64,000 bases of DNA, taken from the NCBI RefSeq assembly GCF_013409305.1, contig NZ_JACBZJ010000001.1, positions 620,001-684,000 on the forward strand. The letters are read 5' to 3'. The stretch is from Cellulomonas soli (GTDB taxonomy: Bacteria; Actinomycetota; Actinomycetes; Actinomycetales; Cellulomonadaceae). A program made the position numbers and the translations under genes. How positions within the stretch are numbered: the first letter of the stretch is position 1; every line of letters starts with the position of its first letter. Below the pieces are notes generated by a model, which saw nothing but the letters and a program-made list of their open reading frames with translations, had not been told where the DNA came from and did not search any database. Shown piece by piece: positions 1 through 64,000 of the stretch.

Positions 1-1386
1 CCGTGGTTCGCCGCCAACGTGTCGGTCCTGGGCATCAGCTACGGCGCCTGGGTGCTCGGCTTCGGTATCTCGTTCGCGCAGGCGAGCGTCGTCGTCGTCC
101 TCGGCATCGTGTTCTCGTTCCTGCTGTGCGGGGTGGTCGCGCTCGCCGGCAAGCGCGGGTCGGCCCCCACGATGACGCTCTCGCGCGCCGCGCTCGGTGT
201 GCGGGGCAACCGTGCCGCATCGGTGCTCTCCTGGCTGCTCACCGTCGGCTGGGAGACCGTGCTGACGACCCTGGCGACGTTGGCCACCGCGACCGTCCTC
301 GGTCGGCTCGGCTGGGGCGGGGGCACGACGACGAAGGTCGTCGCCCTGGTCGTCGTCGCGGCGCTCATCATCGCCGGCGGCGTGATCGGCTTCGACCTCA
401 TCATGCGCATGCAGACGGTGATCACCGTGGTCACCGGCGTGCTCACGCTCGGCTACATCCTGCTCACGCTCGACCACATCGACCTCGACGCCGTGACCGC
501 GCTGCCCGCCGGCTCCGCACCGGCGTTCCTCGGAGCCCTGGTGTTCACCATGACGGGGTTCGGTCTCGGCTGGGTCAACATGGCGGCGGACTACTCGCGG
601 TACCTGCCGCGGCACACGTCCGGCGCGGGCGTCGTGGCCTGGACGACCGTCGGTGCCTCGGTCGCCCCGCTCGTCCTGGTCGTCTTCGGCCTGCTGCTCG
701 CCGGGTCTGACGCCGACCTGTCGGCCGCGATCTCGGCCGACCCGATCGGCGCGCTCACCACGATCCTGCCGACCTGGTTCCTCGTGCCGTTCGCGATCGT
801 GGCGGTGCTCGGCCTGGTCGGCGGCGCGGTGCTCGACATCTACTCCTCGGGGCTCGCGCTCGTCTCGACCGGCCTGCCCATCACCCGACCGGTGGCCGCC
901 GGGATCGACGGGGCGATCATGACGCTCGGCACCGTCTTCCTCGTGTTCATCTCCGACGACGCGTTCTTCTTCACGTTCCAGGGCTTCCTCATCACGCTCG
1001 GCGTCCCGGTCGCGGCCTGGGCGGGGATCATGATCGCCGACATCGTGCTGCGTCACGCCGACTACGACGAGGGCGACCTGTTCCGTCCCGAGGGGCGTTA
1101 CGGCGACGTACCGGCCGTCCCGCTGGTGATCCTGCTGCTCAGCACGGTGATCGGCTGGGGCCTGGTGACCAACACCTCCGCCTCGTGGCTGCAGTGGCAG
1201 GGATACCTGCTCGAGGCCGTCGGCCTCGGAGGGCGCGACGGCTCGTGGGCGTTCGCCAACCTGGGCGTGCTGGTCGCCCTCGCCCTGGCGTTCCTGGCCA
1301 CGCTCGTGCTGCGCCGTGGAGCCGTCCGCCGGCAGGAGGGGCTACCCGCCTCGCACGTCGAGCTCGTCGTGACGGACCTGCCGTGA
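1..1386 (+). CDS. NCS1-family purine/cytosine permease (5' end outside window)
   Basis: Integral membrane transporter of the nucleobase:cation symporter-1 (CodB-like) family, expected to bring cytosine or another nucleobase or its derivative into the cell. The open frame runs from base 1, so the N-terminus is missing; 461 residues are visible. The first visible residues (PWFAANVSVLGISYGAW) resemble the first NCS1 transmembrane segment. About a dozen hydrophobic segments follow, with the family-like stretch GLGWVNMAADYSRYLPR near residue 190. The stop codon overlaps the GTG start of the next gene, so the two are translationally coupled. Coupling to an amidohydrolase-like cysteine hydrolase suggests uptake and then hydrolysis of a nucleobase-derived compound. 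Substrate not determinable. Confidence 0.88.
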   Translation, partial: PWFAANVSVLGISYGAWVLGFGISFAQASVVVVLGIVFSFLLCGVVALAGKRGSAPTMTLSRAALGVRGNRAASVLSWLLTVGWETVLTTLATLATATVLGRLGWGGGTTTKVVALVVVAALIIAGGVIGFDLIMRMQTVITVVTGVLTLGYILLTLDHIDLDAVTALPAGSAPAFLGALVFTMTGFGLGWVNMAADYSRYLPRHTSGAGVVAWTTVGASVAPLVLVVFGLLLAGSDADLSAAISADPIGALTTILPTWFLVPFAIVAVLGLVGGAVLDIYSSGLALVSTGLPITRPVAAGIDGAIMTLGTVFLVFISDDAFFFTFQGFLITLGVPVAAWAGIMIADIVLRHADYDEGDLFRPEGRYGDVPAVPLVILLLSTVIGWGLVTNTSASWLQWQGYLLEAVGLGGRDGSWAFANLGVLVALALAFLATLVLRRGAVRRQEGLPASHVELVVTDLP

Positions 1387-2051
1387 GCGCGCGGACGGTG
1401 CTGGCCGTCATCGACATGCAGAACGTCTTCGGCGACCCCGACAGCCCGTGGTGCGCGCCACGGTTCGACGAGATCGTCGAACCCGTCCGCCGGCTCACCC
1501 GGGCGTTCGCCGACCGGACCGTCTACACCCGGTTCCTGTCCCCTGCAGTCCCGACAGGTGCTTGGCGGGCGTACTACGCCGACTGGCCGTTCGCCCTGCA
1601 GCCCCCCGAGGCTGAGCTGTGGGGTGTGGTCCCCTCGCTCGCGGCCGACGCCGCTGCCGTGGCCGGGACGGACCGCGCCGGCGGCACGATCGACGCCCCC
1701 ACGTTCGGCAAGTGGGGGCCCGAGCTCGCCCGCCTGGTCGGACCGGGTGGGCGGCTGCTGCTCGCCGGGGTGAGCACGGACTGCTGCGTGCTGTCGACCG
1801 CGCTGGCTGCCGCCGATGCCGGTGCGGAGGTCGTCGTGGTCGCCGACGCGTGCGCCGGGGCCGACGACACGTCGCACGCGAGAGCACTCGACGTCATGCG
1901 CCTGTACGCCCCGCTCGTCAGCGTGGCGGCCACGGAGGACGTCCTGACGCTCGCGCAGGCGCAGCGCGACGCCCGCGCCGAGCTCGCCTCGACCACGTCT
2001 CCCGCACCCCGGGCCCTCCCCCGGGTGAACGGCCTCCCGCCGACCCCGTGA
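1383..2051 (+). CDS. cysteine hydrolase, isochorismatase-like fold
   Basis: Predicted cytoplasmic amidase or hydrolase of the isochorismatase/nicotinamidase superfamily, 222 residues. The catalytic triad is visible: Asp11 in VIDMQN, Lys110 in TFGKWG, and Cys135 in GVSTDCCV, with the cis-peptide region just before it. The GTG start overlaps the permease stop (GTGA), which fixes the start and indicates one operon. Family members cleave carbamoyl groups, nicotinamide or ureidoacrylate-type compounds; the permease partner favours a pyrimidine or purine breakdown product, but this is inference. The last 20 residues are Pro/Ala-rich and probably disordered. Confidence 0.85.
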   Translation: MSARTVLAVIDMQNVFGDPDSPWCAPRFDEIVEPVRRLTRAFADRTVYTRFLSPAVPTGAWRAYYADWPFALQPPEAELWGVVPSLAADAAAVAGTDRAGGTIDAPTFGKWGPELARLVGPGGRLLLAGVSTDCCVLSTALAAADAGAEVVVVADACAGADDTSHARALDVMRLYAPLVSVAATEDVLTLAQAQRDARAELASTTSPAPRALPRVNGLPPTP

Positions 2052-2097
2052 CCCCGCGCGGGGCGCGGCGCGAGCGCTCGAGGGGTTCGTCAGCGGA

Positions 2098-2919
2098 TCA
2101 GAGGTCGTACTCGACGACCAGCGGTGCATGGTCGGAGAACCGCGCGTCGTAGGTGGCCGCCCGGTCCACCGTCGCCGACACCGCCGCCTCCGCCAGGTCG
2201 CCCGTGGCGAGCTGGTAGTCGATGCGCCAGCCCGAGTCGTTGTCGAACGCCTGGCCGCGCCACGACCACCACGTGAACGGCCCGGGGCCCTCACCGCCGA
2301 GCTCGCGCCCGAGATCGTGCCAGCCGAGGTCGTCGAACCAGCGGTCGAGGTAGGCACGCTCCTGCGGGAGGAAGCCGGCCGCCTTGAGGTTGCCCTTCCA
2401 GTTCTTGATGTCGACCTCGCGGTGCGCGATGTTGACGTCGCCCGCGACCACGGCGTACCCGCCCGCCTCGGCGATCTCCCCGAGGCGTGAGGTGACGGCG
2501 TCCAGGAACGCGTACTTCTCGTCCATCGAAGGCGTCCCGACGGTCCCGGAGTGGATGTAGGCCGAGACCACCGTGACGGTGCGCGCCGGCGCGCCCTCGT
2601 GCGCGGGCAGCTCGAGGTCGGCCTCGACCCAACGCCCGCTGTCCCCCGTGACCCCCGTGCCGAGGCCGATGCGGACCGCCGTCATCGGGAAGCGTGAGGC
2701 GATCGCCACGCCGGCCCGCCCCTTGGTCTGGCTGGCCTCGTGCGCGAGGTGCCACCCGTCGGACGAGAGGTGGTCCGCCAGGATCTCGTCGGTGGCCCGC
2801 ACCTCCTGCAGCAGCACGACGTCGGGGCGTCGCGCGTCGAGCCACCCCTGCATACCTCGGCGGAACGCGGCACGGATGCCGTTGACGTTGACGGTCGCGA
2901 TGATCACCACGGCGACCAT
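2098..2919 (-). CDS. xthA: exodeoxyribonuclease III / AP endonuclease
   Basis: Base-excision repair enzyme that cuts DNA at abasic sites and removes 3' blocks. It is 273 residues, the usual length for ExoIII. Exonuclease-endonuclease-phosphatase motifs are in order: VNVNGIRA near residue 10, LLQEV with metal ligand Glu39, SAYIHSG with Tyr121, AGDVNIAHREVDIKN with Asp161 and Asn163, and FSDHAPLVVEY with Asp263/His264. The start is ATG at 2919; in-frame GTG codons lie just inside (the protein begins MVAVVIIATV), so it may be a few residues shorter. It converges with the hydrolase gene, ending 46 bp from it. Confidence 0.92.
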   Translation of the reverse strand: MVAVVIIATVNVNGIRAAFRRGMQGWLDARRPDVVLLQEVRATDEILADHLSSDGWHLAHEASQTKGRAGVAIASRFPMTAVRIGLGTGVTGDSGRWVEADLELPAHEGAPARTVTVVSAYIHSGTVGTPSMDEKYAFLDAVTSRLGEIAEAGGYAVVAGDVNIAHREVDIKNWKGNLKAAGFLPQERAYLDRWFDDLGWHDLGRELGGEGPGPFTWWSWRGQAFDNDSGWRIDYQLATGDLAEAAVSATVDRAATYDARFSDHAPLVVEYDL

Positions 2920-3034
2920 CCAACCCCACGCCACCGACAGCCCGCGGCGCGCCTCCCGAGGCCCGCAGCCCGCGGCTGCCACCGTACGTCCACCGGCCGC
3001 GGGCGCCGGGCGACGTGCAGCCGAGGAGTGCGCC

Positions 3035-3337
3035 ATGACCGAGTCGGACGGCCGCGAGGACGAGTACCCGGTGGCGGCGGGCGCGCTGGACCAGCGGTTC
3101 ATCGGCCTGCCGTTCGGCATCAGCCGCGGCTCCACCACGATCTACGGCACGCTGGCCGGGGTGCGGCTGCAGCCCGAGGAGGTCGTCCTGTGGATCGACG
3201 GCATCCCCGGTGCGGACGCGACGCTGCGGCTCTCGCCCGATGACCTGCTCTACTTCTCCCGCTCCACCTGGACGGCCCGGGTGCAGAGCCTGCTCGAGGA
3301 GATCGCCAGGCTCGGCCACCCGGTCGCGGGGGCCTGA
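3035..3337 (+). CDS. small acidic protein of unknown function (100 aa)
   Basis: A 100-residue protein with no signal peptide or membrane segment. ATG at 3035 is preceded by GAGGAG seven bases upstream. The visible composition is mixed alpha/beta, with FIGLPFGISRGSTTIYGTLAGVRL in the middle followed by a segment rich in acidic residues and a C-terminal helix (WTARVQSLLEEIARLG). The family is not recognised. It reads away from xthA and converges on the VOC gene. Codon use and the ribosome-binding site support a real gene. Confidence 0.6.
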   Translation: MTESDGREDEYPVAAGALDQRFIGLPFGISRGSTTIYGTLAGVRLQPEEVVLWIDGIPGADATLRLSPDDLLYFSRSTWTARVQSLLEEIARLGHPVAGA

Positions 3338-3372
3338 GAGGGGATCGACCGACCCGCGCGTTCCCGGCGGTG

Positions 3373-3858
3373 TCACAGGCCGTCGTAGGCCGCCTGCAGG
3401 GCCGCGATGTCGAGCTTGGTCATGGGCATCATCGCGGCCATCGCGCGTGCACTGCCCTCCGGGTCGCCGCCCGTCCCGAACAGGAGCCGGTCGAGCGCCA
3501 CGGGCACGACCTGCCAGGACAGCCCGAACCTGTCCTTGAGCCAGCCGCACCGGGACGGTTCCCCGCCGCCCGCGAGCAGCGCGTCCCAGTAGTGGTCGAC
3601 CTCGGCCTGGTCCTGGCAGTCGATCACGAACGAGAACGCCTCGTCGAGCTGGAACGTCGGCCCGCCGTTCATCAGCGTGACGTGCTGCCCGTCGAGCACC
3701 GCCTCGACGACGAAGGCCTGACCTTCCGGCACTCCCGGGACCCCGGCGGGCGCCCGCACGACGTTCGTGACCTCGGAGCGCGGGAGCACCGAGACGTAGA
3801 AGTCGGCCGCCTGCTCGGCCTGGTCGTCGAACCACAGGTGGGGACGCACGATGCCCAT
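3373..3858 (-). CDS. VOC-family (PhnB-like) glyoxalase-fold protein
   Basis: 161-residue protein of the vicinal oxygen chelate fold, PhnB / 3-demethylubiquinone-9 3-methyltransferase-like group. Family features visible: the opening PHLWFDDQAEQAADFYVSVLP, the middle FVVEAVLDGQHVTLMNGGP, and WLKDRFGLSWQVVP near residue 115. Start ATG at 3858 has GAGGAG five bases upstream. Proteins of this group are often annotated only as VOC or glyoxalase domain; the substrate is unknown. It is divergent from the membrane-protein gene starting at 3995. Confidence 0.85.
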   Translation of the reverse strand: MGIVRPHLWFDDQAEQAADFYVSVLPRSEVTNVVRAPAGVPGVPEGQAFVVEAVLDGQHVTLMNGGPTFQLDEAFSFVIDCQDQAEVDHYWDALLAGGGEPSRCGWLKDRFGLSWQVVPVALDRLLFGTGGDPEGSARAMAAMMPMTKLDIAALQAAYDGL

Positions 3859-3994
3859 GACGACTCCTCGGGGGCGATGGAGACACGGCTGCGGGGACAG
3901 GGCCACCCTCGCTGACGCGCCGCCCGACCGCACGTCGGCGCGCGAGCGACCGCCCCGCCACGCCGCGACTGGCCCCGGACCACGCGCGGTCGCC

Positions 3995-5212
3995 ATGCTG
4001 TGGTCCGTGATCCGCCTCCTCCTGGCCGCGTCCGTCGGTGCCCTGGGTGCCTCCGTCGCTCTGGCATTGCTGGGCTTCGACCAGGTGCCGACCGAGACGG
4101 CCGTCGCCGTCACGGGCAGTGCCACGGCACTGTTCTTCGCGCTCGTCGTGATGGTGGGTGCGCTGGCGCCGTCCGCGCAGACGTCGCGGGTCCTGCGCGA
4201 CCTCGACGCGGCCGACCGAGAGGACCGCATCGCGCTCGCGCAGGTCCTGTTCATCCGCGAGACCGGTACCGAGATCAACGACCGGCCGTTGTGCGAGCTC
4301 CGCCTGCTGGTCGCCCCCCGGGACCGGGACCCGTACACGACCGCGGCCCGCACCGTGGTCGGCGTGCTCGAGGCCGCACGGCTGCTGCCCGGCTCCGTGC
4401 AGGTCGTGGTCCGGGCGAACGCCGCCCGGCCCGAGGTCGTGCTCGTTCCCGACCCCCCGGAGCCCTGGGCGCTCCAGGCCCGCAGCGACACGCGCGTGCG
4501 TTCGATGACCTCCGCCCCCGAGTGGGTCGAGCCACCGCCGCGGGGGCGCACCCGCGCGGGGCTCGTGCGCATCCCGGCGGTGCTGTTCGTGGTGGCGGCC
4601 CTCCTCGGCGCGGGCGCGCGCGCCTGGCCGGAGCGCGTCCAGCTGCAGGCGTGGGCCGCCGGTGAGCCGCGGGCCGAGCTGGTCGGCGAGCGCGCCTCCG
4701 ACGAGTACCTGACGGTGTTCGAGCCGGGCGCCGCGCGCACGGTCGCGGACGACCTGGTCGCGGCGGCCGGCGTCTCGCAGCTCACCTCGCTGTCGTTCTA
4801 CGGCACCTACGCGGCCGCGGACGCGCTCACCTCGCCGGGGGCGACCACCACCGACAGCTTCTGGTGGTCGGACGGCGTGGCCGAACGGCGGGGCCCGACG
4901 TTGATCCAGCCGACCGCCGAGGGTCTGCCCGCCGCGCTGTTCGACGTCTCCACGCTGGACCTCACGCCCGTCCAGCTGCTCGTCGACCAGACCCCTGCAC
5001 TGACGGGCATCGACCTGGCCGCGGCCGACGTCATGGTGCTCGTGCGCCGGGCCACCAACGCGGCCGTGACGACGCCCACGGAGTTCGCGGTCTCGGTCGA
5101 CGGCGACTACCACGACGCGTGGATCACGGCCGATGCGACGGGCGCCGTGGTGGCGATGGAGGGCGGGGCACCGGGCTCCCCCGCGGCACTCGCCGCGCAG
5201 GCGAACGGCTGA
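3995..5212 (+). CDS. membrane protein of unknown function with large C-terminal domain
   Basis: 405 residues, family not recognised. Two hydrophobic segments lie at about residues 2-27 and 35-58, a cytoplasmic-looking stretch of about 130 residues rich in Arg/Asp/Glu follows, a third hydrophobic segment is at about 190-210, and the last roughly 195 residues form a soluble domain expected outside the membrane. The soluble domain carries no cysteine or catalytic motif I can recognise. ATG at 3995 is chosen because the hydrophobic segment starts immediately after it; GTG at 4007 is an alternative. It ends at a strong shared hairpin before folD. Confidence 0.65.
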   Translation: MLWSVIRLLLAASVGALGASVALALLGFDQVPTETAVAVTGSATALFFALVVMVGALAPSAQTSRVLRDLDAADREDRIALAQVLFIRETGTEINDRPLCELRLLVAPRDRDPYTTAARTVVGVLEAARLLPGSVQVVVRANAARPEVVLVPDPPEPWALQARSDTRVRSMTSAPEWVEPPPRGRTRAGLVRIPAVLFVVAALLGAGARAWPERVQLQAWAAGEPRAELVGERASDEYLTVFEPGAARTVADDLVAAAGVSQLTSLSFYGTYAAADALTSPGATTTDSFWWSDGVAERRGPTLIQPTAEGLPAALFDVSTLDLTPVQLLVDQTPALTGIDLAAADVMVLVRRATNAAVTTPTEFAVSVDGDYHDAWITADATGAVVAMEGGAPGSPAALAAQANG

Positions 5213-5237
5213 ACCGTGCCGAAGGGCTCAACCGGCT

Positions 5238-5278
5238 GAGCCCCGCCCCGGTGCGCGCAGGCGACCGGGACGGGGCTC
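5238..5278. terminator. bidirectional hairpin terminator
   Basis: A 15-bp inverted repeat with one C-A mismatch (GAGCCCCGCCCCGGT at 5238-5252, ACCGGGACGGGGCTC at 5264-5278) and an 11-base loop lies between the convergent membrane-protein gene and folD. There is no T-tract, as is common in high-GC actinobacteria. Confidence 0.65.
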
Positions 5279-5300
5279 GGGGCCCGTCGATGTGGGGGCT

Positions 5301-6182
5301 TCAGCCGAGCCGGCGTTCAGCCATCTCCACGACGTTCTGCAGCAGCATCGCCCGGGTCATCGGACCGACCCCGCCGGGGTTGGGTGACACCCACGCGGCG
5401 ATCTCCTGCACCCCCGGGTCGACGTCCCCGACGACGCGCGAGCGACCCGTCTCCGGGTCCTCGAGCCGGGACACCCCGACGTCCACGACGACGGCCCCCG
5501 GCTTGACGATGTCCGCCGTGATCACGGACGGCACGCCTGCCGCCGCGATGACGACGTCGGCGTTGCGGGTGTGCTCGGCGAGGTCCTCCGTGCCCGTGTG
5601 GGTGAGGGTGACCGTCGCGTTGACCTCGCGGCGGGTGAGCAGCAGACCGATGGTCCGGCCCACCGTGACCCCGCGCCCGACGACGACGACATCCGCGCCG
5701 TGCAGGTCGATCCCGTGCCGGCTGAGCAGCTCGACGATGCCTCGCGGCGTGCACGGCAGCGGGGTGTCGACGGGCTCGTTGACCCGCAGCACGAGCCGGC
5801 CGAGGTTCGTCGGGTGCAGCCCGTCCGCGTCCTTGGCCGGGTCGATCAGCTCGAGCACCCGGTGCGTGTCGATGCCCTTGGGTAACGGCAGCTGGACGAT
5901 GAACCCGGTGCACTGCGGGTCGTCGTTCAGCCGGCGGACGGCGTCCTCGATCTGCTCCTGCGTGGCATCGGCGGGCAGGTCCTCGCGGATCGAGGCGATG
6001 CCCACCTCCGCGCAGTCCTTGTGCTTGCCGGTGACGTACCACTGCGAGCCGGGGTCCTCCCCGACGAGCAGCGTGGCGAGGCCCGGCCGGACGCCGCGCG
6101 TGGCGAGCGCGGCGACCCGGTCGGTGAGCTCGGCCTTGATGACGGCGGCGGTGGCCTTGCCGTCCAGCACCTGGGCGGTCAT
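5301..6182 (-). CDS. folD: bifunctional methylenetetrahydrofolate dehydrogenase/cyclohydrolase
   Basis: Interconverts 5,10-methylene-THF and 10-formyl-THF in the cytosol. 293 residues, normal for FolD. The catalytic Tyr49/Lys53 pair is in WYVTGK, Gln97 in VQLPLP, Asp120 in PAKDADG, and the NADP-binding loop in [11 protein letters not shown]. The C-terminal [15 protein letters not shown] is the usual FolD signature. ATG at 6182 has GGGGGAG upstream. It follows glyA by 14 bp on the same strand, so it should share the glyA transcript and its ZTP riboswitch. Confidence 0.95.
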
Positions 6183-6196
6183 GGTCGCTCCCCCGC

Positions 6197-7486
6197 TCAG
6201 TACTGCTGCAGGCCCTGGTACAGCGGGAACCCGTCGGTCAGCTTGACCACGCGCGCCCGCAGCGCCTCGACGTCGGTGGCCGCACCCTGCGTCAGGGCGG
6301 TGGCGATGATGTCGGCGACCTCGGTGAACTCCGCGTCGCCGAAGCCACGCGTGGCCAGGGCGGGCGTGCCGATGCGCAGGCCGGAGGTGACGCGCGGGGG
6401 GCGCGGGTCGAACGGCACGGCGTTGCGGTTCACGGTGATGCCCACGGCGTGCAGGAGGTCCTCGGCCTGCTGGCCGTCCAGGTCGGAGTGCCGCAGGTCG
6501 ACGAGCACCAGGTGCACGTCGGTGCCGCCGGTCAGCACGGAGACGCCGGCCTTGGCGACCTCGGGCGCCATGAGGCGCTCGGCGATGATCCGCGCGCCGT
6601 CGAGCGTGCGCTGCTGGCGGTCCTTGAACTCCTGCGTGCCGGCGATCTTGAACGCGACGGCCTTGGCAGCGATCACGTGCATGAGCGGGCCGCCCTGCTG
6701 GCCCGGGAACACCGCGGAGTCGATCTTCTTGGCGAACTCCTGCTTGGACAGGATGAAGCCCGAGCGGGGGCCGCCGATGGTCTTGTGCACCGTGGAGGAC
6801 ACGACGTCGGCGTGCGGCACCGGGGAGGGGTGCAGCCCCGCGGCCACCAGGCCGGCGAAGTGCGCCATGTCGACCCACAGCTTCGCGCCGACCTCGTCGG
6901 CGATCTCACGGAACGCGGCGAAGTCGATCTCGCGCGGGTACGCCGACCAGCCGCCGATGATGACATCCGGGCGGTGCTCGAGCGCGGCCTTGCGCACGGC
7001 CTCGGGCTCGATGAGGAACGTGTCGGGGTTCACCCCGTACGCGGCGACGTCGTAGAGCTTGCCGGAGAAGTTGATCTTCATGCCGTGCGTGAGGTGGCCG
7101 CCGTGCGCCAGCTCGAGGCCGAGGATCTTGGAGCCGGCGTTGATGAGGGCGTGCAGCACGGCCGCGTTGGCGGTGGCGCCCGAGTGCGGCTGGACGTTGG
7201 CGTGCTCGGCGCCGAACAGCGCCTTGGCCCGGTCGATCGCGATGGTCTCGGCGACGTCGACCTGCTCGCAGCCGCCGTAGTAGCGACGGCCCGGGTAGCC
7301 CTCGGCGTACTTGTTCGTCAGCACGGAACCCTGCGCCTGCAGGACGGCGCGGGGCACGAAGTTCTCGGACGCGATCATCTCGAGCGTGCCCTGCTGGCGG
7401 GCGAGCTCACCGTCGAGGACGGCGGCGATCTCCGGGTCGAGCACGGAGATGTTCTGGTCGAGCAGGGGGATCTGGTCGGCGCTCAT
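6197..7486 (-). CDS. glyA: serine hydroxymethyltransferase
   Basis: PLP enzyme converting serine plus THF to glycine plus methylene-THF. 429 residues. The PLP-binding lysine is Lys235 in [14 protein letters not shown], a variant of the common TTTHKTLRGPRGG loop. [17 protein letters not shown] and [12 protein letters not shown] near residues 37-73 are family signatures. The start is ATG 7486 with GGGAG five bases upstream; an in-frame GTG at 7492 would touch the ribosome-binding site. It is the first gene of glyA-folD, controlled by the riboswitch at 7561-7646. Confidence 0.95.
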
Positions 7487-7560
7487 CGGCACTCCCTGTA
7501 GCAGTCAGCGTGCTTGGCGACGGCACACGTGCACCGGCACCTCACACTCGGTGTGTGGCG

Positions 7561-7646
7561 ACCGGGGGCCCAGGCGTCCGACCCGTGGTCCTGCTGCTGC
7601 GTCGCTCCCCGGTGGTGACCCACCCGATGCGCCAGTCGCGACCGGG
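7561..7646 (-). promoter_or_regulatory. ZTP (pfl) riboswitch upstream of glyA-folD
   Basis: Read on the minus strand the segment carries the conserved pfl-motif blocks in order: CGACTGGCG, then a GGTGGG...CCACC hairpin followed by GGGGAGCGACG, a variable linker, then CGCCTGGGCC. Its position before glyA and folD is a classic ZTP-riboswitch context. A -10-like TAGGCT sits at 7649-7654, so the transcript would begin almost at the aptamer. Downstream, between the aptamer and glyA, lie further short inverted repeats (7520-7560) that could be the expression platform. The ligand is ZTP/ZMP by family. Confidence 0.88.
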
Positions 7647-7648
7647 TC

Positions 7649-7654
7649 AGCCTA
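7649..7654 (-). promoter_or_regulatory. -10 element of the glyA-folD promoter
   Basis: TAGGCT on the minus strand, placed so that transcription would start about seven bases downstream, at the 5' edge of the ZTP aptamer. No good -35 was seen. Confidence 0.45.
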
Positions 7655-7707
7655 GCAACCCCGACCGGGCACCGTCGGACGTGTCCGGCGCCGCCCGAAC
7701 GGGCGGG

Positions 7708-8196
7708 TCAGGCCGCGCCGTCGCCCAGCAGCTTGCGCAGGTAGGCGTACGTGAGATCGCCCGCGGTCTTGTCGTGCTGGTGCTCGTAGCCGTGCTTGGT
7801 GTACATCGCCAGGTTCTGCAGCGAGTCACGGCCGGTGAAGACCCAGACCTCCTCGATGCCGTCCGGCAGGTACGGCACGATCGCGCTGAGCAGCTCGGTC
7901 CCGAACCCCTGGCCCTGCAGGTCGGGTGCCACGGCGAACCGGCCGAGCGTGGCCTTGGCCCCCTCGACGAGCACCCGGATCGACCCCACCAGGCGCGAGC
8001 CCATCCACCCACCGAGCGTGATCACGCCGTCGGCCCCGAGGTCGGCCTTGAGCTCGTCGAACGTCTGGGTCAGCGGGGGGATGTGCGGGTCGTCGTACTG
8101 CTGGGCCTCCGTGACGAAGGCCGCGCGGCGCAGCGTGAACAGCTCCCCGGCCTCCTCGATGGTGACCGGGCGGATGTCGAGAGCAGGCGCCGTCAT
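7708..8196 (-). CDS. GNAT-family N-acetyltransferase
   Basis: 162-residue acyl-CoA N-acyltransferase fold protein. The acetyl-CoA pyrophosphate-binding loop is visible as APDLQGQGFGTELLSA, matching the R/Q-x-x-G-x-G/A motif, preceded by the beta-strand KATLGRFAV and followed by a late strand EEVWVFTG and the NLAMYTKHGYE segment. No neighbour hints at the substrate. It is divergent from purU with only 48 bp between starts. No ribosome-binding site is evident and a weak -10 (GACGAT) lies six bases before the ATG, consistent with a leaderless transcript. Confidence 0.85.
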   Translation of the reverse strand: MTAPALDIRPVTIEEAGELFTLRRAAFVTEAQQYDDPHIPPLTQTFDELKADLGADGVITLGGWMGSRLVGSIRVLVEGAKATLGRFAVAPDLQGQGFGTELLSAIVPYLPDGIEEVWVFTGRDSLQNLAMYTKHGYEHQHDKTAGDLTYAYLRKLLGDGAA

Positions 8197-8230
8197 GCGG
8201 CCATCGTCTCAGCCGTTCGTGTGCGAGCAC

Positions 8231-8236
8231 TACTCT
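8231..8236 (+). promoter_or_regulatory. -10 element for leaderless purU transcript
   Basis: TACTCT ends eight bases before the purU GTG and no ribosome-binding site precedes that codon, so transcription probably starts at or next to the start codon. Confidence 0.4.
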
Positions 8237-8244
8237 CGGGACTC

Positions 8245-9108
8245 GTGTCCCACACCTCGGATTTCCCGACCCACTGGGTGCTCACGCTGTCCTGCCCGGA
8301 CCGTCCCGGCATCGTGCACGCCGTCGCCGGCCTGCTGGCCGAGCACGGGGGCAACATCACCGAGTCGCAGCAGTTCGGCGACCCGGACTCGGGGCTCTTC
8401 TTCATGCGCGTGCAGGTCACCAGCACCGCCACGCGCACCGACCTGGTGACCGCGATCGAGGCGCTCGCCCCGCGGTTCGACCTGCGCTGGCACCTCGACG
8501 TCGCCGGTCGGCCGGTCCGCACGCTGGTCATGGTGTCGACCGCGGCGCACTGCCTCAACGACTTGGCGTTCCGCCAGCGGTCCGAGGGCCTGCCGATCGA
8601 CCTCGTGGCGGCGGTCTCGAACCACACCGTGCTCGAGCCGATGGCCGACTTCTACGGCGTGCCGTTCCATCACGTGCCGGTCACCAAGGACACCAAGGCG
8701 CAGGCCGAGGCCCGCCTGCTGGCCCTGGTCGAGGAGCTCGACGTCGAGCTCGTCGTCCTCGCCCGCTACATGCAGATCCTCTCGGACGACCTGTGCCGGC
8801 GGCTCGAGGGCAAGGTCATCAACATCCACCACTCGTTCCTGCCCTCGTTCAAGGGCGCCCGGCCCTACGCCCAGGCGCACGCGCGCGGCGTGAAGCTCAT
8901 CGGTGCGACCGCGCACTACGTGACCGGCGACCTCGACGAGGGGCCGATCATCGAGCAGGACGTCGAGCGGGTCGACCACTCGCGTGCCGTCGAGGACCTG
9001 GTCGCGCTCGGTCAGGACGTCGAGCGCCGTGCCCTGGCCCGCGCGGTGCGCTGGCACGCCGAGCACCGCGTGCTGCTCGACGGCCGCCGCACCATCGTCT
9101 TCCGCTGA
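8245..9108 (+). CDS. purU: formyltetrahydrofolate deformylase
   Basis: Hydrolyses 10-formyl-THF to THF and formate, balancing one-carbon pools. 287 residues: an N-terminal ACT domain (residues 8-85, beginning WVLTLSCPDRPGIVHAVAGLL) and a C-terminal formyltransferase-like domain. Catalytic residues are seen in VINIHHSFLPSFKGARPY (Asn193, His195) and in HYVTGDLDEGPII (Asp231). GTG 8245 is chosen because homology begins there and a -10-like TACTCT sits just upstream. It lies beside folD-glyA, so the region groups three folate enzymes. Confidence 0.93.
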   Translation: MSHTSDFPTHWVLTLSCPDRPGIVHAVAGLLAEHGGNITESQQFGDPDSGLFFMRVQVTSTATRTDLVTAIEALAPRFDLRWHLDVAGRPVRTLVMVSTAAHCLNDLAFRQRSEGLPIDLVAAVSNHTVLEPMADFYGVPFHHVPVTKDTKAQAEARLLALVEELDVELVVLARYMQILSDDLCRRLEGKVINIHHSFLPSFKGARPYAQAHARGVKLIGATAHYVTGDLDEGPIIEQDVERVDHSRAVEDLVALGQDVERRALARAVRWHAEHRVLLDGRRTIVFR

Positions 9109-9186
9109 GCCAAGCGCCCAGCGCCGAAGTCCCCGCGCCTCGCCCGGAAGGCGTCAGCGACGCCAGGCTCGAGCGTGGCGAGGGCG

Positions 9187-9972
9187 TCAGGACGACAGCG
9201 GGAGCCGCACGTCCTGGGTCGCCGCCTGGCTGGTGGCTCCCGTGATCGCGCCGAGGATCTCCTCGTAGCTGGCGGTAGCCGCGTCGAAGGACCCGTTGTT
9301 GCGCCCGTGCCGCAGCACCTCGATGCGGTCGGAGACGGCACGCACGTCGTTCATGTTGTGGCTGATCAGGATCACGCCGAGGCCCAGGTCACGCAGGCGC
9401 TCGATGTGCGTGAGCACCTCGGCGGTCTGGACGACGGACAGCGACGCGGTCGGCTCGTCGAGCACGACCAGACGGGGGCTGCCGATCAGGGTGCGCGCGA
9501 TCGCGACGGACTGCCGCTGCCCCGCGCTCAGCGTGTTCAGCGGCGTGCGCACCGACGGGATCCGGCTCGTCAGGTCGTGCAGGATGCGCCTCGCGGTCTG
9601 CTCCATGCGTCCGCCGTCGAGCAGGCCGCTGTGCGTGAGCTCGCGACCCAGGAAGAGGTTCGCCGTCACGTCGAGGTTGTCGCAGAGGGCCAGGTCCTGG
9701 AACACCGTCGCGATGCGCAGGGTGTGCGCGGCGGACGGCGACGGGATCGTGACGGGCTCGCCGTCGACCTCGATGAGGCCGGAGTCAGGGGTCAGCACCC
9801 CCGACACGATCTTCGCCAGCGTCGACTTGCCCGCGGCGTTGTCGCCGACCAGTGCGACCACCTCGTGCGCGTGCACCTCGAAGTCGACCCCGACGAGGGC
9901 CTCCACGGCGTTGAACCGCTTGCTGATCTGCCGCAGCGCCAGCAGCGGTACCCGTGCGTCCACCTTGTTCAC
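9187..9972 (-). CDS. half-size sugar-type ABC transporter ATP-binding protein (orphan)
   Basis: A 261-residue single nucleotide-binding domain of the sugar (RbsA/XylG/FrcA-like) group. Walker A is GDNAAGKST (residues 43-51), the signature is LSAGQRQ (148-154), Walker B is RLVVLDEPTASL (167-178) and the switch His is His205 (ILISHNMND). The start is GTG 9972, preceded by GGAGAG; an ATG at 10080 would add 36 residues that look non-coding. It has one domain where MmsA in the same cluster has two, and no permease or binding protein of its own adjoins it. It sits just after the ROK gene on the same strand and may energise the MmsB permease or a distant one. Confidence 0.85.
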   Translation of the reverse strand: MNKVDARVPLLALRQISKRFNAVEALVGVDFEVHAHEVVALVGDNAAGKSTLAKIVSGVLTPDSGLIEVDGEPVTIPSPSAAHTLRIATVFQDLALCDNLDVTANLFLGRELTHSGLLDGGRMEQTARRILHDLTSRIPSVRTPLNTLSAGQRQSVAIARTLIGSPRLVVLDEPTASLSVVQTAEVLTHIERLRDLGLGVILISHNMNDVRAVSDRIEVLRHGRNNGSFDAATASYEEILGAITGATSQAATQDVRLPLSS

Positions 9973-10087
9973 CTGCTCTCCATCGCGCAGTCGACTCCCA
10001 TCATGATCCCCCGCCGAGTCGGTGACCCGTGCCGTACCCGCCGTCGCCGCGTCGTCGCGTCGCCCGTCGGGGCCCCTCATCTCTCGT

Positions 10088-11296
10088 TCACCCGCCGGCA
10101 CCGGAGGCCAGCGCCGGGCCGTCGTGGTCCTCGACGAGCTCGTCGCGGGTCACGTCGACGTCCGTCGACTGCAGCACCAGGCCGAGCGCACCCATGACCT
10201 CGGCGGCTGACCCGAGCTCGGCGGGCACGACCTCGAGCGGGGCGATCTGGTTGAGCAGCACCCGTCGCCGGATCGCGTCCCGCATGGGGGCCAGCAGCAC
10301 CTCGCCGGTCTCGGCGAGCTCGCCGCCGACGACGATGCACTGCGGGTTGACCGCCATGGCCAGGGCGGAGACGACGGCACCGATCGACGAGCCCGCGTCC
10401 TGGATGACCTGGGCGCAGCCCGGGTCGCCCGCGTTGGCGCGCTGCACCACGTCGCGCAGGGTCAGGTTGCCGTGGCTGGCCCGCAGCGGTTCGACGAGGG
10501 CCCGCGCCCCCACGACCGTGTCCAGGCAGCCGCGGCTGCCGCACCGGCAGATGTCCCCCTGCGGGTCGACCGGCACGTGCCCGATCTCCCCGGCGGTGCC
10601 GGCGAAGCCCCGGTGCACGTTGCCGTTGATGACGATGCCGGCACCGGTGCCGTAGGACGCCCGGACGTACACGCTGTCGCGGTACTCCCGTGCGGCGCCG
10701 ACCGCGCTCTCGGCCAGCGCCCCCAGGTTCGCGTCGTTGTCGACGTAGACCGGGCGGGCCAGCCGCTTGGCCATCACGTGCGCGATGTGGACCTCGTCCC
10801 AGCCGCGCATGAGCCCGCGCACGGACAGCATGCCGGTGCCCTCGTCGACGGGGGCGGGCACGCCGATGCCGATGCCCACGACCTCGTCGATCGACGACCC
10901 GACCCGTTCGAGCAGCTCGATGACCAGCAGCGCCGCCCGGTCGAGCGTGGTGTCCGAGCGGTGGTCGGTCGGCAGCGGGAGCGTCTGGTCGGCGACGACC
11001 TCGTGCGTGAAGTCCCCGAGCACGACACGCAGGTGCCGGTGCCCGACCTGGATGCCGACCGCCAGCCCGACCCGGCGGGCCAACGTGACCAGCTGAGCGC
11101 GCCGACCGCTGCGGGTCGTCACCTGGATGTCGACGAACCCGCCGCCGAGCAGCTCCTTGACGATCGTCGACACGGTCGCCGCCGACAGGCCCGTCGCGGC
11201 CGCCAGCTCCACCTGGGTCAGACCGCCGTGCCGCTTGACCGTCTCGACGATCAGCGCCCGGTTCGCCTCGCGCAGCGAGGACTGCGAGCCCGACAT
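10088..11296 (-). CDS. ROK-family transcriptional regulator
   Basis: Sugar-responsive regulator of the NagC/XylR type, 402 residues. The N-terminal winged helix-turn-helix occupies about residues 15-60 (LTQVELAAATGLSAATVSTIVKELL). The sugar-kinase-like body follows, with the GIGIGVPAPVD phosphate-loop region, NDAN at 187-190 and the zinc motif ending in CRCGSRGC (Cys250, Cys252, Cys257, with His240 upstream), all intact. Its place directly downstream of the mmsB terminator makes it the likely local regulator of the ChvE-MmsAB importer. ATG 11296 is chosen; GTG 11302 is a close alternative. Confidence 0.9.
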   Translation of the reverse strand: MSGSQSSLREANRALIVETVKRHGGLTQVELAAATGLSAATVSTIVKELLGGGFVDIQVTTRSGRRAQLVTLARRVGLAVGIQVGHRHLRVVLGDFTHEVVADQTLPLPTDHRSDTTLDRAALLVIELLERVGSSIDEVVGIGIGVPAPVDEGTGMLSVRGLMRGWDEVHIAHVMAKRLARPVYVDNDANLGALAESAVGAAREYRDSVYVRASYGTGAGIVINGNVHRGFAGTAGEIGHVPVDPQGDICRCGSRGCLDTVVGARALVEPLRASHGNLTLRDVVQRANAGDPGCAQVIQDAGSSIGAVVSALAMAVNPQCIVVGGELAETGEVLLAPMRDAIRRRVLLNQIAPLEVVPAELGSAAEVMGALGLVLQSTDVDVTRDELVEDHDGPALASGAGG

Positions 11297-11407
11297 GGAC
11301 ACCCGTCCTCTCACGGCCGCGAGCCTACCGGCGTCGCCTGGGTCGTCCGGACGCACCCTGCACGGGAGCGCGATCGGGGCACCACGCAGGTGTCCCGGAT
11401 GTGCAGA

Positions 11408-11456
11408 ACCCCGGGTCAGGGAGAGGCGGGGGGACCCGCTCTCCCCGACCCGGGGT
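11408..11456 (-). terminator. terminator after mmsB
   Basis: A long stem with arms ACCCCGGGTC-A-GGGAGAG and CTCTCCC-C-GACCCGGGGT (one internal mismatch) lies just downstream of the mmsB stop codon, separating the importer from the ROK gene. Confidence 0.65.
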
Positions 11457-11465
11457 CCTCGGTGA

Positions 11466-12643
11466 TCAGCGAGCGGCGCCTGCGCGGCGCTTGTTGAAGA
11501 TGTCGAAGGCGACGGCCAGCAGGAGGACGAGGCCCTTGACGATCTGCTGCACGGACTGGTCGACACCCATGAGCGACATGCCGTTGGACATGACGGCCAT
11601 GATCAGACCACCGACCATGGCGCCGGTCACGCGACCGACACCACCCGTGGTCGACGCGCCACCGATGAAGCAGGCGGCGATGGCGTCGAGCTCGAACATG
11701 TTGCCCGCGGCCGGCTGCGCACCGTTGGAGCGCGAGGAGTACACGATGCCGGCGATGGCAGACAGCAGGCCCATGTTGACGAAGATCCAGAAGTTGACCT
11801 TCTTGACCTTCACACCGGACAGCTGAGCGGCGGAGAGGTTGCCACCGATGGCGTACACGTGACGACCGAAGACGGTCTTCGTGGTGACGACCGTGTAGGT
11901 CATGATCAGCACGCCGAGGATGATCAGCACGATCGGCAGACCACGGCTGTTGGCCAGCTGCCAGGCGAACGCCATGACCACGGCGGCGACGAGCACGAGC
12001 CGGAGGATGAACAGCGGGAACGACTCGACGGACTGCTTGTAGCGCAGCCGGCCCTGACGGGTCCGGAACTGGCTGACGCCGTAGGCGACGGCCCCGAGCG
12101 CGAACACGACGAGCGTGAACACGTCGTACCCGTTACCACCGAAGAACCCGTTGAGGAACCCGCCGGCGATCTTCTGGTAGGCGGCCGGGAACGGCGACAG
12201 CGAGATGTTGTCGAGGACCTGCAGCGTCAGGCCACGGAACAGGAGCATGCCGGCCAGGGTCACGATGAACGCCGGGATCCCGACGAACGCGACCCAGAAG
12301 CCCTGCCACGCACCGACCAGCAGACCCACGGCCAGGGCGGCCAGGACGCCTGCCCACCAGGGTCCGCCGTTCTGGATCACGACGATCGCGGAGGTCGCCC
12401 CGGTCAGCGCCACGACGGACCCGACCGAGAGGTCGATGTGCCCGGCGATGATGACGATCACCATGCCCGTGGCGAGGATCAGGATGTAGGAGTACTGCAG
12501 GACGACGTTCGTCAGGTTGTCCGGCGAGAGCAGCAGACCGTCCGTGAGGACCGCGAACAGGCCGATGATGGCCACGAACGCGATGTAGATCCCACTCTGG
12601 CGCAGGTTCCTCGTGAAGACGTCCTTCAGTGCTGCGAGAGCAG

Positions 12644-12647
<4 letters not shown>
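11466..12647 (-). CDS. mmsB: multiple-monosaccharide ABC transporter permease
   Basis: Membrane component of a ChvE-GguA-GguB type importer, 393 residues with about ten hydrophobic segments. It carries the sugar-permease signature [15 protein letters not shown] near residue 70 and, near the C-terminus, [21 protein letters not shown], the family loop that meets the ATPase. Its start overlaps the mmsA stop by four bases (ATGA). The final basic tail [10 protein letters not shown] is typical. Residues 185-230 form an extra hydrophilic loop also present in GguB-type proteins. Family substrates include galactose, xylose, arabinose and glucose. Confidence 0.92.
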
Positions 12648-14182
<1,535 letters not shown>

Positions 14183-14231
14183 GCGACCTCAACCGTCCTT
14201 CTTTGTCGTGGACATCGTCGATGTCCTGCAC

Positions 14232-14279
14232 ACCCGGGGGGACCGGCCGACGTCGGGTGACGCCGGCCGGTCTCCGGGT
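14232..14279 (-). terminator. intercistronic hairpin between chvE and mmsA
   Basis: Stem GGGACCGGCCG-A-CGTC / GACG-C-CGGCCGGTC with a GGGT loop, extended by ACCCGG/CCGGGT. It directly follows the chvE stop. Such hairpins often act as partial terminators or 3' stabilisers so that the binding protein is made in excess over the membrane parts. Confidence 0.6.
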
Positions 14280-14298
14280 CGTGCGTGATGTGCCTGGA

Positions 14299-15444
14299 TC
14301 AGGCCTGGCCGCTGGCGACCTGCTCCTCGGTCCAGTAGCCCGAGTCGATCAGGAGCGACTGGATGTTGTCCGCGTAGACGATGTCGGACGTCAGCAGGTA
14401 GGACGGGACGACCTTGACGCCGTTGTCGTACGACTCGGTGTCGTTCGCCTCGGGCTCCTCACCTGCGAGGAACGAGGACGCGGCGACGACCGACTGCTCG
14501 GCGAGCTTGCGGGTGTCCTTGAAGATCGTCGAGAACTGCACGCCGTCGTTGATGAGCTTGACGGAGGCGATCTCGGCGTCCTGGCCGGTGACGACCGGCA
14601 GACCGGCGTCCAGGCCCGGGCCGTAGCCGGCGTTCTGCAGGGCGGTGATGATGCCGCGCGAGATGCCGTCGTACGGCGAGAGGACGGCGTTGACCTTGCT
14701 GCCGTCGTTGTACGTGGAGGTCAGCAGGTCCTCCATGCGCTTCTGCGCCGTCTCCTGCAGCCAGCGCAGCGTCGCGACCTGCTCGATCTCCGTCTGACCC
14801 GACTTGACGACGAGCGTGCCGTTGTCGATGTACGGCTGCAGCGTGTCCATCGCGCCCTTGAAGAAGAAGTGCGCGTTGTTGTCGTCCAGCGAGCCGGCGA
14901 ACAGCTCGACGTTGAACGGGCCGGTCGCCGTGCCGTCGGAGCCGTCGGCGTTCTTGATGCCGAGACCCACGAGCAGCGAGGTGGCCTGCTGGACACCCAC
15001 GTTGTAGTTGTCGAACGTGACGTAGAAGTCGACGTTCTCCGTGTCGCGGATGAGGCGGTCGTAGGCGATGACCGGGATGCCGGCGTCGGCGGCGGCCTGG
15101 AGCTGGTTGGCCAGCGCGGTGCCGTCGATCGAGGCGACGATCAGCAGGTCGGCGCCCTTCGTGATCATCTGGTCGATCTGCTGCTGCTGCGTCGGGATGT
15201 CGTCGGCCGCGTACTGCAGGTCGACCTGGTAGCCGGCCTTCTCGAGGCCTTCCTTGACGGCCTTGCCGTCGGCGATCCACCGCTCCGAGGTCTCCGTGGG
15301 CATCGCCACGCCGACGAGCGTGTCCCCGGCGTCGCCCGAGCCGCTGCCGGTCGTCTCGTCGCTCCCGGCGCCACCGCCCGAGCATGCGGCGAGGCCGAAG
15401 GCGACAATCATGCCCATCGCCGCGAAACTGATCCGTCGCATCAT
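14299..15444 (-). CDS. chvE: sugar-binding lipoprotein of the multiple-monosaccharide importer
   Basis: Extracellular substrate-binding lipoprotein, 381 residues. The signal peptide ends in a lipobox GLAAC with Cys21; a Gly/Ser/Asp-rich linker precedes the periplasmic-binding-protein fold (VGVAMPTETSERWIADGKA onward). Features of the ChvE group are IPVIAYDRLIRDTENVDFYVTFDN and the late VVTGQDAEIASVKLINDG. AAGGAG lies three bases before the first ATG (15444) and six before the second (15441), so the second may be used. First gene of chvE-mmsA-mmsB; its long leader carries the regulatory sites at 15686-15719. Confidence 0.93.
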   Translation of the reverse strand: MMRRISFAAMGMIVAFGLAACSGGGAGSDETTGSGSGDAGDTLVGVAMPTETSERWIADGKAVKEGLEKAGYQVDLQYAADDIPTQQQQIDQMITKGADLLIVASIDGTALANQLQAAADAGIPVIAYDRLIRDTENVDFYVTFDNYNVGVQQATSLLVGLGIKNADGSDGTATGPFNVELFAGSLDDNNAHFFFKGAMDTLQPYIDNGTLVVKSGQTEIEQVATLRWLQETAQKRMEDLLTSTYNDGSKVNAVLSPYDGISRGIITALQNAGYGPGLDAGLPVVTGQDAEIASVKLINDGVQFSTIFKDTRKLAEQSVVAASSFLAGEEPEANDTESYDNGVKVVPSYLLTSDIVYADNIQSLLIDSGYWTEEQVASGQA

Positions 15445-15685
15445 GTGCTCCTTCTCGTCGTTGAGAGGTCCTGGCGGACCCACACCCTGCGCGGGTTCGG
15501 TGTCACGCTGAGCTGCTGTGCTCGCGGATCCGGTTCCCGACTGCGCACCGGAGGCGACGGGCGTCGTCGCCCCGGAGCAGTAACCCCTACTTTCTTGGGT
15601 TCGGTTCTCGAAGTCAAGCCGGGTTGGACTCCCCCGGATTGCGAAATCATCACGGTTCGATCACGCCGACGAGGGCCGATCTGGA

Positions 15686-15699
15686 CGGGAGCGCTCCCA
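15686..15699. promoter_or_regulatory. CelR/CebR-type operator
   Basis: CGGGAGCGCTCCCA matches 13 of 14 bases of TGGGAGCGCTCCCA, the published LacI-family CelR/CebR operator for cellulose utilisation in Thermobifida and Streptomyces. The central 12 bases form a perfect palindrome. It lies in the chvE control region, suggesting cellobiose-type induction or repression of the monosaccharide importer. Confidence 0.7.
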
Positions 15700-15705
15700 A
15701 ACGGC

Positions 15706-15719
15706 GTGACTTCGGTCAC
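15706..15719. promoter_or_regulatory. Crp/GlxR-like dyad
   Basis: GTGACTTCGGTCAC fits GTGA-N6-TCAC, the core of Crp/GlxR sites, though a TTCG-loop hairpin would give the same pattern. It is six bases from the CelR-type operator, an arrangement that would allow joint carbon-source control. Confidence 0.45.
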
Positions 15720-15842
15720 GAATGTCGGCGCCGACGCGCACCGAGGCCATGACTGGCTTCGTTGCGCGAACCCAAGGGCTCCGGACCGAGGAGACGGGGA
15801 CCCGCCGGTCAGGGCGCGCCCCTTCCCCCTCGCACCACCGTG

Positions 15843-15898
15843 ACGCACGTCGACGCCGGCGGGTCGGGGAGTCCCGACCTACCGGCGTCGACGTGCGT
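15843..15898 (-). terminator. terminator of the amylase-pullulanase gene
   Basis: Perfect 17-bp outer stem (15843-15859 with 15882-15898), a C-A mismatch and a G-T pair, then a 7-bp inner stem (GGTCGGG/CCCGACC) closing a four-base loop. It lies 12 bp beyond the pulA stop codon. Confidence 0.75.
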
Positions 15899-15909
15899 CC
15901 CGACGCGAC

Positions 15910-18900
15910 TCAGCGGCGCGGCGCGTCCTTCTCGACGAGCACCGCCACCGTGCGCGCCGGCACCGTCACCGTGCCCGTGGACGAGCTCCACGTCGTCGCG
16001 CGCACCACCGGGTCGCTGCCGTGCGCCTGCACCGACGAGAGCTGGTACCGGTGCCCGGCCAGCGAGCCGACCACCTGCGTCGTCGCCTCGTCCGAGGCGT
16101 TGACCACGACGAGCACGCCGTCCAGCGACCGGTCGAGGTCACGGCGCATCCGCCACGTCGAGGAGTCCCAGCCGTCACGGTCGTCGATGTGCATGACGAC
16201 CACGCCCGGGGTGGCGTCCGGGCCCGAACCCGGGAACGTCACACGCTGCTCGATCAGGTCCGCCGAGCCCAGGTGGAACAGCGGCGTCGAGGCACGCAGA
16301 CGCAGCAGGTCCTGCGCCTGCGCCGTGGCCGCCGCGATGTCCGACGGTGTCGGCACCAGGGCCGGGTCGGCCAGCAACGGCTGCTGGTAGACCCACTTCG
16401 CCTGGTTGTCCGCCGCCTGCGGCAGCCCACGCCCGAACGTGGACTCCTGGCCCGACCAGTCGATCGCGTTGAACCAGTCCCCCGAGTCGTAGCTGTTGCG
16501 GTCCAGCGACTTGCTGCGCAGCAGGTCCGCCCCGGCGTGCCAGAACGACGGCGTCTGCGCCAGCGCGGTCGTCGCCAACGACACGGTGTTCATGCGCACC
16601 CGGTCGGCCATCGACGTGCCCGTCGGCAGCTTGAGGGTGAGCGAGTCGAACAGCGTCTCGTTGTCGTGCGCGTCGACGTAGGTGACGACCTCCTCCGGGG
16701 AGTCGGCGTAACCGGCCGGCTGCCCGTTGTAGTCCAGCTCGGACCCCGACTGCTCGGTGCCCGCGCTGGTCAGGAAGGTGAAGTCGCGCAGGTTCCCCGC
16801 CAGCCCGAGCCGGACCAGGTCGCCGGCGTGCTGCACGCGCGCCAGCTGGTCCGCCTCGGTCCCGTTGACGCCGGCCCCGTTCGGGTCGGTGAACGCCCCC
16901 GAGCCGAAGCCCTGGATCCGCGGGTCCTCGTCGAACGGGCCACCGCCGCGCACCGCGTCACGCAGCCGGTCGGAGAACGTGCCGATGCCCGTCCCGCCGA
17001 GCTGACCCTGCGTGGCCTGCGTGAACAGGGCGTTGTCGGCCACCTCGCCGAAGTTCCAGCCCTCGCCGTACAGGTACACCTTCGAGCCGTCGACGCCGTC
17101 CTTGCGGACGGTCAGGGCGTCGAGCCCGTCACGCACGGCCTGCATGGTCTCGACCGAGTGGTGACCCATGAGGTCGAAGCGGAAGCCGTCGACCTTGTAG
17201 TCCTTCGCCCACGTGACGACCGAGTCGACCATGAGCTTCTGGGCCAGGAGGTGCTCGGTGGCCACGTTCTGGCAGCACGAGGACGTCTCGACGGCGCCGG
17301 TCGCGTTCAGCCGGTGGTAGTAGCCCGGGACGATCCGGTCCAGCACCGACAGGTCGCTCTGTCCCGAGGCCGCCGTGTGGTTGAACACCTGGTCGAGCAC
17401 GACCTGCAGGCCGTCGGCGTGCAGCGCCCCGACCATCGTGCGGAACTCGGCGACGCGCGCGCCGCCCACCGCGTCGACCGCGTACGAGCCCTCGGGCGTC
17501 GTCCAGTGCAACGGGTCGTAGCCCCAGTTGTAGCCGTCCTGCGCGGCGACGGCCGCGACGCAGGCCTGCTGCTCCGGGGAGTCCGGGGCGAACGAGGCCA
17601 GGTCGCAGTCCGGCACCTGCTGGGCGGTGCGGTCCTCCGGGATGGAGGCGATGTCGAACGTCGGCAGCAGGTGCACGGTGGTCAGGCCGGCGTCGGCCAG
17701 GTCGCGCAGGTGCTGGCGACCCTCGCTCCACCGCACGGCGAACGCCGAGTAGGTGCCGCGACGGAACGCCGGCACGGTCTCGTCCGAGATCGAGAAGTCC
17801 CGCACGTGCAGCTCGTAGATCGTCTGTTCGACCGGGTCGACCACCGGCTGCTTCGCCCGCTCCCACCCGCTCGGCCGGAAGGCCTTGTCGGCCAGGTCCA
17901 CGAGCACCGAGTGCGTCGAGTCGAGCGTGAGGGCGACCGAGTACGGGTCGGTGACCCGGTTGACCTCGACCGCACCCGTGGTCGGCGCGAAGACCGTGAC
18001 CTCCCACAGGTAGGCGGCGCCCTTCCACGCCTTGGTCCCGAGAGCCGTCCAGGAGCCGTCGTCCTGGCGGGTCGCCACGACCCGCTGCGGGTCACCGGAC
18101 GTGTCGATCGTGCCGTTCGTGGTCGGCCACACGAGCAGGTCGACGTGCTGCGCGGTCGGTGCCCACAGCGCGAGCGACGGGACGCCCTTGCGCCACGACG
18201 CCCCGAGGGCGCGGTCCGCTGCGGCGTCGGCGTAGAGGTCGTCGAGCACCCCCGGCACCTGGATGCCGGTGGCGGCCGACAGGGTGCCGTCGGCTGCGGC
18301 CTGCGTGACGAGCAGCTGGCCCGTGAGCAGCTCACGCACTGTCGCGTCGTCGAGCCCGGTGGTCAGGGCGACCGACCCGGCCAGCGCGGGGAACCGCTCG
18401 AGCTGGTCCTCGCTCAGCCCCGCGGGGTCGAGCGTGAGGGTCACCGGGTCACCGTCGGCACCGGTGACCGTGCCGTCGGTGACGGCGAGCGCGCCGGTGG
18501 CCGAGGACCACAGCTGCCAGGTGAGCGAGGCCGGGTCCACGCCGGTCGGCACGAACGCGGCCGGCCAGGCGATCGTCGCGGCGTCGACCCAGTGCGCGGC
18601 CTGCTGCCCGGTGCCCGCCAGCGGCGGGTCGGTCACGTCGATCGTCAGGACGTGCGTGGCCAGCACGTAGGAGAACGTCACGGGCTTGCCACCGGGTGCG
18701 GAGAAGACGATGTTCGCCCCGCCCGCCGCGCCACCGGCGCCGTAGTTCTCCGCCCACGACAGGTTGTGCGCGACCTTGACCTCGTACGTGCCCGCAGGCA
18801 GGTCGTCGGCCGTGAACGTGGCCACGCCGTCGCCGTCCGGGTCGAGCAGGACGGTGGCCAGGCAGGCCGGGTCCCAGTCGCCCGCGCAGCCGAGCTCGCT

Positions 18901-21726
18901 GTTCGCCGAGCCGGGCAGGGTCAGCAGCGGACCCTGCGCCGAGGAGGTGAAGGCGTGCGTGCGGCGGTCGTAGACGAACGTGACCTGCTGCGGGGCGTCG
19001 CCGGTGACCGTGTACGTGACGTTGGGGCCACCGGGCACACCGCCCGCGCCGTAGTTCACGTCCCAGGTGCCGTTGATCGCGATCTTGTACTCGTAGGTGC
19101 CCGGCGGGATCGTGAACGTACCGGAGTAGACGTCGCCGGTCAGCGTGCTCAGCCGTGCGGACTCGCATGCGGGCTGCCAGTCGCCCGCGCAGCCCATGGC
19201 GGCGTTGTGGCTGCCCGGCACGGAGACGACCACGTCGCCCGGGTCGGTGTCGGGGACCACGCCGTCGACGGCCACGCCGACGCTGGCGTAGGTGGACGCG
19301 GCGCTGCGGTGACCGGCGGCGTCGACCGTGACGGCCCGGTACTCCACGAGGGTGCCCGCAGCCAGGCCGGAGACGTCGTGGAACACGCGCGGGCTGGTCG
19401 TCTCGGCGGTGCCGAGCGGCGTCCACGCGTCGGTTCCGACCGTCCGGTAGGCGAACGAGGTCTGGCTCCACACGTCGTCGGCGACGTCGGCGGAGACCGC
19501 CGCGAGACCCGACAGCGCGGCGCCCGCGGTGGGGACGGTCACGGCGACCGGGCCGGCCGCGGCGGGGGCGGCGACCTGGGCGTCGGCCCGCAGGACGATC
19601 GCGGTCAGCGCGGGCACGGTCAGGCTCACCGTGCCGTCGGCGGCGGCCGTCACCGAGGAGGCCGTGCCCAGCAGGGGCGTGAAGGTCGCGCCCGGGGTCA
19701 GGGTGTCGATCGTCACCGTCGCCGGCGTCGTGCCGTTGTTGAGCGCGACGAGGTGCTCGACCCGTTCGGTCCGGTCGACACGGCTGAACGCGTACACCGC
19801 GCCCTCGGCGTAGCGCTCGATCTGGGCACCCGTGCGCAGCGCGGGAGTCTGCTCGCGCAGCGCGGCCAGCGCGGCGATGTGCTGGTAGAGCGCACCGTCC
19901 GTGCCGTAGCGGTCGACCGACCCGGCGGTGGTGCCGTCGAGAAGCGCCTGGCTCGTGTACTCGGGGACCTGGCTGGCGAACAGCGACTGCCGGGCGTCCT
20001 TGTCCTTGCCGCCCAGCGAACCGTTGCCGACGAAGCCCTGCTCGTCGCCGTAGTAGACGACCGGCTGGCCGCGCGTGAGGTACATCAGCGAGTGCGCCAG
20101 CTCCGAGCGGGCCTGCGCGTCCGGCGAGTCCTTGACGACGTAACCGATGCGCCCCATGTCGTGGTTGCCGAGGAAGGTCGGCAGCGCCTGCGCGTTCGTG
20201 GTCGGCGTCGTGTACATGTCGTCGCTCGCGAACAGCTGCGCGAGCCCGTCGGCCGAGAAGCCCTTGGCGTACGAGGCGGCGGCGGACTGGAACGTGAAGT
20301 CGAGGACCGCGTTCATGTCGGTGGAGCGCAGGTACGGGGACAGCTTGGCGGCGTCGGCGTCGTAGACCTCGCCGAACAGGAAGAAGTCGGGCTTGCCGTG
20401 GTCGTGCGCGTAGTCGAGCACCTGGGTGGTGAACTGCTGCCAGAACTCGAGGTTGACGTGCTTGACGGTGTCGATGCGGAACCCGTCGATGCCGAGGTCG
20501 ACCCACTGGTCGTAGACCTGCACGAACCCGTTGACGACCGTGGGGTGCTCGGTCATGAGGTCGTCGAGCCCGTCGAAGTCGCCGTAGGTGACCGACTCCC
20601 CCGTCCAGGTCGAGTTGCCGCGGTTGTGGTAGAGCGTGGGGTCGTTGAGCCAGGCGGGGACCTTGACGTCCGCCTCCGCCGGGTCGATCACCGGCGTGTA
20701 CGGGAAGGACGTCGCGGGGTCGAGCGCGGGGAACGTGCCCGTGCCGGCGTAGGTGGCCGGGTCGAACGCCGTGCCGTCGGCGGCCCGGTACGGGCTGGTC
20801 GCCTGGTCCACGTAGCCGTACTGGCCCTCGGCGTAGTCGATGACGTCGGCCGTGTGGTTGGTGATGATGTCGAAGTAGACCTTGATGCCGCGGTCGTGCG
20901 CCTCGGCGATGAGCGCCGACAGCTCGGCGTTGGTGCCCAGGTGCGGGTCGATGCGCGTGAAGTCCGTGATCCAGTACCCGTGGTAGCCGGCGGAGGCGTT
21001 CGCGCCGGTGCCCTGCACGGGCTTGTTGGCGAACGACGGCGTCAGCCAGATCGCCGTGGTGCCCAGCCCGTCGATGTAGTCGAGCTGCTCGCGCAGGCCG
21101 GCGATGTCGCCGCCCTCGTAGAAGCCCTTGTCGGTGGGGTCGAAGCCGGTCGTCATCCGGTCGCCGGTGAGGCCGCCGGTGTCGTTGGAGGTGTCGCCGT
21201 TGGCGAACCGGTCGGTCATGACGAAGTAGAACTGCTCGCCCGCACCGGCGTCGCGCACGGGGTCGGCCACGACCGCGGCGTCCGCGTCGGTGTAGTCGCC
21301 GGCGAGGTCGAGCGGGGTGAGCGCGATGCGGTGCGTGGTGTCGTCGTAGGTGACGCGCACGGTGCTGGTCCCGGCGAGGACGAGCGGGACGTTGTCGCTG
21401 CCGCCGTCCTTGCCGTAGGCCTCGTCCCAGGTGTCGTTCAGCGCGACCTTGTACTGGAAGGTGCCGGCGGGGAGCTCGAACTGCGCGGCGTAGCGGCCCT
21501 CGATCCCGGTGGGGGCCAGCTCGGTGGCAGCGCAGTCGGGCTGCCAGTCGCCGGGGCAGCCGAGCTCGCTCTGCAGGTCGCCGACGAGGGCGACCGTGCG
21601 GTCCGCGGCAACCGCCGCGGTGGGGGCCAGGAGCGCGACCGCACCGCTGAGCGCGAGGGCGGTCGCCGTCGCCGCGGCGACGAGTGCTCGGAGACGGGCA
21701 GGGGTACGTGGACGGACGCCGACCAT
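15910..21726 (-). CDS. pulA: secreted bifunctional alpha-amylase/pullulanase (two GH13 modules)
   Basis: 1938-residue exported enzyme for starch, pullulan or glycogen. Signal peptide 1-40. X25-like module at 44-135. First GH13 catalytic module at about 165-715: DIITNH, GFRIDTVKH (nucleophile Asp419), LFGEVYD (acid Glu453), FLGNHDMG (Asp523). Fibronectin-like stretch at about 727-820. Two more X25-like modules at about 833-930 and 933-1030. Pullulanase N-domains from about 1040, then a second GH13 module with the debranching motif YNWGYDP (1399), DQVFNH, DGFRFDLMGHH (Asp1518), YLYGEGWN (Glu1555) and YVDAHDNE (Asp1688). Both sites look intact, so alpha-1,4 and alpha-1,6 bonds could both be cut. 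No cell-wall sorting signal is seen. AAGGAG precedes ATG 21726. Confidence 0.93.
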   Translation of the reverse strand: MVGVRPRTPARLRALVAAATATALALSGAVALLAPTAAVAADRTVALVGDLQSELGCPGDWQPDCAATELAPTGIEGRYAAQFELPAGTFQYKVALNDTWDEAYGKDGGSDNVPLVLAGTSTVRVTYDDTTHRIALTPLDLAGDYTDADAAVVADPVRDAGAGEQFYFVMTDRFANGDTSNDTGGLTGDRMTTGFDPTDKGFYEGGDIAGLREQLDYIDGLGTTAIWLTPSFANKPVQGTGANASAGYHGYWITDFTRIDPHLGTNAELSALIAEAHDRGIKVYFDIITNHTADVIDYAEGQYGYVDQATSPYRAADGTAFDPATYAGTGTFPALDPATSFPYTPVIDPAEADVKVPAWLNDPTLYHNRGNSTWTGESVTYGDFDGLDDLMTEHPTVVNGFVQVYDQWVDLGIDGFRIDTVKHVNLEFWQQFTTQVLDYAHDHGKPDFFLFGEVYDADAAKLSPYLRSTDMNAVLDFTFQSAAASYAKGFSADGLAQLFASDDMYTTPTTNAQALPTFLGNHDMGRIGYVVKDSPDAQARSELAHSLMYLTRGQPVVYYGDEQGFVGNGSLGGKDKDARQSLFASQVPEYTSQALLDGTTAGSVDRYGTDGALYQHIAALAALREQTPALRTGAQIERYAEGAVYAFSRVDRTERVEHLVALNNGTTPATVTIDTLTPGATFTPLLGTASSVTAAADGTVSLTVPALTAIVLRADAQVAAPAAAGPVAVTVPTAGAALSGLAAVSADVADDVWSQTSFAYRTVGTDAWTPLGTAETTSPRVFHDVSGLAAGTLVEYRAVTVDAAGHRSAASTYASVGVAVDGVVPDTDPGDVVVSVPGSHNAAMGCAGDWQPACESARLSTLTGDVYSGTFTIPPGTYEYKIAINGTWDVNYGAGGVPGGPNVTYTVTGDAPQQVTFVYDRRTHAFTSSAQGPLLTLPGSANSELGCAGDWDPACLATVLLDPDGDGVATFTADDLPAGTYEVKVAHNLSWAENYGAGGAAGGANIVFSAPGGKPVTFSYVLATHVLTIDVTDPPLAGTGQQAAHWVDAATIAWPAAFVPTGVDPASLTWQLWSSATGALAVTDGTVTGADGDPVTLTLDPAGLSEDQLERFPALAGSVALTTGLDDATVRELLTGQLLVTQAAADGTLSAATGIQVPGVLDDLYADAAADRALGASWRKGVPSLALWAPTAQHVDLLVWPTTNGTIDTSGDPQRVVATRQDDGSWTALGTKAWKGAAYLWEVTVFAPTTGAVEVNRVTDPYSVALTLDSTHSVLVDLADKAFRPSGWERAKQPVVDPVEQTIYELHVRDFSISDETVPAFRRGTYSAFAVRWSEGRQHLRDLADAGLTTVHLLPTFDIASIPEDRTAQQVPDCDLASFAPDSPEQQACVAAVAAQDGYNWGYDPLHWTTPEGSYAVDAVGGARVAEFRTMVGALHADGLQVVLDQVFNHTAASGQSDLSVLDRIVPGYYHRLNATGAVETSSCCQNVATEHLLAQKLMVDSVVTWAKDYKVDGFRFDLMGHHSVETMQAVRDGLDALTVRKDGVDGSKVYLYGEGWNFGEVADNALFTQATQGQLGGTGIGTFSDRLRDAVRGGGPFDEDPRIQGFGSGAFTDPNGAGVNGTEADQLARVQHAGDLVRLGLAGNLRDFTFLTSAGTEQSGSELDYNGQPAGYADSPEEVVTYVDAHDNETLFDSLTLKLPTGTSMADRVRMNTVSLATTALAQTPSFWHAGADLLRSKSLDRNSYDSGDWFNAIDWSGQESTFGRGLPQAADNQAKWVYQQPLLADPALVPTPSDIAAATAQAQDLLRLRASTPLFHLGSADLIEQRVTFPGSGPDATPGVVVMHIDDRDGWDSSTWRMRRDLDRSLDGVLVVVNASDEATTQVVGSLAGHRYQLSSVQAHGSDPVVRATTWSSSTGTVTVPARTVAVLVEKDAPRR

Positions 21727-21782
21727 CGGGACTCCTTCGTCGCCGCACGCCTTCGTGCGGTCGGTGGACAGGCTGTGTCCCG

Positions 21783-21812
21783 ACTGTATGGAGTTGCAGC
21801 AACGTTCAGCAA
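21783..21812 (-). promoter_or_regulatory. pulA promoter with overlapping CAGCAA operator repeats
   Basis: On the minus strand, -35 TTGCTG (21807-21812) and -10 TACAGT (21783-21788) are 18 bp apart. On the plus strand CAGCAA occurs twice, at 21797-21802 and 21807-21812, exactly 10 bp apart, and GTTGCAGCAAC (21793-21803) is a palindrome. The repeats cover the -35 and the spacer, as expected for a LacI/MalR-type repressor of amylase genes. Confidence 0.6.
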
Positions 21813-21839
21813 GCGTTTCGGGCAGATCGGTCGCGGCAG

Positions 21840-21897
21840 GACCGACCGGACGAACCGGCCGGACGAACCGGCCGGGCCGGCCGGACCGCCGCCGCGC
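21840..21897 (-). repeat. tandem CCGGACGAACCGG repeat and GC-rich hairpins after the GH127 operon
   Basis: A 13-bp unit occurs twice head-to-tail (from about 21846), followed by nested GGCCGG/CCGGCC palindromes. It lies 3' of the GH63-like gene and could form its terminator, though no single stem stands out. Confidence 0.4.
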
Positions 21898-21907
21898 CCG
21901 CCGCGCG

Positions 21908-23770
21908 TCAGCCCGCGGCCACCCCCGCCAGGTACAGGTACGCGCTCGCCGTCCACGTGTACGCCCGGTCCCGCAGGCCCGTGCCCTCCAGCGCGTCGAA
22001 GTTCTCCGCGAACCCGTGCACCTCGCACAGCCGCCGGAAGCGCGCGCTCACGTCGTCCGCGAGGTCGTCCCTGCCCGCCCGCCGCAGACCCTCGACGAGC
22101 AGCACCGTCGACGGCGCCCAGATCGGCCCCCGCCAGTAGCCGTCCGACTCGTACTGCGGTGTTCCCGGCAGCTGCGTCGCCGGACCCCACGCCGTCAGGT
22201 GCGGACCGACCGCCGCCACCAGGGCATCGACGACGTCCCGCGGCAGGTGCTCGGCGGCCAGCAGGGACAGCAACGGCAGCAGGCTCTGCGAACGGCTGCG
22301 CTCCCCCGTGCGGGCGTGCACCGAGGCGAAGCCCGTGCCGTCCCACAACCCGAGCAGTGCCTGCGCCATCGCGTCCCGCTCGACCCGCCAGCCCGCCGCC
22401 TCGTCGCGGCCGACGCGTCCGACGGCCTGAGCGGTCGACTCGTCGACCGGCTGATCCGCGAGCTCGTCGGCCAGGCCCGCCAGCACGTCGAGCTGCACGA
22501 CGAGGAACGCGGCCAGGTCCGGCGTCTCGAGCACGCGCCCCGCGTCGAACGTGGTCGCGTTGTCCCAGCCGCTGTCGTTGCCGTGCTGGTAGTGCGCGAG
22601 GGCGTGGCCCGGCACGCGGCGGTACTCGAGCCAGAACCGTGTCCAGCGTGCCAGCGCGTCGTACAGCTGCCGCAGCTGCTCGGGCCGCAGCGGCGTGCCC
22701 GCGATCGCCCGCAGCGTGGCCACCGCCCACCCGTGCACCGGTGGCTTGACGAAGTTGCGCAGCACCTCCGAGTGCGCCACCGAGTCCGGCAGCGCCCCCT
22801 GCTCGTCCTGGTGGTCGAACATCACGAGCATCTGCTCGACCGCCGCGTCCGGATCACCCGGCGCGAGGGCCAGGGCGTTGAAGCAGTGGTCCCAGCTCCA
22901 GACCTTGTCCATCCAGTGCTTCGACATGAGGATCGCCTCGCGGCGCAGGAAGCCCGCGGGCCGCACGGTCGCCGACCACAGCACGTAGGCCGCGAGCGCG
23001 GCACCCGGCGCATGCGCGTCCGGCCACGGCGCCAGGCGCTCGCGGTAGCGCGCGAACTCCGCAGTCCGCTGCGCGACGAGCTCGTCGAACCCCAGGACGG
23101 GACGGAACGGGTCACGGGCGGTGCCGAGCTCCTCGACGACCGCCTCCCAGCTCTCGCCCCCGGGGTCGCCCCCCAGCTCGACCGCACGCTCGGCCCGGCC
23201 CAGCGCCTCGCCGCCGACGACCGTCATCCGACCGGCGAGGCACGTGACGCGGTACCGCTGACCGGTCTCGTAGGAGGTGAGGACCACGGAGGCGTCGATC
23301 GGGTCCTCGAACAGGTACAGCCCGGTGAACGGCGTCAGGGCCGAGCTCGGGTCCACGAGCCGCAGGCCCAGCGCGCTGCCTCGCAGCCGCACCGCGTCGG
23401 TGCCGTCGAAGGCCGCCTCGACCACGCCCTTCCCCTGCGCGCCGCCCTCGCGCACCCAGCGCAGCACGGACGGGTCCGCCTCCCAGCGGGTCGGCACGGA
23501 GGTCGGCACGGAGATGGGCACGGAGGTGGGCACGGGGGTGGGCGCAGAGCCGGAGGCGACAGTCGGCCCTGTCGGCACGAGCCGCAGCACCGGGTGCATG
23601 CCCGTCTGGTGCGAGACCAGGTGCACGTCGTCCGCCGTGGTGTGCAGCGCGACGACCGGCGACAGGTCGAGCCACGAGCCGCGCGCGCTGAACGGGATCT
23701 CGCGCACGTCGAACGAGGGCAGCCCCCGCGCCCCGTCCGCCGCAGCCGGCGCCCCTGCACGCGTGCTCAT
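21908..23770 (-). CDS. GH63-like (alpha/alpha)6-barrel glycosidase
   Basis: 620-residue protein with no signal peptide, so intracellular. The N-terminal third is beta-rich. From about residue 270 the (alpha/alpha)6 barrel shows motifs of the GH63/trehalase-like MGH1 group: DKVWSWDHCFNALALAPGD, GNDSGWDNATTFD, YWRGPIWAPSTVLLVEGL and HGFAENFDALEG. The Asp in DSGWDNA and the Glu in FAENFD are the likely acid and base. The N-terminal part contains a Pro/Val/Ser/Thr repeat (PVPTSVPISVPTSVPT, residues 78-95) encoded by 12-bp DNA repeats. The start overlaps the GH127 stop (ATGA). It probably works on a glycoside that the GH127 enzyme exposes or consumes; exact specificity is unknown. Confidence 0.8.
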   Translation of the reverse strand: MSTRAGAPAAADGARGLPSFDVREIPFSARGSWLDLSPVVALHTTADDVHLVSHQTGMHPVLRLVPTGPTVASGSAPTPVPTSVPISVPTSVPTRWEADPSVLRWVREGGAQGKGVVEAAFDGTDAVRLRGSALGLRLVDPSSALTPFTGLYLFEDPIDASVVLTSYETGQRYRVTCLAGRMTVVGGEALGRAERAVELGGDPGGESWEAVVEELGTARDPFRPVLGFDELVAQRTAEFARYRERLAPWPDAHAPGAALAAYVLWSATVRPAGFLRREAILMSKHWMDKVWSWDHCFNALALAPGDPDAAVEQMLVMFDHQDEQGALPDSVAHSEVLRNFVKPPVHGWAVATLRAIAGTPLRPEQLRQLYDALARWTRFWLEYRRVPGHALAHYQHGNDSGWDNATTFDAGRVLETPDLAAFLVVQLDVLAGLADELADQPVDESTAQAVGRVGRDEAAGWRVERDAMAQALLGLWDGTGFASVHARTGERSRSQSLLPLLSLLAAEHLPRDVVDALVAAVGPHLTAWGPATQLPGTPQYESDGYWRGPIWAPSTVLLVEGLRRAGRDDLADDVSARFRRLCEVHGFAENFDALEGTGLRDRAYTWTASAYLYLAGVAAG

Positions 23771-25722
23771 CGGGCCGGCAGCCAGACGCGCATCTGGGCC
23801 GGCCCCTGCTCGGCCCAGCGGTGGTACGGCACGAGGACGAGGTCGGTCTCGTGCCCCTGCGTGCCGGGGCTCGCGTCCGTGGCACCGGGTCCGTACGCCC
23901 ACGGCTGCTCGTGCGAGGCGGCTGCCCGGACCCGCACGCGCGCACCGTCGCCGTCGCTCACCGGCTCGACCGTCGCGTCGAGCACCACCCCGGCCAGGTC
24001 GATGCCCGCCGCGTCGGTCGACTGCGCGCACAGCACGAGCGGGCCGCGCTCCACCGCGACGCAGCCGCGGACCGCGTCGATCCGCGGGTCGGGCCAGGTC
24101 AGCCGCGGCGACACGTCCAGCTCGAGCCGCACCTGCTCGCCCGGGACGAGCACCCGGGTCACGGTTGCGAGCCCGGCGGACACCTCACGGGTCACGCCGC
24201 GGTCCGTCAGACGGGCCGTGGTCGTCCAGGACGGCACGCGCAGCGCCAGGGTCACGGGCGTCGAGGGCGCCTCGGCGACCTCGACGACGACGACCCCGTC
24301 CTCGGGGTACCGCGTCCGCACGTCGACGACCAGCCGGTCGCCGGTCCCGTCGGGGAGGACCGCCTCCACGCGGCCCGACGCGTGCTGCAGGAGCTCGAGC
24401 GTGCGCCCGTGCGTCGCCGCGACGTAGGCGGACCAGCTCGCCAGGGTGCGCGCGACGTTCGTCGGGCAGCACGAGACGTCGAACCACGCGGCACGGACGC
24501 CGCCCTCGGCCCGCGGGCTGACCTCGTCCTCGTCGGGCGCGCCGCCGGCCGTGCGCTGGTGCAACGGGTTGGCGTAGAAGAACGCGCGACCGTCGGAGCG
24601 GGGCGAGGTCGCCACGACGTTGAAGTAGGTGCGTTCCATCAGGTCGACGTACCGCAGCTCGCCGGTCGCCAGGTAGAGGCGCCACGACACCATCGCGGAG
24701 GCGATGCCCGCGCACGTCTCGCAGTAGGCGCGGTCGGGCGGCAGCTCCCAGTCCTCGCCGAACCCCTCGTCCTGGTGCCGCGAGCCCATGCCGCCCGTCA
24801 GGTAGGTGCGCCGGGCGACCGTGCGGTCCCACTGGCGCGTCACCGCGTCGAGCAGCTCGCCGTCGTGCTGGTCGACCGCGACGTCGACGGCGGCGGCCGA
24901 CAGGTACAGCGCGCGCACCGCGTGCCCGCGCCACACGTCGGCCTCACGGATCGGCACGTCGTCCTGGAAGTACGCCCGGCCGAGCGGGATGTCGGCGAGC
25001 GTGCCGTGCCCGCGTCGGTCGAGGAACAGCGCCGCCTGCTGCACGTAGCGCTCCTCGCCGAGCGCGCGGCCCAGCTCGACGAGCCCGACCTCGATCTCCG
25101 GGTGCCCGCAGATGCCCGGGTTGCCGTCCGGCCCGAACGTCGCGCACACGTGGTCCGCGGCGCGTCGTGCGACGTCGACCAGCAGGTCGTCCGGTCCGGC
25201 GGTACGCACCCGGGCGACCGCGGCCTGCAGCAGGTGACCGACGCAGTAGAGCTCGTGTCCCATCTCCAGGTCGCTGTAGCGCGGCGCCTGCCCCGCGTGC
25301 CCGAAGCACGTGTTGAGGTACCCGTCCTCGTCCTGCGCGGCGGCCACCCGCCGGGTCAGCCGGTCCAGTGCCGCCTCGGCCGCGTCGTCACCGGTGCGGG
25401 CGACCTCCCAGGCGAGCCCTTCCATCAGCTTGTAGACCTCGGAGTCCGAGAAGCACCAGCCGGGGCGGTCCGGGCCCGTCGTGCCGTCGGCGACCCGGTC
25501 GAAGTTCGCCAGCCACCCCAGCCGTTCCATCCACTGCTCGCAGTGCGCGAACGTCTGCTCGGCGTTGGTCCGCTGCCGGTCCGCCCAGAACCCCTCGGTC
25601 AGGGTGACCCGGGTGAGGTCCAGCGGGAGCCGGGCCCCACGGGCGGGCACGACGGGCCGGCCGTGGGCCGAGCCGGACGTGGGCCGGGCCGGCGCAGGGC
25701 GCACGAGATCAGGGGTGGTCAT
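23767..25722 (-). CDS. GH127 beta-L-arabinofuranosidase
   Basis: 651-residue cytoplasmic glycoside hydrolase of family 127, whose characterised Bifidobacterium member HypBA1 releases beta-L-arabinofuranose. Key motifs: the N-terminal LTEGFWADRQRTNAEQTFAH, LTGGMGSRHQDEGFGEDWELP, then YCETCAGIASAMVSWRL (zinc-binding Glu and Cys) and WFDVSCCPTNVAR, which holds the remaining zinc cysteine and the nucleophilic cysteine. No signal peptide. ATG 25722 is chosen since MTTPD begins there and the upstream extension is short. It lies 63 bp after the permease gene, in the same operon. Confidence 0.9.
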   Translation of the reverse strand: MTTPDLVRPAPARPTSGSAHGRPVVPARGARLPLDLTRVTLTEGFWADRQRTNAEQTFAHCEQWMERLGWLANFDRVADGTTGPDRPGWCFSDSEVYKLMEGLAWEVARTGDDAAEAALDRLTRRVAAAQDEDGYLNTCFGHAGQAPRYSDLEMGHELYCVGHLLQAAVARVRTAGPDDLLVDVARRAADHVCATFGPDGNPGICGHPEIEVGLVELGRALGEERYVQQAALFLDRRGHGTLADIPLGRAYFQDDVPIREADVWRGHAVRALYLSAAAVDVAVDQHDGELLDAVTRQWDRTVARRTYLTGGMGSRHQDEGFGEDWELPPDRAYCETCAGIASAMVSWRLYLATGELRYVDLMERTYFNVVATSPRSDGRAFFYANPLHQRTAGGAPDEDEVSPRAEGGVRAAWFDVSCCPTNVARTLASWSAYVAATHGRTLELLQHASGRVEAVLPDGTGDRLVVDVRTRYPEDGVVVVEVAEAPSTPVTLALRVPSWTTTARLTDRGVTREVSAGLATVTRVLVPGEQVRLELDVSPRLTWPDPRIDAVRGCVAVERGPLVLCAQSTDAAGIDLAGVVLDATVEPVSDGDGARVRVRAAASHEQPWAYGPGATDASPGTQGHETDLVLVPYHRWAEQGPAQMRVWLPAR

Positions 25723-25785
25723 GGGGAGGTGCTCCGATCGCACGGGAAGGACGGCAGGCGGGGGTGGGCGCGCTCGCCCGACGGG

Positions 25786-26604
25786 TCAGTCCTTGATGGC
25801 TCCGGCCGTGACCCCTGCCGCGACGTACCGCTGGGCGACGACGAGCAGGATCGCCGCCGGCACCGAGGCGATGACCGCGGTCGCCATGATCGAGTTCCAC
25901 TCGGTCGTGTTGTTGCCGATGTACTTGTAGATGCCCAGCGTGATCGGGATCAGGTCGCCGTTGCGGTTGAGCGTCGAGGCGAAGATGAAGTCCGACCAGG
26001 CCCACAGGAACGCGAACAGCGACACCGTGATCGCGGAGTTGCGGCTCACGGGCAGCACGACCGACCAGAACGTGCGGAACGTGCCCGCGCCGTCGATCGT
26101 CGCGGCCTGGATGAGCTCGCGCGGGATGCCCTGCATGAACGCGGTGAACAGCAGCACGCCGAACGGGACCGCCACGGTGGAGTCGGCCACGACCAGGCCC
26201 CAGACCGTGTTGAGCATCCCGGCCTTCATGTAGATGACGTAGAAGCCCATGGCCATGACGACCGCGGGGATCATCTGGGCGACGAGCAGCAGGAAGTTGA
26301 GCACGCCCGCCCCACGCGGCCGCAGCTTGGCCAGCGCGTAGCCGGCGGGCGCGGAGATCAGCAGCGTGAGCACCACGCAGCCGAGGCCGACGAGCAGGCT
26401 GGTGCCCAGCGCGGGCATCTGCTGGCGGAACACGGCCTGGTAGCCCTCGAACGTGGGGTCCCAGGGGAACCAGTGCGGGGGGTCGGAGCGCATGTCGCTG
26501 GTCTTGGTGAACGAGACGTTCACCATCCAGTACACGGGGAAGAGCATCACGGCGGTGAGGACGACACCGAGGGCCGTCCGCCACCAGGATCGGCGGCTGG
26601 TCAT
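25786..26604 (-). CDS. carbohydrate ABC transporter permease (MalG type)
   Basis: 272 residues with six hydrophobic segments. The permease EAA loop is visible as ELIQAATIDGAGTFRTFWSVVLP near residues 170-192, with the conserved Glu, Ala and Gly. The C-terminal tail RYVAAGVTAGAIKD is typical of MalG-like carbohydrate permeases. Its ATG overlaps the stop of the partner permease by four bases. No ATPase is encoded in the operon, so it must use a shared multi-sugar ATPase (MsiK-like) encoded elsewhere, as is common in actinobacteria. Confidence 0.93.
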   Translation of the reverse strand: MTSRRSWWRTALGVVLTAVMLFPVYWMVNVSFTKTSDMRSDPPHWFPWDPTFEGYQAVFRQQMPALGTSLLVGLGCVVLTLLISAPAGYALAKLRPRGAGVLNFLLLVAQMIPAVVMAMGFYVIYMKAGMLNTVWGLVVADSTVAVPFGVLLFTAFMQGIPRELIQAATIDGAGTFRTFWSVVLPVSRNSAITVSLFAFLWAWSDFIFASTLNRNGDLIPITLGIYKYIGNNTTEWNSIMATAVIASVPAAILLVVAQRYVAAGVTAGAIKD

Positions 26605-27587
26605 GACTGGTCCTGTCGACGCTGGAGGTGGAGGTAGAGGAACCCGAACGCCAGGGCGATGACGATGAGCAGGTTGCCGACGGCCGCTGCGGGCGAGAAG
26701 TCGGGCTGCCCGGTGCCGAAGGCCTCGCGGTAGGACCAGGTGGCGAACGTGGTCGAGGCGTCCCCGGGACCGCCCTTGGTCATGATCCAGATGATGTCGA
26801 CGACCTTGAGCGTGTAGATCAGGCCGAGCAGCAGCGTGATCGCCGAGACGGGTCGCAGCAGCGGGAACGTGATCCGCCAGAACTGCTGGCGCCCGGTCGC
26901 GCCGTCGAGCGAGGCGGCCTCGTACAGGTCGGACGGGATGTTCTGCAGCCCGGAGTAGAGGATCACCAGGTTGAACGGGATGCCCAGCCAGATGTTGGCG
27001 ATGACCACGGACCACAGCGCCCAGTCGGGCGAGGTCAGCCAGTTGATCGGGTCGGCACCGAAGGCCCGCAGCACCGCGTTGACGATGCCGTTGTCGGAGT
27101 TGAGCATCCAGGCCCAGGTCGAGCCGGACACGATGAGCGGCAGGAGCCACGGCACGAGGAACATGCCGCGCAGCACGCCCGAGAGCCGGAAGCTGGTCCG
27201 GAAGAACACCGCGAGGGCCAGGCCGGCCGCGTACTGGAACAGGATCGACAGGACCGTGAACAGCGCGGTGTTGAGCAGAGCCTTGGGGAAGGTCGCCGAG
27301 GCGAAGACGTCCGCGTAGTTCGCGAACCCGACCCACTCGGCGTTCCCCTGGACGAACGCCCGGGGGGTGTAGTCGTGCAGGCTGAGGTCGAGGTTGCGGA
27401 TCAGGGGGTAGGCGTAGAACACCGCCAGGTACACGACGAGCGGCGTCAGGAACGCCCAGGCCGCCCACTGGGTCGAGGGTCGGCGGGTGCGGCTGCCCCG
27501 GGCCGGGGCAGGTGCGGCGCTGCTGACGAGCGCCACACCTGCCGACGGGTCCGGCGCCCCGACCGCGTGCGTCAGGGTCGAGTCCAT
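26601..27587 (-). CDS. carbohydrate ABC transporter permease (MalF type)
   Basis: 328 residues. A Pro/Ala-rich N-terminal tail of about 40 residues is followed by six hydrophobic segments. The EAA loop is DLYEAASLDGATGRQQFWRITFPLL near residue 226. The start is ATG 27587 with AAGGACC upstream. It forms the heterodimer partner of the 25786-26604 permease and takes substrate from the binding protein at 27628-28890. Confidence 0.93.
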   Translation of the reverse strand: MDSTLTHAVGAPDPSAGVALVSSAAPAPARGSRTRRPSTQWAAWAFLTPLVVYLAVFYAYPLIRNLDLSLHDYTPRAFVQGNAEWVGFANYADVFASATFPKALLNTALFTVLSILFQYAAGLALAVFFRTSFRLSGVLRGMFLVPWLLPLIVSGSTWAWMLNSDNGIVNAVLRAFGADPINWLTSPDWALWSVVIANIWLGIPFNLVILYSGLQNIPSDLYEAASLDGATGRQQFWRITFPLLRPVSAITLLLGLIYTLKVVDIIWIMTKGGPGDASTTFATWSYREAFGTGQPDFSPAAAVGNLLIVIALAFGFLYLHLQRRQDQS

Positions 27588-27627
27588 GTCGAACGGTCCT
27601 TGCTGTGCGAGGGCGAGCGAGGGTGGG

Positions 27628-28890
27628 TCAGCTGGTGGCCGCGACGGCCGCCTCCTGGGCCGTGGCGAGCGCGTCGGCCGGGCTGGCCGCACCGCTCAGG
27701 GAGTTCTGCACCGCGCTCCACAGCTGCTCGGAGATCTTCGGGTAGGCGGTGCCCAGGTTGTCGCTCGTGCGGCCCTTGGCGGCCTTGACGGCGTCGACCC
27801 AGGGCGCGAGGTCCGGGTTGTCGGCGAGCAGCGCCGCCTGGCCCTCGGCCGTCGGCGGGATGTAGTACGCGAAGGTGGTGGCCGTCTCGACCATGCCCTC
27901 GGTGCTGGTCATGCACTCCACGATCTTCTTGGTCGTGTCGTAGCGCGCGGTGTCCTTCTGCACGGGCACGGTGATGAACTCGCCGCCCGTGGGGGCGGGG
28001 GCCGCGCCGCCGTCCTTCGCGGGGATCTGGATGATGCCCGTCGGGAAGTCGGCCTCGGCCGCGCTGTTGACCTGCCACGTGCCGTTCTCGCCGAACGCGA
28101 AGTCGCCCGTGAGGAACTCCTCCCAGGTGGTGTTCTGGGAGTTCTGGATGACCGAGTTCGGCGCGAGGCCGTCGTTGACCCAGCCGGTCCACAGGTCGAG
28201 CGCGGAGACCGCTGCGTCGGAGTCGAGCTCGGTCAGGTCGGCGCCGGCTCCCCAGAACCACGGGAGGAACTGGAACGAGCCCTCCTCGGTGCCGATCCCG
28301 GCGAACGTGATGCCCTTGTGCCCGGCGGCCGTGACGGTCTGGAGCGCCGCGGTGAGCGAGTCCCAGTCGGTGATCGTCGCGGGGTCGATGCCGGCCTCGT
28401 CGAGGATCGTCTTGTTGTAGTAGAGCGCCAGCGTGTTGGCCCCGATCGGGATGCCGTAAGTGTCGCCGTCGATCTCCCCGGCCGCGATGAGGTTCGGGTC
28501 GATCGCCGAGGTGTCGAAGCCGAACTCCTCGGTGGTGGTGAGCATGCCGGTGTCGGCGAGCGTCGAGACGGCCGGGTTGTCGAGCAGGATCACGTCGGGC
28601 GACGTGCCCTCCTGCGCGGACAGCAGCGCCTGGTTGGTCAGCGCGGTGGTGTCGTAGGCCGTGCGCTCGATGGTGACGCCGGCGTCCTCGCCGCAGGTCT
28701 GCACCCGCTTCGCCCAGTCGGACGACTCGTCGTGCTGCGGGTACGGGTCCCACCAGGTGTAGGTGCCGCCACCGGCGTCGGTGGCGGTGTCGTCCGAGCC
28801 GGAGCCCGACGAGCACGCGGCCAGACCGGCCACGGACAGCGCCGCCACACCGAGCACCCCGACGACGCGGGTGCGAGAAGTCCTTCGCAT
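27628..28890 (-). CDS. carbohydrate-binding lipoprotein of ABC transporter (family 1)
   Basis: 420-residue extracellular solute-binding protein. Signal peptide with lipobox GLAAC, Cys26, followed by a Ser/Gly/Asp linker. Family-1 features: PDVILLDNPAVSTLADTG, YGIPIGANTLALYYNKTILDEAGI, and the Trp/Phe-rich FLPWFWGAGADL. AAGGAGG lies seven bases before GTG 28893 and ten before ATG 28890; either may be used. Together with the two permeases and GH127/GH63-like enzymes it should capture an L-arabinofuranose-containing oligosaccharide. Confidence 0.92.
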   Translation of the reverse strand: MRRTSRTRVVGVLGVAALSVAGLAACSSGSGSDDTATDAGGGTYTWWDPYPQHDESSDWAKRVQTCGEDAGVTIERTAYDTTALTNQALLSAQEGTSPDVILLDNPAVSTLADTGMLTTTEEFGFDTSAIDPNLIAAGEIDGDTYGIPIGANTLALYYNKTILDEAGIDPATITDWDSLTAALQTVTAAGHKGITFAGIGTEEGSFQFLPWFWGAGADLTELDSDAAVSALDLWTGWVNDGLAPNSVIQNSQNTTWEEFLTGDFAFGENGTWQVNSAAEADFPTGIIQIPAKDGGAAPAPTGGEFITVPVQKDTARYDTTKKIVECMTSTEGMVETATTFAYYIPPTAEGQAALLADNPDLAPWVDAVKAAKGRTSDNLGTAYPKISEQLWSAVQNSLSGAASPADALATAQEAAVAATS

Positions 28891-28951
28891 CACAGTGCTT
28901 CCTCCTTGAATCAGTGATGTACCTGCGGGACGCGCCACGAGGCGCGTCGGC

Positions 28952-29977
28952 TCAACGCCCGGGGCGGGGTGCCCCCGTGCTCCCCCTGTCCACGAGCTCC
29001 GGCGAGATGAACCGGACCCCGTGCGGTTCTGGGAGTCCCGTGCGGGACTCGATGCGGCGGACGAGCTGGCGGACAGCCAGCTGGCCGAGCCGGTCGGGCG
29101 CGCTCTCGATGGACGAGAACGGCAGCGAGAAGGTGCGGGCGAACTCGTCGGAGTACCGGCCGATGACCGACAGGTCGGCGGGCGAGCTCAGGCCCCGGAC
29201 GTGCAGCGCGGACGGCAGCGCGGCCGCGGCGGCCTCGTTGTGCACGAGCAGCCCGGTGACGTCGGGGTGCGCGTCGAGGATCGCGGTGATGTCCCGGCCG
29301 ACCTGCGGCTGCTGCGCGGCGGCCGACGCGGTGCGCAGCCGCACGCCCCGCAGCTCGGCCTCCTCGAGCGCGGCGTCCTGCAGGCGCCACACGTAGGCGC
29401 CGCCGCGCTCGACGACGTGCTCGGGCTGGGAGACGAGGAGCAGCTCGCGGTGCCCCAGCCGCACCAGGTGGTCGACCATGAGCCGGCCCGCCTCGGCGAA
29501 GTCGAGGTCGAAGACGTCGAGGTCGCGCGGGTCGCCCGGCAGGCCGATGAGGGCGCCGGGCTGCGACGCGGCGCGCAGGACCTCGAGCCGGTCGTCCTGG
29601 TCGGCCACGTTGAGCAGCACGACGCCGTCGACCATGCGCGAGTCGGTGATGCGCTTGAGGGCCCGGGCGCCGTCGGCCTCGGAGACGAGCAGGATGTCGT
29701 AGCCGAGCTCCCGGGCGGTGTTCGAGACGCCCAGGATGTACTGCAGCATCGCGGGGGCGAACTCGTCGGGCAGGAACTGCGCGAGCAGGCCGATGACCAT
29801 GGTCTGCGAGGTGGCCAGGGCCCGGGCGCCGGCGTTCGGCGTGTAGCCGAGCTGCTCGACGGCGGCCAGCACGCGCACCTGGATCTCGGGCGAGGTGACC
29901 TTCTTGCCGGAGAGCACGTTGGACGCCGTGCTGCGGGAGACGCCCGCGACGCGGGCGACGTCACCGATGGTGGCCAC
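28952..29977 (-). CDS. LacI-family transcriptional regulator
   Basis: 341 residues. The N-terminal LacI helix-turn-helix is complete (TIGDVARVAGVSRSTASNVLSGKKVTSPEIQVRVL), followed by the hinge helix region and a periplasmic-binding-protein-like effector domain (MVIGLLAQFLPDEFAPAMLQYILG onward, with RMVDGVVLLN and DITAILDAHPDVTGLLVHNEAAA). GTG 29977 has GGAG six bases upstream. It is the first gene of the GH127 operon: the binding-protein gene starts 61 bp after its stop. The palindrome CGAACCGGTTCG overlapping its own promoter suggests autoregulation. Confidence 0.93.
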   Translation of the reverse strand: MATIGDVARVAGVSRSTASNVLSGKKVTSPEIQVRVLAAVEQLGYTPNAGARALATSQTMVIGLLAQFLPDEFAPAMLQYILGVSNTARELGYDILLVSEADGARALKRITDSRMVDGVVLLNVADQDDRLEVLRAASQPGALIGLPGDPRDLDVFDLDFAEAGRLMVDHLVRLGHRELLLVSQPEHVVERGGAYVWRLQDAALEEAELRGVRLRTASAAAQQPQVGRDITAILDAHPDVTGLLVHNEAAAAALPSALHVRGLSSPADLSVIGRYSDEFARTFSLPFSSIESAPDRLGQLAVRQLVRRIESRTGLPEPHGVRFISPELVDRGSTGAPRPGR

Positions 29978-30005
29978 TGTGCTCTCCGTTCTTCCCGTTC
30001 GTCGT

Positions 30006-30017
30006 CGAACCGGTTCG
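30006..30017. promoter_or_regulatory. LacI-type operator O1
   Basis: CGAACCGGTTCG is a perfect 12-bp palindrome with the central CG typical of LacI-family operators. It covers the predicted start point of the lacI-operon transcript: -10 TACGTT is at 30021-30026 and -35 TTGCGT at 30045-30050 on the minus strand, with an 18-bp spacer. Confidence 0.7.
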
Positions 30018-30020
30018 CTG

Positions 30021-30050
30021 AACGTACGCCAGAGTGGTCGCCCGACGCAA
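30021..30050 (-). promoter_or_regulatory. promoter of the lacI-transporter-GH127 operon
   Basis: -35 TTGCGT and -10 TACGTT on the minus strand are separated by 18 bp; the expected start lies inside operator O1. Confidence 0.5.
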
Positions 30051-30169
30051 GCAGCACGGGCGCGGGCACTTGAAGTGACCTCTGACCTGGTCTTTTACCC
30101 TCAGCGGCGAGGTCACGGATCGAGACGGGCGCCGCGAGCACAGGCTCCGCGGCTGGCTGCACAGCCAGA

Positions 30170-30183
30170 CGGGAACGCTCTCA
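30170..30183. promoter_or_regulatory. degenerate CelR/CebR-like box
   Basis: CGGGAACGCTCTCA matches 11 of 14 positions of TGGGAGCGCTCCCA. Its location upstream of a sugar operon makes it worth recording, but the match is weak. Confidence 0.3.
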
Positions 30184-30208
30184 TGCCTCTGACCTGCAGT
30201 GATGTCAG

Positions 30209-30220
30209 CGAAGCGGTTCG
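30209..30220. promoter_or_regulatory. possible LacI-type operator O2
   Basis: CGAAGCGGTTCG differs from O1 (CGAACCGGTTCG) at one base and lies 203 bp away, a spacing that could allow repression by DNA looping. Confidence 0.45.
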
Positions 30221-30321
30221 TTCGCCCAGCCGGAGACCTCACGGCACGGCTGACGGACAGGGAGAGAAGAGGCCCGACGGCCCGAGACGGGCGCCGTGCT
30301 GTCACGCAGACGACCCGCTCG

Positions 30322-30603
30322 TCAGACGGTCGGGTCCTTCAGCAGCGTGACGAGCCGCGCCACCTCGTCCGGGTCGAGCCCGTCGACCTCGACGACCTTG
30401 TCGCGGCTCGTCGCACCCATGACCAGGCGGACGTGACGAGGTCGGACGCCGAGCGCGGTGGCGACCGCCTCGAGAGCGGCCGCCGTCGCCGCTCCGTCGA
30501 CCGCACGGGCGCTGACGGCGACCACCAGCGCGTCGCCGTGCGCGCCGCCCACGCGGGTGCGCGAAGCCCCGGGCTTGACCCTGATGGCCACCCGAGCAGC
30601 CAT
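30322..30603 (-). CDS. DUF167 (YggU-like) protein
   Basis: 93-residue cytoplasmic protein of the DUF167/UPF0235 family. Family hallmarks: AIRVKPGASRTRVGG near residue 6, VVAVSARAVDGAATAALEAV in the centre, and VMGATSRDKVVEVDGL. GGGGAG lies upstream of ATG 30603. It follows mdh by 35 bp on the same strand, so is probably co-transcribed. The biochemical role of the family is unknown. Confidence 0.88.
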   Translation of the reverse strand: MAARVAIRVKPGASRTRVGGAHGDALVVAVSARAVDGAATAAALEAVATALGVRPRHVRLVMGATSRDKVVEVDGLDPDEVARLVTLLKDPTV

Positions 30604-30638
30604 CACGCTCCCCGCCGTGGGCCCGCTCGGCGCACGCC

Positions 30639-31691
<1,053 letters not shown>

Positions 31692-31757
31692 CTACCTGGC
31701 CGGACGTCGTCCGTCAGGCGTACGGAGCGGCGTGTGGGTGCCGGACCGTGGTGCGCC

Positions 31758-31797
31758 GACGGCCGGCCTCCGTCCCGTGCGGGAGGAGCCGGCCGTC
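31758..31797 (-). terminator. terminator after icd
   Basis: GACGGCCGGC-CTCC / GGAG-GA-GCCGGCCGTC: a 14-bp stem with a two-base bulge and short loop, 15 bp beyond the icd stop. Confidence 0.65.
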
Positions 31798-31812
31798 AGC
31801 GGTGCGGGACCC

Positions 31813-33030
31813 TCAGGCCAGGCGCGCCGCGAGGTTCTCGTCGAGCGCGGCCAGGAAGTCCTCGGTGGTCAGCCAGGCCTGCTCCGGGCCGACCAGGAGC
31901 GCGAGGTCCTTGGTCATCTTCCCGGACTCGACCGTGGCGATCACGACGTCCTCGAGCGTCTGCGCGAACTGCGTGACCTCGGGGGTGCCGTCGAGCGCAC
32001 CGCGGTGCTTGAGGCCGCCGGTCCAGGCGTAGATCGAGGCGATCGGGTTGGTCGAGGTCGGCTTGCCGGCCTGGTGCTGGCGGTAGTGCCGGGTCACCGT
32101 GCCGTGCGCCGCCTCGGCCTCGACGGTCTTGCCGTCGGGCGTCATCAGAACCGAGGTCATGAGGCCGAGCGAGCCGAAGCCCTGCGCGACGGTGTCGGAC
32201 TGCACGTCGCCGTCGTAGTTCTTGCAGGCCCAGACGTAGCCGCCCTCCCACTTCATGGCCGAGGCGACCATGTCGTCGATGAGACGGTGCTCGTAGGTGA
32301 GGCCGGCCTCGGCGAACGCGGCGGCGTACTCGGCGTCGAAGACCTCCTGGAACAGGTCCTTGAACTGGCCGTCGTAGGCCTTGAGGATCGTGTTCTTGGT
32401 CGAGAGGTACACCGGGTACCCGCGCTGCAGCCCGTACGCGAACGAGGCGCGCGCGAAGTCCCTGATCGACTCGTTGAAGTTGTACATGCCCATCGCGACG
32501 CCGCCACCCTCGGGGTACGTCACGACCTCCTGCTGGATCGGCTCGGAGCCGTCCGCGGGGGTGAACGTCAGGGTCAGCGTGCCCGCGCCGGGCACCTTGA
32601 AGTCGGTCGCCTTGTACTGGTCGCCGAACGCGTGACGGCCGATGATGATCGGCTTGTTCCAGCCCGGCACCAGGCGCGGGATGTTCGAGATGATGATCGG
32701 CTCACGGAACACCACGCCGCCGAGGATGTTGCGGATGGTCCCGTTCGGGGACTTCCACATCTTCTTCAGGCCGAACTCCTCGACGCGCGCCTCGTCGGGC
32801 GTGATCGTGGCGCACTTGACGCCCACGCCGTGCTCGGCGATGGCGTGCGCGGCGTCGACCGTCACCTGGTCGTCGGTGGCGTCCCGGTTCTGGATCGACA
32901 GGTCGTAGTAGCGCAGGTCGATGTCGAGGTACGGGTGGATCAGGCGGTCCTTGATGAACTGCCAGATGATGCGCGTCATCTCGTCACCGTCGAGCTCGAC
33001 GACGGGGCCGACGACCTTGATCTTCGCCAT
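31813..33030 (-). CDS. icd: NADP-dependent isocitrate dehydrogenase
   Basis: TCA-cycle enzyme, 405 residues, of the homodimeric eukaryotic-like type. The N-terminus [21 protein letters not shown], the substrate loop [25 protein letters not shown], the metal-binding ENYDGD-like [11 protein letters not shown], and the NADP-binding [23 protein letters not shown] are all present. ATG 33030. A palindrome shared with the sucC promoter lies 45-56 bp upstream. Divergent from the aquaporin gene. Confidence 0.95.
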
Positions 33031-33068
33031 GCGAGGGTCTCCTGTGCTGGGGGCGGGGTCCGCCCAGC

Positions 33069-33090
33069 AGATTACTCGACATCGAGAGAC
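33069..33090 (-). promoter_or_regulatory. icd promoter with CTCGACATCGAG palindrome
   Basis: CTCGACATCGAG (33075-33086) within TTACTCGACATCGAGAGA lies directly upstream of a -10-like TAATCT (33069-33074, minus strand), placing the dyad in the promoter spacer. Nearly the same element occurs at the sucC promoter. Confidence 0.55.
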
Positions 33091-33288
33091 TTCGGGGTGC
33101 CGGCCCCGGCGGCTGGACGGGCGCTGTGAAACAGAGGGCCGATGCGCGTCCAGGCGCCCGGAACGGGCGATCCTGGCACGACCGGCTGGCATGCTGGCCC
33201 TGACCATGCACGCCGGGTCGCCGCACCGCGACGAACCCGCACCGCGGGCGGCTCACGCCGCTCCCCGCACCTGACCGACAGGACCCAC

Positions 33289-34368
33289 ATGTCCCAGGAC
33301 AACGCTGACAAGACCACCCCGGAGACGGCCGAGGTGCCGGAGACCACGGAGACCGTCGAGACCGCGGTCGAGACCGACGCAGCCGTCGAGCCCGAGACCC
33401 CGGTCGACGCCGTCGTCGAGCCCGAGACCGAGCCGGTCGCAGAGCCGGTCGTCGAGCCCGTGGCCGTCGTTGAGCCGCCCGTCGCGTTCGCGGCACCCGC
33501 GCCCGTTCCCGCACCCGTTCCTGCGCCCGTTCCTGCGCCCGACGTCGTCACGCTGACCGAGGTCGCGTTCGGGGACGACGTGCTCGTGGCCGCAGCCCCG
33601 ACCGGCCCCGGGCTGGCCGCGCGCCTGGGCGCCGAGGCGTTCGGCACCTTCCTGCTCGTGCTGGCCGGTGTCGGCACCGCGCTCTACGCCAGCGTCTCCG
33701 GCGTCACGACGTTCGGGGTCGCCGTCGCGTTCGGCTTCGCGCTCACCGCCGGCATCGCGGCCGTCGGGCACATCTCGGGCGGCCACTTCAACCCCGCCGT
33801 GACGTTCGGCGCGGTCCTCGCCGGCCGCACCCCGGTCCGTGACCTGCTCCCCTACTGGCTCGTCCAGGTCGTCGCCGGCATCGCCGCGACCGCCGTGCTG
33901 TACGTCGTGGCGAGCACGCTGCCCGCGCTCGACGGCCAGGTGTCCACGTTCTTCGCCGCGGCCTCCAACGGCTACGGCGATCACTCCCCGATCGTCGCGC
34001 AGGTCGACGAGGGGTTCCCGCTCGTGGCTGCGCTGCTCATCGAGTTCGTCGCCGTGGCCGTCCTCGTCGGCGTGATCCTCGGGGTCACCGACCGGCGTGC
34101 GTCGTCCGTCAACGCCCCCGTCGTCATCGGCCTCACGCTGGTCGCCGTGCTGCTCGTCACGATCCCGGTCACCAACGGTGCGATCAACCCCGCCCGGGCG
34201 CTCGCCACGGCCGTCTTCTCCGGCTCCGAGCTGCTCAAGCAGGTCTGGGCGTTCTGGGTCGCCCCGCTCGCCGGCGCGGCCGTGGCCGCGCTCGTCTACC
34301 GCGCGTTCGCCACGTCGCCCGCGCTCGAGGACGACGACGAGATCGTCGAGGTCGTCGAGCTCGTCTGA
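33289..34368 (+). CDS. aquaporin (MIP family) with long acidic/Pro-Ala N-terminal extension
   Basis: 359-residue membrane channel. Residues 1-90 are an unusual extension: first rich in Glu/Thr/Val/Pro, then four Pro-Ala-Pro-Val units (encoded by 12-bp repeats near 33493-33541). The channel follows from about residue 103 with six transmembrane segments and both pore motifs, GGHFNPAVT and NGAINPARA. It is AqpZ-like in length and likely passes water, possibly glycerol. The C-terminus EDDDEIVEVVELV is acidic. ATG 33289 follows only a weak AGGA. Downstream is a strong terminator. Confidence 0.87.
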   Translation: MSQDNADKTTPETAEVPETTETVETAVETDAAVEPETPVDAVVEPETEPVAEPVVEPVAVVEPPVAFAAPAPVPAPVPAPVPAPDVVTLTEVAFGDDVLVAAAPTGPGLAARLGAEAFGTFLLVLAGVGTALYASVSGVTTFGVAVAFGFALTAGIAAVGHISGGHFNPAVTFGAVLAGRTPVRDLLPYWLVQVVAGIAATAVLYVVASTLPALDGQVSTFFAAASNGYGDHSPIVAQVDEGFPLVAALLIEFVAVAVLVGVILGVTDRRASSVNAPVVIGLTLVAVLLVTIPVTNGAINPARALATAVFSGSELLKQVWAFWVAPLAGAAVAALVYRAFATSPALEDDDEIVEVVELV

Positions 34369-34379
34369 CCGACCGCCAC

Positions 34380-34418
34380 GAAGGGCCCGGGACCGGCAGC
34401 AGCGGTCCCGGGCCCTTC
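34380..34418 (+). terminator. strong hairpin terminator after the aquaporin gene
   Basis: A perfect 16-bp stem (GAAGGGCCCGGGACCG at 34380-34395 with its complement at 34403-34418) and a seven-base loop, 11 bp after the stop codon. Confidence 0.8.
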
Positions 34419-34469
34419 GCGTGTCCACGACTCGCGCGTCCACGACCACCTCTGGTCGAGGTCGGCGGC

Positions 34470-34835
34470 TCAGCGGGCGGTCGAGGCCAGACCGTCCGGC
34501 AGGATCACGGTCAACGCGCCGATCGTCAGTGCGAAGAACACCAGCAGACCGACGTCCACGGACTTGCGGCGGACCGACACCGCGACCGGACCCGGGGACG
34601 GCAGCACCGCCCGGAGCACGGCGCAGGCCGCCGCGATCACGGCGAACGCGTAGCCACCGGCCCGGGTCCCCACGACGAGCGCGATGACGGTCGCGACCAC
34701 GATCGCGCCCGCGGTCCACCACAGCGACGCGTTCTCCCCGGCCGCGAGCGACGCCCGGGCGATCGCGCGCGGGTCCAGCACCTGCTGCTCGACCGGGATC
34801 GTGCCCGTCGTGACCTGCTCGCCCTGCTGCTCCAT
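34470..34835 (-). CDS. DUF3017 membrane protein
   Basis: 121-residue actinobacterial DUF3017 protein with three hydrophobic segments (about residues 38-55, 61-76 and 95-112). GGAGG lies eight bases upstream of ATG 34835. Genes of this family are usually found near purH or folD, as here. Function unknown. Confidence 0.82.
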   Translation of the reverse strand: MEQQGEQVTTGTIPVEQQVLDPRAIARASLAAGENASLWWTAGAIVVATVIALVVGTRAGGYAFAVIAAACAVLRAVLPSPGPVAVSVRRKSVDVGLLVFFALTIGALTVILPDGLASTAR

Positions 34836-34857
34836 CGATCGCCTCCGCCCGGGAGAC

Positions 34858-34863
34858 TACCGT
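34858..34863 (+). promoter_or_regulatory. -10 element for leaderless oxidoreductase transcript
   Basis: TACCGT ends seven bases before the GTG start codon; no ribosome-binding site is present. Confidence 0.4.
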
Positions 34864-34870
34864 TGCGGGC

Positions 34871-36148
34871 GTGAGCCGACCGCCGTCGTCGCCGCCCCGC
34901 GCCGTCCTCGTCGTCGGAGCAGGCCTGGCGGCCACCCAGACCGTCGCCGCGTTGCGCGAGCGTGGCTTCGACGGGCACGTGCGCGTGCTCGGGGCCGAGG
35001 GGGTGGCGCCCTACGACCGACCCCCGCTGTCCAAGCACCTGCTCGACCGCCCCGACCCCGCCCTCCTGGCCGACGAGCTCGGTATCGACGTCACCGGGCT
35101 CGCCGACGACGTCCGGCTCGCCAGCCCGGTGCACGGCCTGGCGGTCACCGGCCAGGGCGTCGAGGCGGCGACGGAGGACGGGACCTTCACCGCGGACGCC
35201 GTCGTGCTCGCCACCGGTGCCCGCGCGGTCCGACCGGCCGGCTGGGAGCCCGCGCTCACGCTGCACACCGCGGCCGACGCGGCCGTCCTCCGGGCGCGCC
35301 TGCGTACCGGTCACCGCCTCGTCGTCATCGGCGCGGGCTGGATCGGGGCCGAGGTCGCCGGCGTGGCCGCCGCGGCGGGCGTCGAGGTCACGGTCGTCGA
35401 GGCGTCCGGCGTGCCGCTGGCGCGGGCGCTCGGGGACGAGGCCGGGACCCTCACCGAGCCCTGGTACGCCGCGGCCGGTGTCGAGCTGGTCACGGGGGCC
35501 CAGGTCGTGCAGGTGCGCGCCGACGGCGTCCGGCTCGCCGACGACCGGGTGCTGCCGGCCGACACGGTCCTGGCGGCCGTCGGTGCTCGGCCGGCCACGG
35601 CCTGGCTCGCGGGCAGCGGCCTCCCGCTCGAGCCGGACGGGTCGCTCCGGGTCGACGAGGGGTACGCGGTGCTCGGCGCCCCGCCCTCGGTCCGGGCCGT
35701 CGGGGACGTCGCGCTGCGCCGCTCGGCACGGCACGGCTGGGTGCCCGGGGGGCACTGGGACGCGGCGCTGCGCGGACCGGCCACGATGGTCGACGCACTG
35801 CTGTCCGTGCCCGACGGACCTGGCAGTACCGGCGGTACCGGCGGTACCGGGCCGACGCTCGAGGACCTCGCACCGTACGTGTTCTCGACCCAGCTCGGGC
35901 ACGAGCTCGCGCTCGTCGGGCAGCGCCGCCCAGGTGACGAGCTGGTCCTGCGCGGCGATCCTGCCGGACCCGACGGCTGGACGGCCCTGTGGTGCGCAGG
36001 CGACGAGGTCTCGGCCGTGCTGAGCGTCGACCGCCCGCGCGACGTCGCCGCCGCTCGGCGGGCCTTCTCACACGCCGGACTGCCTCGGGTCGACACGTCC
36101 GCGCTGCGCGACCTCGACCGCCCGCTGCGGGACGCGCTGCACGGCTGA
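34871..36148 (+). CDS. NAD(P)/FAD-dependent oxidoreductase (ferredoxin-reductase type)
   Basis: 425-residue flavoprotein. FAD-binding GAGLAATQTVAALRERG at the N-terminus, YDRPPLSK near residue 50, VVLATGARAVRP, a second Rossmann motif VVIGAGWIGAEVAG near residue 156, and VRAVGDVAL before a reductase C-terminal domain. This layout fits ferredoxin or rubredoxin reductases of oxygenase systems, but no oxygenase or ferredoxin adjoins it. A short Ser/Thr/Gly run (GSTGGTGGTG) near residue 318 is encoded by three 9-bp repeats. GTG 34871 has -10-like TACCGT ending seven bases upstream and no ribosome-binding site, so it is probably leaderless. Confidence 0.88.
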   Translation: MSRPPSSPPRAVLVVGAGLAATQTVAALRERGFDGHVRVLGAEGVAPYDRPPLSKHLLDRPDPALLADELGIDVTGLADDVRLASPVHGLAVTGQGVEAATEDGTFTADAVVLATGARAVRPAGWEPALTLHTAADAAVLRARLRTGHRLVVIGAGWIGAEVAGVAAAAGVEVTVVEASGVPLARALGDEAGTLTEPWYAAAGVELVTGAQVVQVRADGVRLADDRVLPADTVLAAVGARPATAWLAGSGLPLEPDGSLRVDEGYAVLGAPPSVRAVGDVALRRSARHGWVPGGHWDAALRGPATMVDALLSVPDGPGSTGGTGGTGPTLEDLAPYVFSTQLGHELALVGQRRPGDELVLRGDPAGPDGWTALWCAGDEVSAVLSVDRPRDVAAARRAFSHAGLPRVDTSALRDLDRPLRDALHG

Positions 36149-36166
36149 AGCACCGTGCAGCGCGTC
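36131..36166. terminator. hairpin overlapping the oxidoreductase stop codon
   Basis: A perfect 14-bp stem (GACGCGCTGCACGG with CCGTGCAGCGCGTC) and eight-base loop that contains the stop codon. It lies between convergent genes and may serve purH as well (the purH stop is at 36181). Confidence 0.7.
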
Positions 36167-36180
36167 CGCGCGTCAGTGCC

Positions 36181-37806
<1,626 letters not shown>

Positions 37807-37813
37807 GGCGACT

Positions 37814-37867
37814 CCTGGGTCGAGACCGCGAGGGACGACGCGGCCGGTGCGAGGACACGGACCCAGG
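37814..37867 (-). promoter_or_regulatory. possible Shine-Dalgarno-sequestering hairpin of the purH riboswitch
   Basis: On the minus strand CCTGGGTC (37860-37867), just after the aptamer, is the exact complement of GACCCAGG (37814-37821), which contains the start of the purH ribosome-binding site. Pairing would hide the site, giving translational control. Confidence 0.5.
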
Positions 37868-37959
37868 CACCCAGGCGGACGGTGCTCTGCAGGGGGACTG
37901 CTCGGCCGCTCCCCGGTGGTCGATCCCACCTCGGTTCGCCAGTCACGGCCGCGGCCGAG
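37861..37959 (-). promoter_or_regulatory. ZTP (pfl) riboswitch upstream of purH
   Basis: Minus-strand blocks CGTGACTGGCGAAC, GGTGGGATCGACCACC followed by GGGGAGCGGCC, and CCGCCTGGGTG are close matches to the ZTP aptamer consensus in the correct order. A -10-like TAGACT at 37959-37964 would start the transcript at the aptamer. ZTP rises when 10-formyl-THF is short, and PurH needs 10-formyl-THF, so the context fits exactly. Confidence 0.9.
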
Positions 37960-37964
37960 TCTAC
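37959..37964 (-). promoter_or_regulatory. -10 element of purH promoter
   Basis: TAGACT on the minus strand at the 5' edge of the aptamer; the paired -35 would fall in the end of purN and is not clear. Confidence 0.4.
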
Positions 37965-37987
37965 CGGCACCCGGCTACGAGGCCGCC

Positions 37988-38689
37988 TCAGCCGCCGGCG
38001 GGCACGACCACGCGTCGCCCGTCGACCCGCAGGCCTCCACGGGCGATCCGTCCCACCCACTCGACCAGCAGCGCGCGCTCGACGACCTTGATCCGCTCGT
38101 GCAGCGTCTCCTCGTCGTCCCCGTCGAGGACGGCGACGGCCGCCTGCGCGACGATCGGGCCGGTGTCCACCCCCGCGTCCACGACGTGCACCGTGCACCC
38201 GGTCACACGCGCGCCGTAGGCGAGCGCATCACGCACGCCGTGCGCCCCCGGGAACGCGGGCAGCAGCGCCGGGTGGGTGTTCACCACCCGGTCGGCGAAC
38301 CGCTGCAACACGGGCGCCCCCAGGATCCGCATGAAACCCGCGCTCACCACGACGTCCGGACGGAAGACGGCGATCGCCTCGGCGAGCGCGGCGTCCCACG
38401 CGGGCCGGTCGGCGAAGTCCGCCGGTGCGACGACCGCCGTCGGCACCCCGGCTGCGCGCGCGAGCGACAACCCCCCGGCACCGGACCGGTCGCTGACCAC
38501 GCCGACGACACGTCCGCCCCACGTCGCGTCGTCGTGCACGTCCAGCAGCGCCGCGAGATTCGTCCCGGCGCCGGACACGAGCACCACGACCCGTCCGGAG
38601 GTGCGGGTGGGCGCCGCGGGTGGCACGGGGCCGTCGGCGGCGCCGGCTGCGGTGCCGGCTGCGGCGGGGCGGGTCGGCTGGCTCGTCAC
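37988..38689 (-). CDS. purN: phosphoribosylglycinamide formyltransferase
   Basis: Transfers formyl from 10-formyl-THF to GAR. 233 residues, with about 28 extra Ala/Pro/Thr-rich residues before the conserved VVVLVSGAGTNLAALLD. Catalytic residues are in VNTHPALLPAFPGAHG (Asn and His) and in VDAGVDTGPIVAQ (Asp). A GTG start at 38689 is preceded six bases upstream by -10-like TAGGGT and no ribosome-binding site, indicating a leaderless message. Upstream of purH on the same strand. Confidence 0.93.
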   Translation of the reverse strand: MTSQPTRPAAAGTAAGAADGPVPPAAPTRTSGRVVVLVSGAGTNLAALLDVHDDATWGGRVVGVVSDRSGAGGLSLARAAGVPTAVVAPADFADRPAWDAALAEAIAVFRPDVVVSAGFMRILGAPVLQRFADRVVNTHPALLPAFPGAHGVRDALAYGARVTGCTVHVVDAGVDTGPIVAQAAVAVLDGDDEETLHERIKVVERALLVEWVGRIARGGLRVDGRRVVVPAGG

Positions 38690-38808
38690 GCGCCGACCCT
38701 AGCCCGACCCCCGACCGGACGCCCCGGCACTCCAGGGCACGCACACGCGCAGCGCGGGCACGGCCGGACACGACCGGGCACGTCCCCCGGGTGCGCGAGA
38801 ATGCCCGG

Positions 38809-39360
38809 GTGAGCAACCCGTACGCGCCGCCGGACCCGACCCGCGAGGCCCCCGCATCGCCGCCCGCAGGTCCGAGCCACCCGCGAGCGCCGCACGGGCC
38901 CACCCCCGCAGGCATGCCGGGACACCCCGGACCGCGCCCGGCGCCGACCCCGCGCCCGGTCGACGAGGCCCTGGCTGCACGGGCCGCCTGGCACGCGCGG
39001 CTGTTCGGGCTCCTGGTGCTCTCCTCGCTGCTGGTCAGCACGCTGCCGCTGCCCTGGCAGGCCGCCTCGCTCGTGTTCGCCCTGGTGGGGCTCGTGGTCG
39101 GTGGCCGGGCGCTGCAGCTGGCGCTGCGCTCGGGCGCCCGCGGCAGCCTGCCTGCCGCGCTCGGGCTCGGTGTCGCGGTGGCGTTCTTCTGGTCGTTCGT
39201 GACGGCCGGCATGCTGCTGCTGTGGCCCGTGCAGGTCGCCCATCAGGAGTGCGTGGCGGGTGCCCTCACGGTGAGCGCCCGGCACGCGTGCGAGCAGCAG
39301 TACGAGCAGGACCTCAAGGACTGGCAGTCCCGGCTCGAGCAGCGGGCCGCGACGGCCTGA
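38809..39360 (+). CDS. small membrane protein with Pro-rich N-terminus
   Basis: 183 residues. Residues 1-50 are Pro/Ala/His-rich, then three hydrophobic segments (about 65-81, 86-103 and 117-145), then a short tail with CVAGALTVSARHACEQQYEQDLKDWQ holding two cysteines. The layout recalls DUF4190-type proteins, but the assignment is loose. GTG 38809 is six bases downstream of -10-like GAGAAT, so it may be leaderless. Divergent from purN. Confidence 0.7.
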   Translation: MSNPYAPPDPTREAPASPPAGPSHPRAPHGPTPAGMPGHPGPRPAPTPRPVDEALAARAAWHARLFGLLVLSSLLVSTLPLPWQAASLVFALVGLVVGGRALQLALRSGARGSLPAALGLGVAVAFFWSFVTAGMLLLWPVQVAHQECVAGALTVSARHACEQQYEQDLKDWQSRLEQRAATA

Positions 39361-39432
39361 GGACCGCGTCGGCCCACGGACACACCGGCAGCGACCGCCC
39401 ACTGCACGTCACTGCACGTCACGTCACGGCCG
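39361..39432. repeat. short direct repeats between convergent genes
   Basis: ACTGCACGTC occurs twice in tandem at 39401-39420 and is followed by ACGTCACGG. No other signal is seen in this 72-bp gap. Confidence 0.4.
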
Positions 39433-40803
39433 TCAGTCGCGTGCGGGCACGGTCTCCGAGCGGGTGTCGTTCTCGGCGCCGTCCCTCGCGCCTGCCGGAT
39501 CGACCCCGGTCGTCCCGGTCGTCGCACCGGGCCGCACCTGACGCCGCCCACCGCGCAGGGCGGACCGGACCAAGGGTTCACCGGGCACGGCGAGCAGCAG
39601 CGCGCCGACCAGCACCTCGGCCGCGACCGCTCCCGCGACCGACCACGGCGCGCCCCCGACGACCGCCATGCTGCCCGGACCCACCGGGCCGGAGGCGAGC
39701 CGGACGAGCACCAGCGTGAGGGCACCGGCGGTCAGCGCGAGCGAGCCGAGCGCCACGAACAGGTCACGCACACGCTCCACACGCAGGCGTCGGTGCACCG
39801 CCCAGCCGACCAGCGCACCCACCATCACCACGAGGACGGGCGCGTAGGCCATCGCACCGCCGGCGGCGTCCGGCGTCGGCAGGGCACCGAGCATGGGGAT
39901 CGTCGGCAGCGGGACGGCCACCACCTCGGCGGGCGCGAACCGGCTGCCGTCCCCGACGGCGAAGCCCGGACCAGCCACCCAGCTCAGCGCCCACACGACG
40001 AGGTTGGGGACGAACGCCAGCTCGGTCACGGCGAGCACGGCACCGCCGATGACGTCGAGGTTGAGCGCACGCACCAGGTCCGTGACGGTCGCCCGCCCCG
40101 CGAGGACCCAGACGGAGGAGAGCACGGCGGCCACCACGACGAGCACCGCGACCGCGAGCAGGCCGGCGGCCGACCCCACCCGCACGGGCGCGGGCACCCG
40201 CGTCCAGACCGGTCGGGTCAGCGCGCGCCAGGTCGGTGCCTCGGGGCGCGCCAGCAGCCCTCCGCCGAGGCCCGCCGCACCGACCACGGCCGCCCCGAGG
40301 AGGGCGGCCATCAGCCTCCAGCCGCCGACACCCACGGCCAGTGCGACCAACGACGCGACCAGCACGTAGGCGAGGACCCCGGCCGTGAAACCGGCGCGGG
40401 TCGCCAGGCCGGACCTGCGGGCGGAGGCGTAGCAGCTGAACACCGCCAGGGCGCTCACGCCGAGCGGCACCAGACCGACCGTCGTGCCCCCGACGTCCAT
40501 CGGCACGCCGTGCCCGAGCAGCCACAGCCCGGCGCCCACCCCGACCGAGCGGAACCAGCCGACGCCCTCGTTGGACGGGTCGGCCGACGTGGCGACGTAG
40601 GCGACGACCGCCGGGACCACGAGCACGAGCAGCGAGAGCAGCGCCCCCTGGACCGCGCACAGCACGCCGCCGATCCAGCGGGGCGCACCGTCGATCGCGC
40701 TCGTGAAGAACGGTGCCCGACGTCGCTCGTCGCCCGAGAGCACGCGACGAGGTGCCCGACCTCCGGCAGGGGTCGCCCCGGTCCGTGGTGGGGTGTCGCT
40801 CAC
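39433..40803 (-). CDS. perM: PerM-like cell division membrane protein (DUF6350)
   Basis: 456 residues with about ten hydrophobic segments and Ala/Val/Gly-rich composition, matching the actinobacterial DUF6350/PerM family; Mycobacterium tuberculosis PerM (Rv0955) is linked to cell division and persistence. The assignment rests largely on topology and synteny: it lies between purN and sucD, as in M. tuberculosis. The N-terminal 35 residues and C-terminal 40 residues are hydrophilic. The start is GTG 40803; TTG 40842 is an alternative. Confidence 0.78.
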   Translation of the reverse strand: MSDTPPRTGATPAGGRAPRRVLSGDERRRAPFFTSAIDGAPRWIGGVLCAVQGALLSLLVLVVPAVVAYVATSADPSNEGVGWFRSVGVGAGLWLLGHGVPMDVGGTTVGLVPLGVSALAVFSCYASARRSGLATRAGFTAGVLAYVLVASLVALAVGVGGWRLMAALLGAAVVGAAGLGGGLLARPEAPTWRALTRPVWTRVPAPVRVGSAAGLLAVAVLVVVAAVLSSVWVLAGRATVTDLVRALNLDVIGGAVLAVTELAFVPNLVVWALSWVAGPGFAVGDGSRFAPAEVVAVPLPTIPMLGALPTPDAAGGAMAYAPVLVVMVGALVGWAVHRRLRVERVRDLFVALGSLALTAGALTLVLVRLASGPVGPGSMAVVGGAPWSVAGAVAAEVLVGALLLAVPGEPLVRSALRGGRRQVRPGATTGTTGVDPAGARDGAENDTRSETVPARD

Positions 40804-40893
40804 GGCCTCATCGTCGCCGGGGCGGGCGGCCTGCGTGGCCAACCCGACCCGGCGCGTCGCGCACGAGTGTGCGAGGAACCTCTGGGGCGGCCG

Positions 40894-41787
40894 TCAGGAC
40901 AGCAGCGCGCGGGCGAGCGCGGCCGTCTCCGACGGGGTCTTGCCGACCTTGACGCCGGCGGCCTCGAGGGCCTCCTTCTTGGCCTGCGCGGTGCCGGACG
41001 AGCCGGACACGATCGCACCGGCGTGGCCCATCGTCTTGCCCTCGGGGGCGGTGAAGCCTGCGACGTAGCCGACGACCGGCTTGGTGACGTGCTCGGCGAT
41101 GTAGGCCGCGGCACGCTCCTCGGCGTCGCCGCCGATCTCGCCGATCATGACGATGACCTCGGTGTCCGGGTCCGCCTCGAACGCGGCGAGCGCGTCGATG
41201 TGGGTGGTGCCGATGATGGGGTCGCCGCCGATGCCGACGGCCGTGGAGAACCCGAGGTCCCGCAGCTCGTACATCATCTGGTACGTCAGCGTGCCCGACT
41301 TGGACACCAGGCCGATGCGGCCCGGGCCGGTGATGTCGGCCGGGATGATGCCGACGTTGGACTTGCCGGGGCTGATCAGGCCGGGGCAGTTCGGGCCGAC
41401 CAGGCGCACACCCTTGTCCTGCGCGTAGGTGAAGAACTCGGCGGTGTCTGCCACCGGCACGCCCTCGGTGATGATGACGGCCAGCGGGATGCCCGCGTCG
41501 ACGGCCTCGATGACGGCGGCCTTGGTGTGGGCCGGCGGCACGAAGATGACGGACACGTCGGCACCGGTCTCGGCGATGGCCTCGGCCACCGTGCCGAACA
41601 CGGGCACGTCGACGGTGCCGTCACCGGTACCGGCGGGGAAGGTCACCGACGTGCCGGCCTTGCGGGGGTTGACGCCACCGACGACCTGCGTGCCGGAGGC
41701 CAGCATGCGCGTGGTGTGCTTCTGCCCCTCCGAGCCGGTCATGCCCTGGACGATGACCTTGGACGTCTCGGTCAGGAAGATCGCCAT
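40894..41787 (-). CDS. sucD: succinate-CoA ligase, alpha subunit
   Basis: 297 residues. CoA-binding domain [22 protein letters not shown], nucleotide-binding loop [17 protein letters not shown], and the phosphohistidine loop [13 protein letters not shown] near residue 250. With SucC it makes ATP or GTP from succinyl-CoA in the TCA cycle. It follows sucC by 36 bp on the same strand. Confidence 0.96.
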
Positions 41788-41823
41788 GTCTGCTGTTCTC
41801 TCGTCTCTTCGGAGGTCGGCGGG

Positions 41824-43011
41824 TCAGGCGACCGAGGCCAGGCGGGCGGCCTCGTCGGCGCCGCCGTCCATCGTGTCGGCGAGGGTGACGAGCGGGTGGC
41901 CGGCCTCGGCCAGGATCCGCCGCCCCTCGAGGACGTTGTTGCCGTCGAGGCGCACGACCAGCGGCTTGGACGCCTCGTCGCCGAGGATCTCCAGCGCGGC
42001 CACGATGCCGTTGGCGACCGCGTCGCACGCGGTGATGCCGCCGAAGACGTTGACGAACACCGACTTGACCTGCGGGTCGGTGAGGATGATGTCCAGCCCG
42101 GCCGCCATGACCTCGGCCGAGGCGCCGCCACCGATGTCGAGGAAGTTGGCGGGCTTGACGCCACCGTGCGCCTCGCCGGCGTAGGCGACGACGTCGAGCG
42201 TGCTCATGACCAGGCCCGCACCGTTGCCGATGATGCCGACCTCGCCGTCGAGCTTGACGTAGTTGAGGTCCTTCTCCTTGGCGCGCGCCTCGAGCGGGTC
42301 GGCGGCGGCCTTGTCCTCGAGTGCGGCGTGGTCGGCGTGCCGGAAGTCCGCGTTGGCGTCGAGCGTGACCTTGCCGTCGAGCGCGACGATCTCGCCGTCC
42401 TGCGTGAGCACGAGCGGGTTGACCTCGACGAGCGTGGCGTCCTCCTCGCGGTAGACCAGCCACAGCTTCTGCAGCACGTCGGCGACCTTGCCGGCGATCT
42501 CGGGGGCGAACCCGGCGGCGGCGACGATCTGGTCGGCCTTCGCCTGGTCGATGCCCGTGCGCGGGTCGACGGCGACCTTGGCGAGCGCGTCGGGCCGCTC
42601 GACGGCGAGCTGCTCGATCTCCATGCCGCCCTCGACGGAGCACATCGCCAGGTAGCGGCGCTCGGCGCGGTCGAGCAGGAGCGAGAAGTAGAACTCCTGG
42701 GCGATCTGCGCGCCGGCCGCGATCATCACGCGGTGCACGGTGTGGCCCTTGATGTCCATGCCGAGGATCTCGGCGGCGCGCTCGGCGGCCTCGTCGGCGG
42801 ACCGGGCGAGCTTGACGCCACCGGCCTTGCCGCGGCCGCCGGTCTTCACCTGCGCCTTGACGACGACCACGCCCCCGGTGCCATCAGCCCCGCCGAGGAG
42901 CTGCGCCGCACCCGCGCGGGCCTCCTCGGGCGTCGTGGCGACCACCCCGCCGAGCACGGGCACGCCGTGCTTCTCGAAGATGTCGCGTGCCTGGTATTCG
43001 AACAGGTCCAC
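41824..43011 (-). CDS. sucC: succinate-CoA ligase, beta subunit
   Basis: 395 residues. [19 protein letters not shown] opens the ATP-grasp domain; [18 protein letters not shown] is the nucleotide loop; [21 protein letters not shown] carries metal ligands; [13 protein letters not shown] marks the C-terminal ligase domain. The start is GTG 43011 with AAGGACC upstream. First gene of sucCD; a palindrome shared with icd overlaps its predicted -35. Confidence 0.96.
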
Positions 43012-43107
43012 CGCGTGGGGTCCTTCCGTCGACCTCGTGCCCTGACCGTGCGGCGCGCCCGTGCTGGGCCGGCCTGCCCTGCCGGGCCGGCTGCTGTGCC
43101 GCCGTCG

Positions 43108-43146
43108 ATGCTAGCCGTGCCGGGCAGTTATCTCCACATCGAGATA
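43108..43146 (-). promoter_or_regulatory. sucCD promoter with CTC(C)ACATCGAG palindrome
   Basis: CTCCACATCGAG (43132-43143), extended as TATCTC-N6-GAGATA (43129-43146), matches the icd element at 11 of 12 bases. A -10-like TAGCAT lies at 43108-43113 (minus strand) with the -35 (TGGAGA, 43131-43136) inside the palindrome. The rest of the 276-bp gap to 43287 shows only a short GGGCCC-rich stretch with repeated CCCAACCCGG-like units (43184-43222). Confidence 0.55.
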
Positions 43147-43287
43147 TCCGGCTCCGAGGCCGCGCCCTCGGCATGCCATCGCGGCCCCAACCCGGTCCCA
43201 ACACGGGCCCAACCCGGGCCCATCGAGGCCTCATCCCCTGGTCGTCCCGAGGGTCGGACGAGCAGGCAGCGCGGGCGCTGCGCCACG

Positions 43288-44562
43288 TCAGAGGGCCGCG
43301 GACGACAGACCGCTGCGCCCGCCCGGCGCTCCCAGGTGCCGTGGCGCGAGCTCCTCCTGCAGCACCAGGGACGCCGCCCCGACCGCAGCGGCGTCGGCCG
43401 TCTGCGGCGAGAGCGAGACGCGCACGCGATGCTTGGCGGCGGCGAAGAACTCCTCCTCGAGCCGCCGTTCGACGATCGTCAGGTAGAGCGAGCCGGCCGT
43501 CGTGAACGAGGGCCCGGCGAGCACCAGCGAGTCCAGGTCGAGGATGTTCGCGACAGCCACGGCCGCGTCGGCGAGGTACTCGGCGGACTCCTCGACCAGC
43601 GCGACCGACAACGGGTCGCCGTGCACGGCCGCGGTGGCCACCGCGGCGAAGTCCGTGAACGGGTCGCCGTCCACGCTCAGCTGTGCGATCGAGGACCGGC
43701 CCGCCGCGACCGCAGCCCGTGCGCGGGCCGCCACGGCGCGCGGGGCCGCCAGGTCCTCGACGGTCGCGCCGGGCGAGCGGTGATCGCGGTGCAGGCGCAT
43801 CCGACCGAGGGGCCCGGTGTTCGAGCTCGCACCGCGGTACACCGACCCGGCGATCACGATGCCCGCCCCGATGCTCGCACCCATGTAGATCGTGCAGTGC
43901 GCCGCCGACCCGGGGATGCGCCCGCTCCAGAACTCCCCGATCGCGGCCGCCGTCGCGTCGTTGTCGAGCACGACCGGCAGGCCGGTGGCCTCCGCGAGCG
44001 CGGTCCGCACCGGGAACCTCTGCCACCGTTCGAGCGTCCGGGAGACCAGCACGGCACCCTCGTCGAGGTCCAGCGCACCGGCCACGGCGAGCCCGACCCC
44101 GACCACCGCCGACCGGTCGACGTCGGCAGCCGTCAGCAGCACGTCGACCTGCTCGGCCAGCGTGGCCACCACGTCGCGCGGGTCACGCGAGCGGGCACCG
44201 CGCACGCGCGTCCGGGCCACCACGAACCCGCGCGCGTCGACCACCACCACCACGATCCAGTCGGCACCGAGCTGGATCCCCACGCTGCACCGGGCGAGCC
44301 GGTCGAGCGTGAGCATCACGCGCGGCTTGCCACCGGTGTACTCGCGCACGCCCGTCTCGCGGAGCAGACCCTCGTCGATGAGAGCCCGCACCGCGTGCGA
44401 GATGGCCGCCTGCGTCAGCCCCGTCGCCTCGGCGAGCTCCACCCGGCTGATCGGCGCGCGGGTGCGGACCAGGTCGAGCACCAGTCTGCGGCTGACCGAG
44501 ACCGACCGTCCGGCACGTCGGTCGCCGCGGGACCCCGGCGGCACTCCCTGTGCCTGAGGCAT
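43288..44562 (-). CDS. ROK-family regulator lacking the zinc motif
   Basis: 424 residues. N-terminal winged helix (ISRVELAEATGLTQAAISHAVRALI, about residues 37-62) and a sugar-kinase-like domain with GVGLAVAGALD and LDNDATAAAIGEFW. The usual ROK zinc site (His, then C-x-C-G-x-x-G-C) is absent: where GEIGH...CxCGxxGC is expected it reads GPLGRMRLHRDHRSPGATVEDL. Sugar binding may therefore differ from ordinary ROK proteins. ATG 44562 is six bases downstream of -10-like CATACT and has no ribosome-binding site (leaderless). Divergent from the LacI-like sensor with a 36-bp gap. Confidence 0.88.
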   Translation of the reverse strand: MPQAQGVPPGSRGDRRAGRSVSVSRRLVLDLVRTRAPISRVELAEATGLTQAAISHAVRALIDEGLLRETGVREYTGGKPRVMLTLDRLARCSVGIQLGADWIVVVVVDARGFVVARTRVRGARSRDPRDVVATLAEQVDVLLTAADVDRSAVVGVGLAVAGALDLDEGAVLVSRTLERWQRFPVRTALAEATGLPVVLDNDATAAAIGEFWSGRIPGSAAHCTIYMGASIGAGIVIAGSVYRGASSNTGPLGRMRLHRDHRSPGATVEDLAAPRAVAARARAAVAAGRSSIAQLSVDGDPFTDFAAVATAAVHGDPLSVALVEESAEYLADAAVAVANILDLDSLVLAGPSFTTAGSLYLTIVERRLEEEFFAAAKHRVRVSLSPQTADAAAVGAASLVLQEELAPRHLGAPGGRSGLSSAAL

Positions 44563-44567
44563 GCGGC

Positions 44568-44592
44568 CAGTATGACCTGCGGGCCCATACTG
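44568..44592. promoter_or_regulatory. symmetrical divergent leaderless promoters
   Basis: CAGTATG (44568-44574) and CATACTG (44586-44592) form a perfect inverted repeat with an 11-bp centre. On each strand CATACT serves as a -10 ending six or seven bases before the ATG of the divergent ROK and LacI-like genes. Either this is simply two back-to-back -10 boxes or also a shared operator. Confidence 0.6.
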
Positions 44593-44598
44593 CATGCC

Positions 44599-45459
44599 AT
44601 GACGACACGCACCGGCGCGGGCCGTGCGCCGCGGTTCGGCGTCGCGCTGCAGCCCACCGTCGACGACCGCGGGCTCGAGCCGTTCTACACGGACTTCCTC
44701 GCCGGTGTGGAGGAGGAGCTCGACAGGTCCGGGGCGACCGTGCTGCTGCACGTCGTGCACGGCCTGGACGACGAGCTGGCGGCGTACCGGCGCTGGGCCC
44801 GCGACGGCCTGGTGGACGCGGTCGTGGCCGGCGACCTGGTCGAGGACGACCCGCGCGCCGCGTTCTGCGCGGACCTCGGGCTGCCGCTCGTGCTGATCGG
44901 CGGCGAGCCGGGCTGCGGGGCCTCGGTCGTCGACTACGACAACGGCGGCGCGATGCGGACCGCCGTGGCGTTCCTCGCCGACCTCGGCCACCGCCGGATC
45001 GGCCGGGTGTCCGGCCCTGCCCGCTACGCGCACACCCGGGCGCGCGACGCCGCGTTCGGTCCCGCGCTCGCCGAGCTGGGTGCGCAGGGCGTGCAGGCCG
45101 AGGGCGACTACGGCGAGGCCAGCGGTGCGGCAGCGACCCGCACGCTCCTGCAGGCACCGGAGCCGCCGACCGCGCTGGTGTACGACAACGACGTGATGGC
45201 GGTCGCCGGGCTGGCCGTGGCGGCCGAGCTGGGCGTGGACGTGCCCGGTCGGCTCTCCGTGCTCGCGTGGGACGACTCGGCGAACTGCCGCCTGTCCCAC
45301 CCGCCCCTGTCGGTGGTCAGCCGGGACGTGCACGAGGTCGGTCAGGACACCGCCCGGCTGCTGCTGCGGCTGGCCGCCGGCGCGGCTCCCGAGGTGCTGA
45401 CGACGCCCGGCGTGCGGGTCGTCGCGCGGGGCACCACGGGTCCGGCGCCGCGGGCCTGA
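44599..45459 (+). CDS. LacI-type ligand-binding protein without DNA-binding domain
   Basis: 286 residues. The whole protein is the periplasmic-binding-protein-like effector domain of LacI regulators: FGVALQPTVDDRGLEPFYTDFLAGVEEEL, DGLVDAVVAGDLVEDDP, LVLIGGEP, TAVAFLADLGHRRIGRVSGPARYAHTRARDAAF, ALVYDNDVMAVAGLAVAAELGVDVPGRLSVLAWDDS, and LSVVSRDVHEVGQDTARLLL. The helix-turn-helix and hinge helix normally found in the first 60 residues are missing, and no signal peptide is present, so it is cytoplasmic. ATG 44599 is seven bases from a -10 (CATACT), so a longer coding start is excluded. It may sense a sugar and act on the divergent ROK protein. Confidence 0.85.
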   Translation: MTTRTGAGRAPRFGVALQPTVDDRGLEPFYTDFLAGVEEELDRSGATVLLHVVHGLDDELAAYRRWARDGLVDAVVAGDLVEDDPRAAFCADLGLPLVLIGGEPGCGASVVDYDNGGAMRTAVAFLADLGHRRIGRVSGPARYAHTRARDAAFGPALAELGAQGVQAEGDYGEASGAAATRTLLQAPEPPTALVYDNDVMAVAGLAVAAELGVDVPGRLSVLAWDDSANCRLSHPPLSVVSRDVHEVGQDTARLLLRLAAGAAPEVLTTPGVRVVARGTTGPAPRA

Positions 45460-45520
45460 GGGGCACGCGACGCCGGACCGGCCCGACCACCCGGACCACC
45501 CGGATGGGCGGGTCGGACGG

Positions 45521-47686
45521 TCAGCCGACGACCTCGGTGACGTGCAGCACGAGAGCCTGGGCCACCCACAGCATCGGGATCTGCAGCCCGACCGTGCCGA
45601 GCACCCGCCCGGGCAGGACGATCTCGCCGGCGCTGACCCACGGGGGCACGACCCACCCGAAGCGCGCGGTGCCGACCTCCTCACGCAGCCGTACGCGGTA
45701 CAGCCGGTCGGGGTCGAGGCCGTGCAGCCGCACGCGCTCGGGGCGGGCGTCCTCGAGCGAGGCGACCGTCGCGATCGTCCACACACCCGCCTCGCGTCCG
45801 GGCGAGACGACACCCGTGACCCGCAGGGCGGGGTCGCGCACGTCGGCGTGCACCGCCGTGCCGTGGTGCAGCACGGGGCGCAGCTCGCGGTAGAGCGCGG
45901 CGAACCGCTGCAGCGTCGCGGTCTCCTCCTCCGTGCACGCGAGCACGTCCCACTCCAGGCCCGCGGAGCCCATGAGGGCCGTGGCCAGGCGGTACGACAG
46001 GTCGACGGTCCGCCCCGAGCTGTGCGCCTGCTCCGGGCCGACGTGCGCACCGACGAGCTCGGGCGGCAGCAGCAGGCCGGTCCATCGCTGGATGTCCTGC
46101 CGCTCGACGGCGTCGTTGGAGTCGCTGGCCCAGACCCGGTCGGTGACCTGCAGGATGCCCAGGTCGGTGCGCGCACCGCCCGAGGAGCAGGACTCGATCT
46201 CCAGCCCGGGGTGGGTCGCCTTGAGCTCGGCGATCAGCCGGTACGCGGCGAGGGTCTGCTCGTGCACCCCCGGTCGGCCGCCGTGCCGGGCGTCGACGAG
46301 GTCGCGGTTGTGGTCCCACTTGATGAAGTCGATGCCGAGCCGCTCGACGAGCGCGGCGATGGCGTCCCGCACGTGGGCGTAGGCCTCGGGGCGCGCCAGG
46401 TCCAGCACCCACTGCGTCCGCCAGGACAGGCCCTCGCGGGCGGGCACGTGCGCGGGGTCGTGCAGCAGCCAGTCGGGGTGCGCCCGGGCCAGGTCGGAGT
46501 CGAGGCACACCATCTCCGGCTCGAACCACAGCCCGAACTGCATGCCGAGCTCCTGCACCCGGTCGGCGAGCGGCTCGAGCCCGTCGGGCCAGACGCCGGT
46601 GTCCACGGTCCAGTCGCCGAGCCCGCGGGTGTCGTCGCGGCGGGCCGGGAACCAGCCGTCGTCGAGCACGAACCGCTCGACGCCGATGTGCGCGGCACGT
46701 TCGGCGAGCCGCAGCACGGTCGCGGGGTCGTGGTCGAAGTAGACCGCCTCCCACGTGTTGAGCACGAGCGGGCGGACGGTGCGCGGGTGCTGCGGCCGCG
46801 AGCGCAGGTACGCGTGGAACCGGGCGCTGATCCCGTCGAGCCCGGCGTCGCTCCACGCGAAGAATCCTGTGGGCGTGGCGTACGCCTGACCGGGGGCCAG
46901 CCGCACCTCGCCGGGGCGCAGCAGCTCGCCGACGCCGAGCAGCGTCGGCTGCTCGGGGAGCCGGTCGGTGCGGTAGGTCGCGTCGCCGCTCCAGCCGAGG
47001 TGCGCGGCCCACAGCTCGCCGTCACGGTCGCGGGGGTCGGCGGCGGACAGCGCCAGCAGCCACGGGTGGTCGTGCCCGGCCCGCCCGCGCCGGGTCTGCC
47101 GGACCACGGGTCCGCGCGGCAGCGGGCTCGTGGCGGGCACCTTCTCGCGGGCCCACCGGCCGGAGAACGTCGTGCAGCGGTCGGCGTGCGTGGGCACGGG
47201 CAGCGTCGTCTCGAGCCAGTGCACGCCGACGTCCTGGGTACCGTCGTTGGCAAGCTCGTGGCCGAGCGTCAGCAGTCCCCCGGGCTCGAGCCGCAGCCGC
47301 GTGGTGAGCGTCAGCCCGGCGGCCTGCGCGACGACCTCGACCGCGGTCGCACCGAGCTCGGGGCCCTCGAGCGTGGCTGCCGTTGTCGACCAGTCGACGA
47401 CCAGGGGCGTCCCGTCGCGCTCGAGGAGCAGGCCCGGGCGACCGACCCAGCCGTCGGTCTCCTGCGGGAGCAGGCTCGGCTGCCACGCGGCGTCGAGCGT
47501 CGCGGGGGGCGTCTGACGGGCGACGGCGTCGGCGAGCGCAGCGAGGTCGGCCTCGTTCACCTCGCCGAGGTCCGCACCCCAGTGCAGCACGGCGGGCAGA
47601 CCGGGGACGGTCAGGTCGAGGAGCACGGCGACGCCGTCGCGGCGCAGCAGGATCCGGTCGGCGGGAAGGGCAGGTCGCGAGGTCAT
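45521..47686 (-). CDS. GH36 alpha-galactosidase
   Basis: 721-residue cytoplasmic enzyme (no signal peptide) releasing alpha-galactose from oligosaccharides such as raffinose or galactomannan fragments. N-terminal beta-supersandwich, then a TIM barrel with LNTWEAVYFDHD, RFVLDDGWF, LWFEPEMV, nucleophile Asp458 in FIKWDHNRD, ESCSSGGARTDLG, and acid/base Asp522 in WASDSNDA; C-terminal beta domain. It starts 41 bp after the ROK gene (47728-49038) on the same strand, so is probably its operon partner, and converges with the LacI-like sensor. Confidence 0.95.
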   Translation of the reverse strand: MTSRPALPADRILLRRDGVAVLLDLTVPGLPAVLHWGADLGEVNEADLAALADAVARQTPPATLDAAWQPSLLPQETDGWVGRPGLLLERDGTPLVVDWSTTAATLEGPELGATAVEVVAQAAGLTLTTRLRLEPGGLLTLGHELANDGTQDVGVHWLETTLPVPTHADRCTTFSGRWAREKVPATSPLPRGPVVRQTRRGRAGHDHPWLLALSAADPRDRDGELWAAHLGWSGDATYRTDRLPEQPTLLGVGELLRPGEVRLAPGQAYATPTGFFAWSDAGLDGISARFHAYLRSRPQHPRTVRPLVLNTWEAVYFDHDPATVLRLAERAAHIGVERFVLDDGWFPARRDDTRGLGDWTVDTGVWPDGLEPLADRVQELGMQFGLWFEPEMVCLDSDLARAHPDWLLHDPAHVPAREGLSWRTQWVLDLARPEAYAHVRDAIAALVERLGIDFIKWDHNRDLVDARHGGRPGVHEQTLAAYRLIAELKATHPGLEIESCSSGGARTDLGILQVTDRVWASDSNDAVERQDIQRWTGLLLPPELVGAHVGPEQAHSSGRTVDLSYRLATALMGSAGLEWDVLACTEEETATLQRFAALYRELRPVLHHGTAVHADVRDPALRVTGVVSPGREAGVWTIATVASLEDARPERVRLHGLDPDRLYRVRLREEVGTARFGWVVPPWVSAGEIVLPGRVLGTVGLQIPMLWVAQALVLHVTEVVG

Positions 47687-47727
47687 GCGAGGTCCGTTCG
47701 GTGGGAGCGTGCAGGTGCGGGGCGAGC

Positions 47728-49038
47728 TCAGACGAGGGCGGGCAGGACCTCCCCTGCGCTCTCGCGCGCAGCAGGGCGGCCGAGCGGCGAGCGCAGGACG
47801 ACGAGCGCCCCACCGACGGCCGCGGCGGCACCCACGTCGGTCGACAGCCGCACGCGCACGGGACGCAGCAGCCGAGCCAGGGCACCGCGTTCGACGGCCC
47901 GCTGCGCGAGGTCGACGTAGAGCGGGCCGGCGGTGGCGAACGCCGGCCCGGCCAGGACCACCGTGTCGAGGTCGAAGAGGTTCATGAGGGTCACCGCCGC
48001 CGTGCCGAGATGTCGCGCAGAGTCTTCCAGCAGGTGGCGCGCGTCCTGGTCACCGCGCGCCGCGGCCCGGGCGACGCGTTCGAAGTCGGCGAGCACGTCG
48101 TCGGCGTCGCCGCTCATGCGCAGCCGATCGCGCAGCCCCGGATCGGCGCCCGCCCGGGCGACCACGGCCGAGGGACCGGCCAGGGACTCGGTGCACCCGG
48201 CGTTGCCGCACGAGCACGCCGGTCCGCGCGGGTCGAGCGGGACGTGCCCGATCTCGACCGGGTTGGCCGTCCTGCCGCGGTACACCTCGGACCCGACGAC
48301 CACGCCGCCGCCGATGCCGCTGGCCATGTAGAGCACGCCGAAGGTGTCCACGTCGAGCGAGCCGACCCACTGCTCCCCCACGGCGGCGGCGGTCGCGTCG
48401 TTCTCGAGCAGCACCGGCATCCCGAGCAGGTCGGCGAGCGTGGCGGTGAGCGGGAAGTCCTGCCAGGCCGGGGTCGGCTGGGGCGTGAGGATGACGCCGC
48501 GCTCGCGGTCCTGCGGCCCGTGGGTGACCAGGCCGACGCCGAGCACACGCGCGCGCGGGACGGCCGCGGAGGCGAGCAGGTCCTCGACGTGATCGGCGAG
48601 CGTGCGCAGGGTCTCCCCCGGTGCACCGCGCCCGACACCGCGCAGGCTGGTGGCCGCCACCCGGCGCCCGGCGAAGTCGGTGACGACGATCGCGCTGGTG
48701 CACCGGTCGAGCTGGACGCCGACGGCGTAGAGCGCCGTCCGGTCGAGCTCGAGCAGCCGCCGGGGCGTGCCGCCGCGGGAGCGTGCCCGCCCGACCTCGT
48801 GCACGAGGCCTTCGGCGATGAGGTCGCGGACGACGTTGGTGATCGTGGCGGCGGTGAAGCCCGACCGGCTGGCCAGCTCGACGCGGCTGATGGTGCCCGC
48901 CGTGCGGATCAGGTCGAGCACGAGGGCACCGGTGACGGGCCGGGAGGGCTGACCCACCGGCGTCACGGCCGGGACGGCCCGCACGTTCGGCACGGGCGGC
49001 GCCGGGGTGCTCGGTCGGTGCGGCAGACGGCTGGACAT
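47728..49038 (-). CDS. ROK-family transcriptional regulator
   Basis: 436 residues. Winged helix at about residues 48-75 (ISRVELASRSGFTAATITNVVRDLI) after a Pro-rich 35-residue N-terminal tail, then the ROK domain with LLENDATAAAVGEQW, EIGHVPLDPRG and the intact zinc motif ACSCGNAGC. GAGAGGACC lies upstream of ATG 49038. It is upstream of the GH36 gene and divergent from the nine-gene transporter/mannosidase operon; the AT-rich palindrome between them (49134-49161) is its likely operator. Confidence 0.92.
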   Translation of the reverse strand: MSSRLPHRPSTPAPPVPNVRAVPAVTPVGQPSRPVTGALVLDLIRTAGTISRVELASRSGFTAATITNVVRDLIAEGLVHEVGRARSRGGTPRRLLELDRTALYAVGVQLDRCTSAIVVTDFAGRRVAATSLRGVGRGAPGETLRTLADHVEDLLASAAVPRARVLGVGLVTHGPQDRERGVILTPQPTPAWQDFPLTATLADLLGMPVLLENDATAAAVGEQWVGSLDVDTFGVLYMASGIGGGVVVGSEVYRGRTANPVEIGHVPLDPRGPACSCGNAGCTESLAGPSAVVARAGADPGLRDRLRMSGDADDVLADFERVARAAARGDQDARHLLEDSARHLGTAAVTLMNLFDLDTVVLAGPAFATAGPLYVDLAQRAVERGALARLLRPVRVRLSTDVGAAAAVGGALVVLRSPLGRPAARESAGEVLPALV

Positions 49039-49133
49039 GCGTAGGTCCTCTCCTCGGGCCCTCTCGGGACGCAGCCGCGCGCGGGGCGCAGGTCACGGTC
49101 CGGACACGGTCGTCCACGAACTTCACCCGATAA

Positions 49134-49164
49134 CTTGACGGACTAAATTTAGCAGAGCAAGAAT
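49134..49164 (+). promoter_or_regulatory. promoter/operator of the mannan-type operon
   Basis: CTTG-N5-CTAAATTTAG-N5-CAAG is a symmetrical dyad (49134-49161). It overlaps a promoter: -35 TTGACG (49135-49140) and -10-like AAGAAT (49159-49164) 18 bp apart. The stretch is strikingly AT-rich for this genome. AT-rich centred palindromes are typical of ROK operators. Confidence 0.7.
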
Positions 49165-49246
49165 CGGGTCCGCCCTCCCGCGGCCGCGGCGACGGGCACC
49201 GTCGACGTCGACCGCCACCCCGGCCGACGTGGGGAAAGGACCGAGG

Positions 49247-50947
49247 ATGTTCCTGAGGACACGGCCAGGCAGGTATCGCACCGGCGGCGCACTCGTCGCA
49301 GGGATCGTCACGTCCACGCTGCTGCTCGCCGGCTGCACGGGCGGCAGCAGCAAGGACACGTCCACCTCGGACGCGTCCGGCGCGACGATCACCGTCTTCA
49401 ACGGCTCGACCGGCACCATCACCGAGAACTTCAACCCGTTCAGCACCACGGCGCTGCAGCCGACGCTCGGTGTGATCTTCGAGCCGCTCTACTGGTACAA
49501 CCTCGCCTCGGACGCCGACCCCACGCCCCTGCTGGCGACCGGCTACGAGTGGAACGCCGACGGCACGCAGCTGACGATCCACACCCGCGAGGGCGTCACG
49601 TGGAGCGACGGCGAGCCGTTCAGCGCCGCCGACGTCGCCTTCACGTTCAACCTGGTGGCCGACACGCCCGCGCTCAACACGACCGGTCTCGCCGCGACCG
49701 CCGAGGCCACCGACGCGAGCACCGTCGTCCTGACGTTCGCCGAGCCGTCCTTCATGCAGGAGCCGAACGTGCTCGGCAACCGCGCGATCGTGCCCGAGCA
49801 CATCTGGAAGGACGTCGCCGACCCGGTCACCGAGATCAACTCCGAGCCCGTGGGCACCGGGGCGTTCAGCGTCGAGTCCTTCTCGTCGCAGAGCTACATG
49901 CTGCAGGCCAACCCGGGCTACTGGGGCGGCGAGCCCGCCGTCAAGCACGTGCGCTACGTCGCGCTCGACTCCGCCGACGCCGCGAGCGCCGCGCTCGTCG
50001 CCGGTGACGTGGACTGGATGAGCGCCTTCCTGCCCGGCCTCGACGACATCATCTCGACGAACCCGGACCTCGGGTACGTCAACACCCCTGCACTGACCGC
50101 CTCGATCTTCACCTGCTCCGACGCCGCCGCCGGCTGCGCCGGCCCGCAGACCGACCCCGCGGTGCGCCAGGCCATCTACTACGCGCTCAACCGTGACCAG
50201 CTCAACAAGCTGGCCGGCGGCGGGTTCGCCGGCACCGCCTCCCCGACACTTCTGCTGCCCGAGCGCGACGCGGACTGGATCGCCGACCCCGACGACGTCG
50301 AGGCACCGGCGTCCGCCGACACCGAGAAGGCAGCCGACCTGCTCGACGCCGCCGGCTGGGTCGAGGGCAGCGACGGCATCCGCACCAAGGACGGCGAGCG
50401 CCTGTCGATGACCATCCAGACGGTGACCGGCTGGAGCGACTTCATCTCGCTCAACGACGCCATGACCCAGCAGCTGGCCGAGGTCGGCATCGAGCTCAAG
50501 CCGAGCCAGGTCTCCTGGAACGAGTGGAACGACGCCCAGCTGTCCGGCAAGTTCCAGCTCTCGCTCGACTCGATCGGTCTGGGCGCCTCGTCCAACCCGT
50601 TCTTCACGTACGACAAGTGGTATAACTCCGCGAACACCGTGCCCGTCGGCGAGAACGCCATCGCCGGCAACGCCAGCCGGTTCTCCGACCCCGCGGTGGA
50701 CGCCGCACTGGCCGTCGCCCGCTCGACCGACGACGAGGCCGTCCAGGCCGAGCAGTACGCGATCATCCAGGACGTCATCACCGAGCAGCTGCCGTACATC
50801 CCGATCTACGTGAACTCGATGCTCACCGAGTTCAACAACAGCCGCGCCACCGGGTGGCCGACCGACGAGGACAAGTACGCCATGCCCGCCTCGTGGAAGG
50901 CGTGGGACAACGGCATCGTCCTCAAGACGATCAAGCCGACCAACTGA
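49247..50947 (+). CDS. family-5 (Dpp/Opp-type) substrate-binding lipoprotein
   Basis: 566 residues. Signal peptide with lipobox LLLAGC, Cys30. Family-5 hallmarks: ENFNPFSTTALQPTLGVIFEPLYWYN, WSDGEPFSAADVAFTFNLV, VPEHIWKDVADPV, GTGAFSVESFSSQSYMLQANPGYWGG, VRQAIYYALNRDQLNKLA. This fold binds peptides, but in Thermotoga and other bacteria close relatives bind cello-, manno- or other beta-oligosaccharides; the downstream glycosidases argue for sugars. ATG 49247 is chosen; GGGGAAAGGA lies just upstream, and GTG 49229 is an alternative. First gene of the operon. Confidence 0.92.
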   Translation: MFLRTRPGRYRTGGALVAGIVTSTLLLAGCTGGSSKDTSTSDASGATITVFNGSTGTITENFNPFSTTALQPTLGVIFEPLYWYNLASDADPTPLLATGYEWNADGTQLTIHTREGVTWSDGEPFSAADVAFTFNLVADTPALNTTGLAATAEATDASTVVLTFAEPSFMQEPNVLGNRAIVPEHIWKDVADPVTEINSEPVGTGAFSVESFSSQSYMLQANPGYWGGEPAVKHVRYVALDSADAASAALVAGDVDWMSAFLPGLDDIISTNPDLGYVNTPALTASIFTCSDAAAGCAGPQTDPAVRQAIYYALNRDQLNKLAGGGFAGTASPTLLLPERDADWIADPDDVEAPASADTEKAADLLDAAGWVEGSDGIRTKDGERLSMTIQTVTGWSDFISLNDAMTQQLAEVGIELKPSQVSWNEWNDAQLSGKFQLSLDSIGLGASSNPFFTYDKWYNSANTVPVGENAIAGNASRFSDPAVDAALAVARSTDDEAVQAEQYAIIQDVITEQLPYIPIYVNSMLTEFNNSRATGWPTDEDKYAMPASWKAWDNGIVLKTIKPTN

Positions 50948-50966
50948 CCGACCGGGACCGTGTCCC

Positions 50967-51005
50967 GCCCGGGTGACGGCTCCTGCACGGGGCCGTCACC
51001 CGGGC
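50967..51005 (+). terminator. intercistronic hairpin after the binding-protein gene
   Basis: Perfect 14-bp stem (GCCCGGGTGACGGC with GCCGTCACCCGGGC) and 11-base loop in the 121-bp gap between the binding protein and the first permease. It likely reduces read-through or protects the upstream message, as with the chvE hairpin. Confidence 0.65.
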
Positions 51006-51068
51006 CCACCCCGGCGCTGCCCGGCGCGCCGCCGGGACCCGCCACCGACCGACCTGGAGGCACCCGCC

Positions 51069-52061
51069 GTGCGGTACATCCTGCAGAAGCTCGGGTTCTA
51101 CGCCGTGGCCCTCTGGGCCGCGCTGACCCTCAACTTCTTCATCCCCCGGCTCATGCCGGGCAACCCCGTCGACATCATGGTCTCGAAGCTCGCCACCAAG
51201 GGACCGGTCACCGCGGACACCCGCGCAGCGATCGCCGCGATGCTCGGCACCGACACGCAGGCGCCGCTGTGGCAGCAGTACGTCGACTACCTGCACGCCC
51301 TGGTCAGCGGTGACCTGGGCACCTCGGTCGCGTACTTCCCGGCCAGCGTGAACGAGATCATCGGCCAGACCCTGCCGTGGACCATCGGCCTGATCGGCAT
51401 CTCCACCGTCATCTCGTTCCTGGTGGGCGTCGGTCTGGGCACGTTCGCCGGCTGGAAGCGCGGGTCGTGGGTCGACAACCTCATCCCGTTCACCACGATG
51501 CTGCAGTCCGTGCCGTACTTCTGGCTCGCGCTGCTGCTGCTGTTCTTCTTCGGCAGCGTGTGGCCGGTCTTCCCGCTCAACGGCGGGTACGACGTCTACA
51601 CGTTCGCCGGGCCCGAGCTGAGCTGGGGGTTCATCTCCTCGGTGCTCTACCACGGCGCCCTGCCCGCGCTCACGATCGTCATCTCCTCGATCGGCGGCTG
51701 GATGCTCGGGATGCGCAACATGATGGTCTCGACGCTGTCCGAGGACTACATCCTCACCGCCGAGGCCAAGGGACTGCGCCCCGGTCGTGTGCGCGCCGCC
51801 TACGCCTCCCGCAACGCCGTGCTCCCCTCGATCGCGGGCTTCGCGATCTCGCTCGGCTTCGTCGTGGCCGGGTCGATCGTCACCGAGGCGGTGTTCAGCT
51901 ACCCGGGCATCGGGTCGGCGCTGCTCATGGCGGTCAACTCCAACGACTACTCGCTCATGCAGGGCATCTTCCTGGTCATCACCCTGGCGGTGCTCGGAGC
52001 CAACCTGCTCGTCGACCTGCTGTACGGCGTCATCGACCCCCGTACGCGGGCCCGTTCCTAG
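51069..52061 (+). CDS. Dpp-type ABC permease 1
   Basis: 330 residues, six hydrophobic segments, DppB-like. N-terminus ILQKLGFYAVALWAALTLNFFIPRLMPGNPVD is a family signature; a roughly 60-residue external region follows. The EAA-type loop is DYILTAEAKGLRPGRVRAAYASRNAVLP, and FSYPGIGSALLMAV is a further signature. GTG 51069 has GGAGG eight bases upstream. Confidence 0.93.
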   Translation: MRYILQKLGFYAVALWAALTLNFFIPRLMPGNPVDIMVSKLATKGPVTADTRAAIAAMLGTDTQAPLWQQYVDYLHALVSGDLGTSVAYFPASVNEIIGQTLPWTIGLIGISTVISFLVGVGLGTFAGWKRGSWVDNLIPFTTMLQSVPYFWLALLLLFFFGSVWPVFPLNGGYDVYTFAGPELSWGFISSVLYHGALPALTIVISSIGGWMLGMRNMMVSTLSEDYILTAEAKGLRPGRVRAAYASRNAVLPSIAGFAISLGFVVAGSIVTEAVFSYPGIGSALLMAVNSNDYSLMQGIFLVITLAVLGANLLVDLLYGVIDPRTRARS

Positions 52062-52073
52062 GAGGGGCACCCC

Positions 52074-53042
52074 ATGGCCATCACCACCCTGGACCCGCAC
52101 CTGGCCGCCGACGAGGCCGCCGAGACCACCACGCCCGGCCCGCGCAGGCGCGCCCGGCTGCCGCGCACCGCCAAGCTCGTCACGGGCGTGAGCCTGGCCG
52201 GCACGATCGCGCTGTTCGGCATCCTCGGCCCGTTCGTCGTCGGCGACCCCTCGACGGTCAACGACATCGGCCTGGCGCCACCGTCCGCCGACTTCCTGCT
52301 CGGCACCACCCAGACCGGTCAGGACGTGCTCGCCCAGCTCGCCTACGCCACCCGCGGCTCGCTCACCATCGGGATCGTGGTCGGCGTGCTGACCCTGGTC
52401 CTGTCCGCGTTCTTCGGCGTCGTCGGCGCGTTCGCCGGCGGCTGGCTGGACGAGGCGTTCTCCCTGTTCAGCAACGTCATGCTGGTGATCCCCGGGCTGC
52501 CGCTCGTCATCGTCATCTCCTCCTACGTGCCCGAGAAGAGCATCTGGCTGGTCGCCGTCGTGCTCGCCCTGACCGGCTGGGCCGGGTCGGCGCGCGTGCT
52601 GCGCGGGTTCACGCTCAGCCTGCGCGGACGCGACTACGTCCTGGCCGCCCGCGTCAGCGGCGAACGGTCGTGGCGCATCCTCGCGGTCGAGATCCTGCCG
52701 AACCTCATCCCGCTGCTGGCCTCGCAGGTCGTGTTCGCGATCATCTTCGCGATCCTCGGCGAGGCCGGGCTGTCGTTCCTCGGCCTGGGCGCCTCCGGCT
52801 CGTTCACCTGGGGAACCATGCTCTTCTACGCCCAGAACGGCCTCGCGCTGCGGCTGGGCGCCTGGTGGTGGTTCGTCCCGCCGGGCCTGCTGCTCGCCCT
52901 GTTCGGGGCGGCGCTGTCCCTCATCAACTTCTCCATCGACGAGGTCATCAACCCCAAGCTGCGCGCCCAGACCCGGGCCGACCGCAAGAAGTGGTCGATG
53001 TCCCGCGAGCAGCTCAAGGACGCTGCGGAGGTCATCGTATGA
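52074..53042 (+). CDS. Dpp-type ABC permease 2
   Basis: 322 residues, DppC-like. About 35 cytoplasmic residues, then six hydrophobic segments; LLGTTQTGQDVLAQLAYATRGSLTIGIV is the usual external/entry motif, and DYVLAARVSGERSWRILAVEILPNLIP is the ATPase-contacting loop. AGGAGGGG precedes ATG 52074; the gene starts 12 bp after permease 1 and overlaps the next gene (ATGA). Confidence 0.93.
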   Translation: MAITTLDPHLAADEAAETTTPGPRRRARLPRTAKLVTGVSLAGTIALFGILGPFVVGDPSTVNDIGLAPPSADFLLGTTQTGQDVLAQLAYATRGSLTIGIVVGVLTLVLSAFFGVVGAFAGGWLDEAFSLFSNVMLVIPGLPLVIVISSYVPEKSIWLVAVVLALTGWAGSARVLRGFTLSLRGRDYVLAARVSGERSWRILAVEILPNLIPLLASQVVFAIIFAILGEAGLSFLGLGASGSFTWGTMLFYAQNGLALRLGAWWWFVPPGLLLALFGAALSLINFSIDEVINPKLRAQTRADRKKWSMSREQLKDAAEVIV

Positions 53043-53976
53043 GCGCCCCGACCACGACGGCCCCGGCCGCCGCGACCCTCAGCCGCCACCCCGTGCTGAC
53101 GATCGACGACCTCAGCGTCGACTACCTCGTCGACCCGCCCGTGCACGCCGTGGACCACGTGAGCCTCGAGCTGCGCCGCGGGGAGATCCTCGGCCTGGCC
53201 GGCGAGTCCGGCTGCGGCAAGTCGACCCTGGCGTACGGCATCACCCGGCTGCTCAAGCCGCCGGCCACCATCACGAGCGGCTCGGCGACGTTCCACTCCC
53301 GCGAGGGCTACGACGTCGACCTGTCGACGCTCAGCGGTGACGACCTGCGCGCGTTCCGCTGGGACAAGGTCGCCATGGTGTTCCAGGGGGCGATGAACTC
53401 CCTCAACCCGGTTCTGCGCATCCAGGTGCAGCTCGAGGACGTGCTCACCACGCACCGCCCCGAGATGCCCAAGGCGCAGCGGCGCACCCGGTGCGCGGAG
53501 CTGCTGATGCGCGTCGGCGTCGACCCGAGCCGGTTGCGGGCCTATCCGCACGAGCTGTCCGGGGGCATGCGCCAACGCGTCATGATCGCCATGGCGCTGG
53601 CCCTCGAGCCGCAGATCCTCATCATGGACGAGCCGACGACCGCCCTCGACGTGGTCGTGCAGCGCGAGATCCTGCAGGAGATCACCCGGCTGCGCGCCGA
53701 GCTCGGCTTCGCGGTCGTCTTCATCACGCACGACCTGCCGCTGCTGCTCGAGATCAGCGACCGGATCGCCGTGATGCGCGCCGGTCGGATCGTCGAGCTG
53801 GCCGACGCCGTGACGCTCTACACCGACCCGCAGCACGCGTACACGCGGCGGCTGCTGTCCTCGTTCCCGAGCCTGACCGGCGCCCGCGGCGACTTCATCC
53901 GGACGGGCGTCGACGCCTCGTCCTCCTCGGCCTTCGCGGACGAGACCACCCCGAGCGTCGACCAGGAGGCCGTGCG

Positions 53977-53980
<4 letters not shown>
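53039..53980 (+). CDS. Dpp-type ABC ATPase 1
   Basis: 313 residues, DppD-like. Walker A GESGCGKST, Q-loop MVFQGAMNSLNPVLRI, signature LSGGMRQRV, Walker B ILIMDEPTTALD, switch FITHDLPLLLE, and the family's C-terminal HAYTRRLLSSFPSL. Acts as a heterodimer with the next protein. Overlaps its neighbours by four bases on each side. Confidence 0.94.
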
Positions 53981-54791
<811 letters not shown>

Positions 54792-54795
<4 letters not shown>

Positions 54796-55469
54796 GCGGG
54801 ACGCCGTCGCCGGAACCCGTCGCGCCCGTGTCCGTGGTGTTCGCCGGCGACTCCATCACCGAGTGGGGGCGGCACGAGGACCCCGACGGCTGGGGCTCGG
54901 GGTACGTCGGCCTGCTGGCCCGCGGCCCGCTCGCGTCGACCATCCCGCCGACCAACCCGTCGACCAACCCGCCGACCAGGGTGACGAACACCGGGGTCGG
55001 CGGCGACCGGGTGCGCGACCTCGAGGCCCGCTGGGGCCACGACGTGCTCTCGCTGCAGGCCGACGTGCTCAGCCTGTACGTCGGCGTCAACGACACGTGG
55101 CGGCGCTACGACCAGGGCGAGGAGACCACGGCCGAGGAGTTCGAGGCCGTGCTGCGCCGGCTGCTGCACCCGTGGGTGCGACGCGGCACCCGGCTCGTGC
55201 TCGTCGAGCCGTTCGTCGTGCCGGTCGAACCCGCCCAGCACGCGTGGGACGAGGACCTGCGACCGAAGCAGGACGCCGTACGCCGGGTCGCCGCCGACCT
55301 GGGTGCCGCGCACGTGCCGTTGGCCGCAGCGATGACCGCCCTGGCGGCCGCGAGCGCACCGCACCTCGTCGCCGCCGACGGGGTGCACCCGACGCCGGCC
55401 GGCCACAGGCTGATCGCCGACGCCTGGTGGTCCGCCTACCGGGCGCGGTTCGCACCTTCGTCCGACTGA
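54792..55469 (+). CDS. SGNH/GDSL-family hydrolase
   Basis: 225-residue cytoplasmic esterase candidate. Block I VVFAGDSITEWG (nucleophile Ser21), block II NTGVGGDRVRDLEARW, block III YVGVNDTWRRYD, and block V ADGVHPTPAGHRLIAD with catalytic Asp and His. A Pro-Thr-Asn repeat (PPTNPSTNPPT, about residues 53-63, from 12-bp DNA repeats) interrupts the loop after block I. Translationally coupled to the ATPase gene. In this operon a role in removing O-acetyl groups from oligosaccharides is plausible. Confidence 0.88.
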
Positions 55470-55531
55470 CCCGCCGCCCCGGCCCCTTCGCTCGCCCTCC
55501 CCCGCACCACCAGCACCGCAGGAGACCTCCC

Positions 55532-58060
55532 ATGCAGACCGCGCCGCTCCCCGACGGCTGGACCGTCGCCGCCACCGCCGGGCCCGTGCCGGCCGACCTC
55601 CCGTCGGCCGTACCCGCGCAGGTGCCGGGCTGCGTGCACACCGACCTGCTCGCCGCAGGGGCGATCGCCGACCCCTATCTCGACGCGAACGAGACGGACC
55701 TGCGGTGGATGCACGACGTCGACTGGCGCTACACGCGGCTGCTCGAGCTGGCCCCGGCGGGCGCCGAGGAGCGGGTCGACCTGGTCCTCGACGGCATCGA
55801 CACCGTCGGCACCGTCCGGCTGGGCGCCGTCGAGCTGGGACGGACCGCGAACATGCACCGCTCGTACCGGTTCGACGTGCGCGCGCAGGCCGACGGCGTG
55901 GTCCGTGAGCTCACCGTCGACCTGCGCTCGGCGACGGCGTATGCCGCCGAGCTGCGTGACGTCCTCGGCGACCGGCCCTCGGCCTACCACCCGATCCCGT
56001 ACAACTTCGTGCGCAAGATGGCCTGCTCGTTCGGCTGGGACTGGGGTCCGGACCTGCGCACCGCCGGGCTGTGGAAGGACGTGCGGGTCGAGCGCTGGAG
56101 CGTCGCGCGCCTGGCGCAGGTGCGCCCGCTGGTGACCGTCGGCCCCGACGGGACGGGCCGGGTCGAGGTGCACGTCGATGTCGAGCGCTCGGGGCTGGGG
56201 GCGGACGGCGTGCTGGTCGTGGAGGTCGACGTGCTCGGCGCGCGTGCCCGTGGTCGGCTCGCTCCCGGTGCGAGCGGCACGGTCGTCACGGTCGAGGTCC
56301 CCGACGCGCCGCTGTGGTGGCCCGTCGGGTACGGCGAGCACCCGCTCGCCGACCTCACCGTCGCCCTGCACGCGGGCGAGGCCGCAACCGGGGCGACCCC
56401 GGATGTCGGCACGGCCCTGGACGCCTGGACGCGCCGGGTCGGCTTCCGCACGGTCGAGCTGGACACCTCCGACGACGAGCACGGCACCCGGTTCACGGTC
56501 GTCGTCAACGGCACGCCCGTCTTCGTCAAGGGGGCGAACTGGATCCCCGACGACCACCTCGTCACCCGACTCACCCGCGCACGGCTGGACCGCCGGCTCG
56601 ACCAGGCGCTCGACGCGCACATGAACCTGCTGCGCGTGTGGGGTGGCGGCATCTTCGAGTCCGAGGACTTCTACGCCGCGTGCGACGAGCGCGGGCTGCT
56701 CGTCTGGCAGGACTTCCTCATGGCGTGCGCGGCCTACCCCGAGGAGTCGCCGCTGTGGGAGGAGGTCGAGGCCGAGGCGCGCGAGAACGTCGTCCGGCTG
56801 ATGAGCCACCCCTCGCTCGTCCTGTGGAACGGCGGCAACGAGAACGCCTGGGGGCACGAGGACTGGGGCTGGAAGGACCGTCTCGGCGACCGCACGTGGG
56901 GCGCCCGCTACGCCGGAGAGCTCTACGGGCGGGTCGTCGCCGAGCTCGACCCGACCCGCCCGTACACCGACAACAGCCCGTTCTCCCCCCGCCGCGACCC
57001 GGCCGACGTGCACCCGAACGACCCCGACCACGGCTCGCACCACCAGTGGGAGGTGTGGAACCGCGTCGACTACACCGAGTACCGCCACGAGATCCCGCGG
57101 TTCTGCTCCGAGTTCGGCTTCCAGGGCCCGCCGACCTGGCGCACCCTGACCGACTTCGTGCACGCGAGCGACGGCGGGCCGTTGGCCGACTCCCCCGCAC
57201 CGAAGGACGACCCCGTCTTCCTGATCCACCAGAAGGCCGACGACGGCAACGGCAAGCTCGACCGCGGCATGGCCCCGCACCTGGGCGTGCCGACCGACTT
57301 CGGCGACTGGCACTGGGCCGCGCAGCTCAACCAGGCCCGTGCGGTGCAGCACGCGGTCGAGCACTACCGCTCGTGGTGGCCGCGCACGGCCGGCGCGATC
57401 GTCTGGCAGCTCAACGACTGCTGGCCGGTGACGTCCTGGGCGGCGATCGACTCGCAGGGACGACCCAAGCCGCTGTGGTTCGCCCTGCGGCACGCCTACG
57501 CCCCGCGCCTGCTCGCGGTCGTCGAGCGGGAGGGCGCCCCGGCGCTGGCGATCGTCAACGACACGGACGAACGCTGGTCCGGAACGCTGGACCTGCGCCG
57601 CGAGAGGTTCGCGGGGACGCCGCTGGCGCACGGGTCCGCGCCGGTCGAGGTGCCGGCGCGATCGGTGCACGTGCTGCCGCTCGACCCCGCGCTCGCGGTG
57701 GCCGACGACCCGACGGGCGAGGTGCTGGTCGCCGCGCTCGACGACGTCCGGGTCGTGCACACGTTCGCCGAGGACGTGGAACTCCAGCTCGACCCCGCTC
57801 CCCTCGAGGTGAAGGCGGTCACCGTGCCCGGCGGGTACCGCGTCGACGTGACGGCCCGCTCGCTCGCCACGGCCGTGTGCCTGCTGGTCGACCGTGCGGC
57901 TGCGGACGCCCGGGTCGACGACGCGCTCGTGGACCTTCCGGCCGGCGCCTCGTGGTCGTTCCACGTCACCACCGAGGCGGTGCTCGACCCCCTGGTGCTC
58001 ACCGCGGCGCCCGTGCTGCGGACCGCGAACGACCTGCGCGCCGTGGCGGTGCAGCGGTGA
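55532..58060 (+). CDS. GH2 beta-mannosidase
   Basis: 842 residues, no signal peptide. GH2 sandwich domain with features of beta-mannosidases: VDWRYTRLLEL, GRTANMHRSYRFDV, and FGWDWGPDLRTAGLWKDVRVE. TIM barrel: FVKGANWIPDD, LLRVWGGGIFESEDFY, acid/base Glu437 in LWNGGNEN, nucleophile Glu527 in RFCSEFGFQG, and AIVWQLNDCWPVTSWAAID. The FGWDWGP and WNGGNEN motifs separate it from beta-galactosidases. AGGAG lies nine bases before ATG 55532. Expected to trim mannose from the non-reducing end of imported manno-oligosaccharides. Confidence 0.93.
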   Translation: MQTAPLPDGWTVAATAGPVPADLPSAVPAQVPGCVHTDLLAAGAIADPYLDANETDLRWMHDVDWRYTRLLELAPAGAEERVDLVLDGIDTVGTVRLGAVELGRTANMHRSYRFDVRAQADGVVRELTVDLRSATAYAAELRDVLGDRPSAYHPIPYNFVRKMACSFGWDWGPDLRTAGLWKDVRVERWSVARLAQVRPLVTVGPDGTGRVEVHVDVERSGLGADGVLVVEVDVLGARARGRLAPGASGTVVTVEVPDAPLWWPVGYGEHPLADLTVALHAGEAATGATPDVGTALDAWTRRVGFRTVELDTSDDEHGTRFTVVVNGTPVFVKGANWIPDDHLVTRLTRARLDRRLDQALDAHMNLLRVWGGGIFESEDFYAACDERGLLVWQDFLMACAAYPEESPLWEEVEAEARENVVRLMSHPSLVLWNGGNENAWGHEDWGWKDRLGDRTWGARYAGELYGRVVAELDPTRPYTDNSPFSPRRDPADVHPNDPDHGSHHQWEVWNRVDYTEYRHEIPRFCSEFGFQGPPTWRTLTDFVHASDGGPLADSPAPKDDPVFLIHQKADDGNGKLDRGMAPHLGVPTDFGDWHWAAQLNQARAVQHAVEHYRSWWPRTAGAIVWQLNDCWPVTSWAAIDSQGRPKPLWFALRHAYAPRLLAVVEREGAPALAIVNDTDERWSGTLDLRRERFAGTPLAHGSAPVEVPARSVHVLPLDPALAVADDPTGEVLVAALDDVRVVHTFAEDVELQLDPAPLEVKAVTVPGGYRVDVTARSLATAVCLLVDRAAADARVDDALVDLPAGASWSFHVTTEAVLDPLVLTAAPVLRTANDLRAVAVQR

Positions 58061-59511
58061 GCGGGGTCCGACCGGCCGGGCGCCGGTTCCCCGACGGCTT
58101 CCTCTGGGGCGCAGCCACGGCCGCGTACCAGATCGAGGGCGCCGTCACGGAGGACGGGCGCGGCCCCTCGATCTGGGACACGTTCTCGCACACGCCCGGC
58201 AAGGTCGCCGGGGGCGACACCGGCGACGTGGCCGCCGACCACTACCACCGGGTCCCGCAGGACGTGGCGCTCATGGGCGACCTCGGGCTGCAGGCCTACC
58301 GGTTCTCGGTCGCCTGGCCGCGCATCCAGGCCACCGGTCGTGGCCCGGCCAACCCGCTCGGTCTGGCCTTCTACGACGACCTCGTCGACCGGCTGCTGCA
58401 GGCCGGCATCAAGCCGGTCGTCACGCTCTACCACTGGGACCTGCCGCAGGCCCTGCAGGACGCGGGCGGCTGGGCCTCGCGCGACACCGTGCACCGGTAC
58501 GTGGACTACGCGGCGATCGTCGCCGAGGCGCTGGGCGACCGGGTGCACCTGTGGACGACCTTCAACGAGCCGTGGTGCTCGGCCTACCTGGGGCACGGGT
58601 CGGGCGAGCACGCGCCCGGCATCCCCGACCCGGCGCTCGCGCTCGCCTCGGTGCACCACCTCAACCTGGCGCACGGGCTCGGCGGGCGGGCGGTGCGCGC
58701 GGTGCTCGGCGACGACGCGCCGGTGTCCGTCACCTACAACCTGCAGGTGCACCAGGCGGTCTCCGACGACCCCGCGGACCTCGCCGCCGCGCGTGCCCTC
58801 GACGTCGTCGCGAACGAGGTGTTCCTCGGGCCCGTGCTCGAGGGCGCCTACCCCGAGGAGGCGTTCGCCCGGACCGCGCGGTTCACCGACTGGTCGTTCG
58901 TGCAGGACGGCGACCTCGCCGACATCCGCATCCCGCTCGACGTGCTCGGCCTGAACTACTACAACACCTCGCGCGTCGGGGCGCGGCGCGCACCGGTCGC
59001 GGCCGACCCCGAGGCACCGTTCGTGCCGACCACCGCGATCGGCTGCGAGGACGTCGAGTGGTTCGAGCAGCCCGGCCCGCGCACCCAGATGGGCTGGAAC
59101 GTGGACCCGCAGGGCCTGACGGACCTCCTGCTCGACCTGCACCGCCGGTTCCCGGACCTGCCGGTGATGATCACCGAGAACGGCGCCGCGTTCGAGGACG
59201 TCGCCGGTCCGGGAGGCGAGGTCGTCGACACCGCACGCACCGCCTACCTGTACGACCACCTGGACGCCGTCGGTGCCGCGATGGACGCCGGGGCGGACGT
59301 CCGCGGCTACCTGCTGTGGTCCCTCATGGACAACTTCGAGTGGGCGTGGGGGTACTCGCGGCGGTTCGGCATCGTCCGCGTCGACTACGACACGCAGCGG
59401 CGCACCGTGAAGGACTCGGGCGCCTGGTACCGCGAGCTGATCCGCACCGGGCGCCTGCCCGCGGTGCCGACCGAGCCGTCGTCGCCCGACCCCCTGACCG
59501 TGGAGGCCTGA
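58057..59511 (+). CDS. GH1 beta-glucosidase
   Basis: 484 residues, no signal peptide. GH1 motifs: RRFPDGFLWGAATAAYQIEGA, YRFSVAWPRIQ, TLYHWDLPQALQD, acid/base Glu171 in TTFNEPW, nucleophile Glu374 in MITENGAAF, and SLMDNFEWAWGYSRRFGIVRVD. The GTG start overlaps the mannosidase stop. In this operon it would remove glucose, or possibly mannose, from beta-linked oligosaccharides. Confidence 0.94.
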   Translation: MSGVRPAGRRFPDGFLWGAATAAYQIEGAVTEDGRGPSIWDTFSHTPGKVAGGDTGDVAADHYHRVPQDVALMGDLGLQAYRFSVAWPRIQATGRGPANPLGLAFYDDLVDRLLQAGIKPVVTLYHWDLPQALQDAGGWASRDTVHRYVDYAAIVAEALGDRVHLWTTFNEPWCSAYLGHGSGEHAPGIPDPALALASVHHLNLAHGLGGRAVRAVLGDDAPVSVTYNLQVHQAVSDDPADLAAARALDVVANEVFLGPVLEGAYPEEAFARTARFTDWSFVQDGDLADIRIPLDVLGLNYYNTSRVGARRAPVAADPEAPFVPTTAIGCEDVEWFEQPGPRTQMGWNVDPQGLTDLLLDLHRRFPDLPVMITENGAAFEDVAGPGGEVVDTARTAYLYDHLDAVGAAMDAGADVRGYLLWSLMDNFEWAWGYSRRFGIVRVDYDTQRRTVKDSGAWYRELIRTGRLPAVPTEPSSPDPLTVEA

Positions 59512-59513
59512 CC

Positions 59514-60485
59514 GTGCCTAGCATCGACATGCCGCTCGAGGAGCTCGAGCGCTACCGCCCCGACGTGGCCGAGCCGGACGACTTCGCCGAGCTGTGGAGC
59601 ACGACGCTCGCCGAGGCCCGCGCCCTGCCCCTGGACCTGGTCGTGACCCCGGTCGCCACCGACCTGCGGCTGATCGACGTGCACGACGTGGAGTTCGCCG
59701 GGTTCGCCGGTGACCGCATCAAGGCCTGGTACCTGCGCCCGGCCGGGGTCACCGGGCCGCTGCCCGTGATCGTCGAGTACAACGGCTACGGCGGTGGCCG
59801 CGGCCTGCCGCACGAGCGCCTCGGGTTCGTCGCCGCCGGCTACGCCTACCTGTTCATGGACACCCGCGGCCAGGGCTCGACGTGGGGATCCGGCGGCAGC
59901 ACACCCGACCCGCACGGCTCCGGGCCTGCACTGCCCGGCTTCATGACGCGCGGGGTCCTCGATATCCGCGGCTACTACTACCGCCGTCTGTTCACCGACG
60001 CGGTCCGTGCCGTCGACGCGGCCCGCTCGCTCGACGGCGTCGACCCCGACCGCGTCGTGGTGACCGGCGGGTCGCAGGGCGGCGGCATCACGCTCGCGGT
60101 CGCAGGGCTCGTCGACGGCCTGGCCGGCGTCATGGCGGACGTGCCGTTCCTCGCGCACGTGCAGCGGGGCGTCGAGGTCGCACTGACCGATCCGTACGCC
60201 GAGATCGTCCGCTACCTGGCCGTGCACCGCGACCACGCCGAGCAGGTGTTCCGCACGCTCTCCTACGTCGACGGCGTCAACCACGCCCGCCGCGCGAGCG
60301 CACCGGCGCTCTTCTCGGTCGCCCTGCTCGACGCCACGTGCCCGCCGTCCACGGTGTACGCCGCCTACCGCGCCTACGCCGGGCCGAAGGAGATCGCCGT
60401 CTACCGGTTCAACGACCACGAGGGCGGTCAGGCCTACCAGCTCGCCCGCCAGCTCACCTGGCTGCGCACGACGTTGGGCCACTGA
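59514..60485 (+). CDS. CE7 acetyl xylan esterase / cephalosporin-C deacetylase-like
   Basis: 323 residues, cytoplasmic. Alpha/beta hydrolase of carbohydrate esterase family 7: PLPVIVEYNGYGGGRG, FMDTRGQGSTWGSGG, nucleophile Ser187 in VVTGGSQGGGI, the Asp in LLDATCPPSTVYAAY, and the His in RFNDHEGG. CE7 enzymes remove acetyl groups from short imported oligosaccharides inside the cell, matching its place at the end of the operon. GTG 59514 is two bases after the GH1 stop. Confidence 0.92.
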   Translation: MPSIDMPLEELERYRPDVAEPDDFAELWSTTLAEARALPLDLVVTPVATDLRLIDVHDVEFAGFAGDRIKAWYLRPAGVTGPLPVIVEYNGYGGGRGLPHERLGFVAAGYAYLFMDTRGQGSTWGSGGSTPDPHGSGPALPGFMTRGVLDIRGYYYRRLFTDAVRAVDAARSLDGVDPDRVVVTGGSQGGGITLAVAGLVDGLAGVMADVPFLAHVQRGVEVALTDPYAEIVRYLAVHRDHAEQVFRTLSYVDGVNHARRASAPALFSVALLDATCPPSTVYAAYRAYAGPKEIAVYRFNDHEGGQAYQLARQLTWLRTTLGH

Positions 60486-60539
60486 TCGACCGGTGAGACG
60501 TCCGAGCTCGTCCCGACCGGGCGCCCTCGGGCTCCGGCC

Positions 60540-60584
60540 GTCAACCCGCATTGACACGTCGCGAGTGTCAACCTAGATTGACAT
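60540..60584 (+). promoter_or_regulatory. promoter embedded in an array of TTGAC/GTCAA dyads
   Basis: Consensus-like promoter: -35 TTGACA (60551-60556), 17-bp spacer, -10 TAGATT (60574-60579). The region alternates half-sites: GTCAA-N6-TTGACAC-N7-GTGTCAA-N6-TTGACA, so the -35 is itself one arm of a perfect TTGACAC-N7-GTGTCAA dyad (60551-60571). The expected start coincides with the HTH gene's GTG. The architecture recalls HspR/HAIR operators (7-bp arms, 7-bp gap) but the sequence differs. Confidence 0.75.
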
Positions 60585-60586
60585 CC

Positions 60587-60796
60587 GTGACCGATCAGCT
60601 CCTCACCGCCGCAGCTGGCGACGACCCTGCCGCCGGCCTGCGCGCCGTGCGCGCGCTCCGGGCGCTCGCCGACCGGCTCGAGGCGCTGCACGTCGAGCAC
60701 GCGCGATCGCGCGGCTGGTCGTGGCAGCAGGTCGCCGACGCGCTGGGCGTCTCCCGGCAGGCCGTCCACAAGCGCTACGGGAAGAGGTTCGGCTGA
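60587..60796 (+). CDS. small helix-turn-helix protein (69 aa)
   Basis: 69 residues: an N-terminal amphipathic helical part (residues 15-40, ALRADRLEALHVEHARSRG-like) and a C-terminal helix-turn-helix WSWQQVADALGVSRQAVHKRYGKRFG. It begins with GTG 60587 at the predicted transcription start (leaderless) and its stop overlaps the ATG of the Clp-N gene. Likely DNA-binding and probably autoregulatory on the dyad array directly upstream. Pairing of such a small HTH protein with a Clp-N protein recurs in actinobacteria. Confidence 0.82.
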   Translation: MTDQLLTAAAGDDPAAGLRAVRALRALADRLEALHVEHARSRGWSWQQVADALGVSRQAVHKRYGKRFG

Positions 60797-61362
60797 TGTT
60801 CGAGAAGTTCGCCACCGACGCCCGCGAGGCCGTCGTCCGCGCGCAGGAGGCCGCCCGCACGGCGGGCTCCGACCACATCGGCGCCGAGCACCTGCTCCTG
60901 GGCGCCGTGATCACCCCGGGCTCGGTCGCGGGCCGGGCGGTCGAACGGCTCGGCCTGCGGACGGGCGACGTCGTCGTCCTGGTCCGTCACCTGCCGACCG
61001 AGGTGCTCGACGCCGAGGCGCTGGCCGCCGTGGGCGTCGACCTCGACGCGGTCCGCGCCCAGGCCGAGGCGACCTTCGGCCCCGGGGCGCTCGACGGCAC
61101 GCGCACCCCGCAGCGACGCACCCACCTGCCCTTCGACGCCGCGGCGAAGAAGACCCTCGAGGTCGCCCTGCGCGAGGCCGTGCGGTTCAAGCAGCGCCGG
61201 ATCGACACCGGCCACCTGCTGTTCGCGTGCGCCCGGCTCGACGAGACACGTGCGCACGACGTGCTCGACCGCCTCGGCGTGACCCCGCAGGCCCTCCGAC
61301 AGGCCGTCGTCGCCGTCTGGGCGGACGGGGACGAGACCTCCTCCTCGCACGACTCGCACTGA
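60796..61362 (+). CDS. Clp N-terminal-domain protein without ATPase
   Basis: 188 residues made of two Clp-N repeats: FEKFATDAREAVVRAQEAARTAGSDHIGAEHLLLG at the start and PFDAAAKKTLEVALREAVRFKQRRIDTGHLLFA in the second half. No Walker motifs follow, so it has the substrate- or adaptor-binding part of ClpC/ClpA without an unfoldase. Its ATG overlaps the HTH stop (TGATG), fixing the start and coupling the pair. It could compete for Clp adaptors or hand the HTH protein to ClpCP; this is inference. Ends in a Ser/His-rich tail. Confidence 0.85.
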   Translation: MFEKFATDAREAVVRAQEAARTAGSDHIGAEHLLLGAVITPGSVAGRAVERLGLRTGDVVVLVRHLPTEVLDAEALAAVGVDLDAVRAQAEATFGPGALDGTRTPQRRTHLPFDAAAKKTLEVALREAVRFKQRRIDTGHLLFACARLDETRAHDVLDRLGVTPQALRQAVVAVWADGDETSSSHDSH

Positions 61363-61419
61363 CGGCAGCCGGTCACGCCGGCACCGGTCGACGCACGGCG
61401 CGCGCCTCGGCGGGGCGCT

Positions 61420-61851
61420 TCAGCCGGCATTCAGTCCGAGGCGCAGCACGGTCGCGAGCACCATGAGCCCGAACAGCCCCCAGGCCGCCCCGCCCACCAC
61501 CATCGCCGGGCCGAGCACCCCCCGCGCGCTGCCGGCAGCGGACAGGGCCACGTCCTGCGGCCGGAGCGGATCGACCCAGACGACGAACCGCTGACCCGGG
61601 TGCACCAGCCACCCCTGACGCGGGATCGAGGAGAAGCCCTCGACCCGTGTCGCCCGCGACCACCCGCCCGGGACGGGGTAGTCGAACGTCACCCGGCTGG
61701 GGTTCGTGAAGTTCGTGTAGTCGACGACCACCGCCTCGACCGGGACCCGGTGCGCCGTCGACGCGCTCCGCAGGACCCGCAGGCCCGCGACCACGAGCAC
61801 CACCGCCGGCACGAGCGCCACGAGGGCCACGAGCGAGGCGAAGAACCCCAT
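61420..61851 (-). CDS. DUF3592 membrane protein
   Basis: 143 residues with a hydrophobic segment at each end (about 3-25 and 112-138) and a central beta-rich domain of the DUF3592 type (VEAVVVDYTNFTNPSRVTFDYPVPGG...GQRFVVWVDPLRPQDV). ATG 61851 is chosen; an upstream ATG at 61884 would overlap the previous gene. Lies 13 bp after the OmpA-like gene on the same strand. Function unknown. Confidence 0.75.
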   Translation of the reverse strand: MGFFASLVALVALVPAVVLVVAGLRVLRSASTAHRVPVEAVVVDYTNFTNPSRVTFDYPVPGGWSRATRVEGFSSIPRQGWLVHPGQRFVVWVDPLRPQDVALSAAGSARGVLGPAMVVGGAAWGLFGLMVLATVLRLGLNAG

Positions 61852-61864
61852 GCCCCCGGACACG

Positions 61865-63502
61865 TCAGGACTCCACCGGGACATCGGTGAGCCGGAACGG
61901 CGGACCTCCGACCTCGATCGTCGTGACGCCGAGGACGTCGTGCCTCACCTGCGGGGCGTCGATCACGACGCTCTCGCCCGACACGTCGGGCCAGACCACC
62001 GTCATCGTGAGCGAGCGGCCGGCCCCCAGACCTCGCAGCATCGTGTCGGCGAGGACCGACCGGGACCCGCCCTCCTGGTAGTCGACCGGGAAGACCCGGG
62101 TCCCGCCGTCGAGCAGGGTCACCCGGGTCGCCGCGGCCTGGAGCTGCGGGTTGAACTCCCCCCGAGCGTCCCAGGCCGCCGTCGCGAACGCCCCGACCAG
62201 AGCCCGGTCGACGCCGTCGAGCTCCGTCACCGTCAGCTCACCGACCACGAAGCCGTCGACCCGGCGGACCTGCTCGACGGACACGCCGAACCTCGCGGTG
62301 TCGGCACCGGAGGTCGCCGCGATCTCGACGCCGTCGACCCCCGGCGCACTGGGGCCCTCCGGGTCGGGGATCGACCCGGAGGGCGCCCCGGGTGTCGCCG
62401 TGGTGCTCGGTGCCGGAGCGATGCCGGAGCCCTGCTCCGGCGTGAGCACGAGCTGAACCCGACGGTTGAGCGCCCGGGCCGCATCGTCGGTGCCCGTCAC
62501 CGCGGGCTCGCTCTCCCCACGCCCTTCGACCGAGACGTCGTAGGAGCTCAGGTCGACCAGCTCGGCGAGGCGGGTCTGCACCGCCTGCGCGCGGCGCTCC
62601 GACAGCGCCTGGTTGTAGGCGTCGTCCGCGACGTCGTCGGTGTGGCCGACGATCTGCAGCACACCGCCCCCCGCGGCGGCGATCTGCGCACCCGCCACCA
62701 GCAGTGCAGCGTCCGCCTCGGCACCGAGCACGTCCTGGTCGGAGGCGAACAGGACGTCCGAGGCCACGTCCACGTCGACCTGCTCGGGCGTCACGCGAGC
62801 GCGCACCTGGCCGTCGACCTGCTCGGTGTACGTCTCGAGGTCGTAGACCGGCGCCTCGAGCGAGCCGGCCAGGGAGTCGGTCAGGTCGTCGAGGCCGGAA
62901 CCCGCCTCGGTGTCCGCGACGACGACCGGCACATCGGTCACCAGGCCTGTCTGCGGGATCATCACCGCGACGTGATCGGCTTGCGGTGCAGCGAACGCCA
63001 GGTGCGCCACCTGCAGCTGACCCTCCGGCTCGACCGAGAGCATCCCCGAGGTGACCACGGGCACCCCGTCCGGCGTCAGCGCGACGGGAGAGACCGCACG
63101 CCCTGCCAGGTCGACCAGACGGACACCGGTCGGTCCGACCAGAGACGCGAGGTAGGGGTCCTGCAGGAGAACCCCCAGGGGCACCTCACCCTCGCCGCCG
63201 ACGCCCTGGGCCTGCAGCCGCAGCACCCCGATGCCGTCGGCGACGACCACAGGACCGACCTTGAGCTCGACCTCGAGACCCTGCCAGTCCACGGTCCGGG
63301 TCACGGGTGCGTCTGACGCCGCGGTCGGTGTCGCGGTGGGTGTCGCGGCGGCCGTGGGCCCGGGAGCAGCGTCACCCCCCGAGCAGCCGCACAGGACGAC
63401 GAGGACCAGCCCCGACGCGAGCGCGCTCCCGGCCTGCCGACGCCTCCGCCCTGGTCGTTCGCTCGTGACACCTCGGGCCGCCGCTCGTCCGCTCGTCTGC
63501 AC
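61865..63502 (-). CDS. OmpA-like lipoprotein
   Basis: 545 residues. Signal peptide with lipobox VLCGC, Cys40, then a Thr/Pro/Ala-rich linker. An OmpA C-terminal peptidoglycan-binding-like domain lies in the centre (about residues 250-365): VDVDVASDVLFASDQDVL, LQIVGHTDDVADDAYNQALSERRAQAV, VEGRGESEPAVTGTDDAARALNRRVQLVL. The NxxLSxxRAxxV consensus is recognisable. A Pro/Gly linker and a beta-rich C-terminal domain of about 150 residues follow. GTG 63502 is chosen because -10-like TAGGGT ends seven bases upstream; GTG/ATG codons further up (to 63544) are possible. Confidence 0.82.
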   Translation of the reverse strand: MQTSGRAAARGVTSERPGRRRRQAGSALASGLVLVVLCGCSGGDAAPGPTAAATPTATPTAASDAPVTRTVDWQGLEVELKVGPVVVADGIGVLRLQAQGVGGEGEVPLGVLLQDPYLASLVGPTGVRLVDLAGRAVSPVALTPDGVPVVTSGMLSVEPEGQLQVAHLAFAAPQADHVAVMIPQTGLVTDVPVVVADTEAGSGLDDLTDSLAGSLEAPVYDLETYTEQVDGQVRARVTPEQVDVDVASDVLFASDQDVLGAEADAALLVAGAQIAAAGGGVLQIVGHTDDVADDAYNQALSERRAQAVQTRLAELVDLSSYDVSVEGRGESEPAVTGTDDAARALNRRVQLVLTPEQGSGIAPAPSTTATPGAPSGSIPDPEGPSAPGVDGVEIAATSGADTARFGVSVEQVRRVDGFVVGELTVTELDGVDRALVGAFATAAWDARGEFNPQLQAAATRVTLLDGGTRVFPVDYQEGGSRSVLADTMLRGLGAGRSLTMTVVWPDVSGESVVIDAPQVRHDVLGVTTIEVGGPPFRLTDVPVES

Positions 63503-63578
63503 GGCCTGCACCCTAGCGAGAAGACACGACAAATCGGACATCACCGACGTCCCGCCGATGCCCGCCCGTCACGAGGAG

Positions 63579-64000
63579 TCAGAGCTTGGTGACCGGCGAG
63601 AAGCGCAGCAGGAGACGCTTGGTGCCCTCCGAACCGAAGTCCACCTTGGCCACGGCGTTCGACCCGGCGCCTTCGAGCGCGACGACGGTGCCCAGTCCGT
63701 ACGAGTCGTGCGTGACCCGGTCGCCGATCGCGAGCTGCGGCACGGCTCCCTCGGGGCGCGGTGTCGCGGAGCCGAACTTCGCACCGGTCGACGGCAGGGC
63801 GCTGCGCTGCTCGCGTGCCGCCTGGGTCGACGCGGAGCCGGACGTGCGCGCACCTGCGCCGGAACCACCCGAGCCCGAGGCCCGGAAGCCACCGCCGCCC
63901 GAACCGAAGCCCGAGCCCCAGCCTCCGCGCAGCTGGGAGGTCGAGGACTCGCGACGGCGCCAGTCGATGAGCTCCTCGGGCAGGTCGTCGAGGAACCGGC
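63579..64000 (-). CDS. pcrA: ATP-dependent DNA helicase PcrA/UvrD, C-terminal part
   Basis: Only the last 140 residues are inside the window; the rest lies beyond 64000. It begins RFLDDLPEELIDWRR, the conserved end of the helicase core, continues through a Gly/Ser-rich linker, and ends in the Tudor-like C-terminal domain: IGDRVTHDSYGLGTVVALEG and VAKVDFGSEGTKRLLLRFSPVTKL. SF1 helicase for nucleotide-excision repair and replication-conflict removal. Convergence of this gene with the sucCD-perM-purNH block fits the conserved actinobacterial neighbourhood. Confidence 0.93.
   Translation of the reverse strand, partial: RFLDDLPEELIDWRRRESSTSQLRGGWGSGFGSGGGGFRASGSGGSGAGARTSGSASTQAAREQRSALPSTGAKFGSATPRPEGAVPQLAIGDRVTHDSYGLGTVVALEGAGSNAVAKVDFGSEGTKRLLLRFSPVTKL

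What the first reader, a model, noticed from the sequence alone, without database searches (positions are those of the whole stretch)
45521..60485. A complete intracellular system for acetylated galactoglucomannan oligosaccharides using a peptide-type importer
Seen directly: a Dpp/Opp-type importer (binding protein, two permeases, two ATPases) is translationally chained to an SGNH hydrolase, a GH2 with beta-mannosidase motifs, a GH1 and a CE7 esterase; divergent is a ROK regulator followed by a GH36 alpha-galactosidase. None of the five enzymes has a signal peptide. From family knowledge, these activities match every linkage in O-acetyl-galactoglucomannan. Use of a family-5 binding protein for beta-manno-oligosaccharides is known in Thermotoga, but this gene set with two different esterases in an actinobacterium is, to my knowledge, not described as a system.
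Basis: partly seen in the sequence, partly recalled or inferred. Interest (0 to 1): 0.72.

Follow-up and report, generated by a model that had tools for sequence, protein, structure and literature searches.

The report
Actinobacterial importer-enzyme operon for mannan oligosaccharides
A soil-type actinobacterium carries a self-regulated gene cluster that very probably imports short sugar chains from plant mannan through a peptide-type transporter and takes them apart inside the cell; the plan is known from other bacteria, but this combination of parts looks new.

Summary
The gene set is real and where stated: SBP5 importer (5 genes), SGNH esterase, GH2 beta-mannosidase, GH1 beta-glucosidase, CE7 esterase on +; ROK regulator and GH36 on -. 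Only 4 of 8 junctions overlap. The binding protein is nearest to a group of family-5 proteins that holds named mannoside and chitooligosaccharide binders, with three of four Vibrio ligand residues kept. Added here: (1) a palindrome inside the promoter spacer, exact once in the 4.26-Mb genome, so the ROK protein probably controls only this locus; (2) 47 of 64 named loci with this importer (SBP 50% identity or more) carry GH2 or a mannanase nearby, 17 neither; (3) SGNH recurs in 13 of 64 such loci, 0 of 16 distant ones; (4) a same-genus relative has a different binding protein but the same regulator and enzymes. Mannan use is well supported; acetylated galactoglucomannan as substrate, and mannan action of both esterases, are inference. 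The working plan is known (Thermotoga ManR/Mtp; two-esterase loci of Roseburia and Faecalibacterium), so a new variant. Both esterases together: 1 of 64 (Pengzhenrongella), plus the window.

The parts
45521..47686 (-). GH36 alpha-galactosidase, 721 aa, no signal peptide by eye
   Evidence: Pfam PF02065 383 bits; nearest solved 4fnq AgaB E 6e-88; KWD/SDSND motifs
47728..49038 (-). ROK-family regulator, 436 aa (repressor inferred)
   Evidence: PF00480 plus MarR-like winged HTH; NagC/Mlc-like below curated cut-offs
49135..49164 (+). promoter-like site of the SBP operon, TTGACG-18-AAGAAT
   Evidence: only hit in 48950-49300, mean 0.0 in shuffles; same layout in group A relatives
49142..49153 (.). 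putative ROK operator ACTAAATTTAGC in the promoter spacer
   Evidence: RCTAAATTTAGY exact only here in 4,257,813 bp; kept in L031, L033, L068, L069 and, one half altered, in L032
49247..50947 (+). family-5 solute-binding lipoprotein, mannoside type (inferred)
   Evidence: PF00496; lipobox; nearest solved chains
50967..51005 (+). hairpin between SBP and PermB, 14-bp perfect arms; probably sets SBP above permease level (inferred)
   Evidence: gap folds at -75.5 kcal/mol, z -3.65; arms 50967-50980 and 50992-51005; a perfect-arm hairpin also in L031 but in 0 of the other 11 relatives tested
51069..52061 (+). permease B (Opp/Dpp type); the longer ORF starts at 50973
   Evidence: PF00528; start by GGAGG and profile alignment
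52074..53042 (+). permease C (Opp/Dpp type)
   Evidence: PF00528
53039..53980 (+). ATPase D
   Evidence: PF00005, oligo_HPY below cut-off
53977..54795 (+). ATPase F
   Evidence: PF00005, oligo_HPY
54792..55469 (+). SGNH esterase, 225 aa, Axe2-like
   Evidence: PF13472; 4oap E 2e-24 by sequence, 1e-44 by profile; S21, G71, N100, D196, H199 invariant in 13 sequences
55532..58060 (+). GH2 beta-mannosidase, 842 aa
   Evidence: 5n6u beta-mannosidase E 2e-125; both catalytic Glu invariant in 31 of 31
58057..59511 (+). GH1 beta-glucosidase, 484 aa
   Evidence: TIGR03356 587 bits, cut-off 478.5; 7bbs, 1gnx
59514..60485 (+). CE7 acetylesterase, 323 aa
   Evidence: PF05448 356 bits; 1vlq E 2e-110

Best explanation
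A ROK-controlled divergent locus for uptake and cytoplasmic breakdown of beta-mannan oligosaccharides. A secreted mannanase made elsewhere in the genome cuts glucomannan or galactomannan; the lipid-anchored family-5 binding protein delivers the oligosaccharides to an Opp/Dpp-type importer; [quoted passage not shown] Without inducer the ROK protein sits on a palindrome in the promoter spacer and blocks the importer operon, and probably its own divergent gene; imported sugar releases it. Shown: gene set, families, motifs, promoter-like site and palindrome, conservation. Inferred: ligand, inducer, repression, esterase targets, order of steps.
For: Families and nearest solved enzymes. SBP: the 14 chains at or below 1e-40 to its profile include the named 'Mannoside' and 'Chitin Oligosaccharide' binders (most others are named peptide-binding by their depositors, and that they bind sugars is recalled); AppA, a named oligopeptide binder, scores 2e-26 and DppA 5e-14. 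Three of four ligand residues of the Vibrio chitooligosaccharide binder (Trp363, Asp365, Trp513; PMC10667598, passage) align to W396, D398, W550, invariant in 12 of 12 aligned sequences. GH2 within about 10 kb in 42 of 64 loci with SBP of at least 50% identity against 2 of 16 distant ones; GH36 19 of 64 against 0 of 16; GH2 or mannanase 47 of 64. Mannanase-like gene near the SBP in 10 of the 64. Own mannanase: 1bqc E 3e-122. Single exact operator in the genome. SGNH: of 150 family genomes 43 have a match, and the 3 best lie at this locus.
Against: 17 of 64 importer loci have neither GH2 nor a recognised mannanase in the stretch held; all are Kribbella (9) or Actinoplanes (8), so importer and substrate are not strictly tied. 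GH1 and CE7 are occasional (8 and 4 of 64). CE7 homologues are in 134 of 150 family genomes. Both esterases are nearest to enzymes named for xylan or cephalosporin. The fourth Vibrio ligand residue (Phe437) is not kept. No copy of the operator within 2 mismatches lies near the mannanase genes of this genome. Mannanase enrichment in importer genomes, 10 of 13 against 53 of 137, p 0.009, is one of 12 tests, 4 of which fell below 0.05; no correction for kinship. No ligand, expression or activity data.
Confidence: 0.82

Rival explanations
1. Same import system, but the real substrate is non-acetylated mannobiose, galactomannan or glucomannan oligosaccharides; SGNH and CE7 are general cytoplasmic deacetylases that also serve acetylated xylo-oligosaccharides or other esters.
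For: CE7 homologues in 134 of 150 family genomes; best solved esterase relatives are named for xylan or cephalosporin; 63 of 64 importer loci lack at least one of the two esterases.
Against: SGNH recurs in 13 of 64 importer loci against 0 of 16 distant loci, sits between ATPase and GH2 in Cellulomonadaceae and Actinomyces alike, and CE7 follows a mannanase gene beside the same importer in Paractinoplanes L097.
Confidence: 0.3
2. The importer serves mixed beta-1,4-disaccharides (cellobiose and mannobiose alike), and the locus is a general beta-glycan scavenger.
For: GH1 beta-glucosidase in the operon; the Thermotoga relative is recalled to bind cellobiose and mannobiose; W553 of the mannoside group is Trp in the 1vr5 chain too.
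Against: GH1 is in only 8 of 64 loci while GH2 is in 42 of 64; the secreted enzymes found near the importer in relatives are mannanases (which looked only for mannanases).
Confidence: 0.25
3. Peptide or nickel importer next to unrelated sugar genes.
For: NCBIfam names are peptide/nickel, below their curated cut-offs; most depositor names of the nearest solved chains say peptide.
Against: The group holds named sugar binders and the peptide binders AppA and DppA score far lower; operon conserved with GH2.
Confidence: 0.02
4. Locus for the N-glycan core (Man-beta-1,4-GlcNAc), as proposed for a GH5_18 locus in Cutibacterium.
For: A beta-mannosidase with sugar ABC transporter genes also occurs there (PMC6160142, passages).
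Against: Pfam found no GH38, GH20 or GH18 among the locus genes, but GH36, GH1 and esterases.
Confidence: 0.03

Closest known systems
Thermotoga maritima ManR regulon with MtpEFGKL importer (PMC3750489, passages)
   Same: ROK regulator plus mannan-induced ABC importer plus mannan and mannoside hydrolases; solved chains recalled as its binding proteins (TM1223/TM1226) are among the nearest to this SBP
   Different: Phylum; this locus joins GH36, GH1 and two esterases to the importer in one divergent unit; ManR binding motif not compared
Roseburia intestinalis mannan loci and Faecalibacterium prausnitzii FpMULL (PMC6385246, PMC8262883, passages)
   Same: ABC import of beta-manno-oligosaccharides, cytoplasmic GH36, two complementary acetylesterases, beta-glucosidase and/or GH1
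   Different: CE2+CE17 instead of Axe2-like SGNH+CE7; GH130/GH113 instead of GH2; LacI instead of ROK; their binding proteins were not compared here by sequence
Pengzhenrongella frigida HLT2-17 locus (L067/L031)
   Same: Whole gene set including both esterases, GH1 and operator
   Different: GH36 stands at the end of the + operon instead of behind ROK
Acetyl xylan esterase 4oap and its other PDB entries (recalled as Geobacillus Axe2)
   Same: Nearest solved relative of the SGNH enzyme over nearly its whole length
   Different: Target of the present enzyme untested

Membership tests
Opp/Dpp-type importer with sugar-type family-5 binding protein | SBP_bac_5, two BPD_transp_1 permeases, two ATPases in one operon | tested here: met
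Opp/Dpp-type importer with sugar-type family-5 binding protein | sequence nearer to oligosaccharide binders than to peptide binders | tested here: met
   sugar-binding nature of most of the nearest chains is recalled, two are named so
Opp/Dpp-type importer with sugar-type family-5 binding protein | binds mannosides | not testable with these tools
   three of four ligand residues kept, no binding data
Thermotoga ManR/Mtp-like mannoside system | ROK regulator beside the importer genes | tested here: met
Thermotoga ManR/Mtp-like mannoside system | ManR operator | not tested
   motif not retrieved
Roseburia/Faecalibacterium-type mannan locus | CE2 and CE17 esterases | tested here: not met
   SGNH profile hits 4oap at 1e-44 and 6hfz (recalled as the Roseburia CE17) only at 7e-6; CE2 not compared by name; the other esterase is CE7
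Roseburia/Faecalibacterium-type mannan locus | GH130 and GH113 in the locus | tested here: not met
   Pfam of locus genes
GH2 beta-mannosidase | nearest solved enzymes are beta-mannosidases, two catalytic Glu | tested here: met
GH2 beta-mannosidase | activity | not testable with these tools
   none
CE7 acetylesterase | AXE1 domain, RGQG, GxSQG and HE motifs (recalled) | tested here: met
SGNH, Axe2-like | SGNH blocks and nearest solved relative | tested here: met
GH36 alpha-galactosidase | Melibiase domain, catalytic Asp motifs | tested here: met

The most novel reading that the evidence does not exclude
This is one member of an undescribed class of beta-mannoside importers spread through many actinobacterial genera, a clade of family-5 binding proteins marked by a second tryptophan (W553), around which exchangeable enzyme and regulator cassettes are plugged. 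Its Axe2-like SGNH enzymes would be a third type of mannan-oligosaccharide acetylesterase beside CE2 and CE17, and the sister importer (group B), which comes with a GH42 beta-galactosidase in 5 of 6 loci and with a GH5_8-type or strong GH26 gene in 1 of 6 genomes, would serve a differently decorated mannan, for example one with beta-galactosyl side chains.
Probability: 0.3. Interest if true: 0.55.

Novelty: new variant of a known kind. Interest (0 to 1): 0.4.

Why it matters
Acetylated galactoglucomannan is the main softwood hemicellulose (recalled), and the papers I could search did not show how actinobacteria import and finish it. The locus gives a compact set of genes with one local operator for direct tests, a candidate new mannan esterase type, and a natural importer difference between same-genus strains with the same enzymes, which makes transporter specificity testable. 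It also warns that peptide or nickel names given to such importers may be wrong.

Tried and rejected
Peptide or nickel import rejected on sequence. N-glycan core use rejected for lack of GH38/GH20/GH18 in the locus. A wider ROK regulon including the mannanases was looked for and not found: one exact operator; two sites with 2 mismatches, against 10 matches of the control pattern. Group-B importers do not go with mannanases (1 of 6 genomes with GH5_8-type or strong GH26). Permease, ATPase and GH36 trees do not reject groups A and B as one clade (p 0.54, 0.48, 0.12), so the swap of the whole importer is not settled. A+C as a clade is rejected for SBP (p 0.012), AtpD (p 0.011), ROK, GH36 and GH2, so group C is not one natural group. 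Groups were named after seeing identities, which weakens these tests; trees were quick ones of 31 chosen rows at most (29 ROK, 21 GH36). The downstream HTH/Clp_N gene was rejected as a part. The hairpin behind the SBP gene was found late and is shared, by a perfect-arm test, with 1 of 12 relatives only. Literature searches; in the listings seen none was about an actinobacterial locus of this kind (lists were capped); a 2003 paper on the Thermobifida fusca beta-mannosidase gene is recalled as possibly relevant and was not seen.
Full report
WHAT IS THERE. The window is bases 620001-684000 of a single-contig 4,257,813-bp genome. Starts and junctions were read from the sequence and families assigned with Pfam and NCBIfam. 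The + strand operon is SBP5, PermB, PermC, AtpD, AtpF, SGNH, GH2, GH1, CE7 (49247-60485); ROK and GH36 run divergently (49038 down to 45521). Four of eight junctions overlap by 4 nt. PermB most likely starts at 51069, which leaves a 121-nt gap after the SBP gene holding a hairpin with 14-bp perfect arms (50967-51005; z -3.65 against shuffles); of 12 relatives tested only L031 has a perfect-arm hairpin there. Such hairpins often keep binding-protein mRNA more abundant than permease mRNA (recalled). The SBP has a lipobox; the five enzymes show no signal peptide by eye. Catalytic motifs of all five enzymes are present.

WHAT THE PARTS LOOK LIKE. GH2 matches solved beta-mannosidases (5n6u E 2e-125), GH1 solved beta-glucosidases and the TIGR03356 model over its cut-off, CE7 1vlq, SGNH the acetyl xylan esterase 4oap, GH36 AgaB. 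The binding protein matches 12 distinct chains at 2.4e-48 or better, among them 1zty 'Chitin Oligosaccharide Binding Protein' and 4pfu 'Mannoside ABC transport system, sugar-binding protein'; most of the others carry peptide names from their depositors and are recalled as Vibrio chitooligosaccharide and Thermotoga sugar binders. AppA comes at 2e-26, DppA at 5e-14. With a 12-sequence profile the 14 chains at or below 1e-40 are that same group plus 4jsd and 2o7i. Vibrio ligand residues Trp363, Asp365 and Trp513 (PMC10667598, passage) align to W396, D398 and W550, invariant in 12 of 12; Phe437 aligns to the variable I472 (the chain numbering is two higher than the paper's, which I read as an offset). 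In a 31-sequence set, W550 and D398 are invariant, W396 is Tyr in 3 of 14 outer sequences, and W553 is Trp in all 26 of groups A, C and O and Leu/Phe/Met in the 5 of group B. The 1vr5 chain also has Trp at that place.

REGULATION. Between ROK and SBP lies one promoter-like site, TTGACG-18-AAGAAT, with the palindrome ACTAAATTTAGC in the spacer. The same layout is in L031, L033, L068 and L069, and with one altered half-site in L032/L127. Group-B relatives with a similar ROK (60-73%) have related AT-rich motifs, while most relatives with a different ROK (42-47%) have another motif of the form ACTTT-N-AAAGT (read by eye). RCTAAATTTAGY occurs exactly once in the genome; two more sites have 2 mismatches, against 10 matches of the control pattern. 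So the ROK protein most likely acts on this locus alone. Repression, and control of its own gene, are inferred.

HOW WIDESPREAD. In 150 family genomes, 13 (window included) have an SBP of 66% identity or more. I fetched the other 12 loci and 8 further ones at 43-46%. In 12 of 12 GH2, GH36 and ROK matches are nearby (GH2 cut by the end of the stretch in L040); in 6 of the 8 others GH2, GH36 and the importer genes are present, ROK in 5 of those 6. A scan of one genome per species for 84,980 species found 112 relatives and kept 80 loci (cap). Of these, 64 have SBP of at least 50% identity, in Cellulomonas, Arthrobacter, Occultella, Agromyces, Actinomyces, Kribbella, Actinoplanes, Curtobacterium, Bifidobacterium and others. 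Of the 64: GH2 42, GH36 19, ROK 48, SGNH 13, GH1 8, CE7 4. Of the 16 distant loci: GH2 2, ROK 3, the other four 0; several of these are short contigs. A mannanase-like gene lies near the SBP in 10 of 64: GH5_8-type in L089, L091, L096, L121, L123, L125, GH5 with a mannanase domain in L097, GH26-like in L087, L093, L119. GH2 or mannanase: 47 of 64. The 17 with neither are all Kribbella (9) or Actinoplanes (8), which counts against a strict importer-substrate tie.

ESTERASES. SGNH: 43 of 150 family genomes have a match; the three best (100, 79, 67%) are at this locus in G000, G047 and G124, the rest at most 56%. In Actinomyces SGNH sits at the same place, between ATPase and GH2; in Arthrobacter it lies upstream on the other strand. 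CE7: a match in 134 of 150 genomes, the three with lowest E-value at this locus in G000, G047 and G071; in Paractinoplanes L097 a CE7 gene follows the mannanase next to the importer. Both esterases together: 1 of 64, plus the window. So SGNH is a recurrent partner and CE7 an occasional recruit; that either acts on acetylated mannan is inferred from neighbourhood. By sequence the SGNH is far nearer to 4oap than to 6hfz, which I recall as the Roseburia CE17.

ENZYMES OUTSIDE. This genome has a GH5 protein with a signal-like N-terminus, a mannanase domain (1bqc E 3e-122) and a cellulose-binding domain (L052), a partial GH26-like match, and a weak phosphomannose isomerase match. The 13 importer genomes carry a GH5_8-type or strong GH26 gene (E under 1e-30, my choice) in 10 of 13 against 53 of 137 of the others, p 0.009; GH5_8 alone 8 of 13 against 46 of 137, p 0.047; strong GH26 alone 3 of 13 against 24 of 137, p 0.43; group-B importer genomes 1 of 6. 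Twelve tests were made, 4 below 0.05, none corrected for kinship or number.

MOSAIC HISTORY. G093, of the window's genus, has GH36 74%, ROK 73%, GH2 71% and GH1 66% like the window, but an SBP of 44%, importer genes of 65-69% and a GH42 gene. In trees its GH36 (98), GH2 (99) and, less firmly, ROK (92) fall among group A, its SBP in group B (100). Holding A and B together is rejected for SBP (p 0.005) and for GH2 (p 0.0002, where the other four B loci stand apart), not for PermB, AtpD or GH36; for ROK they are one clade at 100. So the binding protein, and probably the whole importer, differs in history from regulator and GH36. Groups were named after seeing identities. GH42 is in 5 of 6 group-B loci (not L046) and in 1 of the other 14 fetched (L040).

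KNOWN OR NEW. [quoted passage not shown] Roseburia and Faecalibacterium import manno-oligosaccharides, then remove acetyls with two esterases and galactose with GH36 (PMC6385246, PMC8262883, passages). The present locus works like these but does not meet the Roseburia-type features CE2/CE17, GH130/GH113 and LacI. Ten literature searches listed no paper on such an actinobacterial locus; the library holds only openly licensed papers, so this is weak evidence of absence.

VERDICT. Observation right, mannan interpretation well supported (0.82), acetylated galactoglucomannan and the role of both esterases plausible but untested, novelty smaller than claimed. New variant of a known kind.

Noticed in passing
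L044 (G093:C3:66500-86000): Same-genus relative keeps window-like GH36, ROK, GH2 and GH1 but has a different binding protein (44%) and a GH42 gene: a natural importer difference.
   Followed up: partly
L043, L044, L045, L047, L048 (between AtpF and GH2) and L040 3119-5149: GH42 beta-galactosidase gene in 5 of 6 group-B loci and in L040; might match mannans with beta-galactosyl side chains (recalled idea).
   Followed up: partly
L145, L146 (Nocardiopsis, Thermobifida): A distant family-5 importer (SBP 28-29%) with a GH2 beta-mannosidase match and a GH5_8-type mannanase: perhaps a second use of peptide-type importers for mannan.
   Followed up: no
L049 (G008:C1:737500-757000): SBP of 46% identity next to a GH20 gene, suggesting a chitooligosaccharide branch of the same importer group.
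   Followed up: no
window 60551-61362: TTGACA/TGTCAA repeats over a promoter-like site in front of an HTH/Clp_N-domain gene directly downstream of the operon.
   Followed up: no
window 9187-15483 and 21908-29977: Two further likely sugar loci: ABC transporter genes with their own ROK regulator, and a GH127/MGH1-like pair near SBP, permease and LacI regulator genes.
   Followed up: no
window 15910-21726: 1938-aa protein with alpha-amylase, X25 and pullulanase domains: probably a fused amylopullulanase.
   Followed up: no
G035:C2:1046-6777: An SGNH homologue (55%) lies about 600 bases from one GH26 match and about 4.3 kb from another, a further hint that these esterases go with mannan.
   Followed up: no
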